From Chromohalobacter nigrandesensis (lineage in GTDB: Bacteria; Pseudomonadota; Gammaproteobacteria; Pseudomonadales; Halomonadaceae): 64,000 bases of DNA. A model generated the notes under the pieces. It saw only the letters and a list, made by a program, of their open reading frames with translations, had not been told where the DNA came from and ran no database searches. Every line of letters starts with the position of its first letter. Position 1 is the stretch's first letter. Both the position numbers and the translations under genes were made by a program. The stretch is taken from the NCBI RefSeq assembly GCF_023061285.1, contig NZ_JAKGAM010000004.1, positions 186,001-250,000 on the forward strand, read 5' to 3'. Positions 1 to 64,000 of this stretch are shown here, in pieces.

Positions 1-120
1 GCGACGCCGCCGGACTTCCTGGGCGAGCTTGGCCTCGACAAGCATTTGTCGCCGACACGCAGCAATGGGCTGCATGCCATGCTCGATCGTATCTATACGG
101 TGGCCAAGCAAGCCGCCTAG
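1..120 (+). CDS. C-terminal fragment of an unrecognised protein
   Basis: An open frame enters from the left edge and ends at TAG (118-120), giving about 39 residues that finish with RIYTVAKQAA. It has no membrane segment and no motif I recognise. It converges on yidD on the opposite strand, with only 39 bases between the two stops. The fragment is too short to assign a function; the reading frame itself is supported by host-like codon use. Confidence 0.5.
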   Translation, partial: ATPPDFLGELGLDKHLSPTRSNGLHAMLDRIYTVAKQAA

Positions 121-159
121 CTTGGCTGAAGGGTGAGTTGCTGGAAAAGTGGAGGGCCG

Positions 160-447
160 TCAGTGTGTATCGGAACGCTCGTGGTCGGCGCAAGAGCCAC
201 AGTCGCCTGGTCCGGGCGGCACGGGGTCGACGCCGCCGGGATGACCGGGATGACATTTCAGAATCCGCTTGAGCGCCAGCCAACTGCCTTTCAGCGGGCC
301 ATGGATCTGGATGGCCTCCACTGCATATTGCGAGCAGCTGGGCCAGAAGCGGCAGCGCGGGCCGAGCAAAGGGCTGATAACGTATTGATAGCCGCGTAGC
401 AGCCCGATCATGAGGCCCGAAAGGCACTTGCCGAGAAGGCGACGCAT
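160..447 (-). CDS. yidD: YidD, membrane protein insertion efficiency factor
   Basis: A 95-residue protein with the YidD family core: an N-terminal amphipathic/hydrophobic helix (about residues 8-28), then the conserved [20 protein letters not shown] and CSQYA segments with paired cysteines, and the [18 protein letters not shown] segment. YidD is a small peripheral inner-membrane protein thought to help YidC/Sec insert membrane proteins. The start at 447 gives the family length; longer readings overlap hisI. It begins 2 bases after the hisI stop, so the two are probably co-transcribed. YidD usually sits in rpmH-rnpA-yidD-yidC, so this location is unusual. Confidence 0.9.
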
Positions 448-449
448 GG

Positions 450-890
450 CTAACGCTGGTCGTAGAGCTCGGCGGGATCGATCAGCGGGGCGCTGTCGAT
501 TTCCGCCGTTTCCTGGCCCAGCGCGATGTAGAAGCAACTGCGCCGCCCGGTGTGGCACGCAGGGCCTTGCTGATCGACGCTCAGCAGCAGAGTATCGCCG
601 TCGCAGTCGAGATGTGCCGCCACTAGACGTTGAACCTGCCCGGAGGATTCGCCCTTGCGCCACGGCTTGCCACGCGAGCGGGACCAGTAGCAGACACGCC
701 CGGTCGCCAGCGTTTCCTCCAGCGCGGCCCGGTTCATCCACGCCATCATCAACACCTCGCCGCTCTCATGCTGCTGCGCAATGGCGGGAATCAGCCCGTC
801 ATCGTTCCAGCGCGCGGCGTCGAGCAGGGCGCTCGTCGATTCGTGCCTGCCTTGCGCGGCCGGCTCGAGTTGCTTGTAGAGATCGGTCAT
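450..890 (-). CDS. hisI: Phosphoribosyl-AMP cyclohydrolase HisI
   Basis: A 146-residue cytoplasmic enzyme of histidine biosynthesis that opens the adenine ring of phosphoribosyl-AMP (third step). The family motifs are clear: [28 protein letters not shown] and a DCDGDTLL...QGPACHTG stretch that supplies the metal-binding aspartates, histidine and cysteines. There is no HisE domain, so this is the stand-alone form. Start 890 (MTDLYKQ) fits the family; an upstream in-frame extension is judged non-coding. yidD follows after 2 bases, and a Zur-like regulator lies just upstream on the same strand. Confidence 0.93.
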
Positions 891-918
891 GGCATGTCGT
901 CGCTTTGGCATGGATGAG

Positions 919-1368
919 TTAAGCGGATACTTGCTCGGTGCACGATGCACACAAGCCCAGCAGTTCGATAGTTTGGCGCTCGATCCGGTAGCCTTGTTGA
1001 CGGGCTATCTGGGTCAGTTGCTCGTTGACGTCGTCGAGGTGCAATTCGTCTACACGCCCGCACGAACGGCATATCAGTAACTGAAAGCCATGTACGTGCT
1101 CGGGGCAGGGACAGGCGACATAGGCATTGAGCGACTCGATGCGATGCACCAGGCCTTGCTCGATGAGAAACTCCAGCGCGCGATAAATGGTTGGAGGGCG
1201 CGCCGAGGCATGCTCTGTGGCAAGACGGTCGAGCAGGTCATAGGCCTTGAGGCCGCCAGGCGAGGTGGCGATCATTTCCAGGACACGTCGCCGTATCGGG
1301 GTGAAGCGCGCACCGTGCTTTTGGCACTGGCGTTCCGCCTGAGTCAGTAGTGCATGGGGGTCGAGCAT
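919..1368 (-). CDS. zur: Fur-family regulator, probably Zur
   Basis: A 149-residue winged-helix metalloregulator. The N-terminal half holds the DNA-binding domain (FTPIRRRVLEMI, then PPTIYRALEFLIEQGLVHRI). The C-terminal half has the dimerisation and metal sites: a CPEHVHGF segment followed by two CxxC pairs, ICRSCG and LCASC, which make the structural zinc site. The His/Cys layout resembles Zur (zinc uptake repressor) more than Fur, but Fur-family subtype is hard to fix by eye. Start 1368 (MLDPHALL) is chosen over an upstream extension that lacks family similarity. No zinc transporter gene is next to it here. Confidence 0.85.
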   Translation of the reverse strand: MLDPHALLTQAERQCQKHGARFTPIRRRVLEMIATSPGGLKAYDLLDRLATEHASARPPTIYRALEFLIEQGLVHRIESLNAYVACPCPEHVHGFQLLICRSCGRVDELHLDDVNEQLTQIARQQGYRIERQTIELLGLCASCTEQVSA

Positions 1369-1453
1369 CGCAACACCATCGTTCTCGGTAGTGCGGAGCA
1401 TTCTACGCCGTTGCCCCGGACGGGGCCAGACGCGCTCCGGCTCCCGCGCTCGA

Positions 1454-2425
1454 TCATGCAGAACTGGCCAGTTCTCCCTCGCGTGCGAAATGTTGCTGCG
1501 CGAAGGCGACACGTGCCTCGACCGAACGTGTCTCGGCCTGCTTCTCGATCAGATCCAGGCGCCGTCTTAGCCCTTCGCCATTGGCCATCTGAATGGCCAG
1601 CCCCGGGCGCGCATTGAGCTCGAGCAGCATCGGGCCATGATGGCGGTCGAGCACCATATCGGTACCCAGATAACCGAGCCCGGTCATTTCATAGCAACTG
1701 GCGGCCAGATGGAGTAGGGCATCCCAGCCTGGAACGTACAGTGAAGCCAGGCCGTGGCCGGTGTCGGGATGGTCTTCGCGGGGGCGATTGAACTGCACGC
1801 CTCGCAAGGCCGCCCCCGTGGTGATGTCGAGTCCCACGCCAACCGCGCCCTGGTGCAGGTTGGCCTTGCCATCCGATGCCGCCGTGGAAAGGCGCATCAT
1901 CGCCATGACCGGATATCCGCGGAAGATGATGACGCGGATATCGGGCACGCCTTCGTAGGTGTACGCGGCAAAGACTTCGTCGAAGGCGATCAATGACTCG
2001 ATCACGGCGACATCGGGTGTGCCGCCCAGCGAATAAAGACCGGACAGAATATTGGAGACGTGTCGTTCCAGGTCCACGCGCTCGATACGGGTGCCACTGG
2101 GCTTGATGTAACCACCATCCTGTTGGCGCTCGACGACGAGAATGCCCTTGCCGCCACTGCCTTTGGCGGGCTTGATGACGAAACCGGGCGCGTCTTTCAC
2201 CATCTCGACGACGCGCTTTACATCGAACTGCGTGCTCACGGTGCCGATCAAGTCCGGCGTGGTGATGCCGTGGCGCTTGGCCAGAAGCTTGGTCTGCAGC
2301 TTGTCATCGACCAGGGGGTAGAGCCGACGATCGTTATAGCGGCCGATGTAGCGTATGTTGCGGCGATTCATGCCGATGACGCCCTTGGCCTGCAACTTGG
2401 CTGGAGTCGCCCACATGTCAGTCAT
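1454..2425 (-). CDS. RimK-like ATP-grasp amidoligase (alpha-L-glutamate ligase-related)
   Basis: A 323-residue ATP-grasp enzyme. Visible motifs are the nucleotide-binding KPAKGSGGKGILVVE loop (about residues 85-100) and the C-terminal metal-binding LLELNARPGLAIQMAN. Family members join an amino acid to a peptide or protein carboxylate with ATP. The gene is last in a three-gene minus-strand set and overlaps the upstream 7TM gene by 8 bases, which implies translational coupling. Such ATP-grasp/inactive-transglutaminase/retropepsin sets are known in proteobacteria and are thought to make or remove a peptide modification. The substrate is unknown. Confidence 0.88.
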   Translation of the reverse strand: MTDMWATPAKLQAKGVIGMNRRNIRYIGRYNDRRLYPLVDDKLQTKLLAKRHGITTPDLIGTVSTQFDVKRVVEMVKDAPGFVIKPAKGSGGKGILVVERQQDGGYIKPSGTRIERVDLERHVSNILSGLYSLGGTPDVAVIESLIAFDEVFAAYTYEGVPDIRVIIFRGYPVMAMMRLSTAASDGKANLHQGAVGVGLDITTGAALRGVQFNRPREDHPDTGHGLASLYVPGWDALLHLAASCYEMTGLGYLGTDMVLDRHHGPMLLELNARPGLAIQMANGEGLRRRLDLIEKQAETRSVEARVAFAQQHFAREGELASSA

Positions 2426-3926
2426 CCTTCGCCAAGGGCTGGAAGCGTCGCAATTCCAGCAAACGATACCCGGTATAATTCCCCAGCAACAAAATCATGG
2501 CCATGAGAATCAACTGCACACCCAGGAAGTTGAAGGTGATGTGGCGCACCCAGGGGTTGTTCATGGCCAGGTAGGCCAATACAGCGGTCAGCAGGCTGCC
2601 GAAGCCTTGCTTGAGGACTTCCTTGGGGCCTTCTTCCTCCCACAGGATCGACATCCGTTCGATGGTCCACGAAAGAATGATCATCGGGAAGAAGGTGATG
2701 GTCAGTCCTGCATTAAGACCGAAGCGATACGCCATGACCGAGAATAACGAAATGATGGCGATGACCGTGATGATCACCGCCGACACTCGCGCCACCAGTA
2801 ATAGATTGAGCCTTGATAGATAGCTGCGAATCACCAGGCCTACGGCAACGACGAGCAGAAAACCGATTAAACCGGTAATCAAGGTCGTCTGGATAAAGGC
2901 CAGGGCGATCAATACCGGCATGAAGGTGCCGGAAGTCTCGAGTCCTACGAGAACACGCAGCAGCACGACCACCAGCGCCCCGATGGGAATCAACAGGATC
3001 GTCTTGAAGAGTGCCTGTTCCTCGATGGGCAAGCTGTGAATGGAGAAGTTAAGTAGGGTGTCGTCGGTAAACTGATTGCGCACCGCGACCGATGCCGGCT
3101 CGTTATGGCGCAGCATCGAGAAACTCACGCGAGAGTCGCTGCCGCCCTGGACTTCGAGCACGGCATTGCCATTACGCTCCCACAACAGGAGGTTGTCGGG
3201 TTTGCCTTGCTGTCCCGTGCGAGGGTTGATCAGCACCCACTCGTCGTTTTCGAATACTTGCAGCCACGGGGTCAGCGACTGTCGACGACGGCCGTCTTCC
3301 AACGTTAAGCCATTGACGATCCGGGCATGAACGTCGGCTTGATTGAGCAAGCGCGTCAGCAATACAGGGCGCTCGTATTGAGAGAGCAGGAGTCGGGCGT
3401 TTTCTCCCTGGCGTTGATCGGTGAATTCCTTGATCAACTCGCGCGTGAATGTGAAGGCATCCGCCGAGCGTTCATGTGCTTGATCGATGACTTCTCGGGC
3501 AGCCGTGTCATAGGGCCGCTCCCAGCCTATATCGCGTTGCAATGCCGGGGGCTCGGCCAGAAACTCTTCTTCGCCATCGGTTACCAGAAGTTGAGCCGAG
3601 TAATAAAGCTGCTGAGGCCCATTGGCTTGACGGATGGCCCACTGCGCATGGCGTGCCTTGTCGTCACGCAGATACGACAGACCGAATCCCGAGGAAGCGG
3701 TGTTTTCCGTCAGCAGGCGGAAGCCTGGCTGATTGGAGGGAAGGGCAAGATCGACTCTGACGGGGCCGTTATCGGCATCGAAATTGACCTGTGCCTCGAC
3801 TTCCCATATCTGCCGTTGCTCGCCCGGCATGAAGGGAACTTCGTAGTTAAAATGCCGGAAGATGGTCAATACGATACCGATGAGCAGCAAGGCGCCGACC
3901 AACAGGTAAAAGGGCACTCGAGACAT
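2418..3926 (-). CDS. Inactive-transglutaminase domain fused to a seven-helix membrane domain
   Basis: A 502-residue membrane protein. It starts with a signal-anchor helix (residues 5-25). A large extracytoplasmic domain (about 30-300) is related to transglutaminases but is considered catalytically dead in this family. The C-terminal half is a dense series of hydrophobic helices (about 305-490), the 7TM_transglut domain. Its partners are the ATP-grasp ligase downstream (8-base overlap) and the retropepsin-like protein upstream (81-base gap). The likely role is a membrane scaffold or sensor for the modification made by the ligase; this is inferred from gene context only. Confidence 0.86.
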   Translation of the reverse strand: MSRVPFYLLVGALLLIGIVLTIFRHFNYEVPFMPGEQRQIWEVEAQVNFDADNGPVRVDLALPSNQPGFRLLTENTASSGFGLSYLRDDKARHAQWAIRQANGPQQLYYSAQLLVTDGEEEFLAEPPALQRDIGWERPYDTAAREVIDQAHERSADAFTFTRELIKEFTDQRQGENARLLLSQYERPVLLTRLLNQADVHARIVNGLTLEDGRRRQSLTPWLQVFENDEWVLINPRTGQQGKPDNLLLWERNGNAVLEVQGGSDSRVSFSMLRHNEPASVAVRNQFTDDTLLNFSIHSLPIEEQALFKTILLIPIGALVVVLLRVLVGLETSGTFMPVLIALAFIQTTLITGLIGFLLVVAVGLVIRSYLSRLNLLLVARVSAVIITVIAIISLFSVMAYRFGLNAGLTITFFPMIILSWTIERMSILWEEEGPKEVLKQGFGSLLTAVLAYLAMNNPWVRHITFNFLGVQLILMAMILLLGNYTGYRLLELRRFQPLAKDD

Positions 3927-4007
3927 GCATTATCCTTGTCGACAAGGCGGCGTCGCCGTGACGCCGTCCACTAAGGTTATCGAGATGCGCCATGGAAGGG
4001 CGCCGGC

Positions 4008-4841
4008 TCAGCGAGTTTCTTCCTCGCTATCGTTGTCCTGCTGATCCTTTGCCGCTTCTGCCGCGCTCTCGCCACCGGGATATTCCGGCCGCGGATGAAT
4101 GTAGGCCTGGCTGACGTCGATCAGCGCAATGTCCATGAGGAAGCGCCGGCCCAACAAGACGGGATAATCGAGATGCGAGCGGTCGTTGAGCGTGAACTCG
4201 ACGCGTTGCTTGAGGGGCCCCAGGGTCATCAGCAAACTGATCACGGGGCGGCTATCGGTACCTGATGCCTGAATGATCTTGACGCGACGTGTCACCGGCG
4301 CCTCGATCACGTCGTCACGCATACCGTCGACGGCTGGCTCATCATCTTCGAGTGCCAGCTTGAAACGCACCCAGCTTTCGCCATCGCGTTCGAACTCCGT
4401 CACGTCATGCGCCGAGAGCGAGGAGGTATTGGCACCGGAATCTACACGAGCCTTGAGATAGGTGCCAACCGTGGGAAAGCCGACCCATTCGTTGCGCCCC
4501 AGCATTTCCTTGCTGGCAGTATCGCTGCGCTCGACGGGACACGTGGTCACCACGCGTGGTTCTTGACCGATATTCTCGACATCGGCGCGTAAGTGCCGCA
4601 GCAGCTTGCCATTAGCCCGTACATTGTCACCGATGCGTTGTGCGCGTTCGGCTTGAACACGTAACAGCTCGGTTTGAGTCGAGCAGCGTAGCGCCAGGTT
4701 GTTTTCTAGGCTCTCGAGACGTTGGTTGAAAGCCGTCTCGGTCAAGTCGTCGGCGGGCTGGGTCACTTGCGGTGAGACGCAACCTGCGAGCGTCAGCACA
4801 CCAAGGCACAAAGCGGAAAGAAATAACGAGCGGGAGTGCAT
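4008..4841 (-). CDS. Retropepsin-like aspartic peptidase, lipoprotein
   Basis: A 277-residue protein with a signal peptide ending in the lipobox LTLAGC (cysteine near residue 20). A short coiled-coil-like stretch precedes the peptidase domain. The catalytic motif reads ARVDSGANTSSL, the DS/TGA signature of retropepsin-fold aspartic proteases, and the second family motif is VLLGRRFLMDIALI. The C-terminus is acidic. Databases often call this family 'ATP-dependent zinc protease' (RimB), but neither an ATP site nor a zinc motif is visible. Start 4841 is chosen for the signal peptide. It is the first gene of the ATP-grasp module and lies next to the dif/prophage junction. Confidence 0.85.
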   Translation of the reverse strand: MHSRSLFLSALCLGVLTLAGCVSPQVTQPADDLTETAFNQRLESLENNLALRCSTQTELLRVQAERAQRIGDNVRANGKLLRHLRADVENIGQEPRVVTTCPVERSDTASKEMLGRNEWVGFPTVGTYLKARVDSGANTSSLSAHDVTEFERDGESWVRFKLALEDDEPAVDGMRDDVIEAPVTRRVKIIQASGTDSRPVISLLMTLGPLKQRVEFTLNDRSHLDYPVLLGRRFLMDIALIDVSQAYIHPRPEYPGGESAAEAAKDQQDNDSEEETR

Positions 4842-5000
4842 AGCATCTTCCTGTCGCGGGCCATCTTGGCAACGCATTGAAACGAAACGAGAGGGCGTAG
4901 AACTCAGACGCCAGAATATCAGACGCCAGAACAAAATCGCGCTTGATCATACGGAGTTGGTTGCAGGGATGTCCATTACTGACACAAGATAAAACATGGT

Positions 5001-5028
5001 ATTTAACATAATATATATTATGCGAACT
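5001..5028. other. dif: dif site / left prophage junction (complete XerD and XerC arms)
   Basis: Read on the minus strand this is an 11-base XerC arm (AGTTCGCATAA), a 6-base centre (TATATA) and an 11-base XerD arm (TTATGTTAAAT). As I recall it, Escherichia coli dif is GGTGCGCATAA-TGTATA-TTATGTTAAAT, so the XerD arm is identical and the XerC arm differs at three positions. The XerD arm lies on the chromosome side and the XerC arm on the prophage side. The same 16 bases (5012-5027) recur at 15523-15538. Confidence 0.88.
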
Positions 5029-5192
5029 CAGGGCCTTATCTTTGTCACTCAATGGCGTCCCACCTTTGATGTTTATTTTGGTGATTTTCGTCATCTCTTT
5101 GTTACGTCTTTTCCGCGCGTCTTTACGTTTTCCCGCCGCTGGGCATTGCGCCCGGCGTTTATAACGTTTTTATACGCGGGAAACCTATCAAT
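5029..5192. promoter_or_regulatory. Prophage left-end non-coding region
   Basis: 164 bases between the dif-type junction and the first prophage gene hold no convincing ORF. The region is T-rich on the plus strand, contains near-repeats (TTACGTCTTTTCCGC at 5102 and a similar copy about 20 bases on) and an imperfect GC hairpin at 5134-5157 followed by a short T run. It probably contains the promoter of the 5193 regulator. In the circular phage form it would lie directly after the repressor gene at 15179-15517. Confidence 0.4.
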
Positions 5193-5558
5193 ATGAAAAA
5201 TCAATCTAAGATGATCGACCTCGATACCATGTTCGGCGCGGTGTCGGTGTCCGTCGATGAGGCCGTTCGCATCCTGGGCGTGCATCCCAAAACCGCCGAG
5301 CGTTGGGCGCGCGGTGCGCAGACGATCAGCCGCGAGCGCGCGGCGCTGCTGGCGATCCTGAGCGGTCAGGTGGTACCCATGCCAGAATGGCACGGGTTTA
5401 GGTTTGAGGTGCGACGCGGGCCGACGCCGCGTTACCGGCCTTATGCGGTCCTCATCGACCCGTGGGGACGCGAATGGGGACCGGCGTCGTTCGCGCCGGA
5501 TATCCAGCCGCGCCAGCGGCGTGCGGCGCGGGCATGGTGGCGGCGTTCGTCAGAATAA
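5193..5558 (+). CDS. Small HTH phage regulator (DUF3653-like)
   Basis: A 121-residue protein with an N-terminal helix-turn-helix (residues about 17-45: VDEAVRILGVHPKTAERWAR) followed by a compact region with PMPEWHGFRF, a layout seen in small DNA-binding proteins of filamentous and related phages. The C-terminus is arginine-rich. The start codon has only a weak GGGA-type ribosome site about 12 bases upstream. It runs opposite to the structural genes and overlaps the end of the 45-residue ORF by 9 bases. Likely a transcription factor of the prophage; the target is unknown. Confidence 0.7.
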   Translation: MKNQSKMIDLDTMFGAVSVSVDEAVRILGVHPKTAERWARGAQTISRERAALLAILSGQVVPMPEWHGFRFEVRRGPTPRYRPYAVLIDPWGREWGPASFAPDIQPRQRRAARAWWRRSSE

Positions 5559-5687
5559 CCGCCCTTGGGTGCCGCGCTTGGCGCGGCGCCCTTTGCCTTT
5601 GGTGTTGACGATCTTGCCGCCCTTGCGAAACTTGAACCCCTTTTTGAGCCGTCCGCAGGCGTTGAGCGCGTCTTTCTTGCTAGCCAT
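5550..5687 (-). CDS. Very small basic protein, possible virion DNA-binding peptide
   Basis: Frame read by hand: 45 residues beginning MASKKDALNACGRLKKG and ending GRRAKRGTQGRLF. About one third are Lys/Arg. A ribosome site AGGAA lies 7 bases before the ATG, and the start overlaps the stop of the upstream ORF by 8 bases, matching the tight packing of the operon. PM2-type virions contain very small basic membrane or DNA-associated proteins, so a structural or genome-condensing role is plausible. The function is not proven. Confidence 0.6.
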   Translation of the reverse strand: MASKKDALNACGRLKKGFKFRKGGKIVNTKGKGRRAKRGTQGRLF

Positions 5688-5826
5688 TTTTCATTTCCTG
5701 TCGTAACTCCTGGGCGATTTCGAGGCGACTGACGCGCGTCGTGAGCCGCATCATATACAGCCCCATGGCGAGAATGCCGAGATTGCCCCCGGCATTGATG
5801 GCCTCGATCAGTGTGCCGTCCGTCAT
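5680..5826 (-). CDS. Small single-helix membrane protein of the prophage
   Basis: Frame read by hand: 48 residues with a hydrophobic helix (about residues 10-27, with NAGGNLGILAMGLYMM) followed by a charged amphipathic helix (VSRLEIAQELRQEM). It overlaps the ORF upstream by 4 bases (ATGA) and the ORF downstream by 8. Tailless phages with an internal membrane encode many such peptides. It could be a virion membrane protein or a holin-like lysis protein. Confidence 0.6.
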   Translation of the reverse strand: MTDGTLIEAINAGGNLGILAMGLYMMRLTTRVSRLEIAQELRQEMKNG

Positions 5827-5945
5827 ACAAACGCCCCGATCAGTGAGGTGAACACGTCAGGCGGCAGGAATTGCCCGGTAAAGATGCCCAGGATCCCCGA
5901 AAGCGCAATTCCCGCGCCCTTTTTCTGGCTGTCGTTGAGTTTCAT
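5823..5945 (-). CDS. Small hydrophobic protein of the prophage
   Basis: Frame read by hand: 40 residues, MKLNDSQKKGAGIALSGILG then a mostly hydrophobic second half ending LIGAFV. It has one likely membrane helix (about residues 11-25). A GGAGG lies about 12 bases upstream, and the start overlaps the preceding stop as ATGA. Likely a virion membrane peptide, by position and composition; I see no sequence-based assignment. Confidence 0.55.
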   Translation of the reverse strand: MKLNDSQKKGAGIALSGILGIFTGQFLPPDVFTSLIGAFV

Positions 5946-6223
5946 AGCGTCGAGAATCCTCCGTTATCAAAGCGATTTTGTACTTCGTCCGGCGTCATGC
6001 TGGGGCCGTCATACTCCCAGCTATCGCCCCAGGTGCTTAGCTTGATGGTGCCTTCGGTCAGGTCGCCGAATGAGGTCTTCCACCATGCCTTGTTGGCCGT
6101 TTCGGTGACGCTGGGCATGCCCCGCACCCCTTTATAGAGGCGGTATCCTACATAGGCCGCGCCGCCGATCATGGCGAGCTGGCCTAGGGTGCTGGCGTTC
6201 TTGAGTGTGCTTGCGATGCTCAT
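5942..6223 (-). CDS. Prophage membrane-associated protein, 93 residues
   Basis: The N-terminal third holds a hydrophobic segment (about residues 13-30, GQLAMIGGAAYVGYRLYKG). The remainder is polar with several aromatic residues (KAWWKTSFGD, GDSWEYDG). Start and stop each overlap the neighbours by 4 bases, typical of the cluster. It sits directly downstream of the lysozyme-like protein gene. A virion membrane role is inferred from context; I recognise no family. Confidence 0.6.
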   Translation of the reverse strand: MSIASTLKNASTLGQLAMIGGAAYVGYRLYKGVRGMPSVTETANKAWWKTSFGDLTEGTIKLSTWGDSWEYDGPSMTPDEVQNRFDNGGFSTL

Positions 6224-6852
6224 GCCATTTTGACCCCGCGTTTAATCAGTGCCGTGGCGTAGGGCTGCTGACCGTTTTCGTGCTCGATGATCGCGGCGAT
6301 CAGCGGGACGCGCACGGCGGGCTTGGTAATGTCGAGCGGCGCATCGGGCGACGCGCCGACCTCCTCGGCGACGTGTTCGATATAGCTACTGGTGTCGTTC
6401 TCGGTGCTGGGTGCCCAGCGATTGATGACGCCGCGCACGGTGTTGATGCCGTGTTTGCGGTAGTAGGTATCGAGCACGCGGGCGAGCGCGCGGATGCCGT
6501 AGACCGGCTCCACGAAGCGCAGAAACCGGCCATCGTTGCGCGGGCTGTCGAGTCCCTGCCAGTTGGTGCCGGTGTCCTCGATATTGCCGGGATTGTTGTT
6601 GCGGATGCCGCGTGGCTCCCATGTCGTCACGTCAAAACCTCCTAACCAGTCGAGTACCCCGCCGCTCTCGGTGTCGGTGTCCGGCTGGGGTGTGGTGTCA
6701 TAATCGGGCGCCCAGGGAATGCCGGATTCCCCGAGCCCCCCGGTGGTGGTGCCGCCGCTGGTGTTGTTGCTGGACGGCAGGGGCTGGCGTGGCGTAACGA
6801 GATACCAGCCCACGCCGCCGAGCATCAGCACCGCCGCGAGGCGTCGCATCAC
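6220..6852 (-). CDS. Membrane-anchored lysozyme-like protein ('structural protein P5' type)
   Basis: 210 residues: an N-terminal membrane anchor (about 4-20), a Gly/Thr/Asp-rich linker (25-78), then a conserved phage domain with PRGIRNNNPGNI, RFVEPVYGIRALARVL, KHGINTVRGVINRWAPS and EHENG motifs. This domain is annotated in many bacterial genomes as structural protein P5 or a lytic-transglycosylase-like virion protein. It probably opens the peptidoglycan during genome entry or at exit. Anchoring in the virion membrane fits a tailless, internal-membrane phage. The exact catalytic chemistry is not certain. Confidence 0.75.
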   Translation of the reverse strand: MMRRLAAVLMLGGVGWYLVTPRQPLPSSNNTSGGTTTGGLGESGIPWAPDYDTTPQPDTDTESGGVLDWLGGFDVTTWEPRGIRNNNPGNIEDTGTNWQGLDSPRNDGRFLRFVEPVYGIRALARVLDTYYRKHGINTVRGVINRWAPSTENDTSSYIEHVAEEVGASPDAPLDITKPAVRVPLIAAIIEHENGQQPYATALIKRGVKMA

Positions 6853-7145
6853 GCGGCCCCCGTGGCGTCCGTGGTGGTGTCGTCTGCCGCCGCTGCCTCG
6901 GCGTCGAGCCGGGCCTGATGCTGGGCGTCGGCGTCGGCGAAAATGGCGTCGATGGCGTCGCTCGTTTCGTCGTCGATCAGGAGTTCGCGCCCGGCGAACG
7001 GCTGGCGCTCGAGCCAGCGGTAATCGCCCTCGACTCCGACGAAGGCCACATCGTCGGGGAGTGCGCTGGTATCCACGGGATAACTGTTCATCAGGTCGAC
7101 GAAGGCCAGCCCGGCCTCTGCGATGATTTGGCGTGTCGGTGTCAT
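6849..7145 (-). CDS. Prophage protein of unknown function, 98 residues
   Basis: An acidic, alanine/aspartate-rich protein without a membrane segment. Around residues 25-65 it has a more ordered part (VAFVGVEGDYRWLERQPFAG), and the C-terminus (about 68-98) is low-complexity Ala/Asp/Thr. AGGGGG precedes the ATG by 4 bases. It lies between the spike-like gene and the lysozyme-like gene. The position resembles that of small assembly or chaperone proteins beside phage fibre genes, but that is only a guess. Confidence 0.55.
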   Translation of the reverse strand: MTPTRQIIAEAGLAFVDLMNSYPVDTSALPDDVAFVGVEGDYRWLERQPFAGRELLIDDETSDAIDAIFADADAQHQARLDAEAAAADDTTTDATGAA

Positions 7146-7153
7146 AGTGCCCC

Positions 7154-7837
7154 CTATTTGAGTTTCATCACCCAGCGCCCGGCGATGCTGGGTTGCATGT
7201 TGTTGTGTGCGGCGTTGCCGCCGCGCTGGCCGATGCTGATGGTGTGCGAGTGATTGCCGTTGCCGTTGATGTTCAGGCTGTGCGAGTGGTTGCCGTTGCT
7301 GTTGATATTCAGGCTGTGCGAGTGGTTGCCGGCGTATGAGGTGTTTTGTGACTTTTCTTCAACGTCGCCAGTCGACCCGCCCCCTAAATCATGTTCGTAG
7401 CCAACATTATTTAGGACTTTCCCCATAGAGTGCCGGTGATTGCCGGTGGTGCTGGTGTTCCCCGAGTGCCCGTGGTAGCCCTTGGTATTGGTGCTGCCTG
7501 AGTGCCCGTGATGGCCGTTGGTGCTGGCGCTCGCACCGTGGTCGTGGCTGGGCATTTCGTCGGTGCCCAGCGTGTGGGTATCGGCCCCACCGCCCTGACC
7601 GGGCGTCTGCGCCCAGGTGTCGCCGACACGCCCGGCCCCCTCGTCGGTGCCCACCGGGGTGCGCCCCCGGTAGTCGGGCAGCGTGTCGCCATACATGGTT
7701 TTGACCTGGGTCGAGGCCCAGGCCGGCATGTCCGAGCCATCGAGCAAGACGGTGTTTTTCGGGAGCTGGGCGAGTGGTAGATGCAGTGGCACGCCCACGG
7801 GGAGCCCGCCGCCACCTGCGGGAATGAGCCGTGCCAT
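7154..7837 (-). CDS. Receptor-binding spike with seven HxH motifs (tail-collar-like)
   Basis: 227 residues. Residues about 25-75 resemble the phage tail-collar/short-fibre fold (LLDGSDMPAWAS, LPDYRGRTPVGTDEG). Residues 98-198 carry seven HxH triplets at 98, 110, 122, 134 and then 172, 184, 196, each set spaced exactly 12 residues. The C-terminus is NMQPSIAGRWVMKLK. In the T4 long-tail-fibre tip gp37, HxH motifs from three chains coordinate a line of iron ions, so this is probably a trimeric, metal-stapled needle at the virion vertex. It follows a probable penton gene, with an exact junction (ATG 7837 against stop 7837). Confidence 0.78.
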   Translation of the reverse strand: MARLIPAGGGGLPVGVPLHLPLAQLPKNTVLLDGSDMPAWASTQVKTMYGDTLPDYRGRTPVGTDEGAGRVGDTWAQTPGQGGGADTHTLGTDEMPSHDHGASASTNGHHGHSGSTNTKGYHGHSGNTSTTGNHRHSMGKVLNNVGYEHDLGGGSTGDVEEKSQNTSYAGNHSHSLNINSNGNHSHSLNINGNGNHSHTISIGQRGGNAAHNNMQPSIAGRWVMKLK

Positions 7838-8355
7838 TAGATGACCTCCGCGACGTGCAACACGTCGCCACTGTCGCCGATGATGTCGATCGCGCCGGTG
7901 ATGTCGAGTTCGAAGGTATCGCCCGGCTGGATCGGCAGCCCCGCAATCGCCAGGTTATCGCCGTTGTCGGCGCTGGCCCGCATAACAAGCTGACGGCGTG
8001 CGGGGTTGTCGGGGATCGTCTCGCCTCCGGCGATGTCGCCCACGGCGCGCAGCGTGGCGGCGGGTGCCGGGGCCACGGCCCCGCTCATGCGGGCCGACTC
8101 GAATTCCCCGAGGCCGACGATCACCACCACGCGGCGCGCAATCTCGCTCTCATTGCGAAAACGGATGGTGGTAAACGCCCGGATGCGTGCGCCCTCGCCC
8201 TCGCGCACGGTGAGCGAGTCCCCGGCGTCGGTGATGGCGCGCACGGTGGCCCCATCGGCGTCTAGCACCCGGAAGTAATCCCCGTTCATCTGGACGGGCA
8301 CCTCGCTACCGGGCTCGATGCTCAAGACGTAATCGCGTAATTGACCGGTTGCCAT
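7837..8355 (-). CDS. Beta-rich virion protein, candidate penton base
   Basis: 172 residues, almost entirely beta-prone, with no membrane segment. It can be read as two similar halves (one around YFRVLDADGATVRAITDAGD, the other around NLAIAGLPIQPGDTFELDI), each of a size that could form one small jelly roll. It lies between a membrane protein and the spike gene and has a GAGGA ribosome site. A vertex (penton) role is inferred from gene order and composition; structure prediction would decide. Confidence 0.55.
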   Translation of the reverse strand: MATGQLRDYVLSIEPGSEVPVQMNGDYFRVLDADGATVRAITDAGDSLTVREGEGARIRAFTTIRFRNESEIARRVVVIVGLGEFESARMSGAVAPAPAATLRAVGDIAGGETIPDNPARRQLVMRASADNGDNLAIAGLPIQPGDTFELDITGAIDIIGDSGDVLHVAEVI

Positions 8356-8358
8356 GTC

Positions 8359-8943
8359 TTATCCTCGTTTCGATGCCCAGGCGATGCCGACCAGCGCCAC
8401 GGATGCGAAGGCGGCAACATAAATGACGGTTTTGGTCGCGTCGCCCGCATTGCCGACCTGCTCGCGCTGGGTATAGTCGCTGACAAAATCCATGGCGCGC
8501 TGGGTGCCGTTTTCCCCGGCCTGCGCGACCTCGCGGGCGAGCTGTTGCATGCCGGTTAGGGCGTCACCTGCCAATCCCAGGGAGTCGCTATTGACGCCAT
8601 CGGCAAAGTCGAGCGAGTCGCGATTGACGCTATCGGCCATATCGAGCGAGTCGACGTTGATGCCCTCGGCAAATTCGAGCGAGTCGCGGTTAATGTCGCG
8701 GCTCGTCTGAGCGATCTCGTCGGCCAGGTCGAAGGCGCCATCGCTCATCTCGGCGGCATTGCCGGTGATTTCCTTGGTGCCCGATTCCAGGGCCTTGGCG
8801 ATGTTGTCGAGCGTCACCGCGTCGGCGCGCTGGACCAGGACGCGGTTGCCCTTGCCGTAGACGTTCGCGCCCTCGGCCTGCTGGCTGACGTTCGTGGTGT
8901 TATAGGTTTTATCGCTGCTGCTGCTACTGCTACCGCCGCCCAT
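8359..8943 (-). CDS. Membrane protein with 11-residue coiled-coil repeats
   Basis: 194 residues. A Gly/Ser-rich start (GGGSSSSSS) precedes a polar N-domain. Residues 84-127 contain four 11-residue repeats of the form (I/V)N-x-DSL-x-(F/M/L)A-(E/D/G)-x, and residues about 172-190 form a membrane helix followed by SKRG. Eleven-residue periods suit a right-handed coiled coil. Start 8943 is preferred to the longer reading because it overlaps the upstream stop (8930) and matches operon style. Possible roles are a membrane-anchored rod, a DNA-delivery tube or a spike stalk. Confidence 0.65.
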   Translation of the reverse strand: MGGGSSSSSSDKTYNTTNVSQQAEGANVYGKGNRVLVQRADAVTLDNIAKALESGTKEITGNAAEMSDGAFDLADEIAQTSRDINRDSLEFAEGINVDSLDMADSVNRDSLDFADGVNSDSLGLAGDALTGMQQLAREVAQAGENGTQRAMDFVSDYTQREQVGNAGDATKTVIYVAAFASVALVGIAWASKRG

Positions 8944-9268
8944 ATCGGTACACCCGTTCAGATTCGTGGAATCCCAGGCGGGACAACATGCGTCCCAGCG
9001 CCGGGCGCTTGGTATGGAACCGGACGGACCAGCCCCAACGGTCGGCGGTGTCACAGAGCGCGGCCACCTTGGCCGGAGCGTCCTCGCCCGCCCCGGCCAC
9101 GATCACCAGCTCGGGTGCCTGCGTGGCGTACTCTTCGAGGCGCACGACGATACGGGATCCATCGGGGTACGCGAGCAGCGTGGCGCGGCCCGCGTTCACC
9201 TCGTCGATGACAATATCGGCATCGTCGCCCATCGCCGGGGACAGGGTTTCGATGTCCTCGGCGGTCAT
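8930..9268 (-). CDS. Small GNAT-like protein of the prophage
   Basis: 112 residues. The C-terminal half (ADRWGWSVRF, then GRMLSRLGFHESERVYRYGR) looks like the last part of a GNAT acetyltransferase fold, where 'RLGF' precedes the final strand. The acetyl-CoA-binding loop is not evident, so it may not be an active acetyltransferase. Its start overlaps the upstream stop by 4 bases. A GNAT-like gene inside a virion-gene cluster is unusual; it could act on the host or on a virion protein. Confidence 0.5.
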   Translation of the reverse strand: MTAEDIETLSPAMGDDADIVIDEVNAGRATLLAYPDGSRIVVRLEEYATQAPELVIVAGAGEDAPAKVAALCDTADRWGWSVRFHTKRPALGRMLSRLGFHESERVYRYGRR

Positions 9269-9477
9269 TTCTTCCAGACCTTGAGGCCAACGAGCCCGAC
9301 CACGCCGATGATCGCGACCATCTTCCAGTCGATGCCGTTATCCTTGCGCACCCGTGAGCCGCTGGCGTAGAAGTCGCCAACGCTCAGGCCCAGCCCTTGC
9401 GTGTCGCCATAGTTCCCGGCGCTCGACGGCCCCGCGCTACCACCCGACCCGCTGAAGCTCATTGGAGGCATTGCCAT
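9265..9477 (-). CDS. C-terminally anchored small virion protein, 70 residues
   Basis: Gly/Ser-rich N-terminus (FSGSGGSAGPSSAG), then a hydrophobic helix close to the C-terminus (residues about 52-66, KMVAIIGVVGLVGLKVW) ending in two lysines. The ribosome site AGGGG is 8 bases before the ATG. This Gly-rich soluble part plus C-terminal anchor is repeated in the next gene upstream. It is probably embedded in the virion membrane. Confidence 0.6.
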   Translation of the reverse strand: MAMPPMSFSGSGGSAGPSSAGNYGDTQGLGLSVGDFYASGSRVRKDNGIDWKMVAIIGVVGLVGLKVWKK

Positions 9478-9489
9478 GTCGCGAGCCCC

Positions 9490-9870
9490 TTACTTGATGA
9501 GATAGAACGCGAGCAACACCACACCCCCGGCGATCAGCAATTGCCCGCCGCTCAGGTTGCCGGGTAGCCCCGCCATGGCGGCGGTGTTGGGCTGCTGCCG
9601 GTTGCCGCTGGGCGTCTGCGTCGTGGTGCGCTCATAAGCCTGTGAATCGCCGGTACTCTCGGCGATGCCCTTGGCCTTCTCGAAGTTGATCCAGGTGTTG
9701 AGGCCGTCGCCTAGCACGTCGTTGACGCCGCCGAAAATGCCCTTGGCCTGCTCGAAAAAACCGCCGTCACCGTAGTTGATGCCGTCGTTGCTGTAGTCGG
9801 TGGCCGTCTCGGAACTGAGAACGTCGCCGAATAGGCCCCCGCTCCCGCTGGTGTAATCTGTTAGCGCCAT
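9490..9870 (-). CDS. C-terminally anchored virion protein, 126 residues
   Basis: The N-terminal 35 residues are Gly/Ser/Asp-rich (TSGSGGLFGDVLSS), the middle is polar, and the last 17 residues are a membrane helix (LLIAGGVVLLAFYLIK). AAGGGGG lies 4 bases upstream of the ATG. It lies directly downstream of the major capsid gene with a 9-base gap, so it should be made in quantity. A virion membrane protein is the likely role; I recognise no family. Confidence 0.6.
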   Translation of the reverse strand: MALTDYTSGSGGLFGDVLSSETATDYSNDGINYGDGGFFEQAKGIFGGVNDVLGDGLNTWINFEKAKGIAESTGDSQAYERTTTQTPSGNRQQPNTAAMAGLPGNLSGGQLLIAGGVVLLAFYLIK

Positions 9871-9879
9871 GCGACCCCC

Positions 9880-10686
9880 TTAGATGCCGTTGTAGCCGTC
9901 CAAGTACTCGACCAGGACTGTGACCGCGCCCGGCGTGTCCAGGGTCAGGCGGAAACGCTGGTCCTGAATGTTTCGCGGGCTGGTGTCGATGGTCTGGCCC
10001 AGGTCGCCTTCCTGCAGCCAATCGACGGCCAGATACCCGCCCTGCGGCTTGCGCCCGGCTTCCTTCTGCATGTACTGCAATAGGCCTTTGTCGCCCTCCA
10101 CGATCTTGCGTGAATTCTGCTCGACCTCGACGCGGCTAATATCGTCGTCGGCCTTGAAGAAATGCACGGCGGCGATGCGCGGTCCCTTGGGAATGTTGTC
10201 GATCTCGAAGGTGCCGGATGTGGCGCTTGAGTAGACAAACCGCTTGAGCTTGTTCATCACACCCAGGGGCTTGGGGGATGACTGCACCGCGCGGGCGTCG
10301 ATGCTGGGGTTGGTCGCATCGGCGTGGATGTCGATTTCGAGCTGGAGCGTTTGCACTACGCCCTTGCCGTTGAGGCCCGTGCCGAGGCCGGTGACGCGCT
10401 GTTGTTCCAGGGCGTTCATTTCCGGGCGCACAAACCAGATCGTAACGAAGCCGGCTTCGTCGTGACGCCCGTAGTAGCTGTTGATGCTGGCGAGCTGCGC
10501 GGCGCTTTCGTACTCGATCACCGGCTTGCCGTCGATCAAGAGACGAATATCCTTCATCTGCTCACGGGTCACGCCGCTAGTGCGTAGCACCAGCTTTTCG
10601 TAGGTGCGGCCCAACGGCATGTTGAGCGTGGCGGTGCCGCCTGCGGTGACGTTGGCAAGCGAGGGCATGCGGACAATCTGACGCAT
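9880..10686 (-). CDS. Major capsid protein, PM2 P2-like double jelly roll
   Basis: 268 residues (PM2 P2 has 269). Landmarks shared with P2 as I recall it are RTYEKLVLRTSGVT (residues 27-40), a VRPEM motif (86-90), RIAAVHF in the middle, and a QEGDLGQ ... DQRFRLTLDT ... VEYLDGYN C-terminal series. The whole chain is beta-rich with no signal peptide or membrane helix, as expected for a double jelly-roll coat subunit that tiles an icosahedral shell over a membrane. A strong AGGAG ribosome site sits 8 bases before the start. This is the key gene for calling the element corticovirus-like. Confidence 0.82.
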   Translation of the reverse strand: MRQIVRMPSLANVTAGGTATLNMPLGRTYEKLVLRTSGVTREQMKDIRLLIDGKPVIEYESAAQLASINSYYGRHDEAGFVTIWFVRPEMNALEQQRVTGLGTGLNGKGVVQTLQLEIDIHADATNPSIDARAVQSSPKPLGVMNKLKRFVYSSATSGTFEIDNIPKGPRIAAVHFFKADDDISRVEVEQNSRKIVEGDKGLLQYMQKEAGRKPQGGYLAVDWLQEGDLGQTIDTSPRNIQDQRFRLTLDTPGAVTVLVEYLDGYNGI

Positions 10687-10710
10687 CGTGTTTTCTCCTA
10701 TCCTGTGGGG

Positions 10711-10863
10711 TTACTTGCCGCCGCTGACGATCTTCGCGGCGGTGTTCAGCCCCGCTTTTTTCATGCCGTAGACCGCAAGGCCGATCACCACGGCGCTTGT
10801 GAGAGTCGATACAACAATCGTCATATCCAGGTTGTCGGTGTACTTCTCGACGTAATCGCCCAT
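10711..10863 (-). CDS. Small virion membrane protein before the capsid gene
   Basis: 50 residues with one strong membrane helix (about 15-32, TIVVSTLTSAVVIGLAVYGM) and a short basic tail. Start 10863 is preferred over a longer frame because AGGAAACAG precedes it and the extension runs through a terminator hairpin. It is the first gene after that terminator and lies 24 bases before the capsid gene, so it leads the capsid block. PM2 also pairs its coat protein with abundant small membrane proteins. Confidence 0.65.
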   Translation of the reverse strand: MGDYVEKYTDNLDMTIVVSTLTSAVVIGLAVYGMKKAGLNTAAKIVSGGK

Positions 10864-10891
10864 GTCTGTTTCCTGCTGTTCGTTGATGACG

Positions 10892-10924
10892 AAAAAAGCC
10901 CCCGTGCCGGGTGGCAACGGGGGC
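10892..10924 (-). terminator. Intrinsic terminator/attenuator between ATPase and capsid genes
   Basis: On the minus strand a GC-rich hairpin with arms GCCCCCGT and ACGGGGGC, extended by inner GCC/GGC pairing (10898-10924), is followed by six T residues (10897-10892). It lies 33 bases after the ATPase stop and about 30 bases before the next start. No room is left for a full promoter downstream of it, so partial read-through may set the amount of capsid transcript. Confidence 0.8.
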
Positions 10925-10957
10925 AAGATCCAACAGCATTCGCTCAAAAGACCAGCG

Positions 10958-11614
10958 TCATTCGCTCAGTTCGGTCAAAATCCGGCGCTGTCCCTCGAAT
11001 GTGAGGCGGTGCCAGGTGATGTCAGGGCCGCGCTTGCACAGGTAGTGCAGGGGCTCGACGGCTGCCAGGCGCTGCTCGCTGACGGCGGCGAGGCGTGACA
11101 TGCGGGGAATGTCGGTGGCCTCCTGCCGTCCGATCCAATACTCGGCGGCTTGCGTGTAGACCGTTTTGCTAATTTCGGTCCCGCGCTGGCTCGCCATGGT
11201 TAGCCCGCCGTTGTATTTGCGCGCGCGGCGGATCAGCTCGCCGAATTTCGGCGTCGCTTTGCCCGCGCTGGGCGACACGTCGGCCAGTTCCTCGATCAAT
11301 ATCTCGGTCGGCGTTCGGCCATCGAGCGCGGTGAACACTAAGGCGCACCACCATTCCCACGTTTTGAGGTCGATGGCCCCGGCCCATAGCAGCCGGAACG
11401 GTCGCCCCGACGACACGCCCCGCGCCACGGCGCGGGCAAACTGGGCGCGGTTATCGAAATGGTGGCCGTCGTGGTCTTCGTCCGGGTCCCAGCCGATCAG
11501 GCGGATGCCCCGCGCCGGGATGACGGCGCGGATGAGCTGGCTTTTCCCGGCCCCGGTCGCCCCCAACACCAGCCGGTGCCGGTTGGGTAACGAGGTGTCG
11601 GGATTAAACGCCAT
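10958..11614 (-). CDS. Packaging ATPase, PM2 P9-like (FtsK/HerA class)
   Basis: 218 residues. Walker A is GATGAGKS (residues 18-25), Walker B is EILIEEL (104-110), and a conserved SQR (142-144) follows, which could be the sensor position. This compact A32/FtsK-HerA layout is typical of genome-packaging ATPases of tailless double-jelly-roll viruses. It has no membrane helix, which distinguishes it from filamentous-phage Zot proteins. Start 11614 (MAFNPDT) has AGGGGG upstream and overlaps the previous stop by 11 bases. Confidence 0.8.
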   Translation of the reverse strand: MAFNPDTSLPNRHRLVLGATGAGKSQLIRAVIPARGIRLIGWDPDEDHDGHHFDNRAQFARAVARGVSSGRPFRLLWAGAIDLKTWEWWCALVFTALDGRTPTEILIEELADVSPSAGKATPKFGELIRRARKYNGGLTMASQRGTEISKTVYTQAAEYWIGRQEATDIPRMSRLAAVSEQRLAAVEPLHYLCKRGPDITWHRLTFEGQRRILTELSE

Positions 11615-12077
11615 GCGCGGCCCCCTGGGCCTGCCCCGCGTCGTCCTCGGCCTCGCGTTCCTGGGCCTTGGCGGCATCCTCGGCGCGGCGCTGACGGTAC
11701 GCGCCGACCATCACGCCGCCGATCCAGAGCCCGGCGCTCAGGTAGTGCATGTATGGGCGCAGCCATTCGGGGATCTCGCCGGAAAAGTCCCGCGCGATGG
11801 GCATCATCACGTCTTCGCCCTGGGTGCGGCTCTCGCGGTCGAGGCTATGACCGGGATGGATGAGGCTCGCGGCCACCTCGACGCCCTGCACCGCCATTTT
11901 TGCGATGGCCTGGGCCTGTTGCTCCTGGGCCTCGGCGTCTTCCCACTCCCCGGCCTGGGCCTGCTCGGCGGCATCCTCGGCGCGGGCCTGCGCGGCCTCG
12001 TCGGTTTCGGCCTCGGCGGCGAGTTGTTCCAGGGCGTTAGCCGCGTCGTCTTGTTCGTGCGTTGCTTGCATGGTCAT
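11604..12077 (-). CDS. Acidic prophage protein with a short membrane segment
   Basis: 157 residues. The N-terminal 60 residues are rich in Ala, Glu, Asp and Gln and probably helical. A likely membrane or amphipathic segment occurs at about 112-128 (HYLSAGLWIGGVMVGAYRQRR). The C-terminus is again charged and Ala-rich. GGAG lies 8 bases before the chosen ATG (12077); a second ATG is two codons on. The gene overlaps the ATPase start. Function unknown; its place before the ATPase suggests assembly or packaging. Confidence 0.55.
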   Translation of the reverse strand: MTMQATHEQDDAANALEQLAAEAETDEAAQARAEDAAEQAQAGEWEDAEAQEQQAQAIAKMAVQGVEVAASLIHPGHSLDRESRTQGEDVMMPIARDFSGEIPEWLRPYMHYLSAGLWIGGVMVGAYRQRRAEDAAKAQEREAEDDAGQAQGAAHGV

Positions 12078-12096
12078 CGGTCGGTCTCCGGTCGGT

Positions 12097-12477
12097 TTAT
12101 CGGGTGGCGAGGAAGGCGCCCACGCCCAGCGCGCCGAGTAGCAACACGCCCACGCCCCGCGCGGGGCTCGGTCGCCCGCTCGGTTGCGGCTCGCTCGGCG
12201 TGTCGGTCTCGGGCTCGGGCTCGTTGGGGTCAAATTCGGCGGGCGTCGGTCGCTCGGTGTCGTCGGGCACGTTGGCCGGGCGGATGGGCTGCACCCCGGT
12301 CGCCCACTGCGTCTCACGCCATAGGCGCTTTTGAATGGTCGCGCCGGTCGGCTGGCTCAGGCCGCAATCTGTGCATTGCCAGTACAGGTGCCCGCCCCGG
12401 CGCTTGGATTGGCGCACCTCGGCCCCCTCGGTGCCGCATGTCGGGCACGTCACGGTGCCTAGCGTGGGATTACTCAT
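12097..12477 (-). CDS. Zinc-ribbon protein with C-terminal membrane anchor
   Basis: 126 residues. Two cysteine pairs, CPTC (about residue 11) and CTDC (about 35), form a zinc ribbon around a basic stretch (VRQSKRRGGHLYWQ). A long Pro/Glu/Thr-rich linker (70-105) leads to a C-terminal hydrophobic helix (GVGVLLLGALGVGAFLATR). It may tether DNA or a replication/packaging factor to the membrane, which would suit assembly of a membrane-containing phage. No family name is claimed. Confidence 0.6.
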   Translation of the reverse strand: MSNPTLGTVTCPTCGTEGAEVRQSKRRGGHLYWQCTDCGLSQPTGATIQKRLWRETQWATGVQPIRPANVPDDTERPTPAEFDPNEPEPETDTPSEPQPSGRPSPARGVGVLLLGALGVGAFLATR

Positions 12478-12649
12478 GGGGTGCGGCCTCCCGTGCCAGC
12501 TCGCGGCGCGTCAGCTCGTCGGCGATCTCGGCCATCATCAGCGCCGCCGCTTTGAATTGAGCGGCGGCGAGCATGGGCGATAGCCCCGCGACGGCGTCGC
12601 ATTTCGCGCGTAGCTGGGCGCGTTTGTATTCCAGTTCCCGGTTGGTCAT
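12470..12649 (-). CDS. Small helical prophage protein, 59 residues
   Basis: Frame read by hand: starts MTNRELEYKRAQLRAKCDAV and ends in a charged helix (DELTRRELAREAAPHE). It is probably all-helical. It overlaps the replication gene stop by 4 bases and the zinc-ribbon start by 8. The middle has a mildly hydrophobic Ala-rich run that could be amphipathic. Its place beside the replication gene suggests a replication accessory role; unproven. Confidence 0.6.
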   Translation of the reverse strand: MTNRELEYKRAQLRAKCDAVAGLSPMLAAAQFKAAALMMAEIADELTRRELAREAAPHE

Positions 12650-14496
12650 GCGGTCAGTACCTCGGCGGCTTCATCTAGTGTGATTTTCCCGTTGGCGAGC
12701 CATTGGCGGACAATGTCCTCGCCCTCTCGTATTGATTGCAGACGGTGGCGCTCGGCCTGGGCGGCGGCGATGCGCTGGGCTGATTCGTGGCGGTATTGCT
12801 CGGCGTCGTGCGCGATCTGCAAACGCAGTCGGCGGACGTTTTCGGGATCGGGGGCCGGATTCATGCGGCGGAATGATTCAGTTACGTGCCATTCCCAATC
12901 ATTGAGCGGGTCGCGATGCGGTGCCGCGTCGGGGGGCGTACAGTTATTGACACCAGTCCAAGCGGCGGCGGAGCCGCCGACACCCAACTTCTCAAAATCA
13001 AACCCGGCGTCGCTCGGCTTGCGCTCGACGGTCCAGCGATAAAGCCGGGTCAGGTATTCGGCGGTGCCGACCTGACTACTGACGGCCACGCCGTAGGTCG
13101 CCGGTACCGGATCGCCATAGCGCCCGGTATCGTCCAGCTTCTCGAAGCGCCACGGGCGCGCTGGTTGATCGTCACGTTTGGTCATGGGACCGCCCATTAG
13201 GCGCAGGAACTCGGCCCATTGGTTGCCCAGGCACGCGCGGCGTAGCTCGCCCAGGATCGCCGCCGCCTCGGGCTCGGGCCGCGTCGCTTGCTCCCATGCC
13301 TCTACGTCGGCGTCGGTTGTCAGGCGGCGCAGCTCGCGCCACACGCCCACCGATGGCAGGCCGTAGAACTGAAACTGACGAATCCCCCAGGTTGCGGCCC
13401 ATGCCTCGATTCGCGGCGCACTGCTGGTCAGGTCATGGCCGTAATGGTCGAGATGATCGCCCTCGACCTCGCCCCGGACGTGCTGCTTGCCGTTGATGTT
13501 CTTGCAAATGTATTTCGCGACGTAGCCCGCCGCGCTGCCCCGCGCCGGGTCGATGCGCACCGGCTTGAAGCGCTTTTGCTCGCGATCCTTCGCCTTGGCG
13601 TCACTGTCGCCGGGACGCCGGTCTATTTCGTGCGGCGAGTCGGCCAGCGCGTAGCGACGAAGAATGGCGGTGATGGCCGGTTCGTCGGCGGGCTCGCACC
13701 ACAGCAACAGGTGCCAGTGCGGGCACCCGTCGTGATGCGGCTCGACGACGCGGATGCCGTAGAAGCCCAGGCCGTCGCGCCCGAATTTCGCGCGGGCCTT
13801 GTTCCATAGTTTGGTTAGGTAGGCTTGCGCCTCGCGGGGGGTGCTGCCGTCGTAATGCCGATTGACACGCGCGGTGCCCTTGATGACGGCATGAAACCGG
13901 CTCGGGCATGTGAGGGTGTAGAACATCCCCACATGCCCCAGGCGATTAGCCTCGTCCTCGGTGTCTGCGAGCCGCAACATCAGTTCGGCGCGGCGATGAT
14001 CGGGATTCGCTAGCCCCAGTTCGGCTAGCTCGGCCAGGGTGTACTCCTGCGCGTGCTGATTCGTGGCGACCAGTCCGGCGAGCAATTCCCGGTTGCGGTG
14101 CTGCTGGGCGCGGCGTTGGCTCAATCCCTGATGACTGACGTAGATACCGGCGCGGTCATGCACGCGCCCTAGCACGCGTTCGCGCTGTTCGAGGCGGCGA
14201 GCATTGAGGCGGCGCAACTGGCGACGCCACCACAGCGGGCACGCCATGCGTGCGAGCCCGCCCCGGTGGCCGTAACCGGTGGGCGCGTCTAGCTGATGCC
14301 GCTCGACGCGCCGCGCGGCACGCTGATAGGCGTACACATCGTCCCCCAGGCTCGCGGCTTCCGTCGCCACGGCGCGTGCCTGTGCGCTGGCGTGGCTGGT
14401 TAGGGCGTCGTCGTCGGTGGTGCAGTACCAGGGGCCGCAGCGGCGCAGCGAGTCGGCGAGCACCTGGCGATCAATGGCGGCGGCGTGGGTGGTCAT
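12646..14496 (-). CDS. Rolling-circle replication initiator (HUH, phage GPA type)
   Basis: 616 residues. The HUH metal site is in CPHWHLLLW (His 260 and 262). The two catalytic tyrosines are in GYVAKYICKN (Tyr 325 and Tyr 329, three residues between), as in phiX174 protein A and P2 protein A. An upstream motif, MFYTLTCPSRFHAV (about 190-205), fits conserved motif I. Such enzymes nick one origin strand and stay joined to the 5' end. PM2 also initiates replication with a protein of this superfamily. Start 14496 overlaps the previous stop as ATGA. Confidence 0.88.
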   Translation of the reverse strand: MTTHAAAIDRQVLADSLRRCGPWYCTTDDDALTSHASAQARAVATEAASLGDDVYAYQRAARRVERHQLDAPTGYGHRGGLARMACPLWWRRQLRRLNARRLEQRERVLGRVHDRAGIYVSHQGLSQRRAQQHRNRELLAGLVATNQHAQEYTLAELAELGLANPDHRRAELMLRLADTEDEANRLGHVGMFYTLTCPSRFHAVIKGTARVNRHYDGSTPREAQAYLTKLWNKARAKFGRDGLGFYGIRVVEPHHDGCPHWHLLLWCEPADEPAITAILRRYALADSPHEIDRRPGDSDAKAKDREQKRFKPVRIDPARGSAAGYVAKYICKNINGKQHVRGEVEGDHLDHYGHDLTSSAPRIEAWAATWGIRQFQFYGLPSVGVWRELRRLTTDADVEAWEQATRPEPEAAAILGELRRACLGNQWAEFLRLMGGPMTKRDDQPARPWRFEKLDDTGRYGDPVPATYGVAVSSQVGTAEYLTRLYRWTVERKPSDAGFDFEKLGVGGSAAAWTGVNNCTPPDAAPHRDPLNDWEWHVTESFRRMNPAPDPENVRRLRLQIAHDAEQYRHESAQRIAAAQAERHRLQSIREGEDIVRQWLANGKITLDEAAEVLTA

Positions 14497-14675
14497 GCGG
14501 TGCCCCGCTCGATCTCGTCGGCGAGCGATTCCAGCCGCTCGGCCATTCTGATGAGCCGCCCAGCCTCCCCGCCATCGTCGTAATATACGTCTGCTGCCGT
14601 TCGCCGACTCCCCCGCGCCGAGGCCCGTAGACGTTCCACGGTGGCGTCGATCTCGTAATCGGCGATGGTCTTCAT
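14493..14675 (-). CDS. Small prophage protein, related to its upstream neighbour
   Basis: 60 residues, helical, with TVERLRASAR near the start and RLESLADEIE near the end. The next upstream protein has TVDQLRARAD and RLSQLADEIE in the same order, so the two look like a duplicated pair. It overlaps the replication gene and its upstream neighbour by 4 bases each. Function unknown; it belongs to the early/replication block. Confidence 0.6.
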   Translation of the reverse strand: MKTIADYEIDATVERLRASARGSRRTAADVYYDDGGEAGRLIRMAERLESLADEIERGTA

Positions 14676-14980
14676 GCCTCACCCCCGATGATGCCGTTTG
14701 CGCTGGCGTCGGCTTCGATCTCGTCGGCGAGCTGGCTCAGTCGCGTCGATAACTCGGCGTACCAGTAGCCCAGGCCGGTACCGGCGTAGACGTGCAGCGC
14801 ATCGCGGAAGAAATCGGCGCGGGCGCGCAGTTGGTCCACGGTGTCGCGGGTGCGGCTGTTGGTTATGCGGTCACGCCCGGCAGCGTCGTGAAGTGCGCTG
14901 CGTAGGCGATCAAAGGCAGGGGGAGTATCAATCCCAGGACTGGAAACGGCTTCAACATTTAGGCCCTGTGCGTTTTGCAT
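14672..14980 (-). CDS. First gene of the prophage replication operon, unknown function
   Basis: 102 residues from the ATG at 14980, which has GGAG six bases upstream; an in-frame ATG at 14992 overlaps that site and is less likely. The C-terminal half resembles the next gene (TVDQLRARAD, RLSQLADEIE). It has no membrane segment. It faces the repressor gene across a palindrome-rich control region, so it should be among the first genes expressed on induction. Confidence 0.6.
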   Translation of the reverse strand: MQNAQGLNVEAVSSPGIDTPPAFDRLRSALHDAAGRDRITNSRTRDTVDQLRARADFFRDALHVYAGTGLGYWYAELSTRLSQLADEIEADASANGIIGGEA

Positions 14981-14992
14981 AGCGTTCTCCAT

Positions 14993-15178
14993 CGGCTTAT
15001 CGCTGACGGGAAACGCTGGGGAGCTACCCCAGCGCCGGGCCGTTGGCCCTGTTCAGCGATGGAACGGAGAAACCATAGTCTGAGCCCTCTTTACTAATCA
15101 ACAGGCGCTGTATCATCGCCCTCCTGTTGAATAGCAGTCTATGATGCATGGGAACGCAACATTCCCAGGGAATTGACT
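14993..15178. promoter_or_regulatory. Divergent control region with palindromes; possible single-strand origin
   Basis: Between the replication operon and the repressor gene. A cloverleaf-like element spans 15001-15058: outer stem CGCTGA/TCAGCG, inner hairpin CGCTGGGG/CCCCAGCG with 5-base loop (15014-15034), and inner hairpin GGGCC/GGCCC (15037-15049). Two possible operators follow: CAACAGG (15099) paired with CCTGTTG (15123), and TGGGAA-N7-TTCCCA (15149-15167), the latter abutting the repressor ribosome site. The cloverleaf could be a leader RNA or a lagging-strand origin for rolling-circle replication. Confidence 0.6.
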
Positions 15179-15517
15179 ATGACCACTATGGAACTGCTCG
15201 AACGCCTGAAAACCGCCAATGACGGGGCCTCGGACTATCGGATAGCCCAGATTTTGGCCGTCAAGCCCCAAACGGTCTCTCACTGGAAAAACGGACGCGG
15301 AACCATGGGGGATGAAGTGGGAATTCGGGCCGCTGAGGCGTTGGGATTGGACCCGGTAAAAGTGATTGTTGACCTGCATATTGAGCGCGAGGAAGGGAAC
15401 CCGACGTTCTCGGTTTGGAAGGCGCTCGGGAAGCGATTGGAGATGGCCGCACTCCCCGCCGTGGCGGGCTTCGTGGGTTATTTAGCAAGTGCCGGTTTGC
15501 AGCATCCGCTAATATGA
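15179..15517 (+). CDS. Phage repressor-like HTH protein (DUF3693/Cro-like)
   Basis: 112 residues. Residues about 3-55 form a Cro/C1-type helix-turn-helix (LLERLKTANDGASDYRIAQI, LAVKPQTVSHWKNGRGTM). A linker (VKVIVDLHIERE) leads to a hydrophobic C-terminus that could touch the membrane (LPAVAGFVGYLASAGL). ATG 15179 has AGGG 8 bases upstream; an in-frame TTG at 15173 lies too close. It diverges from the replication operon, and a palindrome covers its ribosome site. This suggests the lysogeny switch. Confidence 0.78.
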   Translation: MTTMELLERLKTANDGASDYRIAQILAVKPQTVSHWKNGRGTMGDEVGIRAAEALGLDPVKVIVDLHIEREEGNPTFSVWKALGKRLEMAALPAVAGFVGYLASAGLQHPLI

Positions 15518-15539
15518 TTCCTTATATATTATGCGAACC
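15512..15539. other. Right prophage junction: XerC arm intact, XerD arm degenerate
   Basis: Read on the minus strand it shows XerC arm GGTTCGCATAA (15539-15529), centre TATATA (15528-15523), then AGGAATCATAT where the XerD arm should be; that arm matches the left-hand XerD arm at only about 4 of 11 positions. The 16 bases 15523-15538 repeat the left junction exactly. The XerC arm on the chromosome side together with the XerD arm at 5001-5011 rebuilds a canonical host dif. Confidence 0.82.
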
Positions 15540-15643
15540 TGAGGCATAATCAACACGGCTACGATCCACAGCGCCTGTCACTGCCTCTTAATGCTATCAA
15601 TGTCGACGTCCTCGGCAGTTTTACCTCAACTCACGCACAAAAG

Positions 15644-15671
15644 AAAACGCTGCCTCATCCGGCAGCGTTTT
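15644..15671. terminator. Bidirectional terminator after ectC
   Basis: Perfect inverted repeat AAAACGCTGCC - TCATCC - GGCAGCGTTTT. The GC core is flanked by A/T runs on both sides, so it can act on either strand. It lies 24 bases beyond the ectC stop and ends the ectABC transcript; it also insulates the operon from the dif/prophage junction. Confidence 0.88.
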
Positions 15672-15695
15672 CGCGGTCGAACTAGACGCTAGCGC

Positions 15696-16091
15696 TTATT
15701 CGTCGAGCGGCGCGTAGGATCCGTCTTCACGATGCACTTCACGCCCGGTCAAGGCGGGATTGAATGTGCATACCACGGTCATGCCTTTTTCCTTGCCACG
15801 CAGCAAGTGCTCATCGTGTTGATCGAGTAGATACATATCGCCGGCTTTGATGGGATGAATCTTGCCATCGGCCAGCGTCTCGACTTCACCTTCACCTTCG
15901 TAGCAAAACACGGCTTCAAAGTGATGCTTGTAGTGAATGTGAGTCTCGGTGCCCGGATGAATGCGGGTAATGTTGAACGAGAAACCGACGTTGTCGTCGG
16001 CCAGCACCAAGCGCGTGCTATCCCAGTTGCCGTTGTCGGCTTCGACGAAGCGCTCGGTCTTGCGACACTCTTCCAGGTTACGAACGATCAT
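15696..16091 (-). CDS. ectC: L-ectoine synthase EctC
   Basis: 131 residues. EctC is a cupin-fold, metal-dependent enzyme that closes N-gamma-acetyl-diaminobutyrate into the compatible solute ectoine. The cupin motifs [20 protein letters not shown] and a later [13 protein letters not shown] are intact. Start 16091 ([15 protein letters not shown]) matches the known family start and has GGAGG upstream; an in-frame TTG at 16100 lies too close to that site. It is the last gene of ectABC and is followed by a strong terminator. The gap after ectB is 115 bases. Confidence 0.97.
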
Positions 16092-16206
16092 GTAGCGCAA
16101 TCCTCCATGGTGCTCAATAAAGGGCCCGCAATCTCGCGGGCCGCATCCTCAGTCCACTGTAACGCATGTGACGATAACAACTTTAGTGGACTAACGAATA
16201 ATACGC

Positions 16207-18077
<1,871 letters not shown>

Positions 18078-18109
18078 ATCCATTTTCGCTAATGGCGAAT
18101 GTGTTCGCA

Positions 18110-18138
18110 ATAATAACAGCGGCTTATGTATTGATCAA
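18110..18138 (-). promoter_or_regulatory. Sigma-70-like promoter of ectABC
   Basis: On the minus strand: -35 TTGATC (18138-18133), 17-base spacer, -10 TATTAT (18115-18110). The predicted transcript start is about 25 bases before the ectA start. The region upstream is AT-rich. Ectoine operons of related species have several osmotically controlled promoters; only this one is clear by eye. Confidence 0.65.
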
Positions 18139-18317
18139 ATGACTGATTATCGTCATGTCGCTATCACATAAAAATACATTATAGACTGATGGGCGACTAT
18201 GGAATGCGTCACTACCCTGACGTTTATGTAACCACGACTGCTCTTAGTCTAGTCAATCATGATTGATTCGTATGCATGCGTTGCGTAGAGAGATCCCTTT
18301 GTCGAATAGCAACGCAA

Positions 18318-18339
18318 ACGGGCCACCGATGTGGCCCGT
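18318..18339 (-). terminator. Hairpin after the glutathione reductase gene
   Basis: Nine-base stem ACGGGCCAC/GTGGCCCGT with a 4-base loop, followed on the minus strand by a short T-rich tail. It lies 27 bases after the gor stop and probably ends that transcript before the ectABC promoter region. Confidence 0.65.
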
Positions 18340-18365
18340 CTGCTATCCGAAACTGCATCATATCG

Positions 18366-19730
18366 CTAGCGACGTGACAAGGAGCGCATCGTGACAAACT
18401 CCTCGGCACTGGTGGGGTGAATGCCCACCGTGGCGTCAAAGTCGGTCTTGGTCAGGCGTGCGCGTACGGCGATGGCGATCCCCTGGATGAGTTCACCAGC
18501 ATCGTCACCCACCATGTGGGCGCCGACTACACGGTCGGTCATGTCGTCGACGACCAGCTTCATCAGGCAACGTTCCTGACTACCCGAGAGTGTGTGCTTC
18601 ATGGGACGGAAGTCGGTGCGATAGATGCGCACCCCACCCTCGCACTGTTCGCGAGCTTCTTCTTCGCTGAGGCCGACGGTACCGATATTGGGATGACAGA
18701 ACACTGCCGTGGCGATGTCCTGGTAATCCAGCGGGCGCGGTGGCGTATCGCCATAATGGTGCTGGACGAGGTGCATGGCCTCGGCAAGCGCCACGGGCGT
18801 GAGCTCGGGGCCCCCGGTCACGTCGCCCAGGGCGAGGATCGACGGCTCCGAGGTCTGATAACGCTCGTCGACTTTCACGGTGCCATTGGGATTGAGCGCG
18901 ATATCCAGCTCGTCGAGCCCCAGGCCGGTAAGGTTCGGGCGGCGTCCGGTGGCCGCCAGCACGACATCCACTTCCAGCGTTTCGCCGTTGGTCAGACTGA
19001 CGCGATAGACATCGCCGACCGGCTCGATACGCTCGATGGTGGTTTCGAAGTGTAGGTTGACGCCCTTCTTCTGCATCTCGTCGCGGGTGAACTCACGCAC
19101 TTCACGGTCGAAGCCGCGCAGGAACAACTCGCCGCGATAGACCAGGTGCGCGTCGCTGCCGAGCCCATTGAAGATACTGGCGAACTCGACCGCGATATAA
19201 CCACCGCCAAGCACCAGGAAGCGCTCGGGAAAGGTCTCCAGGTCGAAGACGCGATTGGAGTCCACGGCGTGTTCCGCACCTTCGATATCGGGAATCCACG
19301 GCCAACCGCCGGTCGCTACCAGGATCTTCTCGGCGGAGACCGTTTCGCCGTTGATCTCGATGCTGTGCGGGCTGGTGATGCGGGCGCGACCATTGATCAA
19401 CGTGACGTCGGCGCCTTCGAGCAAACGCCCGTAGATACCGTTGAGGCGCTTGATCTCCTCAATCTTGTTGTCGCGCAACGTCGCCCAGTCAAAGCGTGGC
19501 GCCTCGGGCAGCGTCCAACCGAAGCCGGCGCTATCCTCGAAGGCATCATGGAAATGTGCCGCATAGGAATACAGTTTCTTGGGCACACACCCGACATTCA
19601 CACAGGTGCCGCCCAGATAGCGGTCCTCGGCGATGGCCACGCGTGCACCTGTGGCGGCTGCCGTGCGTGCGGCGCGTACGCCACCGGAGCCCGCGCCGAT
19701 GACAAATAGGTCGTAGTCGTACTGAGCCAC
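18366..19730 (-). CDS. gor: Glutathione-disulfide reductase
   Basis: 454 residues. This FAD/NADPH enzyme reduces glutathione disulfide in the cytoplasm. It has the FAD-binding [20 protein letters not shown], the redox pair in [13 protein letters not shown] (Cys 43, Cys 48), the NADPH-site [17 protein letters not shown] with an arginine soon after ([12 protein letters not shown]) that favours NADPH, and the C-terminal catalytic histidine in [10 protein letters not shown]. The length is normal for the family. It is divergent from carbonic anhydrase, transcribed alone, and has a hairpin terminator. Confidence 0.94.
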
Positions 19731-19859
19731 GTCGTTCTCCTGACTTTTCGATGGTGAAGATGATAACAGTCCGGGGAACGCTCAGGGAGGGGCCTGATTG
19801 ACGCTTGCTAGCTGAGAAGGTAAAAGTTGCTTGAATACCCCCTGCATGAAGAGAATTAC

Positions 19860-20498
19860 ATGAGCGATATCAAGAAGCTGTTGGAACAGAATCGCCAATG
19901 GGCCGCTGGTGTACGCGAGCGTGACCCGGACTTCTTCGAGCGCTTGTCGCATCAGCAGAATCCCGATTATCTGTGGATAGGGTGCTCGGACAGTCGCGTG
20001 CCAGCGAATCAGATCATCGACTTGCCGCCGGGCGAAGTATTCGTGCATCGCAACGTGGCCAATCTGCTGTATCACAATGACATGAATGCGTTGTCGGTGG
20101 TGCAATTCGCGGTCGATGTACTGCAGGTCGAACACATCATGGTGGTTGGTCACTATGGCTGCGGTGGCGTGCGGGCCGCGATCGCCGACGGCGATAACGG
20201 CATGATCGATTACTGGCTGCATAGCGTTCGTGAATTGTACAGCGTCAACCGTGAGGCGTTGGAGCCGTTGTCGTTCGACGAGAAGGTCGATCGGATGTGC
20301 GAACTCAACGTGCGCGCGCAAGTCGCCAATCTATGCCGTACCAAGGTCGTGCAGCGTGCCTGGCAGCGGGGACAGCAGCTCTCGGTGCATGGTTGGGTCT
20401 ATGGCTTGTCCGACGGCTGTGTAACCGATCTCGAGTGTACGGTATCGCAACTCGACGAAGCTTCGCACATTCATCGCTTCGACCGCGTCGCGCGCTGA
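19860..20498 (+). CDS. can: Beta-class carbonic anhydrase
   Basis: 212 residues. This zinc enzyme interconverts carbon dioxide and bicarbonate. The zinc ligands and catalytic dyad fall at the same numbers as in E. coli Can: Cys42 and Asp44 in GCSDSRV, His98 and Cys101 in VGHYGCGGVRAA. Start 19860 (MSDIKKLLEQ) follows an AAGAGA ribosome site; an 11-codon upstream extension lacks similarity. It diverges from gor with a 129-base shared upstream region. No operon partner. Confidence 0.95.
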   Translation: MSDIKKLLEQNRQWAAGVRERDPDFFERLSHQQNPDYLWIGCSDSRVPANQIIDLPPGEVFVHRNVANLLYHNDMNALSVVQFAVDVLQVEHIMVVGHYGCGGVRAAIADGDNGMIDYWLHSVRELYSVNREALEPLSFDEKVDRMCELNVRAQVANLCRTKVVQRAWQRGQQLSVHGWVYGLSDGCVTDLECTVSQLDEASHIHRFDRVAR

Positions 20499-20646
20499 TA
20501 TCGAGCACGCGTTGGAAGCTCTCAGGACGGTGTTATTCATCTGACGAATGGCGACCATCAAGATTTCGATTGTCGTCTTCCTACAAAGCTCTTTATGTTG
20601 AAGCTGACGATTCTCGTCGCATAACAATACACAATAGGGCTTCAAC

Positions 20647-22233
20647 ATGATCGACAAGAAGACTCTCCTGGCCTCGTTGCTCGGCGCTTCCGTCGTGCTT
20701 CCACTGCCAGCGCTGGGGCAAGACGAATCCAGCGATAGCGATCCCGTGACATTACGCATGGCCTACGATGCCGACCCGGTGTCGTTGGATATCCATGAAC
20801 AGCTTTCCGGCGGCATCCTTCAGCTTTCGCATCTGACTCACGACCCCCTCGTGCGTTGGACGAAAGACGTCAAGTTCGAACCGCGTCTGGCGACGGACTG
20901 GGAGCGCATCGACGACAAGACGATGCGCTTCACGTTGCGTGATGGCGTCAAGTTCCATACCGGTAACGACTTCACGGCCAAGGATGTGGTCTGGACCATC
21001 AACCGCCTGAAGCGCAGCGGCGATTTCAAGGCGATCTTCGATCCTATCGCCTCGGCCACCGCCATCGACGAGCACACCGTCGAGATCAAGACGCATAGGC
21101 CCTACCCGCTCGTTCTCAATCTCGCGACTTATATCTTCCCCATGGATAGCGAGTACTACTCCGGCGAGACGGAAGACGGCGATCCCAAGGACGAAATCGT
21201 CAAGAATGGCGATTCCTTCGCATCGCGGCACTCTTCGGGTACTGGCCCTTACGAGGTCGTGTCGCGTCAACAAGGCGTCAAGGTCGAGTTCGAGCGCTTC
21301 GATGATTACTGGGACAAGGATTCCCCGGGCAATGTCGACCGTCTCGTGCTGACACCGATCGGCGAGAACGCCACCCGCGTATCGGCGCTGCTTTCGGGCG
21401 ATGTCGATTTTATCGCCCCCGTGCCGCCCAATGATCTGGAACGTGTCAAAGCCGACAAGAATGTCGAGCTGACCACCATGTCAGGGACGCGCATCATTCT
21501 GATGCAGCTCAACCAGAAGCGTGTGGAAGCGTTCGAGGACCCGCGTGTCCGCCAGGCCTTCAACTACGCGGTCAATCAGCAAGCTATCGCCGACCGTCTG
21601 ATGAAAGGCTTTGCGACCCCCGCGGCGCAACTCTCGCCCAAGGGCTACGACGGTTACAACGATAGCCTGGAACCACGCTACGACGTCGAGAAAGCCAAGG
21701 AGCTGATGAAGGAAGCGGGCTACGAAGATGGCTTCTCGGTCACCATGATGGCGCCCAACAACCGCTATGTGAACGACGCCAAGATCTCCCAAGCGGTGGC
21801 CACGATGTTGTCGCGCATCAATGTCGACGTAGACCTCAAGACCTTGCCCAAGGCGCAGTACTGGGGGGAATTCGACGATCGCGCCGCCGATATCATGATG
21901 ATCGGTTGGCATGCCGACACCGAAGACTCCGCCAACTTGTATCAGTACCTCACCGAGTGCCCGGACGCCGAAACAGGGGCTGGCCAGTACAACGCGGCCA
22001 ACTACTGCAACCCGGAAATCGACGAGAAAGTCGCGCAGGCGAATGTCGAGACCGATCGTGACAAGCGCGCAGAGATGCTGCAGGCGGTCGAGAAGGCGCT
22101 GTATGACGACGCCGCCTTCATGCCGTTGCACTGGCAGGATCTTGCTTGGGCGGCGAAGAAAAACGTCAAGCTCGAGCCCGTGGTCAACGTCATGAACTTC
22201 CCGTATCTCGGGGATCTCGTAGTCGAGCAGTAA
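20647..22233 (+). CDS. Periplasmic substrate-binding protein of a peptide/nickel-type ABC importer
   Basis: 528 residues with a signal peptide (basic start, hydrophobic LLASLLGASVVLPLPALG, cleavage near GQ-DE) and no lipobox cysteine. The SBP_bac_5 (DppA/OppA) fold is shown by the WTIN...HTVEIKTHRPYPLVL series and the typical RQAFNYAVNQQAIADRLMKG segment. It delivers the ligand (di- or oligopeptide, or a related cation complex) to the permeases encoded next. The exact substrate cannot be read from sequence. AGGG lies 7 bases before the start. A strong hairpin follows the gene. Confidence 0.92.
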   Translation: MIDKKTLLASLLGASVVLPLPALGQDESSDSDPVTLRMAYDADPVSLDIHEQLSGGILQLSHLTHDPLVRWTKDVKFEPRLATDWERIDDKTMRFTLRDGVKFHTGNDFTAKDVVWTINRLKRSGDFKAIFDPIASATAIDEHTVEIKTHRPYPLVLNLATYIFPMDSEYYSGETEDGDPKDEIVKNGDSFASRHSSGTGPYEVVSRQQGVKVEFERFDDYWDKDSPGNVDRLVLTPIGENATRVSALLSGDVDFIAPVPPNDLERVKADKNVELTTMSGTRIILMQLNQKRVEAFEDPRVRQAFNYAVNQQAIADRLMKGFATPAAQLSPKGYDGYNDSLEPRYDVEKAKELMKEAGYEDGFSVTMMAPNNRYVNDAKISQAVATMLSRINVDVDLKTLPKAQYWGEFDDRAADIMMIGWHADTEDSANLYQYLTECPDAETGAGQYNAANYCNPEIDEKVAQANVETDRDKRAEMLQAVEKALYDDAAFMPLHWQDLAWAAKKNVKLEPVVNVMNFPYLGDLVVEQ

Positions 22234-22245
22234 GGGCGCGACCAT

Positions 22246-22271
22246 GCAATGCCGCCATCGGGCGGCATTGC
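22246..22271 (+). terminator. Intercistronic hairpin after the binding-protein gene
   Basis: Perfect 11-base stem GCAATGCCGCC/GGCGGCATTGC with an ATCG loop, without a T run. It lies 12 bases after the stop of the binding-protein gene and 84 bases before the permease gene. Such hairpins commonly protect the binding-protein mRNA and reduce expression of the permeases. Confidence 0.7.
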
Positions 22272-22354
22272 CCTACTCCCATCCACGCTGTTTCTCCGGC
22301 CCGGCCCACTCTGAGCATGGGTCGGAGATGCCCGTTTAACAGGACACGCCACCC

Positions 22355-23404
22355 ATGATCGCTTTTCTGATCAAGCGACTGATGCATGCCTTCGTGGTCA
22401 TGTTCGTCATCAGCGTTATCAGTTTCGCCATACAGAGCAATCTGGGCGATCCCATCCAGCAGATGGTGGGACAGTCCGTGCCGGAGAGCCAGCGGGCCGA
22501 ACTGCGAGAAGAGCTGGGGCTCAACGACTCCTTCCTCGTGCAGTACGGCCGCTTCGCGGCCAACGCCCTGCAAGGTGATTTTGGTTACTCGTACTTTTTC
22601 AACGAGCCGACGACAGAGGTTATTCAGCGCCATTTACCGGCGACACTGGAACTGGTGATTGCCGCGACACTGATCATCGTGGTGTTCTCGGTGCCCATCG
22701 GGGTCTACTGTGCCATACGTCCGCGATCGGCCCTGTCACGCTTTTTCATGAGCGTGTCCATCATCGGTATTTCGATCCCCGTCTTCCTGACGGCCATCAT
22801 GTTGATTCAACTCTTCGCGATCGGCGTCGACTTCTCACCGTTTCCGGTGGAGACGGGATGGGGACAGTGGCTCAACGGTGTGCTGTCCACCGAAGGCGGA
22901 ATGCCGTCATACGGGCGCGGCAACAACTTGACGCATCTCTTCGGCACCTGGGATAGCAACTTCTTCTCCCTCGATGGCCTGACATATCTGGTGCTGCCCG
23001 CCGTTTCGTTGGCGTCGATCATGCTGCCGCTGTTTATTCGTCTGATACGTGCCGAAATGCTCGAGGTCCTGCAGTCGGAATACGTCAAGTTCGCCACGGC
23101 CAAGGGAATCTCGCTCAAGCGCATCTATTTCGTGCATGCGCTCAAGAACACCATGTTGCCGGTCATTACCGTCGGCGGCGTTCAACTCGGCACCATGGTG
23201 GCCTACACCATCCTGACCGAGACCGTCTTCCAGTGGCCGGGCATGGGACTCATGTTCCTCGAAGCCATCCAGCGCTCGGATATTCCGCTCATCGTCACCT
23301 ACCTGATGATTGTCGGCTTGATCTTCGTGGTCACCAACACGCTAGTTGATCTGATCTACGGGCTGGTCAATCCGACCGTGAAACTGACAGGGAAGCCGGC
23401 ATGA
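22355..23404 (+). CDS. ABC importer permease (DppB family)
   Basis: 349 residues, inner membrane. N-terminal helix (about 8-28), a periplasmic segment, then five further helices. The cytoplasmic EAA loop that docks the ATPase is in EYVKFATAKGISLKRIYFVH. The VRQ-type ending NTLVDLIYGLVNPTVKL is typical of DppB. A 4-base overlap couples it to the second permease. Confidence 0.93.
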   Translation: MIAFLIKRLMHAFVVMFVISVISFAIQSNLGDPIQQMVGQSVPESQRAELREELGLNDSFLVQYGRFAANALQGDFGYSYFFNEPTTEVIQRHLPATLELVIAATLIIVVFSVPIGVYCAIRPRSALSRFFMSVSIIGISIPVFLTAIMLIQLFAIGVDFSPFPVETGWGQWLNGVLSTEGGMPSYGRGNNLTHLFGTWDSNFFSLDGLTYLVLPAVSLASIMLPLFIRLIRAEMLEVLQSEYVKFATAKGISLKRIYFVHALKNTMLPVITVGGVQLGTMVAYTILTETVFQWPGMGLMFLEAIQRSDIPLIVTYLMIVGLIFVVTNTLVDLIYGLVNPTVKLTGKPA

Positions 23405-24342
23405 CGACAACGACTGCAATAACGCCTTCCCGCTGGAAGCGTTTCCGTAATTCTTACCTGGTCTACAGCTTCAAGCGTGACTGGATCGCGCAATTCTGTC
23501 TGGCCATTTTCCTGTGCATCCTTTTGGGAGCGGTGTGCGCGCCCTGGCTCGCGCCGATGAACCCCTACGATCTCACCCAGATCAATATCCTCAACTCCGA
23601 GCTTCCTCCCATATGGGTCGACGGGGCTGACGCTCTTTTCCCCTTGGGTACTGATGCCCAGGGGCGTGATCTGCTGTCGACCATTCTCTATGGCGCGCGC
23701 GTCTCGCTGATCATCGGTTTCGGGGCGGTGATGCTCCAGGCACTTATCGGCGTCACCGTGGGGCTGTTGGCGGGCTACCTGGGCGGCCGAATCGATGCAT
23801 TTCTGATGCGCCTTGCCGACATCCAGCTATCGTTCTCGACGCTGATGGTCGCCATCATCGTCGGGGCATTGATCAAGGCCGTCTTTGGGGGTGCCGTGTA
23901 TAGCGATTACGCCGTCTGGCTGCTGGTGTTGATCATCGGGCTTGCCGAATGGCCGCAATACGCCCGCACGGTACGGGCATCGGTACTCGCCGAGCGTTCC
24001 AAGGAATACGTGGATGCTGCCCGGGTCATGGGGTATCGCGACCGGCGCATCATGTTTCGCCACATTCTGCCCAACACGCTCTCGCCGATTTTCGTCATCT
24101 CCACCGTCCAGATCGCCAACGCCATCATCTCCGAGGCCGCCCTTTCCTTTCTGGGGCTGGGCATGCCGGAAACCCAGCCTTCTCTGGGCTCATTGATCAA
24201 GTCCGGCTTTGATTATCTGCAGTCCGGGTCCTGGTGGATCACCTTGATCCCCGGCGCGGTCCTCGTGGTGCTGGTACTGGTGGTCAACTTGCTTGGCGAC
24301 TGGCTGCGCGACGTCATGAACCCTCGGCTCTACAAGGGGTAA
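23401..24342 (+). CDS. ABC importer permease (DppC family)
   Basis: 313 residues with an N-terminal helix (about 30-50), the FPLGTDAQGRDLLSTILYGA motif diagnostic of DppC-type permeases, and five further membrane helices. The ATPase-docking EAA loop reads EYVDAARVMGYRDRRIMFRH. It overlaps the upstream permease by 4 bases and is followed after 5 bases by the first ATPase gene, so the complex is made from one transcript. Confidence 0.93.
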   Translation: MTTTTAITPSRWKRFRNSYLVYSFKRDWIAQFCLAIFLCILLGAVCAPWLAPMNPYDLTQINILNSELPPIWVDGADALFPLGTDAQGRDLLSTILYGARVSLIIGFGAVMLQALIGVTVGLLAGYLGGRIDAFLMRLADIQLSFSTLMVAIIVGALIKAVFGGAVYSDYAVWLLVLIIGLAEWPQYARTVRASVLAERSKEYVDAARVMGYRDRRIMFRHILPNTLSPIFVISTVQIANAIISEAALSFLGLGMPETQPSLGSLIKSGFDYLQSGSWWITLIPGAVLVVLVLVVNLLGDWLRDVMNPRLYKG

Positions 24343-24347
24343 CGCAC

Positions 24348-25349
24348 ATGGCTTTACTCGAAGTTTCCAATCTCGATGTGCGCTTCGCCCTGCGCCAAGG
24401 TGAGGTGCGCGCCTTGCGCGACGTCAGCTTCACGCTGGATCGTGGCGAGCGCCTGGGCATTGTCGGCGAATCCGGGGCGGGCAAATCGGTGGCCGCATTC
24501 ACGCTACTCAACCTCATCGCCAAACCGGGATATATCGCCGGTGGCAGCATTCGCTTCGAGGGTAATGATCTGGCGCGAATGTCGGCACGCGATCTGCGTC
24601 GTGTGCGCGGCAACCGGATCTCGATGATCTTTCAGGATCCGATGATGACGCTTAATCCCGTGCTTTCCATCGGCGAGCAGATGGTCGAGAGCCTGAAGGC
24701 GCATCGACGCATCTCGACACGCGAAGCGCGCGCCATTGCACTACACAAGCTCAAGCAGGTGTATATCCCCTCGCCGGAAACACGTCTGGACCAGTATCCT
24801 CACGAGCTTTCCGGGGGCATGCGTCAGCGCATCATCATCGCGATCGCGCTCCTGCTGGACCCGGACATCATCGTCGCTGACGAGCCCACCACGGCGTTGG
24901 ATGTCACGATTCAAGCCGAGATCATGACCTTGCTGCGCGAGCTGTGCGAGAAGCACAACGTGGGGCTGGTGTTGATCACCCACGACTTGGGGGTGGTCAG
25001 CCAGATGACCCAGCGCACATTGGTCATGTACGCCGGACGCGTCATCGAGCAGGGGCCGACGCGTGAGATCATCAACGATGCCCAGCACCCTTACACGCAG
25101 GGCTTGCTCAATGCCCTGCCGCAGATGACCACGCCAGGCAGCCGGCTCAATCAGATTCCCGGCTCGATGCCCGCATTATCCAATACGCCGAGTGGCTGCG
25201 CTTTCCATCCGCGTTGCCAATATCGTTACGACGCTTCGGGACAACCGCGCCGCGATTGCCTCGAAGAGGTCCCCGAGTTCGTTACCTCGGGAAATTGCGA
25301 CGTTGCGTGCCACATGGTGCGTGACATGCTCGCCAAGGAGGCCTCATGA
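24348..25349 (+). CDS. ABC importer ATPase (DppD family)
   Basis: 333 residues. Walker A GESGAGKSV, ABC signature LSGGMRQR, Walker B IIVADEPTTALDV and H-loop LITHDLGVV are all intact. The C-terminal oligopeptide-transporter extension contains GCAFHPRCQYRYD, with the cysteine pattern seen in DppD/OppD proteins. Start 24348 (MALLEVSNLD) is chosen over a longer reading that overlaps the DppC gene. The stop overlaps the start of the partner ATPase by 4 bases. Confidence 0.93.
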   Translation: MALLEVSNLDVRFALRQGEVRALRDVSFTLDRGERLGIVGESGAGKSVAAFTLLNLIAKPGYIAGGSIRFEGNDLARMSARDLRRVRGNRISMIFQDPMMTLNPVLSIGEQMVESLKAHRRISTREARAIALHKLKQVYIPSPETRLDQYPHELSGGMRQRIIIAIALLLDPDIIVADEPTTALDVTIQAEIMTLLRELCEKHNVGLVLITHDLGVVSQMTQRTLVMYAGRVIEQGPTREIINDAQHPYTQGLLNALPQMTTPGSRLNQIPGSMPALSNTPSGCAFHPRCQYRYDASGQPRRDCLEEVPEFVTSGNCDVACHMVRDMLAKEAS

Positions 25350-26410
25350 ATGCCGTTGCCGCCCAGCCCTCTCCCGCGACTACGTCACAGAACCGCGCTG
25401 AGGCCGAGTCTTTGCTGGAAATTCGCGGATTGTACAAGCATTTCCCGTTGGCCGACGGGTTTCTCGAACAGTTGCACTTCGAAAAAGGTCGCCTGGTGCG
25501 GCGCAATGAGCAGGTGCATGCCATCAACGGTGTCGACCTCAGCGTTCAACGGGGCGAGGCCTTGTGCGTGGTCGGCGAATCCGGCTGTGGCAAATCCACC
25601 GTGGCGCGCCTGGTCATGGGGCTACTGTCGCCCAGCGCAGGGGAAATTAGTTATGCCGGACAGCGCATCGATAACATGCGTGGCAAGCGGCTACTGCCCT
25701 ATCGTCAGCGCATGCAGATGATCTTCCAGAACCCGTATGCCTCGCTTAACCCACGCATGACGATTCAACAGACGCTGGAAGAGCCCCTGCGCTTTCATCA
25801 CCCCGACTGGACGACACCCCAGGTCCAGGACAAAGTGGCCGACGTGATGGCGTCGGTAGGCATCGATCCGGAATGGGGCAAGCGTTTCGGGCACGAGTTT
25901 TCCGGTGGTCAGCGCCAGCGGATCGCGATTGCCCGGGCGTTGGCCGTCGACCCCGAGTTCATCGTCGCCGACGAACCCATCTCAGCGCTCGATGTGTCGA
26001 TCCAGGCGCAGGTGCTCAATCTGCTGATGGACGCCCAGGCCGAACGCCACTTGACCTATCTTTTCATTACCCATGACTTGGCGGTCGTCGAGCACTTCGG
26101 CACGCGTGTGGCGGTCATGTACCTGGGCACGGTGTGTGAGCTGGCCGATACGCGTTCGCTGTTCGCGAGGCCCAAGCACCCTTATACGCAAGCATTGCTC
26201 TCGGCGATCCCGCGTCTCGACGATGACCGCCCCGAGCACGTACGCCTTTCCGGCGAGGTGCCTACACCGGTCCACCTTCCTTCGGGCTGCGTCTTTCATG
26301 GCCGCTGCCCGCACGCCATGGAGCGCTGTCGCCAGGAAGTACCCCAGCTTATCGTCGCTGACGATGGCAACCAGGTGGCGTGTCATGCGGTCGAGGAAGG
26401 CCGACTCTGA
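25346..26410 (+). CDS. ABC importer ATPase (DppF family)
   Basis: 354 residues. Walker A GESGCGKST, signature FSGGQRQRIAIARAL, Walker B FIVADEPISALDV and H-loop FITHDLAVV are intact. An insertion around residues 35-55 (LEQLHFEKGRLVRRNEQ) and the C-terminal GCVFHGRCPHAMERC cysteine motif are usual for DppF. It forms the heterodimeric ATPase pair with the preceding gene and is last in the transporter operon. Confidence 0.93.
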   Translation: MNAVAAQPSPATTSQNRAEAESLLEIRGLYKHFPLADGFLEQLHFEKGRLVRRNEQVHAINGVDLSVQRGEALCVVGESGCGKSTVARLVMGLLSPSAGEISYAGQRIDNMRGKRLLPYRQRMQMIFQNPYASLNPRMTIQQTLEEPLRFHHPDWTTPQVQDKVADVMASVGIDPEWGKRFGHEFSGGQRQRIAIARALAVDPEFIVADEPISALDVSIQAQVLNLLMDAQAERHLTYLFITHDLAVVEHFGTRVAVMYLGTVCELADTRSLFARPKHPYTQALLSAIPRLDDDRPEHVRLSGEVPTPVHLPSGCVFHGRCPHAMERCRQEVPQLIVADDGNQVACHAVEEGRL

Positions 26411-26478
26411 ACGCAATGTGGAGAAACAAACGTGCAGCGTCCCGATCACCTACGCGTGACGGGGCGCCGCCATGCGAT

Positions 26479-26504
26479 GCCGCACGCCTCGGCTGGCGTG
26501 CGGC
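26479..26504. terminator. GC-rich hairpin between the importer operon and the LysR gene
   Basis: Ten-base stem GCCGCACGCC/GGCGTGCGGC with a 6-base loop; no T run follows. It may weakly terminate or stabilise the end of the transporter mRNA. It lies 28 bases before the LysR start. Confidence 0.5.
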
Positions 26505-26531
26505 GTCAACGATGATGGATGGCGTCTGACA

Positions 26532-27449
26532 ATGGAAATTCGCTGGCTCGAAGACTTTATCGTGCTGGCCAGGGAACGCCATTTTTCCCGGGCCGCCGAT
26601 GCCCAGCACGTGACCCAACCGACTTTCTCGCGGCGTATCAAGTTGCTCGAGGAGGAAATGGGAACCACCTTGATCAATCGCCAAACGCTACCGTTGAGCC
26701 TGACGCCCGCCGGCGAGGAGTTTCTAGCGCTTTGCGAGCAGATTACCGAGCGTGTGCGACTGACGCGTGACCGTTTGCAGTCGATTGCCGCCGACGAAGC
26801 TCGGCGTATCCTGCTAGCCGCGCCGCAGAGTCTGGTGTCGAATTTCCTGCCCGATTGGCTCGACCAGCATGCCCTGACACCGGCGATATCGCCCTACTTG
26901 CGCGCCACGAGCTGGTTGATCAGCGATTACCTGCATGGACTGGAACGCGGCGAATGTGATTTGGCGCTATTGTACTGGCCGCGTGGTCGCATTGCCCTCG
27001 ATCTTGAAATGAGCGAGCTTGAATACCTGAATCTTGGCGAAGAGCGACTCGTTCCGGTCAGCGCCCCCGATACCGAGGGGCATCCGCGTTTCACCTTGCC
27101 GGGAACGCGCCGCCAGCCCCAACCGCTGATCGCCTTTCATCCACGCGGTTTGATGGCAGCCGCGCTCGAGGCACACCTCAGCCGCCAGCCGGACGCCGTC
27201 TACCTGAACACGCTCAATGAAAGTGTGCAGGCCACCAATATTCGCGAACTGGTGATACAAGGCTACGGGCTTGGATGGTTGCCGCAACGCAGTGTGACCA
27301 CGCCGATGGCCAATGGCGAATTGGTGCGCGCTGGCGACGAGCGCTGGGATGTCCCGCTGGATCTGCGCTTGTACGCACGCAAGGATTCACGTCACCCCGG
27401 TTTACCAAGTTTATGGCAACAACTCGAGGCAACGTATGGCCGTGTCTGA
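26532..27449 (+). CDS. LysR-family regulator beside the ABC importer
   Basis: 305 residues. The N-terminal winged helix (MEIRWLEDFIVLARERHFSR, then QHVTQPTFSRRIKLLE) is intact and is followed by the linker helix and a substrate-binding-like effector domain. It has the same orientation as the importer operon, 121 bases downstream, and may control it. The protein at 57576-58493 belongs to the same subgroup (WLEDF, RHVTQPAFSRRI). Start 26532 follows the family pattern; the longer frame is not supported. The effector is unknown. Confidence 0.88.
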   Translation: MEIRWLEDFIVLARERHFSRAADAQHVTQPTFSRRIKLLEEEMGTTLINRQTLPLSLTPAGEEFLALCEQITERVRLTRDRLQSIAADEARRILLAAPQSLVSNFLPDWLDQHALTPAISPYLRATSWLISDYLHGLERGECDLALLYWPRGRIALDLEMSELEYLNLGEERLVPVSAPDTEGHPRFTLPGTRRQPQPLIAFHPRGLMAAALEAHLSRQPDAVYLNTLNESVQATNIRELVIQGYGLGWLPQRSVTTPMANGELVRAGDERWDVPLDLRLYARKDSRHPGLPSLWQQLEATYGRV

Positions 27450-27612
27450 AGGGCACTTGCCGAGCAAACGCAACGCGTTAGGCACTGCCTTACAACGCGT
27501 AAACTGTAAGCCAGCCCGGTCCGTCTTTCGCCGATTTTGTCTTGTCTGTCCTTCGCTCGCCGACTTTGCAGACAGCGCCTAAGCTACAGATAGATTCGCA
27601 AGAGCCTAACCG

Positions 27613-28641
27613 ATGTCACGCACGCTGTTTTCCGCCGATTTTTGCGCGCCACGAGGACTGGGTAATCGCCACGTGCAGACCCTGTTACCCCGCTTTCGTC
27701 GTCTTCCCCCACTGGCGCGCGAAACGGAAATCATTAATCTACCCGATGGCGATTTCGTCGAGCTGGCCTGGGCCCAGCCGGCTCCCACACGAGCGGACGC
27801 ACCGGTATTCGTGCTGTTCCATGGTTTGGAAGGCTCGTTCGACTCCCCGTATGCACGCGAATTGATGCGCGCGGCGAGTGAGATGGGCTGGCGGGCGGTA
27901 CTGATGCATTTTCGTGGCTGTGGACAGGCGCCCAACCGGCTTGCCCGGGCCTATCATTCGGGCGATACGGCGGATGCTTATTGGGTCATCGGGCAGCTGG
28001 CGCTGCGTTATCCACGTGCCATCAAGGTGGCGGCCGGTGTCTCGCTGGGCGGTAACATGCTTCTCAAGTTGGTCGCCGAGCAAGGTGGCGACGGTCTCGA
28101 TCTGGCCGGGGCCATCGCCATCAGTGCACCACTCGATCTGGCGGCCAGCGCCGATGCCCTCAATCGTGGCTTTGCCCGCGTCTATCAGCGTCATCTGCTC
28201 AACGCCCTCAAACGCAAGATCACCACCAAGCTGGCGGCCGGCCCCTTGCCGATTACGCTCAATGCACGACAGCTCGCGGGCCTGGAGACATTCTGGGCAT
28301 ACGACAACGCGGTGACGGCGCCTTTGCACGGCTTTCAATCGGCCAGTGACTATTACCGGCGCGCTTCCGCCGGTCGCCTGCTGGGCGACATAGAACTGCC
28401 GACCCTGATACTGCACGCCGCAGACGATCCTTTCATGCCCGCCGACCTATTCTCGCGATTGCCGGCCCCGGCCGATGCCGTGCGCCTGGAAATCGCCCGC
28501 CAAGGCGGGCATGTCGGTTTCGTCGAGTCACGCCAGGGCCAACTTGGCTCCTGGCTGGCGCGGCGTGTTGCAGGGCAACTGGAATGCTGGGCTGCGCACC
28601 TGGTGCTGCATCGCTCGCTGGCGGCAGGACCCAACGGTTGA
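27613..28641 (+). CDS. YheT-family alpha/beta hydrolase
   Basis: 342 residues. Family landmarks are GNRHVQTLLP near the start, LFHGLEGS (oxyanion region), MHFRGCG, the nucleophile elbow GVSLGGNML, the acid in LHAADDPFMP and the catalytic histidine in GGHVGFVES. YheT proteins are cytoplasmic putative esterases or acyltransferases of unsettled substrate. It stands alone between the LysR gene and convergent msrA. Confidence 0.9.
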   Translation: MSRTLFSADFCAPRGLGNRHVQTLLPRFRRLPPLARETEIINLPDGDFVELAWAQPAPTRADAPVFVLFHGLEGSFDSPYARELMRAASEMGWRAVLMHFRGCGQAPNRLARAYHSGDTADAYWVIGQLALRYPRAIKVAAGVSLGGNMLLKLVAEQGGDGLDLAGAIAISAPLDLAASADALNRGFARVYQRHLLNALKRKITTKLAAGPLPITLNARQLAGLETFWAYDNAVTAPLHGFQSASDYYRRASAGRLLGDIELPTLILHAADDPFMPADLFSRLPAPADAVRLEIARQGGHVGFVESRQGQLGSWLARRVAGQLECWAAHLVLHRSLAAGPNG

Positions 28642-28673
28642 TGCGCGTCGACTGTTAGAAGAGGTCTGGCGCT

Positions 28674-29309
28674 TTATGTCACCGGGCAGGCCACCCCCGT
28701 GCCCTTGAGGCCGCAATACCCCGCCGGGTTCTTGGCTAGGTACTGCTGGTGATACTCTTCCGCATAGTAAAAGGTCTCGAGTGGTGCGACTTCAGTGGTG
28801 ACATGCCCCAAGTCTTGCTGACGAAGGGCATGGTCGTATTCCTGCAAGCTTTTGTCGACGAGCGGGCGCTGTAGCTCATCCGTGGTGTAGATGACGCTCC
28901 GGTACTGGCTGCCGATGTCGTTGCCCTGGCGCATGCCCTGCGTCGGATCGTGCGCTTCCCAGAAAGCACGCAACAATTCCGGCAGGCCGATTTCAGTGGG
29001 ATCGAACACCACGTAGACCACCTCGGCATGGCCGGTGTGTCCGCTGCAGGTTTCCTCGTAGGTCGGATTGGGCGTATAACCACCGGCATAGCCTGCCGCC
29101 GTTACATAGACGCCCGGCATCTCCCAGAACAGACGCTCGGCACCCCAGAAACAACCAAGCCCCAGCACGACTTCTTCATGTCCCTCGGGAAACGGGGGCA
29201 ACATCGAACGGCCGTTGACATAATGGGTGCCGCTGATACGTAGGGGTGTCTCACGCCCCTTGAGTGCCGTTTCTGGCGTGGGAAGCTCGAGCGATTCTTG
29301 TGACAACAT
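28674..29309 (-). CDS. msrA: Peptide methionine (S)-S-oxide reductase MsrA
   Basis: 211 residues. It repairs oxidised methionine (S form) in proteins. The active-site motif [11 protein letters not shown] is intact, and the C-terminal [10 protein letters not shown] carries a likely resolving cysteine. An N-terminal extension of about 45 residues before the catalytic domain ([13 protein letters not shown]) is typical of the longer E. coli-like form. Start 29309 ([10 protein letters not shown]) is supported by family length; the frame further upstream overlaps the divergent YchJ gene. Confidence 0.95.
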
Positions 29310-29323
29310 AGGGAAAATCTCGC

Positions 29324-29803
29324 ATGACAATGAGTATAAAAGCGTCCGATATCTGCCCCTGTGGGCAGTCACGGCGCTTCGATGAATGCTGTGCGCCGAT
29401 CCATGAGGAGCCAAGCCGCGCGAGGACACCCGAGGCGCTGATGCGAGCACGCTATAGCGCCTTCGCGCGCGATGCGTACGACGCGTTGATCGCTACCTGG
29501 GATCCCGCCACATGCCCCACTCGCGACTCACTGGCCAGGAGCGAGGCACGCTGGCTGAAGCTGATCGTCCATGACAGCACCCAACAAGGCGAGAAAGGCA
29601 CGGTGACGTTCAGTGCCGATTTCATCGACGCCGATGGCTTTCAGCGTCTTACCGAGACCAGCCGCTTTCGGTTCGCCACTCATGCCGACCAGTGGTTCTA
29701 TATCGACGGCGACGCCCAATGGCGTCGCCTCGATATCGGTCGCAATGCCGCGTGTCCCTGCGGCAGTGGCCTCAAGGCGAAGCGCTGCTGCGCCCGAGGC
29801 TGA
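29324..29803 (+). CDS. YchJ-family protein with two SEC-C-type zinc motifs
   Basis: 159 residues. An N-terminal [13 protein letters not shown] and a C-terminal [16 protein letters not shown] are metal-binding SEC-C motifs, with an NTF2-like middle domain ([20 protein letters not shown]). The role of the family is unknown. A second ATG two codons on is possible. It is divergent from msrA with a short gap of 14 bases, and its last 32 bases overlap the end of tamB on the opposite strand. Confidence 0.9.
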
Positions 29804-32800
29804 AGGTATAGATCAAGTCGAGTGCTTGAGCCGCGCCGGATACCGCTTCCAGATACAGGTTCTGGATCAGTCGATAGCGCAGTGTCAGCTCGGCGATGGG
29901 GGAGAAAATGCCAACGCCGTAGCCAACTTTCAAGTCATCGAAGATATAGCCACTGACGACGACCTGACTATCCTCGCCCGAGCCCGAGGTGTCGAGACTT
30001 AAATCGTCGACCCCGAAGGCCTGGCCGAGCTGGCCTACGGCACGCCCGCTCTGCGATAGCGAGAGCCCGATCAGCGCCGAGGTCAGCGCCCCATCGCCAC
30101 CGTCGTCGCCCGGTGCGCGGCCTCTGAGCAGATAAGAAAGAGCCCGGCTTTCCGACATCGCGGGTTCCGAGAAGATGCTTAGTTGCGGATTCTCCGCACG
30201 GCCCGTGACGCGTAGCCCTGCGGTCACGTCGTCCTCGATGGTATCGGGGTTGCGAATCGCCTCGAACTGTAGACGCGGCTGGGACGCCGGCCCGCTGAAC
30301 AGAATCTGCCCCTGGCGAATGATCAGATCCTGTCCGAACGCGGTATAACTGCCATCGACCAGGTTGACATTGCCGAACAACTGCACAGGGCCGCTACCCT
30401 GGCGTACTTCGAGCTGGCCTTCCAACTGCGACTCGAGGCCATAGGCTTCCAGGCTCATGTCCGGACCGAGATGCAGCATGACGCTGATATCCAGTGCCAT
30501 GCCGGCGTCGGATAGCGCTTGAGCCGTGGCCTCGCCCTGTTCACCCGATGCTGCGTCTTCTTGCTGGGCGGCGTCCTCTTCGCGCGTGATAATCACCTCG
30601 TCGCTGCTCGGTGCGACGGCGGAGGGCGGAATCTTGCCCACCTCCAGGCGTGCCCAGGGAACATCGACATCGCCACGCACACGCAGGCGGTCCGGATTGG
30701 CATCGACGCGCAGGTCCGGGGCGACGCGCAAACGCCCGAAGTCCGGCAGGCCGATCTCCAGCGGATCTTCCTGGCCTTCGATGCCCAGGCGTGTCTGCCA
30801 GGCCGACGGGTCCTGCCAGTCGGCTTCGCCATCCAGGTTGAGCTGCCCTTTTTCACCCGCCACGAATCCTTCGATATCGGCGCGTTGTCCAGCGAAGTCG
30901 ATGCCCAGTCGCGCATCGCGTATCGCGACGGGAATGGCCGCGCCACGGGCTTTTACGCCCTCGGCCGTCAGCTCGCCATCGAGATCGGGCTGACGCAACG
31001 TCCCGGCGAAGGTGACATCGCCGGCGAGTGACCCTTCGAGGTTGGATAAACCCTCGACGAGCGCACTATACGGCGCGAAGGCGACGTCATCGACCTGCAG
31101 GCGCCCTTCCAGGGCGGCTTCGCCCAACGGATCGTCGATGCCCAACGACAACGCCAGTTGCCCGGTGTCGCCTTGATCGAGTGTCAGGCGTGTATCGGCG
31201 CGAGATGGCGTGGCATCGAACGTCGCCGCGAGGCGGCTGTCCGGCAGTTCCCACGGGTTGCCACGAGCATCTTCACCGGTGACGTCCAGTTGGCTATCGA
31301 TCTGCCCTTCGGCATGCCACTGTTGGCCCGCCTGTTGCCAGCTCAGGTTGGCCTCGCCCTGGGTCCCGCCATCCACGTGCCAGCCCGACGGCAGTTTGTC
31401 GGCAAGCAGGTCCATGGGAACGTCGCGCAAGGCCAGTGACGCGTCGCCGGCATCGGCGGAGAGTCGCGCCTGGTCGATAAGACAGGCCTCGCCTCCCTGC
31501 TGGCGCACTAGGCAGAACGGCGAGAGCGTCACGCGTTGGGCGGCGACATCGGCATCGAAGTCCAGGGCGTCATCGAGCGCGATATCGCCGTATTCGGTCG
31601 CGAGGTCAAGCGGCGCCAGCGACCCGCGATAGCGCTGAGTGTCGGCGTCGTACTGGCCGTCGAGCGTGAGACTCGCTTGTGAAAGCGGCAAGCCGCTTCT
31701 CATCTGGGCATCGAGCCCCAGGGTGTGCTGAGATAAACGCCCCGACAGCGTAACGCTCAGGGCGTCGACACGTTGACCACCGGCCTCGAGTCCTTCGATA
31801 GACACATCGGCCTTCACGCGCGGGTCGTCGATTCCTTCGCTATACGCCTTCAGCGACAGGGATTCGAGTTGTTGCGCCTGGTAGCGTAGCGCCTCGCCGG
31901 TCAAATCGAGGTCGAGACGCGGCGATTCGAGGGAGCCCTGAGCGTCGAGGTCGCCCTGCAAGGCGCCACCGAGCCCGGGCCATAACGTGGCGAGTTGCGG
32001 TGCCTCGATGCGACTGCGCAGATCCAGACGCTGTCCGATGTTGCCTTCGGCGGTGATGCGGTTATCGCCCTGACGCAGGTCGAGTTGGTCGATCGCCCAT
32101 TGCATCTGGCTATTGCCGCTGAGCTTGGCGTTCAAGCGCAGGGCTCTGTCTTGCAAGGTGCCATCGATGGCCAACTGCGGTATACGTAGCCGCCAGCCCT
32201 GAGGCTGCATGTCGAAGCCGACGCGCGCCTGACCGTTGAGCGTCCCGTCGACGGCTTCGGTAAAAGCGCCTACGGGCAGCTTGTCGAGCTGAAGTTCGCT
32301 TTCCACCGAAAGTGCCGAGGCCCAGTCCACCTGACCGCGGCCGGTCAGGGTTCCGCCTTCGGCCTCGAGTGTGAGCGGTGCCCAGGCGAAGTGAGACGTA
32401 TCGCCACGGCCCTCGAGCGTCAAGCGACTCTTGGGGAGGCCATCGCCACGTGCCGCCAGATCGAGTGCGACCCGATAATCTTCCAGGGAGCCATCGGCGT
32501 CGAGATGCAGCGTGTCGAGCCGATAGACGGCTGTGCCTGCGCCCACGCGCTGCGCTGCCGACAGCGCGGCGGCGTCCAGACGGCTCTGCGCAGCGAGCTC
32601 AGGCGCGGTGAGCGCGCCCGCCAGCGGCCAAGTGATATCGTTGGCCTCAAGCGACAGATCGAATGGCAAGGTCGGTGCCAGCGCATCGACCTGTCCCTTC
32701 AGCGTGGCCGTGACGGGACCATTGGCGTCGAGGTCGAGCGCCAGATCGGCCAGAGAGCCATCCAGCGTCAACGTCGCTCGCTGACCGGCCAACGGAGCAC

Positions 32801-33812
32801 GTGCGATATGCGTTTCCAGACTGCCGTGGAGGGGATAATCGCCGCTCAAAGTAGCCTGCAAGGCAAGTTCCGCTTCACCGTCATCGCTGCGCACGTGCAG
32901 TCGATGAATCGCGACGTCGCTGCCTTCGGTGGACAGCGACAGCGTGGCCCGCGCTAGACGGTAGGACGTTGCGCCACGCAACTGGAAGTCGTCGATCACC
33001 AGGCTCGGGGCGCGGATGTCGAGCGGCAAGTCGATCTCGGGTAATTCAAGGCGGCGTGCGGAATCGGTATCGGATGTCTGACTATCAGCCGCCGGCACTT
33101 CTTTGGCCTCAGATGACTTATCGGTCGCGGATTCCTCGGCAGTATGACTCTCGACCGCCTGTGAAGCGGCATCGATAGTTACTGCAGGGATAGCCGGCGA
33201 TGCCATTCCTTGGGTCAGGCGCTGTCCCTCGCTCATCGGCAGGTAGAGTTGCGTTCCCTCCAAGCGTGTGGGCAGTAATGTAAGGTCGTTGCCGGAGACG
33301 CGCGCCCCGCTGGTGAAGTCATCCCATTGCAGTTGCGTGCCATCGGCCAGGTCGACGCGTACGTCCTCGAGCCCGAGGGCGCGTATCTCGATGGGGAACG
33401 GGAACCACAGCGCGGGCATGCCCCCGCCTGACGATGCATCGGTTTGGGCATCGTCGCTGGTCTCGCCAGGTGACAAGGCAATGTGCGCGCCCTTGACTTG
33501 CAGTCCCTGGAGACAGAGCTTGCCGTCCAGCAGGCAGTCATCGGCCCAGCTCAGATGCAGTCGCTCGACATCGAGGGCGAGAGTGCCGATATCGAGATGC
33601 AGACCGCGTAACGTCAGCGTGTCCAGCGGTGCTCCTTCTACCTCCTCGACCTCATACCAGCCACGCGACTGACCTTGATCGGCCAGCCACGCGGTCCCCC
33701 AAGGTGACAACGCCACCCCGAGCAACGACAACACCAGTCCCAAGAGCCACAGCGGTACGTAAATCAGTGCTCGGATCAGAATTCCGGCCCGATGGCGAAA
33801 TGCAGACGCCAC
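29772..33812 (-). CDS. tamB: Translocation and assembly module protein TamB
   Basis: 1346 residues. An N-terminal inner-membrane anchor (about 12-35) is followed by more than 1200 residues of repetitive beta-structure, which forms a lipid-conducting groove across the periplasm, and the conserved C-terminal DUF490 domain (VQLFGNVNLVDGSYTAFGQD, SYLLRGRAPGDDGG). TamB acts with the outer-membrane protein TamA in envelope lipid/protein transport. An acidic Ser/Thr-rich insert is seen near residues 225-250. The start at 33812 is GTG, with GAGGAGG just upstream, inside the 3' end of tamA (37-base overlap). Confidence 0.93.
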   Translation of the reverse strand: MASAFRHRAGILIRALIYVPLWLLGLVLSLLGVALSPWGTAWLADQGQSRGWYEVEEVEGAPLDTLTLRGLHLDIGTLALDVERLHLSWADDCLLDGKLCLQGLQVKGAHIALSPGETSDDAQTDASSGGGMPALWFPFPIEIRALGLEDVRVDLADGTQLQWDDFTSGARVSGNDLTLLPTRLEGTQLYLPMSEGQRLTQGMASPAIPAVTIDAASQAVESHTAEESATDKSSEAKEVPAADSQTSDTDSARRLELPEIDLPLDIRAPSLVIDDFQLRGATSYRLARATLSLSTEGSDVAIHRLHVRSDDGEAELALQATLSGDYPLHGSLETHIARAPLAGQRATLTLDGSLADLALDLDANGPVTATLKGQVDALAPTLPFDLSLEANDITWPLAGALTAPELAAQSRLDAAALSAAQRVGAGTAVYRLDTLHLDADGSLEDYRVALDLAARGDGLPKSRLTLEGRGDTSHFAWAPLTLEAEGGTLTGRGQVDWASALSVESELQLDKLPVGAFTEAVDGTLNGQARVGFDMQPQGWRLRIPQLAIDGTLQDRALRLNAKLSGNSQMQWAIDQLDLRQGDNRITAEGNIGQRLDLRSRIEAPQLATLWPGLGGALQGDLDAQGSLESPRLDLDLTGEALRYQAQQLESLSLKAYSEGIDDPRVKADVSIEGLEAGGQRVDALSVTLSGRLSQHTLGLDAQMRSGLPLSQASLTLDGQYDADTQRYRGSLAPLDLATEYGDIALDDALDFDADVAAQRVTLSPFCLVRQQGGEACLIDQARLSADAGDASLALRDVPMDLLADKLPSGWHVDGGTQGEANLSWQQAGQQWHAEGQIDSQLDVTGEDARGNPWELPDSRLAATFDATPSRADTRLTLDQGDTGQLALSLGIDDPLGEAALEGRLQVDDVAFAPYSALVEGLSNLEGSLAGDVTFAGTLRQPDLDGELTAEGVKARGAAIPVAIRDARLGIDFAGQRADIEGFVAGEKGQLNLDGEADWQDPSAWQTRLGIEGQEDPLEIGLPDFGRLRVAPDLRVDANPDRLRVRGDVDVPWARLEVGKIPPSAVAPSSDEVIITREEDAAQQEDAASGEQGEATAQALSDAGMALDISVMLHLGPDMSLEAYGLESQLEGQLEVRQGSGPVQLFGNVNLVDGSYTAFGQDLIIRQGQILFSGPASQPRLQFEAIRNPDTIEDDVTAGLRVTGRAENPQLSIFSEPAMSESRALSYLLRGRAPGDDGGDGALTSALIGLSLSQSGRAVGQLGQAFGVDDLSLDTSGSGEDSQVVVSGYIFDDLKVGYGVGIFSPIAELTLRYRLIQNLYLEAVSGAAQALDLIYTFSLGRSSASP

Positions 33813-35602
33813 GCGTCCTCCTCATTGTCGAAAGGATGGGCGATATCGAAACGCACGGGGCCCACGGGCGAAATCCAGCGCACACCGATACCGGCACCGG
33901 TCTTGAGTTCCTCGGGCCACCACTCATCGAAGGCGTTGCCGGTATCGATGAAGGTTGCCCCCCACCAGTTGCCGGTGACCCGACGTTGGTACTCGGCGCT
34001 GGCGGTTAACATATGCTGGCCACCGAGCAGTTCGTCATCGTCGTTTTCTGGTGCCAGGCTCTCGTAGCTGTAGCCGCGCACGCTTTGATCGCCCCCGGCG
34101 AAGAAGCGCAGCGAAGGAGGAATCTTGTCGAAGGTGTCGGTGGCCATGGCTCCCCCACCGACACGACCGACGAAGCGGTTGTCCTGTCCCAGCGAGCGAA
34201 TCCATTGCGAATCGAACGTGGTGCGCACAAAGCGCGCGTCCGACCCCCACTTGGGATCGGAGACCTCCAACGACAGCCGTTGTCGATCGCCCCACATGGG
34301 GAAATTGGGCTGCCGCGTGCGGGTACGGGTCCAACTGATGCCTGGATATAACAGCAGGACTTGTTCGTCCTGATCCGCCTGGGTGAAATCCTCGTATGTG
34401 GTACGAAAATAGAGTTCCTGCACCCAGTCGTTGTCGAATTCCCAGCGCCGCGCCAGCTCGACCGAACTCTCCAGACTCTGGGTATCCTCATTGTCAAGGT
34501 TACGCAGACCATAGCCGAGGCGGTAGCTATCGCGTAGCGGGTCCGCCAGCGGCATCAGATACTCACCATCGAAGCGCTGCTCGGGGCCCGAAAGGTACAA
34601 GGCATTCGACAGGCTGTGGCCACGATCATTGAGCCACGGCATGTCCCAACTGAATTGGACGCGTGGCCCCACATCGGTGGCATAGCCGATCCCGGTCTCG
34701 AACTGGTGGCGGTCGGCGGGAATGACATCGACGTCGACGGGCACGTCGGTGCGCTGCTGGCCATGGAGTTGGCGCACGGCGGCAAGCCCTGGACCATTCG
34801 TCAAAGGAGGCCTACGCCCGGTGGCCTCTTGCCACCATCGCCCATTATTCGCGTCACCTCCGCCACTATCGAGACGTGGGCGCACGGCGATGCCGCGAAA
34901 CCAGTCGGTTTCTCCCAGACGCTGGTTGTACTCGGCCAGTTGCCCGGCCAGATAAGGATCGCCGTCCTCAAACGGCAGCATGCGGCGCAGGCGGTCTTCT
35001 TCGATCTGGCTCCCCGAGAAACGGATGTCGCCGAAATGATACCGTGGCCCGCTGTTCATCCTCAGGAAAATACGCGCACTGGCTTCCCAGGGACGGACTT
35101 CCATTCGACGTTGGGTAAAGCCGGCATCGAAATAGCCGCGTTCGAGCGCCAATGTGGAAAAGCGGCTCTTGGCACTTTCGTAACGGTCATGACGTAGTGC
35201 ATCGCCTTCCTTGAGAGCGACTTGATCGAGCGCGTTCTGGAAGGCGCGATCCTTGTCAGCCTCGCCGTCGATACCCACGTCGAGCTGGGTGATATGTGTC
35301 TGTGGGCCTGGGTCGATGGTAACGACGGCGTCGGCATCGAACGTTCCCTCGGGATACGCCGTTTCGATCTGGGGCGAGTAATAGCCGAAGGCACGCAGCG
35401 CTCGTTGGGTGCGATCGCGGACCTCGCTATCCAGGCGTTCCTCGCTGATGTTCTGGGTATCGACCGGGCGCAGGAAGGTGACGACATTCTCGGCAGCGGG
35501 GCCTTCGAGCCCCTCAACGGACGCATCCAGCGCATAGGCGCCGGACGTGACGATACTCAATGCCGCTCCCCACAGGAGGCGCCGTGTCATGGAGAGGCGC
35601 AT
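33776..35602 (-). CDS. tamA: Outer-membrane translocation and assembly protein TamA
   Basis: 608 residues: a signal peptide ending near AYA-LDA, three POTRA domains (about 28-265), and a 16-strand Omp85 barrel. The Omp85 signature is visible as RFFAGGDQSVRGYSYESLAP, and the chain ends in a strand finishing with phenylalanine (FAIGPEF), the barrel-assembly signal. GGGGAGG lies 9 bases before the start. It is translationally coupled to tamB by the 37-base overlap. Confidence 0.94.
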   Translation of the reverse strand: MRLSMTRRLLWGAALSIVTSGAYALDASVEGLEGPAAENVVTFLRPVDTQNISEERLDSEVRDRTQRALRAFGYYSPQIETAYPEGTFDADAVVTIDPGPQTHITQLDVGIDGEADKDRAFQNALDQVALKEGDALRHDRYESAKSRFSTLALERGYFDAGFTQRRMEVRPWEASARIFLRMNSGPRYHFGDIRFSGSQIEEDRLRRMLPFEDGDPYLAGQLAEYNQRLGETDWFRGIAVRPRLDSGGGDANNGRWWQEATGRRPPLTNGPGLAAVRQLHGQQRTDVPVDVDVIPADRHQFETGIGYATDVGPRVQFSWDMPWLNDRGHSLSNALYLSGPEQRFDGEYLMPLADPLRDSYRLGYGLRNLDNEDTQSLESSVELARRWEFDNDWVQELYFRTTYEDFTQADQDEQVLLLYPGISWTRTRTRQPNFPMWGDRQRLSLEVSDPKWGSDARFVRTTFDSQWIRSLGQDNRFVGRVGGGAMATDTFDKIPPSLRFFAGGDQSVRGYSYESLAPENDDDELLGGQHMLTASAEYQRRVTGNWWGATFIDTGNAFDEWWPEELKTGAGIGVRWISPVGPVRFDIAHPFDNEEDAWRLHFAIGPEF

Positions 35603-35737
35603 CGGCGTCAGCCTCCCCGATGCTGCTGATCGACAACGTTCACCCGTGGCGAGGCGATAAACCTCGCGCGTTGATCTCGGCTGATTTCCAATGACTCAAT
35701 CCTTGTCGTGAGATCGCGTGATTAGTCGCGGACGGCA

Positions 35738-36559
35738 TTACTGAGAAGCGGAAAGCGCTTCCACATTGGCATTGAGAGCCAATTGTCCCTGGCGAAGTTC
35801 CCTTAGATCGTCCTGAACGGCTGCGACCTCATCGGCGACCTCATCATGATCGCCGGAGAGTGAGGCGAGACGCGCGCTCAGATCGTCGAGGTTCTCTTGC
35901 AGGTCGTCAAGCGTTTCGCCACGCGCCTGACGTGCATCGGCCAGTTCCTCGAGACGCTGTGACAAAGCCTCGATCCCATCGCCCTGCTCTTCCTGGTGCG
36001 AAGAGAGCGATTCCAAGCGTGACGACAAGGTGGCGCGCGCATCCTCGCCGGTGCTTTCCAGGGCCTTGAGCGAGGATTGCTGGGCAGCAATCAGCGTTTG
36101 CTGCGTCTCTTGCGTCTCACGCAACCTCTCCAAGGCATTACCCGAACCTGTGCTTTCTTCCAGCTCGCTAACCTTGGTTTCCAGGTTGCCTATCACCGCG
36201 CGGGAAGCGCCCAGTTCAGATCGCAGCCGGTCCAGTTCATTGCGCAAGCTGTCGCTGGAGGCATCCAACGAGCTGCCTGTGGCGTCTAGGCGGTCGGTCA
36301 AGGTGTTTTGACGTGCTTCAAGGTTGGAAAACCGCGCCTGCCAGGCTTGGCGCTCTTGCCAGTAAAATCCCGTGATCCCTGCCAAGGCGACGATGAGGAG
36401 CAGCGTCAGGCACCATAATGGCCAGACGCGCGAACGGCGCCGTCGCGTGCCGCTGCTGCGACGCTGTGGATGGCTGTCGAGGCGTTCCTCGGCGATGGGG
36501 GCGTCGCGCTCGGGCACAATACGCGGCTCCTGACGTGTTCCTTCAGGTCGTTCAGACAT
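35738..36559 (-). CDS. Single-pass membrane protein with a long coiled coil
   Basis: 273 residues: a basic cytoplasmic N-terminus (about 1-45, with RRSSGTRRRRSRVW), one membrane helix (46-66, LWCLTLLLIVALAGITGFYW), then about 200 residues of heptad-rich coiled coil rich in Leu, Glu, Ser and Arg. I recognise no enzymatic domain. The basic tail could touch DNA or phospholipid, and the coiled coil would lie in the periplasm. It sits between tamA (same strand, 135-base gap) and divergent sodB. Confidence 0.8.
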   Translation of the reverse strand: MSERPEGTRQEPRIVPERDAPIAEERLDSHPQRRSSGTRRRRSRVWPLWCLTLLLIVALAGITGFYWQERQAWQARFSNLEARQNTLTDRLDATGSSLDASSDSLRNELDRLRSELGASRAVIGNLETKVSELEESTGSGNALERLRETQETQQTLIAAQQSSLKALESTGEDARATLSSRLESLSSHQEEQGDGIEALSQRLEELADARQARGETLDDLQENLDDLSARLASLSGDHDEVADEVAAVQDDLRELRQGQLALNANVEALSASQ

Positions 36560-36716
36560 GCTCGGCTCTCGTCTCGACTACGTTATTAATCAATACCCTG
36601 GCGCATCCACGAGTGTGGTGAAATGGGCGCTTACCGGGGCCGATGCTAGGATACCGGGCGTCGTTGAGGACGCAGATGCTTGGTATTGTAAGGTTTTTAA
36701 GCAAAAGGAGAACACC

Positions 36717-37298
36717 ATGGCATTTGAACTGCCCGCCCTACCGTATGAGAAGAATGCGCTCGAACCGTATATCTCCGCCGAAACCCTGAAGTATCACTAC
36801 GGCAAGCACCATCAAGCCTACGTGAACAAGCTCAACGAGTTGACCCAGGGTACCGCCGATGAAGACAAGTCACTCGAAGAGATCATGCAATCGGCTTCCG
36901 GCGTCATGTTCAATCAGGCCGCCCAAGTATGGAACCATACTTTCTACTGGCACTGTCTTTCCCCACAGGGTGGCGGCGAACCCAAGGGCGCGTTGGGCGA
37001 TGCGATCAAAGCGACGTTCGGTTCCTTCGAGCAGTTCAAGGAAACGTTCCACGCCAAGGCGGCAGGTAACTTCGGCTCCGGCTGGACCTGGCTGATCAAG
37101 ACCGCCGATGGTGGCGTGACCATCAGCAACACCGACGATGCCGACTGCCCCATCGCGCACGGTCAGACGCCGCTGATGACCATCGATGTCTGGGAACATG
37201 CCTACTACATCGATTATCGCAATGCTCGTGCCAAATATCTGGATGCCATATGGAACGTCATCAATTGGGACTTCATCGCCCAGAACTTCAACGGCTGA
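36717..37298 (+). CDS. sodB: Iron superoxide dismutase SodB
   Basis: 193 residues, cytoplasmic. Metal ligands are visible in LKYHYGKHHQAYV, QVWNHTFYWHCLSP and the signature DVWEHAYYIDYRN. The NHTFYWHCLSP and AAGNFGSGWTWL segments favour the iron form. AAAGGAG lies 6 bases before the ATG at 36717; the in-frame extension upstream is not coding. A hairpin terminator lies 24 bases after the stop. Confidence 0.96.
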   Translation: MAFELPALPYEKNALEPYISAETLKYHYGKHHQAYVNKLNELTQGTADEDKSLEEIMQSASGVMFNQAAQVWNHTFYWHCLSPQGGGEPKGALGDAIKATFGSFEQFKETFHAKAAGNFGSGWTWLIKTADGGVTISNTDDADCPIAHGQTPLMTIDVWEHAYYIDYRNARAKYLDAIWNVINWDFIAQNFNG

Positions 37299-37321
37299 TC
37301 GTCCGTCGAGATAAGCACTGA

Positions 37322-37347
37322 GCACGCCCCGTTTCGACGGGGCGTGC
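37322..37347. terminator. Bidirectional hairpin between sodB and the ugd-like gene
   Basis: Perfect 11-base stem GCACGCCCCGT/ACGGGGCGTGC closed by a TTCG tetraloop. There is no T run on either side, so its termination strength is uncertain. It lies between two convergent stops (37298 and 37353). Confidence 0.75.
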
Positions 37348-37352
37348 GTCAT

Positions 37353-38645
37353 TCAGGCATTCGCAGGGTCCGCTCGTCGGCCGATACCGCGATAGATCAA
37401 ACCGCGTGCCGCGACATAATCGGGATCGAAGATGTTGCGGCCATCGAGGATCAACGGCGTGGCCATGAGTTCACTCAGACGACGCCAGTTGGGATTCCAG
37501 TAGCATTTCCACTCGGTGACCAGCATCAGGGCATCCGCGCCCTCGCAAGCGGCGTAAAAATCGCCGTCGCAAAAGCGCACGCGAGGATGATCCCCGTAGA
37601 GGTCACGCAGTGCCGGCAACGCCTCGGGATCGTGAATGCTGACATAGACGCCCTGTGCCAGCAGCGCCTCGAGCAAGGTCAGCACCGGCGCCTGGTCGAT
37701 GCGGGTGGTGCCGGGCTTGAATGCCGCTCCCCAGATCGCCACGCGCCGCTCGAAAAGCTGACCATTAAAGTGGTGCCAGAATTTTCGAAACAGCGTCTCT
37801 TTTTTCTGCTCGTTGATGTCGAGGACATGCTCGAGCAGCAGCGATTCGCGACCGGAGGCATGCTGGACATCGGCCAGGCGCATGAGGTCGCGCGAGAAGC
37901 TGGGGCCGCCAAAACCACAACCGGGATACAGATACTCGAACCCGATGCGACTGTCGGCGCCCATCCCCAGGCGGACGTGTTCGACATCGACATCCAGCGA
38001 GTCGGCCAGGCCCGCCAACTCGTTCATGTAGCTGATGCGTGTCGCCAACATGCCGATGATTGCCAGCTTGGAGAGCTCCGCGGCACGGCGTGGCATGAGC
38101 TGGAAGACGTCCTGACGGCGGTTGAACGCGCGTAGCAGCTCGCGTACCTGAGCGGTGGCCTGGCTATCTTCGCTGCCGAGCAACCAGCGTGCCGGACGGG
38201 TGAAGGTTTCCCAGGCACGCCCTTCTTCGAGCATGTCCGGCAAGGCGACGGCTGACTGGCCGGCATGGCCTAGCAGTGCCTCTAGGCGTTCGGTGTGGCC
38301 GACCGGAAACGTCGAATTATTGACGATTACCAGCGGGGTGCTTTGTGCGGCGGGAATGTCGGCCACATAGGCTTCGGCGGCCTCGCGCTGATCTGGAGCC
38401 AGCGCCAGCCAATGGATCTCGACCTCTTCCCGCATGGGCGTGTCGGTCAGGCGCAGCAAGCCCGAGCGACACCCTGCATCGATCTGGGATTTGAGTCCCG
38501 GTTCGCGAAGCAGCCATTCGGCATGTTCCAGACGTTGCCAAGGCACCTCGGGATGCGAGCACCAGTCGACCTGGTGCCCCACCGAGGAAAGCGCTGCCGC
38601 CGCCACGGCCGCCGATAGCTCGCTTCCATACACGTTCACGCGCAT
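37353..38645 (-). CDS. UDP-glucose/GDP-mannose dehydrogenase-family protein with lost active-site residues
   Basis: 430 residues with the three-domain layout of UDP-glucose 6-dehydrogenase. NSTFPVGHTE, LATRISYMNELAGLAD and KPGTTRIDQAPVL are clear family blocks. Key residues are changed: the NAD loop reads YGSELSAA (Gly9 to Glu, Gly12 to Ala of GxGxxG), the catalytic Cys of GGSCFPKD is Ser249 (GGPSFSRD), and the Asn four after Lys193 is Ile197. Oxidation of UDP-glucose is therefore doubtful. It follows galU by 4 bases, where a true ugd would be expected. Start 38645 has the family N-terminus. Confidence 0.85.
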   Translation of the reverse strand: MRVNVYGSELSAAVAAAALSSVGHQVDWCSHPEVPWQRLEHAEWLLREPGLKSQIDAGCRSGLLRLTDTPMREEVEIHWLALAPDQREAAEAYVADIPAAQSTPLVIVNNSTFPVGHTERLEALLGHAGQSAVALPDMLEEGRAWETFTRPARWLLGSEDSQATAQVRELLRAFNRRQDVFQLMPRRAAELSKLAIIGMLATRISYMNELAGLADSLDVDVEHVRLGMGADSRIGFEYLYPGCGFGGPSFSRDLMRLADVQHASGRESLLLEHVLDINEQKKETLFRKFWHHFNGQLFERRVAIWGAAFKPGTTRIDQAPVLTLLEALLAQGVYVSIHDPEALPALRDLYGDHPRVRFCDGDFYAACEGADALMLVTEWKCYWNPNWRRLSELMATPLILDGRNIFDPDYVAARGLIYRGIGRRADPANA

Positions 38646-38649
38646 GGCA

Positions 38650-39537
38650 TCAGCCCTCGTTTGCGTAACGGCCCAACAGGGCTCGGAATCCTTCGCCATA
38701 CTGGGGATGGCGCTTGGCGAGTGCCAGCGTGGCTTCCAGGTAGCCTAGTTGGTGCCCGCAATCGTAGGTATTGCCGCGCATGCGATAGGCCTCGGCGCCC
38801 TGCTGCTGGCGCAGGGTTTCGAGGGCGTCGGTGAGCTGGATCTCATTCCCTGCACCGGGCTTGGTCTCCGCGAGCAACGGAAAGATTGCGGCCGGTAGCA
38901 AATAACGCCCGATCACCGCCAGGCTCGAAGGCGCCTCCCCGGCCTTGGGCTTTTCGACCATGCCGGTCAGCGGTGCGCTATCGCCGGGGCTCGGTGCCTC
39001 GCCCTCGAGCGCGACGATCCCATACTTGTGGGTCATCTCTTGCGGCACGTTTTCGACCATGATCTGTGCCTGGCCGCTCTTGCCGTAAGCCTCGATCATG
39101 CCCGCCAGGTCGTTCTGCGCCAGGTCGCCGGCATCTACCAGCACATCGGGCAGCAGCACGGCAAACGGATCGTCGCCAATCACTGACTGTGCACACAGCA
39201 CGGCGTGCCCCAGTCCCAATGCGACCGGCTGGCGCACGGCAATGATGCTTACGTCCTCGGGCACGATGTTGCGGACTTCCGCGAGCAGTTCATCCTTGCC
39301 CTTGGCTTCGAGCATCGCCTCGAGCTCGAAGTTCTTGTCGAAGTGGTTCTCGATAGCGCTCTTGCTGGAATGCGTCACCAGCACTATCTCCTTGATGCCG
39401 GCGGCCACCGCCTCTTCGACGACGTATTGAATGACCGGTTTGTCGACGATAGTGATCATTTCCTTGGGGATGGCCTTGGAGGCTGGTAGACAACGTGTAC
39501 CGAGCCCAGCAACGGGGAGTACGGCCTTCTTGATCAT
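38650..39537 (-). CDS. galU: UTP-glucose-1-phosphate uridylyltransferase GalU
   Basis: 295 residues. It makes UDP-glucose for polysaccharide and lipid glycosylation. The nucleotide-binding start VLPVAGLGTRCLPASKAIPK is intact, as are KPVIQYVVEEAVAAGI, LGLGHAVLCA and the AVLLPDVL metal/UTP segment. It is first of a two-gene minus-strand operon with the ugd-like gene. It is divergent from ubiG across 281 bases in which I see no further gene. Confidence 0.96.
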   Translation of the reverse strand: MIKKAVLPVAGLGTRCLPASKAIPKEMITIVDKPVIQYVVEEAVAAGIKEIVLVTHSSKSAIENHFDKNFELEAMLEAKGKDELLAEVRNIVPEDVSIIAVRQPVALGLGHAVLCAQSVIGDDPFAVLLPDVLVDAGDLAQNDLAGMIEAYGKSGQAQIMVENVPQEMTHKYGIVALEGEAPSPGDSAPLTGMVEKPKAGEAPSSLAVIGRYLLPAAIFPLLAETKPGAGNEIQLTDALETLRQQQGAEAYRMRGNTYDCGHQLGYLEATLALAKRHPQYGEGFRALLGRYANEG

Positions 39538-39818
39538 CAGGAATCCTTCCTTAGCGTTCTAGGGTCGAGTGTCGGCAGTATGCCATAGTGAAAAGCACGA
39601 AGGCGCCACCGATTCGGCATTCCTTTGATGGTATTCAGGCAAAGAGGTTCGCACTGTCTTGCATTGTCGAGGTTGTCGGAAAGTGCCCCTCAACATCCGC
39701 GCGTAACATTGTAGAATGTGCCTTATTGGCGTGCCGACACGTGACGACCCATACAGACATTAGATTTCGAGACGAATGCTGCGGCATCGGTTCGATCATT
39801 TCTCCAAGAGGAAGCCCC

Positions 39819-40556
39819 ATGAGCGAGACGTTCGGTAACAACGTGGATCACGCCGAGATCGCCAAGTTCGAAGCGCTTGCCAGCCGCTGGTGGGATCCTG
39901 AAAGCGAGTTCAAGCCGCTGCATGAGATTAACCCGCTGCGTCTGAACTTCATTGATGAGCAGGCCAATCTGGCGGGCAAGACCGCCATCGATGTGGGCTG
40001 TGGCGGCGGCATTCTCAGCGAGGCGATGGCGCATCGCGGTGCCCGGGTCACGGGCATCGACATGGGAGAAGCGCCGCTCGCCGTTGCGCGCCTGCATCAG
40101 CAGGACAGCGAGGTAGAGGTCGACTACCGCCAGATCAGCGCCGAGGAAATGGCGGCCCAGCATCCCGGTGAGTTCGATGTCGTCACCTGCCTGGAAATGC
40201 TCGAGCATGTCCCCGATCCGGCGGCGATCGTGCGTGCGTGCGCGACCCTGGTCAAACCCGGCGGCCACTTGTTCTTCTCGACCATCAATCGCAACCCCAA
40301 GGCGTACATGTTCGCCATTCTGGGGGCCGAGTATGTCTTGCAGCTGTTGCCTCGCGGTACGCACAGCTACGATAAGTTCATTCGCCCGGCGGAGTTATCG
40401 TCCTGGTGCCGCGACGCCGGATTACGCGTGCGTCGGCAAACCGGACTGACCTACAACCCCGTGACCAAGCGCTATCGCCTGGTGGCCAACGACGTGTCCG
40501 TGAATTACATGATGCATTGCACACCGGAATGGACGGGTACGGGAGAGGCGCAATGA
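39819..40556 (+). CDS. ubiG: Ubiquinone methyltransferase UbiG
   Basis: 245 residues. This SAM-dependent O-methyltransferase acts twice in ubiquinone synthesis. Features include the N-terminal [20 protein letters not shown], the SAM loop [15 protein letters not shown] and the conserved [12 protein letters not shown]. Start 39819 (MSETFGNN) has an AAGAGGAAG ribosome site; a long upstream frame extension is not supported. The stop overlaps the next start by 4 bases (ATGA). Confidence 0.96.
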
Positions 40557-41242
40557 GCCACGCCCGGCCGGCGGCGCTGCTTTTCGATCTCGATGGCACG
40601 CTCGTCGACACGGCGCCTGATCTGGCGCAAGCCACCAATGCCTTGCGAACCCATCACGGACTCGCGCCATTGCCTTATGAAACCATCCGCGCACAGGTCT
40701 CGAATGGCGGCAGCGCCCTGGTGGAGCTGGCGCTGGGATGGGCGCCTACGCATGCCGATCATGGCGAGGCCCGGCGTTACCTGCTCGAGACCTACGGCCG
40801 TAACATCGCGGTGCATAGCCGCGTATTCCCTGGCCTGACGCCTCTGCTCGCGGCATGGGATCGGACCCAGCGCCCCTGGGGAATAGTGACGAACAAACCG
40901 CGCGCCTATGCCGCACCCTTGGTCGAAGCACTCGGTCTGACACATGGCGTATTGCTGGCTGCGGATGATCTGCCGCTCAAGAAACCCGACCCTGCGCCAC
41001 TACTCGAGGCAGCGCGCCGTCTCGGCGTCGCGCCCGTCGATTGCTGGTACATCGGTGACCATCTACGTGACATGCAGGCGGCGCGCGCGGCGGGCATGCA
41101 CGCTATCGCGGTACGCTATGGCTACATTGGCGATGAAGAAACCCCCGATACGTGGCCGGTGGATCGTTGGTTCGAAACGCCGGAAAGCCTGACGCAGGCG
41201 CTTTGGCCTTGCGAAAACGATCTGAGCGTTCACTCAGGCTGA
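40553..41242 (+). CDS. mupP: HAD phosphatase, probably MupP (MurNAc-6-phosphate phosphatase)
   Basis: 229 residues with all HAD motifs: [12 protein letters not shown], the threonine in GIVTNKP, the lysine in LKKPDP, and [16 protein letters not shown]. Databases often name such proteins phosphoglycolate phosphatase. In Pseudomonas the gene directly after ubiG is mupP, which dephosphorylates N-acetylmuramate 6-phosphate in cell-wall recycling. The ATGA-coupled position after ubiG supports that call here. Specificity is inferred from context. Confidence 0.82.
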
Positions 41243-41327
41243 CGATACCGCCTACGCGAAAGCGGGCGCTGCTCCCTTTGTGAGCGGCACCCTGAGCACT
41301 TGGCGTTGCTCCGGCATGTTTCCTCAA

Positions 41328-42122
41328 TCAGTCGTCCGATTGATTGAGGAAATCCTCGGCCATTTCGGCGGCATTGCTATCAGGATAGTCGTCGCGAACG
41401 CGATTCAGAAGTTCCTCGCTTTCATCGGGATGGCCTTGGCGCGCCTTGAGCAGTCCCAGCTTGTAGAGAGCATCCGCGACCTTGTTGCTGTCGGGATAGT
41501 CATCGATGACCGTCTGGAACGATTCGGCGGCCGCGTCCAATTGCGATTGAGCGGAATACAGCTCGCCTAGCCAGTAATGCGCATTCGGAAGCAGATCGGA
41601 ATCTGGGTATTCATCGATGAAATCTTCGAAGGCTTGTACCGCATCATCAAATTGACGCGCCTGAACCTCTTTGAAGGCAGCTTGGTAGGCGTCGCGCCCC
41701 TGTTCGCTTGACGTACCCTCTTGAGCGCCACCTGCTTGCGACTCGTTGGTACCGGCATCACCGGTGACCGACTCGGCCACGCCACTATCTACCCGGGAGG
41801 AACTGGCACGCGACGCCATGTTATCGACGCGCTTTTCAAGATCCAGAAAGCGTTCCTGCGAAAGTTTCTTCTGCTGCTCGAGTTGATAGCGCAATTCCTC
41901 GAGCTGCCCACGCAATTGCTTGATCTCGCGTTGGCTGTCCTGGAGCTGATTGAACAAGGCCAGGTTGCCGCCACCGCCGCTAGATTCTTCACGCGCGGCT
42001 GTCTGGCTATAGAGGCTGCTACTGGACTGGTCGTTCAAATCATCGACCGAGGGTTGAGCCCATACGGACAACGGGAGCATCAAGGCTCCCGCGCCGCACA
42101 GTCTTTTCAGACCGTGTTTCAT
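41328..42122 (-). CDS. cpoB: Cell division coordinator CpoB (YbgF)
   Basis: 264 residues: a signal peptide cleaved near VWA-QPS, an N-terminal coiled coil that trimerises (about 50-105, QLQDSQREIKQLRGQLEELR), a low-complexity linker, and a C-terminal TPR domain with repeated PDSDLLPNAHYWLGELY-type units (about 145-262). CpoB is periplasmic and links Tol-Pal constriction with peptidoglycan synthesis. It is last in the tol-pal cluster, 18 bases after pal. Confidence 0.94.
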   Translation of the reverse strand: MKHGLKRLCGAGALMLPLSVWAQPSVDDLNDQSSSSLYSQTAAREESSGGGGNLALFNQLQDSQREIKQLRGQLEELRYQLEQQKKLSQERFLDLEKRVDNMASRASSSRVDSGVAESVTGDAGTNESQAGGAQEGTSSEQGRDAYQAAFKEVQARQFDDAVQAFEDFIDEYPDSDLLPNAHYWLGELYSAQSQLDAAAESFQTVIDDYPDSNKVADALYKLGLLKARQGHPDESEELLNRVRDDYPDSNAAEMAEDFLNQSDD

Positions 42123-42140
42123 ACCTGACTCCGGCGACGT

Positions 42141-42674
42141 TTAGTAGGAAAAGACGACGCGGCGATTCTGGGCATACGACTCTTCATCGTGTCCACGTAC
42201 CGCGGGACGCTCTTCGCCATAGCTCACGATTTCGACCTGTGACGACGAGACGCCTTCCACGCTGAGATATTGCTTGACGGCTTGCGCACGACGTTCACCC
42301 AGCCCCAGGTTGTACTCACGGGTGCCACGCTCGTCGGCATGTCCTTCCAGGACGACATCGGTGTTGGGGTGATTCTTGAGGTACTTGGCATGCGCTTCGA
42401 GTACCGATTCGAATTCCGGACGAATGGTGTCGCGGTCGAAAGCGAAGTAGATGGTGCGCTGTTCGGGAATGGCATCGCGGTCGCTCATCTCGCTGCCCGA
42501 GGTGCCCTGCCCGCTTTCCATGCCTTGGCTGGAGGCAGAGCCTGAAGCAGCGGCGCCGGATCCGGACGTGCCGTCCATGCTGCCATCCTGAGTGCCGCCA
42601 GTGCTGGAACACCCCGCGAGGACGGCGAGTGAAATGGCGACGGCGAGGCCTTGGGCATAAGGTTTGAATTGCAT
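42141..42674 (-). CDS. pal: Peptidoglycan-associated lipoprotein Pal
   Basis: 177 residues. Lipobox LAVLAGC (cysteine near 22), a Gly/Ser-rich linker (about 25-65), then an OmpA-like peptidoglycan-binding domain with IYFAFDRDTIRPEF, EGHADERGTREYN and GLGERRAQAVKQYL. It anchors the outer membrane to the wall and binds TolB/TolA. Start 42674 has AAGGAG upstream. It follows tolB by 41 bases. Confidence 0.97.
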   Translation of the reverse strand: MQFKPYAQGLAVAISLAVLAGCSSTGGTQDGSMDGTSGSGAAASGSASSQGMESGQGTSGSEMSDRDAIPEQRTIYFAFDRDTIRPEFESVLEAHAKYLKNHPNTDVVLEGHADERGTREYNLGLGERRAQAVKQYLSVEGVSSSQVEIVSYGEERPAVRGHDEESYAQNRRVVFSY

Positions 42675-42715
42675 TGTTTTCTCCTTGCTTGAAAGTCGAA
42701 TGACTCTAACGCGGT

Positions 42716-44002
42716 TTAGTCCAAAAAGGGTGACCATGCGGGTTCGCGAACGTCCCCTTGTGGCGATGGCAGCCGGAAGGAAGCACTACCATCGTCCGAT
42801 ACGGCTCCCAATACACCGCGGGTCCCTTCTTGCGTAGCGAAGATTATCATGGTGCCATTTGGTGCGACACTGGGAGATTCATCCCAGTTGGAATCGGTGA
42901 GGATCGTCATGCGATCAGTATCCAGATCCTGGCGAGCGATGTGAAAGCCATCGTCGTCCCGGGTCACCATGAATATCGCATCACCATCCGGATTGAAACG
43001 CCCACGTGAATTATAGCTACCGGTAAAGGTGATCCGCTGGGCCTGATCGTCTCCCAGGTTGTAACGATAGATCTGCGGATTGCCACTACGGTCGGAGGTG
43101 AAAATCAGGCTACGACCGTCCGGTGCCCACTCGGGTTCGGTGTCGATCGCGTCGCTATGCGTCAGACGCGTGAGGTCACGCGAGGCGAGATCCATGACAT
43201 AGATCTCCGGCTGGCCATCCTTGGAAAGCGACATCGCTAGCTTGCGACCGTCCGGTGACCAGGCCGGTGCACCATTGATCCCTTCGAAGGAGGTCAGACG
43301 GAGACGCTGCCCTGTCGAAAGATTCTGGACATAGATGGAGGGCCGTCCCGTCTCGAACGAGACATAAGCCAGCTTGCGACCGTCGGGCGACCATGCCGGC
43401 GACATGATGGGCTCATCCGAGGAGAGGATTTCCTGGTTGTTGTGCCCATCGGAATCGGCGATATTCAACGTATATTGGATGTTGTCATCGACGCCATTGG
43501 CCGTGACATAGGCGATGCTCGTCGAGAAGGCGCCACGAATGCCGGTGATCTCTTCAAATATCTGATCGCTGATATAGTGCGCGCTATCGCGCAGTTGATC
43601 GCGGCTGGAGGTCACGACTTCGCCGAGCATGCGATCTTCGCCATTGACGTCCAGAAGTTCGTACTGAATGCGGTACTGGCCATCCTGGTTTTCGACCTTG
43701 CCCACCACCAGGTAGTCGCTATCCAATTGTTGCCAGTCTTGGTAGTAAACTTCATCGCTACTGCTGGGCCTAGAGATCAGCGCATCGCGCGACAGTGGCT
43801 CGAAACGACCGCTTCGTTCCAAGTCATTGCCGACGATGCGCGAGACCTCTTCCGGTAGCTCATCTCCTCCTTCCATGGGGACGATGGCAATGGGGATGGC
43901 CTGATCGCTGCCCTTGGTGATTTCGATGGTCAGCTCGGCATGCGCCATTCCGGCACACAACATCAGCAACAGAGCGGCTGTCCAAAGGTTGAGTCGTTTC
44001 AT
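42716..44002 (-). CDS. tolB: Tol-Pal system translocation protein TolB
   Basis: 428 residues: a signal peptide ([17 protein letters not shown]), an N-terminal alpha/beta domain (about 25-165) and a six-bladed propeller built from repeats such as [20 protein letters not shown] and [20 protein letters not shown]. It is periplasmic and shuttles between Pal and TolA. The start codon shares its first base with the end of tolA (44002), implying coupled translation. Confidence 0.97.
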
Positions 44003-45039
44003 CAGCGGATGTCCTCTGGGTTAAAGTCCAGATTGAATTCACGGAACTGACCTTTTACCGAAGCGTCGAGTTCGCGCATTTCACGGAATGGCGCCGCCTT
44101 TTCGACGGCTTTGATCACGGAATGATCGAAAGCGGAATCTCCACTGCTTTGAGTGATGGTGGCGCTTACCAGCTCGCCAGTGGGCAGTAATTGGATTCGC
44201 ACGATGGCGCGTAACTCCGAAGACGCATTGGAGGGTACATTCCAGCTTTGCTCGACGTATCGGCGCACCAGGTTCTTGAAGCCATTGGCGGCTTCGCTGG
44301 CCTGCTCGGCGTTAGCAATGGATTGTTCTTCATCACTGATCATGCTGTCCAGTGATGACTCATTGGCCTGGGCCGCCCGTTCGGCAAGTTCTTCCTGACG
44401 CTGCCGCTCGGCTTCGGCCTCTTCCTGGCGTTGTCGCTCGGCTTCGGCTTCTTCCTGACGCTGCCGCTCGGCTTCGGCCTCTTCCTGACGCTGCCGCTCG
44501 GCTTCGGCTTCTTCCTGACGCTGCCGCTCAGCTTCAGCCTCTTGCTGACGCTGTCGTTCGGCTTCGGCCTCTTGCTGACGCTGCCGCTCGGCTTCGGCTT
44601 CTTCCTGACGCTGCCGCTCGGCTTCGGCTTCTTCCTGACGCTGCCGCTCGGCTTCGGCTCGCTGCTGTGCTGCGCGTTGCGCTTCTTCCTGCAAGCGCCG
44701 GGCTTCGGCCTTGGCTTCTTCCACTGCGCTATCCGTTACCTCTGCGTCGCTATCGGCCTCTGGTTCATCAGAAGATTCGGAAGGCACCGATTCCTCGGGC
44801 TCCGGCGCATCCTCCTCTTCCTCCGGCTGTGAAGGCGGCGGCGTGGAATCTTCGGTCTGCTGAGGTTGATCGGTCGCCGTTTCAGCGCGCACCAGCGTCG
44901 CCTGGACCACCGATGAAGAGGTCGGATCGGGCTCGCTTTCAGGCCATTTGATGATGGTGAGCATCAGCGCCGCGATATGCACGCCAATGGCCAGCAGCAC
45001 TGGCCAGCCATAGCCTACACGGCGTTCACGTTTCGCCAT
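44002..45039 (-). CDS. tolA: Tol-Pal system protein TolA
   Basis: 345 residues: an inner-membrane helix (about 11-30), a Pro/Glu/Ser-rich acidic linker (35-105), a long charged helix (106-225) that spans the periplasm, and a C-terminal TonB/TolA domain (about 250-345, [20 protein letters not shown]). The helix contains eight 10-residue units ([10 protein letters not shown] type, 131-210) that are nearly identical in DNA. TolA transmits energy from TolQR to Pal/TolB. Confidence 0.95.
44410..44649 (-). repeat. Eight tandem 30-base repeats inside tolA
   Basis: Eight in-frame 30-base units encode ERQRQ(E/Q)EAEA decapeptides (TolA residues 131-210), with a partial ninth after them. Units differ mainly at synonymous or Glu/Gln positions. 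The array can gain or lose units by slippage without a frameshift, changing the length of the TolA periplasmic helix by 10 residues at a time. Confidence 0.93.
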
Positions 45040-45048
45040 GTCGATGCC

Positions 45049-45489
45049 TCACTCTTCACCGCCGGAGGGAGGTTCGGAGATCAGTCCGACGTTGCCCACT
45101 CCCGACCCTTGCAGCGTACTCATCAACGTCACTATCTGACCGTAGGCAACATTACGGTCGCCGCGCACCATGACCGGTGTGTTTCCGTGGCGGCTCAGCA
45201 TGGCCTTGACCTTTTCCCCGAGTTCATCGAGGGCGACGGACGTCTCTTCGTCTCCCAGGGAAATGTAGTACTGCCCTTCACGGTCCACCGACACGATCAG
45301 TGGCTCTTGCTCCTGGGTATCGATGGGCTCGGAAGACACCTGTGGCAGTTCGACATCGACGCCCTGATTGAGCATGGGGGCGGTGATCATGAAGATCACC
45401 AACAGCACCAGCATCACATCGATGAACGGCACGACATTGATCTCTCCCATCGGCTTGCGCCGCTGGCGATGATGATAGGATCCGTACAT
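45049..45489 (-). CDS. tolR: Tol-Pal system protein TolR (ExbD family)
   Basis: 146 residues with one membrane helix (about 17-36, INVVPFIDVMLVLLVIFMIT) that includes the conserved pore aspartate in PFIDVML, and a periplasmic domain with PVMVRGDRNVAYGQIV. TolR forms the proton-driven motor with TolQ. Start 45489 (MYGSYHHRQ) has GGGAGGAAG upstream. It is 10 bases after tolQ and 9 before tolA. Confidence 0.96.
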   Translation of the reverse strand: MYGSYHHRQRRKPMGEINVVPFIDVMLVLLVIFMITAPMLNQGVDVELPQVSSEPIDTQEQEPLIVSVDREGQYYISLGDEETSVALDELGEKVKAMLSRHGNTPVMVRGDRNVAYGQIVTLMSTLQGSGVGNVGLISEPPSGGEE

Positions 45490-45499
45490 GCTTCCTCCC

Positions 45500-46189
45500 T
45501 CAGGATGCCTCGCGTTCGCTGCGCCCCTGCAGGTTACGGTGCAGGATGGCGTGGAATTCCTCGGCGAAGTTTTCGTATTTGCCGAGCAAGCGTCCCGCAT
45601 GAGCGGATAGTCGATTATAGAAGATCACTGCGGGAATAGCGGCAAACAGCCCCATGGCCGTGGCGACCAACGCTTCCGCGATCCAGGGCGCCACAGTGGA
45701 GAGCGTGGCCTGCTGTGCCATCGACAAGCTTTGAAACGATCCCATGATGCCCCATACGGTACCGAACAGACCGATATAGGGGCTGGCCGAAGCGACCGTG
45801 GCCAGGAAGGTCAGGTTCAGCTGGAGGCGGTCTTCTTCACGCGAAAGCGCGACTCGTTGGCCTCGCTGCACGCCCTCGAGTACGGCATCGGTGCTTTGAG
45901 TCTTGGGCATCAGACGGTTGAATTCACGAAAGCCGGAGCGGAAAACATGCTCCGCACCCAGCGATTCCTGTTCGGCGGGCAGGTCACGATAGAGCTCATT
46001 GAGATCAACGCCGGACCAGAAGCGGTCCTCGAAATCACGATATGCCTTTTCGGCGCGACGTAGCGCGATGCTGCGCTGGAAAATGATGATCCAGGAGGCT
46101 ATGGAGGCAGCCAGGAGCAGGAGCATGACCAGTTGAACGATCAGGCTGGCGTTCATGATCAGATGCGGAATGGACATGGAGTCGTTCAC
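45500..46189 (-). CDS. tolQ: Tol-Pal system protein TolQ (ExbB/MotA family)
   Basis: 229 residues with three membrane helices (about 12-35, 135-158 and 168-192). The family core ASASPYIGLFGTVWGIMGSF and the proton-channel region EALVATAMGLFAAIPAVIFYNRL are intact. An ATG four codons on (MSIPHLI) is an alternative start. It follows ybgC by 39 bases and begins the tolQRAB run. Confidence 0.96.
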   Translation of the reverse strand: MNDSMSIPHLIMNASLIVQLVMLLLLAASIASWIIIFQRSIALRRAEKAYRDFEDRFWSGVDLNELYRDLPAEQESLGAEHVFRSGFREFNRLMPKTQSTDAVLEGVQRGQRVALSREEDRLQLNLTFLATVASASPYIGLFGTVWGIMGSFQSLSMAQQATLSTVAPWIAEALVATAMGLFAAIPAVIFYNRLSAHAGRLLGKYENFAEEFHAILHRNLQGRSEREAS

Positions 46190-46228
46190 GGCAGTCCTCG
46201 TGTCGCTTGAGAGTTCGTTTCGCTTGGG

Positions 46229-46620
46229 TTATCCGTGCATCAGTGGTTGCAGGGCATCCGGCCAACGTACGGGTTTAAGCCGAGAAGCCTCGAGGCAGAC
46301 GATGTCTACCCGGGCTTCGCACAGTCGTTCCCCGCGACGTGTCACTGTCTGGGCGAAGGTCGCCCGGCAGGCAGTGGATTCGACGACGTCTGCCGTGATC
46401 TGCAGTTCGTCGTCGAGGTGGGCAGGCTTGGCATAACGGCATTCCAGATGATGCACGACCAGTTGGATACCCTGTGCGAGCAAATCACGCTGGGTCAGGC
46501 CGTGGTGGTTTAACCACTCGCTGCGTGCCCGCTCCATGTATTTGAGATAGTTGACGTAATAGACGATGCCGCCGGCATCGGTATCTTCGATGTAGACCTT
46601 GAGCGTATGCGTGAAACCGC

Positions 46621-46624
<4 letters not shown>
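46229..46624 (-). CDS. ybgC: Acyl-CoA thioesterase YbgC (tol-pal associated)
   Basis: 131 residues, hot-dog fold. The catalytic segment [27 protein letters not shown] contains the aspartate and tyrosine of the YbgC group. These cytoplasmic thioesterases act on short or long acyl-CoA/ACP and almost always precede tolQ. The start overlaps the ruvB stop by 4 bases. Confidence 0.95.
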
Positions 46625-47676
<1,052 letters not shown>

Positions 47677-47685
47677 TCGCGGTCC

Positions 47686-48300
47686 TTAGCCTGCCATCTT
47701 GCGTGTCAGGGCGGCTTTGATCAGGCCTTCCGTGGAAAGGCTCTCGTCCAGCCCGGACAACATGCGCGAGGCTTCGGTGGGTTTGTAGCCCAAGGCCACG
47801 AGGGCTGATTCCGCATCGGCGAAAGGATCGGCTGCAGGCGCTGCGGGTGAGGCACCCAGCTCAAGGGCATGCAGGGCGTTTTCCTGCTCGAGCTGCCAAT
47901 GGGGAAAGCGATCACGCATTTCCACGACCAGGCGATCGGCGGTTTTCTTGCCGACCCCGGGAAGGCGCGTCAGCGCCTTGCTGTCATCTTCCATGACGCA
48001 GCGGATGAAGGCTTCCTGATCCATACCGGAGAGAATCGCCAAGGCCAGCTTGGGCCCTACCCCGTTGACCTTGATCAGGGCGCGAAACAACTGGCGTTCT
48101 TCACCGCGCGCGAAGCCATATAACAGATGCGCATCCTCGCGCACCGCCATATGCGTGTGGAGCTGGACCTCTTCCCCCACCGCCGGCAATGCCAGCAAGG
48201 TGGTCATGGAAGTCTCCAGTTCATAGCCGACGCCGCCGACGTCGACGACGATCCACGGCGGTTGCTTTTCCAGCAGGGTGCCACGCAAGCGTCCAATCAT
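47686..48300 (-). CDS. ruvA: Holliday junction-binding protein RuvA
   Basis: 204 residues from MIGRLRGTLL, the usual start; an ATG two codons upstream (48306) is possible and lies closer to AGGA. OB-fold N-domain, two helix-hairpin-helix motifs (NGVGPKLALAIL and PGVGKKTADRLV), acidic linker, and a C-terminal RuvB-binding domain (AESALVALGYKPTEASRML). A tetramer binds the four-way junction. Confidence 0.96.
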   Translation of the reverse strand: MIGRLRGTLLEKQPPWIVVDVGGVGYELETSMTTLLALPAVGEEVQLHTHMAVREDAHLLYGFARGEERQLFRALIKVNGVGPKLALAILSGMDQEAFIRCVMEDDSKALTRLPGVGKKTADRLVVEMRDRFPHWQLEQENALHALELGASPAAPAADPFADAESALVALGYKPTEASRMLSGLDESLSTEGLIKAALTRKMAG

Positions 48301-48380
48301 GCACATCGAGTCCTTCGATTGACTGGGTTGACACTATACTGATCCGCCTCGCGACTGACCAGCACTCGACAAGCGGCGCC

Positions 48381-48920
48381 TCAGTCGGGGCGAAAGTCCC
48401 GCCAACGCTGACGCGACCCGCTTCGCCGCCGCCCACGTGCCGCTGATAGCGAGCGTCCCTGGCGAGCATAGGCATGCGTCAGGGCGATAGCCAGTGCATC
48501 GGCGGCATCGGCCTGGGGCGTGCCGTCGAGCCCCAGAATCGCCGTCACCATATGCTGTACCTGATCCTTGGTTCCTGCGCCGGTGCCGGTGACGGCCTGC
48601 TTGATCTGGGTGGGGGCGTACTCGAAGACCTCAAGACCATGATTGGCGGCACAGACGATGGCCGTGCCACGTGCCTGCCCCAGCTTGAATGCGGAGTCGG
48701 CATTCTTGGACATGAAGACCTGCTCGATGGCGACTTCATGCGGACAATGCACGCCGATCAACTCGGCGATGCCGGCATACACCTGGGCGAGCTTCTGGGC
48801 CAGATGATCGCTCTTGATGCGGATGCAGCCGCTGGCAACGTAACGTGGCGTCGCCGAGGCGACATCGACGACGCCGTAGCCGGTGATACGCGACCCGGGG
48901 TCGATTCCCAGCAGAATCAT
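48381..48920 (-). CDS. ruvC: Holliday junction resolvase RuvC
   Basis: 179 residues, RNase-H fold nuclease that cuts junctions symmetrically. Catalytic acidic residues lie in [16 protein letters not shown], the [11 protein letters not shown] segment and the C-terminal [13 protein letters not shown]. The C-terminus is unusually arginine-rich ([15 protein letters not shown]). It is first of the ruvCAB run and 43 bases after yebC. Confidence 0.97.
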
Positions 48921-48963
48921 CGACTCATCATCTCCGTGGCGCCACTCACACGCGTCACACTAC

Positions 48964-49713
48964 TCACTCGAGTTCCGCCATGACGGCATCGGAAAAATCG
49001 GCGTTGGAATAAACGTTCTGCACATCGTCGAGGTCTTCGAGCATGTCGAACAATTTGAGGACCTTGCGCGCCGTGTCGACGTCGTCGATGGGGGAATAGT
49101 TATCCGGATAGGACCCGACATCGCTTGCGGTGGGCTCGATGCCCGCCTCGACCAGCGCATCCTTGACTGCACCGAAGCCTTCCACGGACGTCACGATCTC
49201 GAGCGTACCATCGTCCTGAGTGACGATGTCTTCGGGTTCGGCGACCAGCGTAGCCTCCATGGCGGCCTCCTCGGAGGTGCCCTCCGGCAGTGTCAGCCGA
49301 CCCTGCTTATGGAACATGAAAGCGACGGACCCGGACGTCCCCAGGTTACCGCCGTTCTTGTTGAAGGCGTGGCGCACCTCGGAGACCGTGCGATTGCGGT
49401 TGTCGGTCATGCACTCGACCATCACGGCAACGCCTTCGGGACCGTAGCCCTCGTAGACGGTTTCCTCCATCTCATCGCCGTCGGTATTGCCGGCGCCGCG
49501 CTCGATGGCACGCTGGATGGTGTCCTTGGTCATGTTGTTGGACAGCGCCTTGTCGATGGCAGCGCGCAGGCGGGGGTTATCCGCCACTTCGCCACCTCCC
49601 TGACGCGAGGCAACGGTCAGCTCACGAATGAGTTTGCTGAAGATCTTGCCACGTTTGGCATCCTGGGCGGCCTTGCGGTGCTTGATGTTCGCCCATTTAC
49701 TATGGCCTGCCAT
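48964..49713 (-). CDS. yebC: YebC/PmpR-family protein
   Basis: 249 residues. The diagnostic start [20 protein letters not shown] is present, then [20 protein letters not shown] and the acidic C-terminal domain. The family has been described as transcription regulators and more recently as translation factors that relieve ribosome stalling. Start 49713 is fixed by the family N-terminus. It lies between aspS and ruvC, the common order in gammaproteobacteria. Confidence 0.96.
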
Positions 49714-49815
49714 ATCGACGTCACTCCTTGGGAAAACAGGCGTTCGCGTTTGCAGGACACCCGGCGTCGCCTCGACGCCGGGAAAACGAGAAGAACGTGG
49801 CACAAGCGGCGTTCG

Positions 49816-51600
49816 TCAGACCTCGCCGTTGCCACCTTGCTGCGCCTTCGGGCGCAGGCGGATGTTGAGTTCCTTGAGCTGCTCGGCGCTGACCTCGCCT
49901 GGCGCGTCGGTCATCAGGCAGGCGGCGCTCTGCGTCTTGGGGAAGGCGATCACTTCACGAATCGTCTTGGCACCGCTCATCAGCATGACCAGACGGTCGA
50001 GGCCGAAGGCCAGTCCGCCATGCGGCGGTGCGCCAAAGCGAAGAGCATCGAGCAGGAAGCCGAACTTCTCCTCGGCTTCTTCCTCACCGATGCCCAGCAC
50101 CTCGAAGACTGCACGCTGCATGGCTTGATCGTGGATACGGATCGAGCCGCCGCCCAGCTCGGTACCGTTCAACACCATGTCATAGGCACGCGACAGCGCC
50201 TTGGCGGGTTCTGACTTGAATGCCTCCGGCGTGCACGACGGTGCGGTAAACGGATGGTGCAAAGCCGCCAGGCGGCCGGCATCGTCGGCTTCGAACATGG
50301 GGAAGTCCACGACCCACAACGGCGCCCAGTCCTGAGTATAAAGATCGAGATCCTCACCCAGCTTGACGCGCAACGCGCCCAACGCCTCATTGACGACGCG
50401 GGTCTTGTCGGCGCCGAAGAAGATGATGTCGCCATCCTCGGCTCCCACGCGGTCGAGCAACGGCTCGATGATGCCTTCCATGAACTTGACGATGGGCGAC
50501 TGCAGCCCTTCGATGCCCTTGGCACGCTCGTTGACCTTGATCCAGGCCAGCCCCTTGGCACCGTAGATGTTGACGAAATCGGTGTAGGCGTCGATGTCCT
50601 TGCGTGACAGCTTGGCGCCGCCGGTGACCTTGAGCGCCGCGACGCGCCCGTCATCGGCCTTGGCCGGACCGGAAAACACCTTGAAGTCGACATCACGCAT
50701 CAGGTCGTTGACATCGACCAGCTCGAGCGGGATACGCAAGTCGGGCTTGTCCGAGCCGTAACGGTTCATCGCTTCGCTGTACGGCATCTTGGGGAATGCC
50801 GGCAGGTTGACATCGAGCACTTCCTGGAACAACTGACAGATCATGCCTTCGGTCAAGGACATGATGTCGCTTTCTTCGACGAACGAGGCTTCCAGGTCGA
50901 TCTGAGTAAACTCGGGCTGGCGATCGGCGCGCAGGTCTTCGTCACGGAAGCACTTGGCAATCTGGTAGTAACGGTCGAAGCCCGAGACCATCAATAGCTG
51001 CTTGAATAGCTGCGGTGACTGCGGCAAGGCGAAGAACTCACCCGGATGCGTACGGCTCGGCACCAGGTAGTCGCGGGCCCCCTCCGGCGTGGCACGCGTC
51101 AGAATCGGCGTCTCTATATCCAGAAAGCCCTGGGCCTCGAGATAGGCGCGTACGCTGTGCGTGATCCGCGAGCGCAACCGCAGCTTGTCGATCATTTCCG
51201 GGCGACGCAGATCGATATAACGATGCTTGAGACGGATCTCCTCGCCGACCTTGCCGTGCTCGTCGAGCTGGAACGGCGGCGTGGCGGCCGTGTTGAGCAC
51301 TTCGACGTCTGATGCCAGCACTTCGATCATGCCGGTGGGCATGTTGGGGTTCTGGGTACCGTCGGGACGCAGGCGAATGCGTCCGCGAATGCGCAGTACA
51401 AACTCGTTGCGGGCACGATCGGCATTGGCGAACGCCTCGGGAGTATCGGGATCGACGACGATCTGGGCGATACCATCGCGGTCGCGCAAATCGAGGAAGA
51501 TCACTCCCCCGTGGTCGCGACGACGATGTACCCAGCCGCAGAGTGCGACTTCCTTATCCACCTGGGTTTCGTTCAATTGACCGCAATAGTGACTGCGCAT
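49816..51600 (-). CDS. aspS: Aspartyl-tRNA synthetase, probably non-discriminating
   Basis: 594 residues, class II synthetase. The anticodon-binding OB domain ([19 protein letters not shown]), motif 2 with [19 protein letters not shown], and motif 3 with [12 protein letters not shown] are intact. His30 and Gly81 match the positions (31 and 82) that make the Pseudomonas aeruginosa enzyme charge both tRNA-Asp and tRNA-Asn, so this enzyme probably does the same and needs GatCAB. It is 66 bases after fmdB on the same strand. Confidence 0.96.
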
Positions 51601-51636
51601 GTCTTATCCTGTTTCGTTGCGTGTTTCATGGGGCGA

Positions 51637-51662
51637 TTCGGCGCCGCCCGAACGGCGCCGAA
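51637..51662. terminator. Hairpin between fmdB and aspS
   Basis: Perfect 10-base stem TTCGGCGCCG/CGGCGCCGAA with a 6-base loop directly after the fmdB-like stop, and no T run. It may attenuate transcription or protect mRNA ends between the two genes. Confidence 0.55.
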
Positions 51663-51666
51663 CGCA

Positions 51667-51924
51667 TCAGGCGGGTGTCTTGCCGCCAGTCTCTGTAGAT
51701 GTGGAAGGCGCGGAGGCCTCTCCCGCGAGATTGCGTTTTTGCCCCGATTTGAAGTCGGTTTCATACCATCCGCCGCCGGCCAGGCGAAAGCCCGCCGCGG
51801 AAACCAAGCGTGATAATTCTGCGCGCTCGCAGCGTGGACAATCGGTCAACGCTGCCGCGCTGACTTTCTGCAGCTTTTCCAGGCGATGGCCGCAGGCCTT
51901 GCACTCATACTCGTAGATGGGCAT
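51667..51924 (-). CDS. FmdB-family zinc-ribbon protein
   Basis: 85 residues. MPIYEYECKACGHRLEKLQK followed by CPRC gives the two CxxC zinc pairs of the FmdB family. The C-terminus is Ser/Thr/Gly-rich and disordered. The family has been linked to regulation, but function is unsettled. Start 51924 is the invariant MPIYEY. The gene often precedes aspS in gammaproteobacteria. Confidence 0.9.
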   Translation of the reverse strand: MPIYEYECKACGHRLEKLQKVSAAALTDCPRCERAELSRLVSAAGFRLAGGGWYETDFKSGQKRNLAGEASAPSTSTETGGKTPA

Positions 51925-52141
51925 GGTTCTCACCATTCATGTCATCAAGAAGCGCCCGCGCGACGTTCGCGCGGTGGCAGGGATATAGGGCCGGAGATCG
52001 CACTTTCCAAGCCTTTTCTTAAAGCCGCTCATTATAGCGCGTTGCGCCACCCAGCGGGCAAGCGTATCAGGGTTCGATATCATGTAGTTTGCCGCTACGA
52101 TGCCAGCCCCACTCCACTTCGTTAAAAGAAAAGGATGTCGC

Positions 52142-53083
52142 ATGAAAGCCGTGATTCTCGATGCCGCCAGCCTCGGCGACGATATCGATCTCTCGCCGCT
52201 GCACGCAGCGGTCGACAACCTCGAGGTCCATGCGCATACCGCTGCCGATAAACGCCAGGAGCGTCTCGCCAATGCGGATATCGCGATTACCAACAAGGTG
52301 GTACTGGACGGCGATCTGCTCGCGTCCCTGCCCGATCTTAAATTGATCTGCGTGTTGGCGACGGGGACCAACAATATCGACATGGAGACTGCCCGAGCCC
52401 AGGGTATCGAAGTGCGTAACGTCTCCGCCTACGGCACGGCGAGCGTAGCGCAACATACCCTGATGTTGATGCTTGCACTGGCCAATCGTCTACCGCTTTA
52501 CATGCGCGATGTCGCTGCTGGGCGCTGGAACGATAGCGCCTTGTTCTGCCTGCTCGATCATCGCACCTTGCAACTGGCCGACAAACATCTGGTCATCGTC
52601 GGCCATGGCGAACTCGGTCGTGCCGTGGCGCAGTTGGCCGAGGCTTTCGGCATGCGCGTCACCTTTGCTGCACGCCCCGGCAACGAAGCGCAGGATTCGC
52701 GCCCTTCCCTCGCCTCGCTGGCTGGCGAGCTCGATGTATTGAGCCTGCACTGCCCGTTGACGGAGCAGACACGGCATCTCGTCGACGCCGAGATGCTGGC
52801 CCGTTTCAAGCCCAGCGCCTTGCTGCTCAATTGCGCGCGCGGCGGTATCATAGACGAAAGCGCCGCGTTGGACGCGCTACGTGGCGGCTCGCTTGGCGGG
52901 CTCGGCGTCGATAGCTTGCCCGAAGAACCCCCGCGTAAGGGGCATGCGCTGATTGGCGCCATGGACGAGGCGCTCAATCTCATCGTCACCCCGCACAGCG
53001 CTTGGATCTCGCCGGAGGCTCGCGCCAATGTTGTCAGCCTGACGCGCGACAACCTGCACCAATGGCTCGCTTCGCGTACTTAA
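52142..53083 (+). CDS. D-2-hydroxyacid dehydrogenase (glycerate dehydrogenase type)
   Basis: 313 residues. NAD-binding loop VIVGHGELGRAVA, catalytic arginine in LLNCARGGIIDE, glutamate in the GVDSLPEEPP region and histidine in VTPHSAWISPEA. The sequence resembles hydroxypyruvate/glycerate dehydrogenases. Start 52142 (MKAVILDA) follows AAAGGA. It precedes a ribokinase and a nucleoside hydrolase on the same strand, with gaps of 28 and 53 bases, so all three may be one operon. Confidence 0.9.
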   Translation: MKAVILDAASLGDDIDLSPLHAAVDNLEVHAHTAADKRQERLANADIAITNKVVLDGDLLASLPDLKLICVLATGTNNIDMETARAQGIEVRNVSAYGTASVAQHTLMLMLALANRLPLYMRDVAAGRWNDSALFCLLDHRTLQLADKHLVIVGHGELGRAVAQLAEAFGMRVTFAARPGNEAQDSRPSLASLAGELDVLSLHCPLTEQTRHLVDAEMLARFKPSALLLNCARGGIIDESAALDALRGGSLGGLGVDSLPEEPPRKGHALIGAMDEALNLIVTPHSAWISPEARANVVSLTRDNLHQWLASRT

Positions 53084-53111
53084 TACATGATTTCTACGGT
53101 CGGGAGCTTGC

Positions 53112-54032
53112 ATGCTTTACAACTACGGTTCCATCAATATCGATCATGTCTACCGCGTCAGTCATCTGGTGCGGCCCGGCGAGACACTATCCAGCCAGAG
53201 CTTCACGCAGGTGCTGGGCGGTAAAGGTGCCAATCAATCATTGGCCATGGCTCGAGCAGATGGTGACGTGACGCATTGGGGACGTGTATCTCAGAACGAT
53301 CGCTGGGTGCTGGAAATCCTTGCTCAGGCGGGCGTCAATACGTCTGCGATCGAACTCACCGCCGATGCCAGCGGGCATGCCATCATTCAGGTCGACGATC
53401 ACGCCGAAAATGCCATCATTCTCTATCCCGGCGCCAATCATGGCTTCAGTGAACGTCACCTCGATGCCTTGATGCCCTCGGTCAGTCCTGACGATTGGTT
53501 ATTGCTGCAAAACGAATGCAATGCGCTCGAAAACGTCATGGCCCTCGCCTCGCACCACGGCATGCGTATCGCCTTCAATCCCGCGCCGCTCGGCGCCAAC
53601 GTGCACTCTCTGCCCCTCGAATTGTGCCAGATGCTGTTCCTCAATCGTGGCGAAGCTGCAGCGTTGGCGGGGCTCGACGAACACGCCGGGGCCGACGAAC
53701 TCATGGAGGTTCTCTCTCGACGGCTGCCCGAGGTGGAGCTGGTGTTGACGCTGGGACGTGATGGCGTGCGTTATCAGCATGGTGCCCAGCGCCTCGAACT
53801 TCCTGCGTTCCCTGTTGAAGCCGTGGACACGACTGCGGCGGGCGATACCTTCATCGGTTACTTCATGGCTGCACGCCAACGCAGCGACCCCATCGAGACG
53901 TGCCTGTATGAAGCGAGCGCTGCTGCGGCCTTGTGCGTGCAATGCGCCGGCGCAGCACCCAGCATCCCGCTTGCCAGCGAGGTCGCAGCGACCTCTCGTG
54001 ATTGGCCGGCGCGCGATATCTTGCGCCGTTGA
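53112..54032 (+). CDS. PfkB-family sugar kinase, ribokinase-like
   Basis: 306 residues. The N-terminal signature VLGGKGANQSLAMARA binds sugar, and DTTAAGDTFIGYFM is the catalytic/anion-hole motif with the aspartate base. It probably phosphorylates ribose released by the nucleoside hydrolase encoded downstream. The lid region (GSINIDHVYRVSHLVRPGET) fits ribokinase, but other pentose or nucleoside substrates remain possible. Confidence 0.9.
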   Translation: MLYNYGSINIDHVYRVSHLVRPGETLSSQSFTQVLGGKGANQSLAMARADGDVTHWGRVSQNDRWVLEILAQAGVNTSAIELTADASGHAIIQVDDHAENAIILYPGANHGFSERHLDALMPSVSPDDWLLLQNECNALENVMALASHHGMRIAFNPAPLGANVHSLPLELCQMLFLNRGEAAALAGLDEHAGADELMEVLSRRLPEVELVLTLGRDGVRYQHGAQRLELPAFPVEAVDTTAAGDTFIGYFMAARQRSDPIETCLYEASAAAALCVQCAGAAPSIPLASEVAATSRDWPARDILRR

Positions 54033-54085
54033 CTCTCGCGGTACCGTCTTTTGGTTACTTGAACATTATTTGCAACAGGACATCT

Positions 54086-55030
54086 ATGAGCATTCCGCTG
54101 ATTTTCGATACCGACCCCGGCGTAGACGACGCCCAAGCCATTGCCATCGCCCTGGGGCATCCCGAGATCGAACTTCTCGGCATGACCACGACCTATGGCA
54201 ATGTCGATATCGAGACTGCCACCACCAATGCATTGCTGCTCGCCGAGCTCGCCGACCAGCGCATTCCCGTCGCGCAGGGTGCCGCAGCGCCCCTGGTCAA
54301 GCTCAAGCATCCGGCGCCGGCGCATATCCATGGCGATAACGGGCTGGGCAATCATCCCTTGCCGGTACCGACGCATCATGCGGAGACGATCAGTGCGCCA
54401 CAGTTCATCGTCGAGCAGATCAATGCCCGCCCCGGCGAGGTCACCCTGGTCGCCGTGGGTCCGCTGGGTAACTTGGCCGCTGCGCTGCAGCTCGACCCGG
54501 GCATCGTCGAGCGAGTCAAACAGATCGTCGTCATGGGGGGAGCGATTCGCGAGGGTGGCAACGTCACGCCCGTCGCCGAAGCCAATATCTTCAATGATCC
54601 GCATGCTGCGGCACGCGTATTGACGGCAGGCTGGCCACTGACCCTGGTGGGGCTGGATGCCACGCATCGCTGCGTGCTGGGGCCCGCGCAAATGGACAAG
54701 ATCGCCGCCGCCCAAGGCAAGCTGGGCGAGGTGCTGGCCGGCAGCTATGCGTTCTATCGCGCCTTCTATCGTACCGCGCTGGATATCGATGGCTGTTGCC
54801 CGCACGACAGCTGTGCCTTGGCGTGGCTGATGCGCCCGGAACTCTTCACCACCAGGCGCGGACACTTGAATGTCGTCACCGATGGAGACGCCGAAGGCCA
54901 GACGCTGTTTGCGCCGCAAGAGCGTGCTTTCATCGATCCCCGTTGGTCACGCACACCGCTCGTCGATGTGTGCATGAACGCCGAGGGTGAGGCCGTCGTG
55001 GACTGGATCGTCGAGACGCTGACCCGCTGA
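54086..55030 (+). CDS. Inosine/uridine-preferring nucleoside hydrolase
   Basis: 314 residues. The calcium-binding start IFDTDPGVDDAQAIAIAL, the HGDNGLGN motif, the VGPLGNLA segment and VMGGAIREGGNVTPVAEANI define the family. It splits nucleosides to base plus ribose. Start 54086 is the family start; an upstream in-frame extension overlaps the kinase. Last gene of the salvage group. Substrate preference cannot be read by eye. Confidence 0.92.
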   Translation: MSIPLIFDTDPGVDDAQAIAIALGHPEIELLGMTTTYGNVDIETATTNALLLAELADQRIPVAQGAAAPLVKLKHPAPAHIHGDNGLGNHPLPVPTHHAETISAPQFIVEQINARPGEVTLVAVGPLGNLAAALQLDPGIVERVKQIVVMGGAIREGGNVTPVAEANIFNDPHAAARVLTAGWPLTLVGLDATHRCVLGPAQMDKIAAAQGKLGEVLAGSYAFYRAFYRTALDIDGCCPHDSCALAWLMRPELFTTRRGHLNVVTDGDAEGQTLFAPQERAFIDPRWSRTPLVDVCMNAEGEAVVDWIVETLTR

Positions 55031-55086
55031 GAGCCCGTTGCCCCGCCTTTTCTGCCCATAGCTGGTGGAACGCGGCGGAGGCCGTT

Positions 55087-55359
55087 TCAACCGAGCTCGA
55101 AGGTACTCGGAGGCGTGACCTCGACTTTTTCACACTCGACATGGGTAACGCGCGACGCCGGCGGCCCTTGCCATAACCAGCGCACGACACGGTCGACGGC
55201 CGCCTGCTCGCCGCACAGCATTACTTCGACGCGGCCGTCGCCGAGGTTCCGGGCATACCCTTTGAGTTCTTCCTTTAACGCTTGATCGCGTGTCGCGGCG
55301 CGAAATCCAACGCCTTGCACGCGGCCGGTGACCCACGCCTTGAGACAATATTCATGCAT
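55087..55359 (-). CDS. Acylphosphatase
   Basis: 90 residues. The active-site arginine lies in VTGRVQGVGFRAATRDQA and the asparagine in GYARNLGDGRVEVMLCG, both intact. Small cytosolic enzyme that hydrolyses acyl phosphates. Start 55359 (MHEYCLKAW) overlaps the end of the YihY-type gene by 8 bases. Confidence 0.94.
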   Translation of the reverse strand: MHEYCLKAWVTGRVQGVGFRAATRDQALKEELKGYARNLGDGRVEVMLCGEQAAVDRVVRWLWQGPPASRVTHVECEKVEVTPPSTFELG

Positions 55360-56311
55360 GGCCCTCTCCTTTGCTTTCAGGCGTCGCGCTGGCGGCCGTA
55401 TATCCTGAAGAATCCACGAATTCACGCTTGACCAGGACTGCAGAGTTGCGCGGCACAATACGCTTGCCACGCGCTTCGAGATGGGTGCGAGTGAAAGCAG
55501 CGCCATACAGCAGAATCAGCGAGCTGTAGTAAACCCACAGCAGTACCAGCACGACCGAGCCCGCCGCGCCGTATGTCGACGCCGTAGCGGTATAGGCAAG
55601 ATATGCGGCAATGGCGTAACGCCCTATTGCAAATAGCACCGCCGTTACGACCGCGCCAACCATAACATCTCGCCAACTGACGACGACATCCGGCAATACC
55701 TTGAAAATAGCGGCGAAAAACAGCGCAATCACTGCCAGCGAGACGAGGAATTCGGCGCTGCCCAAGAGCGCGTTGATACCCGGTAGCCAGTCGCTTGCAT
55801 ACCTGAAAAAGGCTTGCAGCATCACGCCCAGCACCAACGACACCATGAGGATGAAACCCACTGCCAGCACCACGGTCAGCGATAGTAGACGCTTCTTGAT
55901 GAACAACCAAAAGCCATTGCGATCGGGACGCGCCGTTACGCCCCAGAGCGTATTGAGGGAGAACTGCATCTGTGCGAAGACGGTTGTGGCCCCGATCACC
56001 AGCGCGCTGATGCCGAGCAAGGTTGGCAAGATGCCGGAGCTTTCGATGCGCGACTGCGCCACCGCTTGCTGAATCGCCATGGCGGCGTCCTGACCCATGG
56101 TATCCTCTAGCTGCGCCACGATCTGGCCTTGCGCAGCATTCTCGCCCAGTACCAGCCCAATCACGGTGACGGCAATGATGATCGTCGGCGCTAGTGAAAA
56201 TAGGGTGTAAAACGCCAAGGAACCCGCGTAGCTGAACGCATTGTGTTCAAGCCACAAGGTCGTGGCATTGACGACGATTCGGTACCAATAGCGCGGCGAA
56301 AGATTAATCAC
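55352..56311 (-). CDS. YihY/BrkB-family inner-membrane protein
   Basis: 319 residues with about six membrane helices and the family core SYAGSLAFYTLFSLAPTIIIA, TTVFAQMQFSLNTLWGV and GAAGSVVLVLLWVYYSSLILLYGAAFT. Once misnamed ribonuclease BN, its real role is unknown. The start is most likely GTG at 56311, with AAGGGGA upstream; a longer ATG frame lacks similarity. It is followed, with overlap, by acylphosphatase. Confidence 0.88.
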   Translation of the reverse strand: MINLSPRYWYRIVVNATTLWLEHNAFSYAGSLAFYTLFSLAPTIIIAVTVIGLVLGENAAQGQIVAQLEDTMGQDAAMAIQQAVAQSRIESSGILPTLLGISALVIGATTVFAQMQFSLNTLWGVTARPDRNGFWLFIKKRLLSLTVVLAVGFILMVSLVLGVMLQAFFRYASDWLPGINALLGSAEFLVSLAVIALFFAAIFKVLPDVVVSWRDVMVGAVVTAVLFAIGRYAIAAYLAYTATASTYGAAGSVVLVLLWVYYSSLILLYGAAFTRTHLEARGKRIVPRNSAVLVKREFVDSSGYTAASATPESKGEGHA

Positions 56312-56451
56312 GGACTCCCCTTGTCGAACATGATGAATGACGAACACAACGTGGCTTTGTCTCAGGATAGCGCAGATGCCCCGGCCACTGCTTATATTGC
56401 AGAGCCCCGAGTGGCTGCCCATAATGGCTCGGCCCTGCCAACGGAGCTTTC

Positions 56452-57555
56452 ATGTCCAACACCACCACATCCTTCCCCTCTTCCGATACACCCTATGCTT
56501 TCGATTGTCTGGTCTTCATCGGGCGTTTCCAGCCGCCGCATCGAGGGCATATCACTGTCATCCGCGAGGCATTGCAGCAGGCACGGCAAGTGATCGTGAT
56601 GGTGGGGTCTGCCTGGCAAGCCCGTTCGCTGCGCAACCCGTGGCGTTTCGAGGAACGTCGAGACATGTTGCGTGCATGCTTCGATGGCGAGGATAACGCG
56701 CGACTCGAAATCACGCCGTTACTGGATGCGCTCTACAACAACGATGTCTGGGTGCGCGATGTGCAGCGCCGGGTGCGCGATGTGGTCGTTCCCCAACAGG
56801 GTCGGTTACCACGGATCGGATTGATCGGCGCCAGTCGCGGTCAGTCGAGCTACTATCTCACGCTGTTTCCGCAGTGGGAGTCGGTCAGCGTGCCGCTGGT
56901 CAGCGACGTCTCGGCGAGTCGGATTCGCGAGGCATTGTTCGGGCAGCCGGCATTGGCGGGCGATTACTTGGCACGCGAAGAAATCAGCGGCTTGCCGGCA
57001 CCGGTCTGCGATGTGCTGCGGCGCTTTCTCGAAACACCCGAATGCGCACAATTGTGGGAAGAGCAGCATCTGCTTGAGCAGTATCGTGAGGCCTGGGCGC
57101 AGGCGCCCTATCCGCCGGTGTTCGTGACCGTCGATGCCGTCGTGGTGCAATCCGGGCATGTGCTGCTGGTCGAGCGGCGAGCGGCGCCCGGCAAGGGGTT
57201 GCTTGCTTTGCCGGGAGGCTTCATTCAGCCCCAGGAGCGCTTGTTGGATGCCTGCCTGCGCGAGCTGCGTGATCGGGTGCGCTTGAAGATTCCCGAGGCC
57301 GTGCTCAAAGGCTCGCTACGCGGTCAGCGCTTGTTCGATGAGCCTCACCGCAGCTGGCGTGGCCGAACTCTGGCGCAGGCTTTCTATTTCGCCCTACGGC
57401 CCGAACAGCAACTCCCCCAGCTCAAGCCTTCGCGCAGTGGCGAACAAGCCCATTGGGTGGCGTTGGCAGACCTCGACCCCGAGGCATTGTTCGAAGATCA
57501 TTTCTTCATCATTCAGAACTTTCTAGGCTTGCCGGCCGGCATGGCGACGCCGTGA
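56452..57555 (+). CDS. NMN adenylyltransferase fused to a Nudix domain
   Basis: 367 residues. The N-domain (about 18-195) is a NadM-like nucleotidyltransferase with GRFQPPHRGHITVI and VSASRIREALF. The C-domain (about 220-360) is Nudix: GGFIQPQERLLDACLREL is followed by RDRVRL where the box REUxEExGU should read EE and G, so two catalytic positions differ. The fusion couples NAD synthesis with ADP-ribose recycling in other bacteria; here the hydrolase may be weak or inactive. Confidence 0.88.
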   Translation: MSNTTTSFPSSDTPYAFDCLVFIGRFQPPHRGHITVIREALQQARQVIVMVGSAWQARSLRNPWRFEERRDMLRACFDGEDNARLEITPLLDALYNNDVWVRDVQRRVRDVVVPQQGRLPRIGLIGASRGQSSYYLTLFPQWESVSVPLVSDVSASRIREALFGQPALAGDYLAREEISGLPAPVCDVLRRFLETPECAQLWEEQHLLEQYREAWAQAPYPPVFVTVDAVVVQSGHVLLVERRAAPGKGLLALPGGFIQPQERLLDACLRELRDRVRLKIPEAVLKGSLRGQRLFDEPHRSWRGRTLAQAFYFALRPEQQLPQLKPSRSGEQAHWVALADLDPEALFEDHFFIIQNFLGLPAGMATP

Positions 57556-57575
57556 CGCGACTCGCTGTCAGGTGT

Positions 57576-58493
57576 TCATGCCTGCAGAAAATCGCGTGGC
57601 AGCTTCATCATCTGCCGCCAGAGTTTCTCGACGCCGGGCTTGTGCACCAGCGAACATCGATACAGGCGAATCTCCAGGGGAATGTCCCATTGCGCGTCTC
57701 CCGCGCGGACCAAGCGCCCTGCGGCGAGTTCTTCGCGTATACAGAAATCGGGAATCCACGCCATGCCGACCCCTTGCAGGGCCATGCCCTTGAGACCTTC
57801 CGCCATGGCGGTCTCATAGACGGTCTTGAGGCGCATGCGTAGCGGGTCGTTCTTGAGCAGCATGCGCACGCTACGTCCCAGAAAAGCCCCTTGGGTATAG
57901 GCGAGAAACGGAATACTCGCCTCGTCATCCAGCGCGAAGCGTGGGGAGCCGTCGTCGTTGGGCACGCAAACCGGCAGCATTTTTACCTGACCGATGGAGA
58001 ATGAAGGAAAGGCCTCGCCATCGAGCTGCATGCTGGCATAGGGGTCATAATACGCCAGCATCAGGTCACAGTTGCCTTCACGCAACACGTGGATGGCGTC
58101 CCCCACGTTCATGGCCACTAGTCGCGTCGGAAGTTCACCCACGCCCTTCTGCAGGCGCGAAATCCAGCGTGGGAAAAACGTCAACGCCAGCGAGTGTGCT
58201 GCGACGATATCGAGCGCTTCGTTGGCCATCGATAGGCCACGCAAGTGAGCGAGACATTCACTCAACTGCTCGACCATGCTACGTGCCGTGACCAGAAATA
58301 GCTGCCCTTCCGGAGTCAGCCCGATAGGCGTCGTGGACCGATCGACCAGGGTGGCACCCACGGCTTGTTCCAGGGAGCGAATGCGTCGGCTGAAAGCGGG
58401 TTGAGTGACGTGGCGTTGTCTCGCTGACGCGGAAAAACTGCGTGTATTGGCGAGGGCCACGAAATCTTCGAGCCACTTGGTTTCAAGATTCAC
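57576..58493 (-). CDS. LysR-family transcriptional regulator
   Basis: 305 residues. Winged-helix N-terminus (TKWLEDFVALANTRSFSAS, RQRHVTQPAFSRRIRSLE), linker helix and an effector-binding domain. Same subgroup and length as the regulator at 26532-27449. It is convergent with the NadM-Nudix gene (20-base gap) and stands alone; the target is not obvious from neighbours. Confidence 0.88.
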   Translation of the reverse strand: MNLETKWLEDFVALANTRSFSASARQRHVTQPAFSRRIRSLEQAVGATLVDRSTTPIGLTPEGQLFLVTARSMVEQLSECLAHLRGLSMANEALDIVAAHSLALTFFPRWISRLQKGVGELPTRLVAMNVGDAIHVLREGNCDLMLAYYDPYASMQLDGEAFPSFSIGQVKMLPVCVPNDDGSPRFALDDEASIPFLAYTQGAFLGRSVRMLLKNDPLRMRLKTVYETAMAEGLKGMALQGVGMAWIPDFCIREELAAGRLVRAGDAQWDIPLEIRLYRCSLVHKPGVEKLWRQMMKLPRDFLQA

Positions 58494-58575
58494 CGGTACT
58501 CCTGGTGGTCACGTAATAAATGTACGAAAGACGCAAAGCATGCCATAGACGTCGTATCCCGACACGCTGCAGATG

Positions 58576-60000
58576 TCATTGTACGGGCGCTAGCAGATAC
58601 GCCGCCCGAGAGACGAGCTTACGCCAGATGGGACGATTGTTGAGTTCATCCAGCGAGACCTCTCGACAGACCGCAAGATCCCGGCGCAGCATATCCTCGA
58701 CTTGGCTGGCAAACGACGCATCGGGCACATAGGCGGTAATCTCGAAGTTGAGCCGAAACGAGCGATTATCGAGATTGACCGATCCGACCAGTGCCGTCTC
58801 GTGATCGACCAGGACGACTTTCTGGTGCAGGAACCCCGGTTGATAGCGAAAAATACGTACGCCGTGGCGAATCATTTCGGGCAAGAAGGAAAAGGCGGAG
58901 AGGAAGACCAGCAAGTGATCGGGACGCTCGGGAATCATCACGCGCACATCGACCCCCCGCAATGCGGCAAGCTTCAAGGCATCTTGTACTCCCTGGTCGG
59001 GGACGAAGTACGGGCTGGTCACCCACAGTCGTTCATGGGCCCCGTGAATGACATGCTGAATCAACAGGCTTGCCGTCTCGCAGTTATCGGCCGGACCGGA
59101 GGGCACGATCACCACGTGCTGGCACTCCTCGCAGGTGATCGACGGTTCCCAGTTCAGTGACAGAATCTCGTCGGTGGCCCAGTACCAGTCCTCCCAGAAG
59201 GCCTCCTGCAATCCCATGACGCTCGGTCCGGTGAGCTTCAGATGGGTGTCGCGCCAGGAGCCGTATCGCGCCACCCGTCCCAGATACTCATCGGCCACGT
59301 TGAAGCCACCGGTCCATCCTTCGCGGCCATCGACGACCAGAATCTTGCGATGATTGCGGAAGTTGATCTGGAAACGGTGCCGCCAGCCGCGCGACGAGTT
59401 GAAGGCCGTCACTTCGACGCCGGCTTCCGCTAACTCGCGCAAGTAATCATTGGATAGACTGCGACTGCCGATTTCATCGTAAAGCAGGCACACCCTCACA
59501 CCTTGCTCGGCTCGACGCATCAAGTGCTGCTTGAACAAGGTGCCGATTTCATCGGCGCGGTAAATGAAAAACTGCACGAGAATATATTCGCGTGCCGCAT
59601 CGATTCCCCTCAGCAAGCTCTGAAAGGTTTCGTCTCCATCGATGAGCAGCTCGGCGCGATTGCCAGTGCTCATGGGCATCATGGCTAGGCGCTCCACGGC
59701 CTGAATACGCGTAGTGTCAAACGAGGGACGAGAAAAGAAAGGCTCGAGCCGCGGCCTGAAACGCAATAGTACCTGGCGTAGTACGGTGTCGCGTTCACCG
59801 CGGGCGGAGGTATACCCGTAAAAACGCGGACGACCGAAGATCCAGTAGATAGGGACGGCCAGATAGGGAAAGGTCAACAGCGTGACGATCCAGGCAACCG
59901 CCCCTTGTGAAGTACGGCTCGACATCAATGCCATGATGGCAGACAACGCACCCAGCACATGGATCGTTACGATCAGGATACCGATCAGCCCGGATGTCAT
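58576..60000 (-). CDS. cls: Cardiolipin synthase (ClsA type)
   Basis: 474 residues. Two N-terminal membrane helices (about 3-25 and 32-52) precede two phospholipase-D domains with HKD motifs RNHRKILVVDG and LHQKVVLVDHETALVGS. It joins two phosphatidylglycerol molecules to cardiolipin, a lipid that rises with salt in halophiles. Start 60000 (MTSGLIGIL) has GGGAGG upstream; the longer frame is not supported. Confidence 0.93.
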   Translation of the reverse strand: MTSGLIGILIVTIHVLGALSAIMALMSSRTSQGAVAWIVTLLTFPYLAVPIYWIFGRPRFYGYTSARGERDTVLRQVLLRFRPRLEPFFSRPSFDTTRIQAVERLAMMPMSTGNRAELLIDGDETFQSLLRGIDAAREYILVQFFIYRADEIGTLFKQHLMRRAEQGVRVCLLYDEIGSRSLSNDYLRELAEAGVEVTAFNSSRGWRHRFQINFRNHRKILVVDGREGWTGGFNVADEYLGRVARYGSWRDTHLKLTGPSVMGLQEAFWEDWYWATDEILSLNWEPSITCEECQHVVIVPSGPADNCETASLLIQHVIHGAHERLWVTSPYFVPDQGVQDALKLAALRGVDVRVMIPERPDHLLVFLSAFSFLPEMIRHGVRIFRYQPGFLHQKVVLVDHETALVGSVNLDNRSFRLNFEITAYVPDASFASQVEDMLRRDLAVCREVSLDELNNRPIWRKLVSRAAYLLAPVQ

Positions 60001-60089
60001 GTCGGCTCCTCCCTGAAACCTTCGAAGCGCCCGCTGGCTAAAAATCAGGCCCCGTGTGGACGGAGCCTGAAGCAACGATCATCGCATGA

Positions 60090-61595
60090 TCATGCACTCG
60101 CGGCGATGATCTCTTTCCATTTCGCCGGACCGATCTGATGGACCGATTCGCCTTGGCTGTCGACGGCGACGGTCACCGGCATGTCTTCGACATCGAACTC
60201 ATAGATCGCTTCCATGCCGAGATCCTCGAAGGCGACCACGCGAGACTTCTTGATCGCTTGCGCCACCAGGTATGCAGCGCCCCCGACCGCCATCAGATAA
60301 ACGGCCTTGTTGTCACGGATCGCCTCGATTGCCATCGGCCCCCGCTCGGCTTTGCCGACCATCCCCTGAAGGCCTGTCTGCTCGAGCATGGTGCGCGTGA
60401 ACTTGTCCATGCGTGTGGCGGTCGTGGGGCCGGCAGGGCCGACGACTTCATCGCCCACCGGATCGACGGGGCCAACGTAATAGATGAAGCGTCCCCGCAG
60501 ATCGACGGGCAGTGGTTCGCCTTTGGCCAGCATGTCGACCATGCGCTTGTGCGCGGCATCACGGCCGGTCAGTAGTTTGCCATTGAGCAGCAGTGTATCG
60601 CCCGGCTGCCAGGAAGCCGCTTCTTCAGCCGTGACGGTGTCCAGGTTCACCCGCTTGACGTTGTCACCCATTTCACGCGTGATTTGCGGCCAGTCTTCCA
60701 GCTTCGGGGCGGGGAGCGATGCCGTGCCGCTGCCATCCAGCGTGAAATGCACGTGACGCGTGGCCGCGCAGTTGGGAATAATGGCGACCGGCTTGTTGGC
60801 AGCGTGGGTAGGATAATCCTTGACCTTGATATCGAGCACGGTCGTCAGCCCACCCAGCCCTTGCGCGCCGATGCCGGTGCGATTGACTTGCTCGAAAAGC
60901 TCGAGACGCAGTTCCTCGGCCCGGTTCGCGGCGCCACGTGCTTTGAGATCCTGAATATCGATGGGATCGAGCAAGGCTTCCTTGGCGAGTTCCATGGCCT
61001 TTTCGGCGGTGCCGCCAATGCCGATGCCCAGCATGCCCGGCGGGCACCACCCTGCCCCCATCTTGGGTAGCTGTTCCAGGACCCATTCGGCGACATTGTC
61101 GGAGGGATTGAGCATCGCGAACTTGGACTTGGCCTCGCTCCCGCCCCCTTTTGCCGCGACATGGATCTCGATCTGATCGCCGGGAACTAGCTTGTGATGG
61201 ATGACGGCTGGCGTATTGTCGCCGGTATTCTGACGTTTACCGTTGGGATCGGCCAATACCGAGGCGCGCAGCACATTATCGGGAAGCTGATACGCTTGGC
61301 GGACGCCTTCGTTGATCATATCGTCGAGGCTCATGTCGGCTTCCCACCGGACGTTCATGCCGATTTCGACGAATACGGTCACGATGCCGGTGTCCTGACA
61401 GATCGGCCGATGGCCTTCGGCACACATTCTAGAGTTGATCAGGATCTGGGCGATGGCGTCGCGAGCGGCTGGATTTTCCTCACGCTGATACGCCTCGTGC
61501 ATGGCGTCGATGAAGTCTTTGGGATGGTAGTAGGAAATAAACTGCAAGGCATCGGCCACGCTCTGGATTACATCATCCTGGCGTATCACGGTCAT
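60090..61595 (-). CDS. Class I fumarate hydratase (iron-sulfur)
   Basis: 501 residues, TCA cycle. The N-domain binds the 4Fe-4S cluster through cysteines such as those in RMCAEGHRPICQDTGIV and the NCAATRHVHF region. GGGSEAKSKFAMLNPSDN and the C-terminal domain with FIYYVGPVDPVGDEVVGPAG follow. It is the single-chain FumA/FumB type, oxygen-sensitive, with no cofactor gene nearby. AAGGAG precedes the start by 8 bases. Confidence 0.95.
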   Translation of the reverse strand: MTVIRQDDVIQSVADALQFISYYHPKDFIDAMHEAYQREENPAARDAIAQILINSRMCAEGHRPICQDTGIVTVFVEIGMNVRWEADMSLDDMINEGVRQAYQLPDNVLRASVLADPNGKRQNTGDNTPAVIHHKLVPGDQIEIHVAAKGGGSEAKSKFAMLNPSDNVAEWVLEQLPKMGAGWCPPGMLGIGIGGTAEKAMELAKEALLDPIDIQDLKARGAANRAEELRLELFEQVNRTGIGAQGLGGLTTVLDIKVKDYPTHAANKPVAIIPNCAATRHVHFTLDGSGTASLPAPKLEDWPQITREMGDNVKRVNLDTVTAEEAASWQPGDTLLLNGKLLTGRDAAHKRMVDMLAKGEPLPVDLRGRFIYYVGPVDPVGDEVVGPAGPTTATRMDKFTRTMLEQTGLQGMVGKAERGPMAIEAIRDNKAVYLMAVGGAAYLVAQAIKKSRVVAFEDLGMEAIYEFDVEDMPVTVAVDSQGESVHQIGPAKWKEIIAASA

Positions 61596-61622
61596 GAAAG
61601 GAACTCCTTCTTATGAGTAAGA

Positions 61623-61655
61623 TCTCGCGAGGTGCCGTCAGGAAGCATCGCGAGA
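61623..61655. promoter_or_regulatory. Inverted repeat in the fumarase leader
   Basis: Eight-base arms TCTCGCGA and TCGCGAGA separated by 17 bases, located 28 bases upstream of the fumarase start and downstream of uvrB. It could be an operator or a leader hairpin. A consensus -10 element (TATAAT on the minus strand, 61675-61670) lies just upstream, without a good -35. Confidence 0.45.
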
Positions 61656-61787
61656 AACACAAGCGCAGGATTATACCTAAAATGAGCGATCACGCCTGTG
61701 GTGATCACTAACGTCTATTAACCGATGTTTAGCTTTATTGGGGATTTTTGTAACAAGAGATAACGGTATAAATCTATGCTTTCCATA

Positions 61788-63818
61788 TCAGCCCAACTCA
61801 AGCAGCCTTGCTTTCAAGGATTGCAATTGATCACGCAGCCTTGCGGCTTCTTCGAACTCTAGGTTCTGCGCAGCTTCGTGCATGGCGTCCTCGAGCTTGC
61901 CGATTTCGCGAGTCAGACCCGAAGCATCCATCCGATTGAGCTGCTCGGCACTGTAGTCACCCGGCGCTTCGGCAACACGCTTGTCGGGCCGCTTGTTCCC
62001 GACCTTCTTGCCCGGAGTCTGCGCCCCTTCCATGATATCGGCGACCGACTTTGTCACCGTCTTGGGCGTGATGCCATGCTCTTCGTTGAAGGCGATCTGT
62101 TTATCACGCCGGCGCTCGGTTTCATCCATCGCTCGACGCATCGAATCCGTTATTCGATCACCGTAGAGAATCGCCTTGCCGTGCGCGTTACGCGCCGCAC
62201 GCCCGATCGTCTGTACCAGTGAGCGCTCGGCACGCAGGAAGCCCTCCTTGTCAGCATCGAGAATCGCCACCAACGAGACTTCCGGTATGTCCAGTCCCTC
62301 GCGCAGCAAGTTGATGCCTACGAGTACGTCGAATTTGCCCAGCCGCAGATCGCGAATGATCTCTATGCGCTCGACGGTATCGATATCAGAGTGCAGGTAG
62401 CGGACCCGGATATCGTGCTCACCGAAATACTCGGTGAGATCCTCGGCCATGCGCTTGGTCAACGTCGTCACCAGAACGCGCTCCCCCACGTCGGTACGCA
62501 ACCGAATCTCGGAGAGCAGATCGTCTACCTGTGTACTCGCCGGCCGCACTTCGATTTCAGGATCGACCAAGCCGGTGGGACGCACGACCTGCTCAACGAC
62601 CTGGCCAGCATGTTCGGCCTCATACTTGCCCGGCGTCGCAGAAACGAAGGTTGCCTGCGGGCATATCCGCTCCCACTCCTCGAACTTCATGGGACGATTG
62701 TCCAGCGCCGAGGGTAACCGGAACCCATACTCGACCAGCGTTTCCTTGCGTGAACGGTCACCCTTGTACATGCCACCTACCTGGGGAACGCTGACGTGGG
62801 ATTCGTCGATGAATAACAGCGCGTCATCCGGAAGGTAATCGAAGAATGTCGGGGGCGCCTCACCTGGCGCACGGCCCGATAGATAACGTGAGTAGTTCTC
62901 GATGCCGTTGCAATATCCCAGTTCGAGCATCATCTCGATGTCATAAAGCGTGCGCTGCTCGAGACGCTGAGCTTCGACGAGCTTGTCGTTCTTGCGCAAC
63001 CAGTCCAACCGCTCGGCCAGTTCGGCCTTGATGTCATCCACGGCGCCGAGGATCGTCTCGTGCGGCGTCACGTAGTGGCTCTTGGGATAGATCGTCATGC
63101 GCGGCACCTTGCCACGCACTTCACCGGTCAACGGGTCAAACAGGCTGATGGTCTCAATCTCGTCGTCGAATAGCTCCACCCGCACCGCTTCATCTTCCGC
63201 ATCCGCCGGGAAGACGTCGATGACATCCCCCCGAACGCGATAAGTGCCGCGACGGAAATCCATGTCGTTGCGGGTATATTGCAGCTCGGCGAGACGCCGC
63301 AGGAAGGTGCGCTGATCGATCTGCTCGCCACGGTTGAAGTGCAAACGCATCTTCAGGTACTGATCGGGATCCCCCAAGCCGTAAATGGCCGAGACGGATA
63401 CCACGATCAACGCATCGCGACGTTCCAGAAGCGCTTTGGTCGCCGAGAGACGCATCTGCTCTATATGGTCGTTGACCGAAGCATCCTTCTCGATGAAGGT
63501 GTCCGACGACGGTACATAGGCTTCCGGCTGATAGTAGTCGTAATACGAAACGAAATACTCGACCGCGTTATCGGGAAAGAAGCTCTTGAACTCGCCGTAA
63601 AGCTGGGCTGCCAGCGTCTTGTTCGGCGCCATGACGATGGTCGGACGCTGCAGACGCTCCACCACGTTAGCCATGGTAAACGTCTTCCCCGACCCGGTGA
63701 CCCCGAGCAGTGTTTGATGCGCCAGTCCTGCGTTGAAGCCGTGGATCAAGCCCTCGATAGCCGACGGCTGGTCGCCCGCAGGCTGGAATTGCGACTGAAT
63801 GCGAAAGGGTTTGCTCAT
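61788..63818 (-). CDS. uvrB: Excinuclease ABC subunit UvrB
   Basis: 676 residues, nucleotide-excision repair helicase-like damage verifier. Walker [15 protein letters not shown], the beta-hairpin region [20 protein letters not shown], the DEAD-like FIDESHVS, helicase motif [16 protein letters not shown] and the C-terminal UvrC-binding UVR domain ([13 protein letters not shown]) are intact. Start 63818 (MSKPFRIQS) is the usual one; a frame three codons longer exists. Confidence 0.97.
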
Positions 63819-63872
63819 GAGTCTCACATAAGGGCGAGGTAAGGGCCATTCAAGCCTCGACCGCGCTCGCGG

Positions 63873-64000
63873 TCAGGCCGGGCGCGTGGTGATGTTCACG
63901 TCGCTTGCGGTCATCAGGCGTTGTATCGGGCAACGGTCGGCAATCTCGAGCAGACGGTTCAGAGTTTCGGGATTATCGATGCCCTGGAACGCCAGGGTCA
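63873..64000 (-). CDS. OsmC/Ohr-family protein, C-terminal part
   Basis: The frame enters from the right edge and ends at TGA (63875-63873): about 42 residues reading TLAFQGIDNPETLNRLLEIA then DRCPIQRLMTASDVNITTRP. The helix followed by a conserved C-P-I-x-R-x-L segment is typical of OsmC-like peroxidases, where that cysteine is the second redox residue. The N-terminal half is outside the window, so the first cysteine cannot be checked. Confidence 0.72.
   Translation of the reverse strand, partial: TLAFQGIDNPETLNRLLEIADRCPIQRLMTASDVNITTRPA

Follow-up and report, generated by a model that had tools for sequence, protein, structure and literature searches.

This locus raises the question of how a prophage without an integrase of its own came to lie exactly within the chromosomal dif site of Chromohalobacter nigrandesensis. 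For the stretch of 64,000 nucleotides that was analysed (the window), the answer that we favour, with a probability of roughly 0.7, is that the element is a temperate corticovirus-like (PM2-kind) prophage and that the host XerC and XerD recombine the host dif with a dif-like attP. The prophage spans 10.5 kb with 22 predicted proteins, among them a double-jelly-roll major capsid protein of the PM2 P2 type (9880..10686, minus strand), which matches PF18628 (116 bits, E 1.2e-33) and PF25513 (110.8 bits, E 5e-32) against cut-offs of 25. Beside the capsid gene lies a gene for a packaging ATPase of the FtsK/HerA type (10958..11677, minus strand; phrog_2666, E 2.1e-22; the start is uncertain, and homologues begin near 11617), which aligns with the ATPases of PM2 and NO16 and matches Pfam FtsK and DUF87 only under cut-off; an ATPase of this type adjoining the capsid gene is the arrangement of the PM2 group of Corticoviridae / Vinavirales. 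The virion would be tailless, with an internal membrane. The minus strand also carries an endolysin or virion-associated lysozyme-like gene (6220..6852; phrog_873, E 1.2e-59), a fibre- or spike-like gene (7154..7837; phrog_8763 and other tail-fibre families), a conserved gene that is probably structural by position (7837..8355; homologues in L021, at 64%, and L022), a gene for a small zinc-ribbon protein (12097..12477; phrog_20333, E 4.1e-10, and sub-threshold zinc-ribbon matches) and a gene for a GPA-type initiator of rolling-circle replication (12646..14682; PF05840, E 6.2e-78). On the plus strand, the XafT-like gene discussed below lies at one end and an HTH repressor-like gene at the other (15173..15517; phrog_638, E 4.1e-19; a member of the repressor HMM).

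The earlier note on this DNA had described a complete dif-like site and a half-degenerate copy on either side of the prophage, and both are read as it claimed. The first site (5001..5028), in minus-strand reading, is AGTTCGCATAA TATATA TTATGTTAAAT; compared with E. coli dif, the XerC arm has 2 mismatches and the centre has 1, and the XerD arm is identical. It would represent the regenerated full dif at the XafT side, composed of the host XerD arm and the phage XerC arm. The second site (15512..15539), likewise in minus-strand reading, is GGTTCGCATAA TATATA AGGAATCATAT, in which arm comparison distinguishes the host XerC arm, the centre and a degenerate phage XerD arm mismatched at 7/11 positions; the stop codon of the repressor-like gene falls within this degenerate arm. 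Joining the outer arms gives GGTTCGCATAA TATATA TTATGTTAAAT, and joining the inner arms gives AGTTCGCATAA TATATA AGGAATCATAT; attP and attB differ at 0/9 positions of the XerC arm, 0/6 of the centre and 7/11 of the XerD arm. The bases common to both junctions are exactly the XerC arm and the centre. A pattern search of the whole genome (3,636,986 bases) found no second perfect dif; the site at 5001..5028 is the only one within 3 mismatches of dif, the reversed control pattern gave 0, and over the 22 arm bases the best unrelated site of the window still differs at 7.

The empty site was examined in nine same-genus relatives. All nine keep dif, none (0/9) has a PM2-type capsid gene, and no relative lacking dif at the locus was found among them. 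In 7/9, the joined flanks are spanned by a single alignment of 4.0 kb at 87-96% identity; in relative L033 both flanks align in pieces, and in relative L032 the alignment comprises the right flank and dif only. Two of the nine (G003 and G005) have an additional 2-mismatch site elsewhere, with a different centre. An element between dif-like sites at the host dif, together with an empty dif in relatives, is what characterises an integrative mobile element exploiting Xer, or IMEX. As to the replication terminus, a single-contig relative (G006, dif at 59,966), was sampled in 20 stretches of 20 kb: the sign of the skew switches once from the stretch at 1-20 kb to that at 180-200 kb and a second time near 1.8 Mb. 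The cumulative skew of the window reaches its maximum near 21 kb, which is 5-6 kb to the right of attR. The dif site and the skew of the relative support the view that the locus marks the terminus region; for an exact placement at 5000, the skew of the window itself is too weak.

A search of the 22 predicted prophage proteins against Pfam found no integrase, resolvase or transposase over cut-off, and an integrase HMM gave no match in window positions 1-25000. For the protein at 12097-12477, some of the sub-threshold zinc-ribbon matches carry transposase or integrase names, and it has no catalytic domain. The host xerC and xerD genes are present, XerD scoring above and XerC slightly below the curated cut-offs; the lack of an own recombinase together with host xerC/xerD is again as in an IMEX. 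The sequence and the relatives agree in supporting Xer-mediated integration at dif by a double-stranded tailless phage that lacks its own integrase.

The gene beside dif (5193..5558, plus strand) was overlooked in the earlier gene reading. Its product has an HTH and a DUF3653-like region, and we propose it as the XerD activator. The best NCBIfam match is NF040522 (the XafT family), at 19.2 bits against a cut-off of 70, and an hhalign comparison of a halomonad alignment with stronger members gave 97.1% at E 6e-11. NF040522 is the top match for 11/14 candidate proteins, with all scores (17-56 bits) under the curated cut-off of 70. The product appears to be a distant relative of the XafT/VC1465 'Xer recombination activation factor' family. 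In a genome-wide search with NF040522 the window place is not listed, yet 12/14 control genomes give matches; by itself the family was therefore set aside for screening whole genomes, as was PF12375, which at E 0.1 detected 4/25 genomes and missed both halomonad copies. In L095, L099 and L125, the gene stands at the expected place without an NF040522 match or without an HMM match. The XafT-like protein of L093 gave five weak matches to phages, with 47% covered, and the 3.9-kb plasmid NZ_CP118498 has a DUF3653 gene and no clear dif-like site. Neither the activator gene nor a PM2 dif-like site was found in the literature searched, whose coverage excluded the XafT paper itself.

Capsid genes of the PM2 type were surveyed, and 37 places carry one. 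A search of genome contigs with the PM2 capsid protein found none, and alignment A4 was used next; ATPase scans of viral contigs gave 3 and 0 loci. G071 (a weak capsid match, with an integrase ORF cut by the stretch edge) and L122 (which duplicates the L021 place) were left out of the 37, and L098, L101, L107, L114 and L124 were left out of the classes. Two dif-like sites flank 16 of the 37 places; among these 16, the XafT-like gene is present in 15, a repressor lies at the opposite end in all, and an integrase lies inside none. In 12 of 15 attP sites the XerC arm is kept and the XerD arm is degenerate, and 3/15 have the mirror form; L127/PG21 has an unlike 8-bp centre. Only one junction is visible in L108, and in the L110 contig the XafT-like gene, dif-like site and repressor form an uninterrupted run. 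The same layout recurs in a relative from another genus, at 73% identity, and the order repressor - attP - XafT-like gene is conserved. In the controls, the HMM matched no better than E 0.0066 over 467 kb, and 420 kb, most of it host DNA, contained no dif-like site. Fourteen other capsid places (13 distinct ones, since a single genome holds both L103 and its near-identical copy L104) have a tyrosine integrase, and 0/14 have the XafT-like gene or dif. In these sister lineages with the same capsid, a tyrosine integrase replaces the repressor - attP - XafT-like module, and they are not found at dif.

The integration would be a site-specific recombination of host dif with the dif-like attP by host XerC and XerD. 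The product of the dif-proximal gene may activate XerD and so allow XerD-first strand exchange without FtsK, as described for TLCphi. As a counterpoint to such FtsK independence, the available part of PMC5357621 describes the degenerate-XerD site form in the gonococcal island, which depends on FtsK. XerC would then complete the exchange, and the reaction may be reversible. Since a full dif is presumably rebuilt at the XafT side, chromosome dimer resolution could continue.

Xer integration may also be real while the HTH/DUF3653-like protein is a mere transcription regulator, in which case FtsK would activate XerD, as it does for the gonococcal island, or XerC would suffice, as in VGJphi, a case of XerC acting alone; L127/PG21 resembles such an XerC-only exchange. 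This we regard as doubtful, because the gene tracks dif integration (15/16) and is absent from the integrase-type relatives (0/14), which need regulation too, and because the Xer activator family is the best match for members of the group. It nevertheless accords with the weak family score of the window protein, with the description of PM2 P13-P16 as transcription factors in the accessible text of PMC1950889, and with the FtsK-dependent island of the same site form (PMC5357621, in part).

It seems unlikely that the prophage is a decayed, immobile remnant that was once integrated by Xer and has lost excision: its absence from 9/9 same-genus relatives makes it a single insertion as known here, but the reading frames of the capsid protein, the ATPase, the replication protein, the XafT-like protein and the repressor are open, both sites are present, and the relative in the other genus shares its layout. 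Still less credible, and in our judgement very improbable, is a recombinase of the prophage's own, unrecognised among its several small ORFs without a family match, that integrates at dif in place of the host Xer pair. Integrase genes are reported for tailless prophages at dif in Vibrio, in the portion available of PMC11630473 (ISME 2024); against this stand the 0/16 dif-type elements with a tyrosine integrase, the exact coincidence of the shared bases with XerC arm and centre, and the V. cyclitrophicus records, of which 0/4 chosen for the XafT-like gene and 3/4 chosen for lacking it have an integrase match (integration sites unchecked).

Recombination by host XerC and XerD, assisted by a phage activator, would offer a concrete mechanism for the lysogeny of integrase-less tailless phages; integration mechanisms are called unclear for other Vinavirales prophages in PMC9502842, and inconclusive for tailless prophages at dif in PMC11630473, as far as the available text of each goes. 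At somewhat better than even odds, we suggest that a large share of the phages of the corticovirus kind parasitise Xer and bring a Xer activator of their own, carried in a portable repressor - attP - activator module that a tyrosine integrase replaces in sister lineages. In PM2, the type corticovirus, ORF a would be a Xer activator and the interval separating ORF a from ORF c would be attP, which would make this phage temperate and dif-integrating, or recently descended from such a phage. If so, XerD activation by a mobile element would be found not only in a satellite phage but also in a lineage of double-stranded-DNA viruses that bear capsids, a little-understood PM2 gene would gain a likely role, and PM2 lysogeny would become directly testable.

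Xer integration by tailless phages is not a new idea and was previously proposed in print for NO16 and Jorvik. The NO16 paper (PMC9966536), in the part available, proposes XerCD integration; the word 'XafT' is absent from it, and from the Jorvik paper (PMC10589892, 0 occurrences). NO16 (proposed Asemoviridae, PMC9966536; Corticoviridae in the record) resembles the prophage in being temperate, tailless and 10.6 kb long, with a 40% identical capsid and a dif-like site between the repressor and the XafT-like gene, which is annotated as S-adenosylhomocysteine hydrolase; it differs in host group and in the letters of attP. Jorvik, by the available description (PMC10589892), is likewise a tailless membrane phage without an integrase and with dif-like attP and attB, but is inserted within an operon. 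PM2 (AF155037) and Cr39582 have capsids 29-31% identical and the same order of XafT-like gene, dif-like site and repressor; unlike the prophage, they keep the XerD arm, not the XerC arm, in attP. Cr39582 was obtained by inducing a lysogen (PMC5968719), and PM2 is described as strictly lytic in the accessible part of PMC1950889. CTXphi, the model first suggested, integrates through a folded single-stranded attP, and was set aside because each element has one simple attP and the phage group is double-stranded. The satellite phage TLCphi fits better: in its published description (PMC4246890, in part), the XerC arm and centre of attP are dif-like and the XerD arm is degenerate, and it has its own Xer activator (PMC4246890 and PMC9765430, each in part). 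TLCphi differs from the prophage in lacking virion genes (PMC4246890) and in standing outside the capsid-virus lineage, and the two activators are only distantly alike.

The site at window positions 5001-5028, which the earlier note had taken for a full dif, reads AGTTCGCATAA TATATA TTATGTTAAAT on the minus strand, and the second site at 15512-15539 reads GGTTCGCATAA TATATA AGGAATCATAT on the same strand, with the degenerate XerD arm claimed for it, so both descriptions are borne out. A second dif elsewhere in the genome was looked for; at up to 3 mismatches, only 5001-5028 was found in the 3.64 Mb (50 contigs). The claim that the prophage carries no integrase also holds, as none of its 22 proteins has a recombinase match above the Pfam cut-off. 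A small protein encoded at 12097-12477 gives zinc-ribbon matches below threshold, some of them to families named transposase or integrase; it has no catalytic domain and is not read as a recombinase. The prophage encodes a PM2 P2-type capsid protein (PF18628, PF25513), together with a GPA-type replication initiator, an FtsK/HerA-type ATPase, an endolysin-family protein and a fibre-like protein. The dif-sited, integrase-less prophage is a real finding; as to kind, the element is predicted from its sequence to be a prophage that exploits Xer and belongs to a known virus group. The fibre-like gene (7154-7837) contains repeated G-N-H-S-H motifs, and its product is 33% identical to the counterpart in L021, versus 72% for the capsid protein; this divergence recalls the spike difference reported between PM2 and Cr39582 (PMC5968719). 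L021 comes from a genome of the window's family and is identical in sequence to Halomonas sp. NO4, which most likely puts the window in the Halomonadaceae. The ectoine genes ectC, ectB and ectA (15696-18110) directly adjoin dif on the right.

Allowing 2 mismatches to the pattern, the search recovered a dif in 106 of 146 genomes (own included). As the earlier note had anticipated, relatives without the prophage possess an uninterrupted dif: a dif is present in all nine same-genus relatives searched, none of which has the capsid gene. In seven of these nine, one 4.0-kb alignment (87-96% identity) spans the joined flanks; in L033 both flanks align, but as separate pieces, and in L032 the alignment is confined to the right side and dif. 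The 27 matched dif bases are the same in all nine, the outermost XerC-arm base being variable. In G006, a relative assembled as a single contig, dif is at position 59,966; skew sampling shows a sign change around this point and a second one close to 1.8 Mb. Host XerD scores above its curated cut-off, and host XerC reaches 325.6 bits against a cut-off of 335.15.

A survey of the capsid family tallied 37 places. The PF18628 search matched 22 of 390 genomes of the order (25 places) and 4 of 369 of the class (own included; 3 new places), and the genome_contigs alignment scan gave 10 named loci, 1 a duplicate. By scan, two dif-like sites bracket 15 of the 37 places; a 16th, in Vibrio sp. CK2-1 (L127), was recognized once its right site had been read by eye as the PG21 sequence, whose centre is 8 bp long. 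Other named hosts of this dif type are Halomonas sp. NO4, Billgrantia bachuensis, Hydrogenovibrio sp. SC-1, Photobacterium salinisoli, Shewanella subflava, S. carassii and Pseudoalteromonas lipolytica. A tyrosine integrase takes the place of the dif sites in 14 capsid places (13 distinct; four called by an integrase HMM). None of these 14 yielded a dif-like site, and the 16 dif-type elements have no integrase inside them; the integrase matches in loci L099 and L129 and one in genome G028 lie outside the elements. The other seven places are L108, L110 and five assigned to no class, namely four short or edge-cut contigs and L098, which gave neither a dif-like site nor an integrase signal across a 20-kb stretch. 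Locus L108 shows one junction only. On the 11.5-kb contig of L110, the XafT-like gene, a full dif-like site and the repressor follow one another uninterrupted (6990-8035), the arrangement expected of an unintegrated copy; no overlap of at least 16 bases was found between its ends.

The two classes also differ in the genes at the element ends. Next to the regenerated dif, dif-type elements carry a gene that runs antisense to the structural genes (XafT-like; window 5193-5558, plus strand), and at the opposite end a repressor-like HTH gene (15173-15517, plus strand). An HMM of the dif-side gene, trained on 10 proteins (window, L021, L022, L023, L093, L108, L113, NO16, PM2 and PG21), matches 15 of the 16 dif-type elements, six of the 16 being training members; outside training, 9 of 10 match at E 6e-6 or better, four of these nine (L123, L126, L127, L131) being closely related to training members. 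The sole miss, L125, nonetheless has an HTH protein at that position. The repressor HMM, trained on 7 elements, matches nine of the nine remaining dif-type elements, as well as L110, PG21, NO16, PM2 and Cr39582, and none of the five integrase-type loci given to it. The XafT HMM gave no match at E 0.1 in 13 integrase-type places (the lowest E being 0.75), nor at E 0.01 in the integrase-type L130; in control DNA its best match is E 0.0066 in 467 kb, and 420 kb contained no dif-like site. The XafT-like gene is thus present in 15 of 16 dif-type versus 0 of 14 integrase-type places (Fisher p 2e-7, the same with 13), a value that serves as a guide only because the places are interrelated and the sample is not random. 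Past the dif in P. salinisoli (L126 15762-20786), a second XafT-like gene (15800-16348, E 2.8e-20) was seen, together with genes that by eye resemble a second element in opposite orientation. In locus L038 (9651-10387), a dif-like site lies about 180 bases from a relative of the window XafT-like protein, in a genome with no capsid match.

The identity of the dif-side gene was approached through NF040522, the NCBIfam profile 'VC1465 family Xer recombination activation factor', which, judging by its name, we take to be the XafT family. It is the top match for 11 of 14 candidate proteins scanned, all below the curated cut-off of 70 bits: L113 56.0, NO16 47.5, PG21 46.4, L022 36.5, PM2 31.2, L108 26.6, L023 24.2, L093 22.8, L021 21.7, the window 19.2 and L096 17.1; L038, L095 and L099 gave no match. 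Pfam DUF3653 scores above its cut-off in NO16, PG21, L022 and L023 and slightly below it in PM2. Since NF040522 also matches in 12 of 14 control genomes and its genome-wide search misses the window's own place, the window protein is linked to the family via homologues: when three halomonad proteins are compared with seven others by hhalign, the result is 97.1% (E 6e-11) across 78 columns that take in the HTH and the W-G-F / P-x-G region. In NO16 (L117 3558-3989) and PG21 (L116 1-417), the XafT-like gene is annotated as S-adenosylhomocysteine hydrolase, a label that its DUF3653 and NF040522 matches do not support. A 3.9-kb Pseudoalteromonas plasmid (L132, NZ_CP118498.1), with no clear dif-like site, carries a DUF3653 gene (1809-2309) whose product shows 45% identity with PM2 ORF a in a stretch of 118 residues.

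The same module can be recognized in PM2 itself (L118, AF155037). Its top-scoring dif-like site, at 747-774 between ORFs a and c, reads CGTGCTTACGA TTTATA TTATGTTAAAT, with a perfect XerD arm, and is equalled by 2 of 2000 dinucleotide resamplings of the gap and 1 of 60 of the whole genome; the best site of Cr39582 likewise lies between ORFs a and c. ORF a (77-550) is XafT-like, and the repressor HMM recognizes ORF c (E 2.7e-10). We take ORFs a and c to be genes XV and XVI, which agrees with the published layout. The accessible text of Krupovic and Bamford (PMC1950889) has PM2-like elements linearised between genes XV and XVI, with XV dispensable, names XerC/D for CTXphi, and describes PM2 as strictly lytic. 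The P. lipolytica prophage (L131) has the attP TACACTTACGA TTTATA TTATGTTAAAT, which agrees with the PM2 site at 24 of 28 bases, and a XafT-like protein 76% identical to PM2 ORF a; a site with the TTTATA centre occurs once per genome in the two Pseudoalteromonas genomes searched. In NO16 the equivalent gap holds a dif-like site, equalled by 8 of 2000 resamplings, and in the PG21 gap the dif-like site with a 6-bp centre is not significant.

XerCD use has been proposed, in the accessible portions of the respective papers, for the tailless phages NO16 (PMC9966536) and Jorvik (PMC10589892), and the available part of a Vibrio study places a few tailless prophages at dif, regularly with integrase genes, the mechanism being left open (PMC11630473). 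Among V. cyclitrophicus records, an integrase match was present in none of four chosen for a XafT-like match and in three of four chosen for having none, a comparison of gene content. A search that was thin on subscription journals found no publication in which PM2 or corticoviruses are connected with XafT or with a dif-like attP. XafT-like proteins are reportedly widespread in gamma- and betaproteobacterial IMEXs, so part of the present findings may already be published. The feature that merits further attention is the conserved repressor - attP - XafT-like module, including its occurrence in PM2.

In 12 of 15 elements, attP retains the XerC arm alongside a XerD arm that is degenerate, and three (L023, L113, L131) show the mirror form; the attP centre equals that of attB in all 15, an agreement partly built into the scan. 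For TLCphi, the available text describes a XerC site and centre almost as in dif, a XerD site of very little similarity, and a first exchange by XerD completed by XerC (PMC4246890); XafT, in the part of another report at hand, releases TLCphi from FtsK dependence (PMC9765430). The gonococcal island, as covered in the accessible text, has a site of the degenerate-XerD form, as in these prophages, yet uses FtsK (PMC5357621). It is for this reason that FtsK independence is argued from the activator gene and not from the site; the presence of this gene argues for an exchange that would be FtsK-independent. The Vibrio sp. CK2-1/PG21 site is different, and its unlike 8-bp centre, read by eye, would be in keeping with exchange by XerC alone, as for VGJphi.
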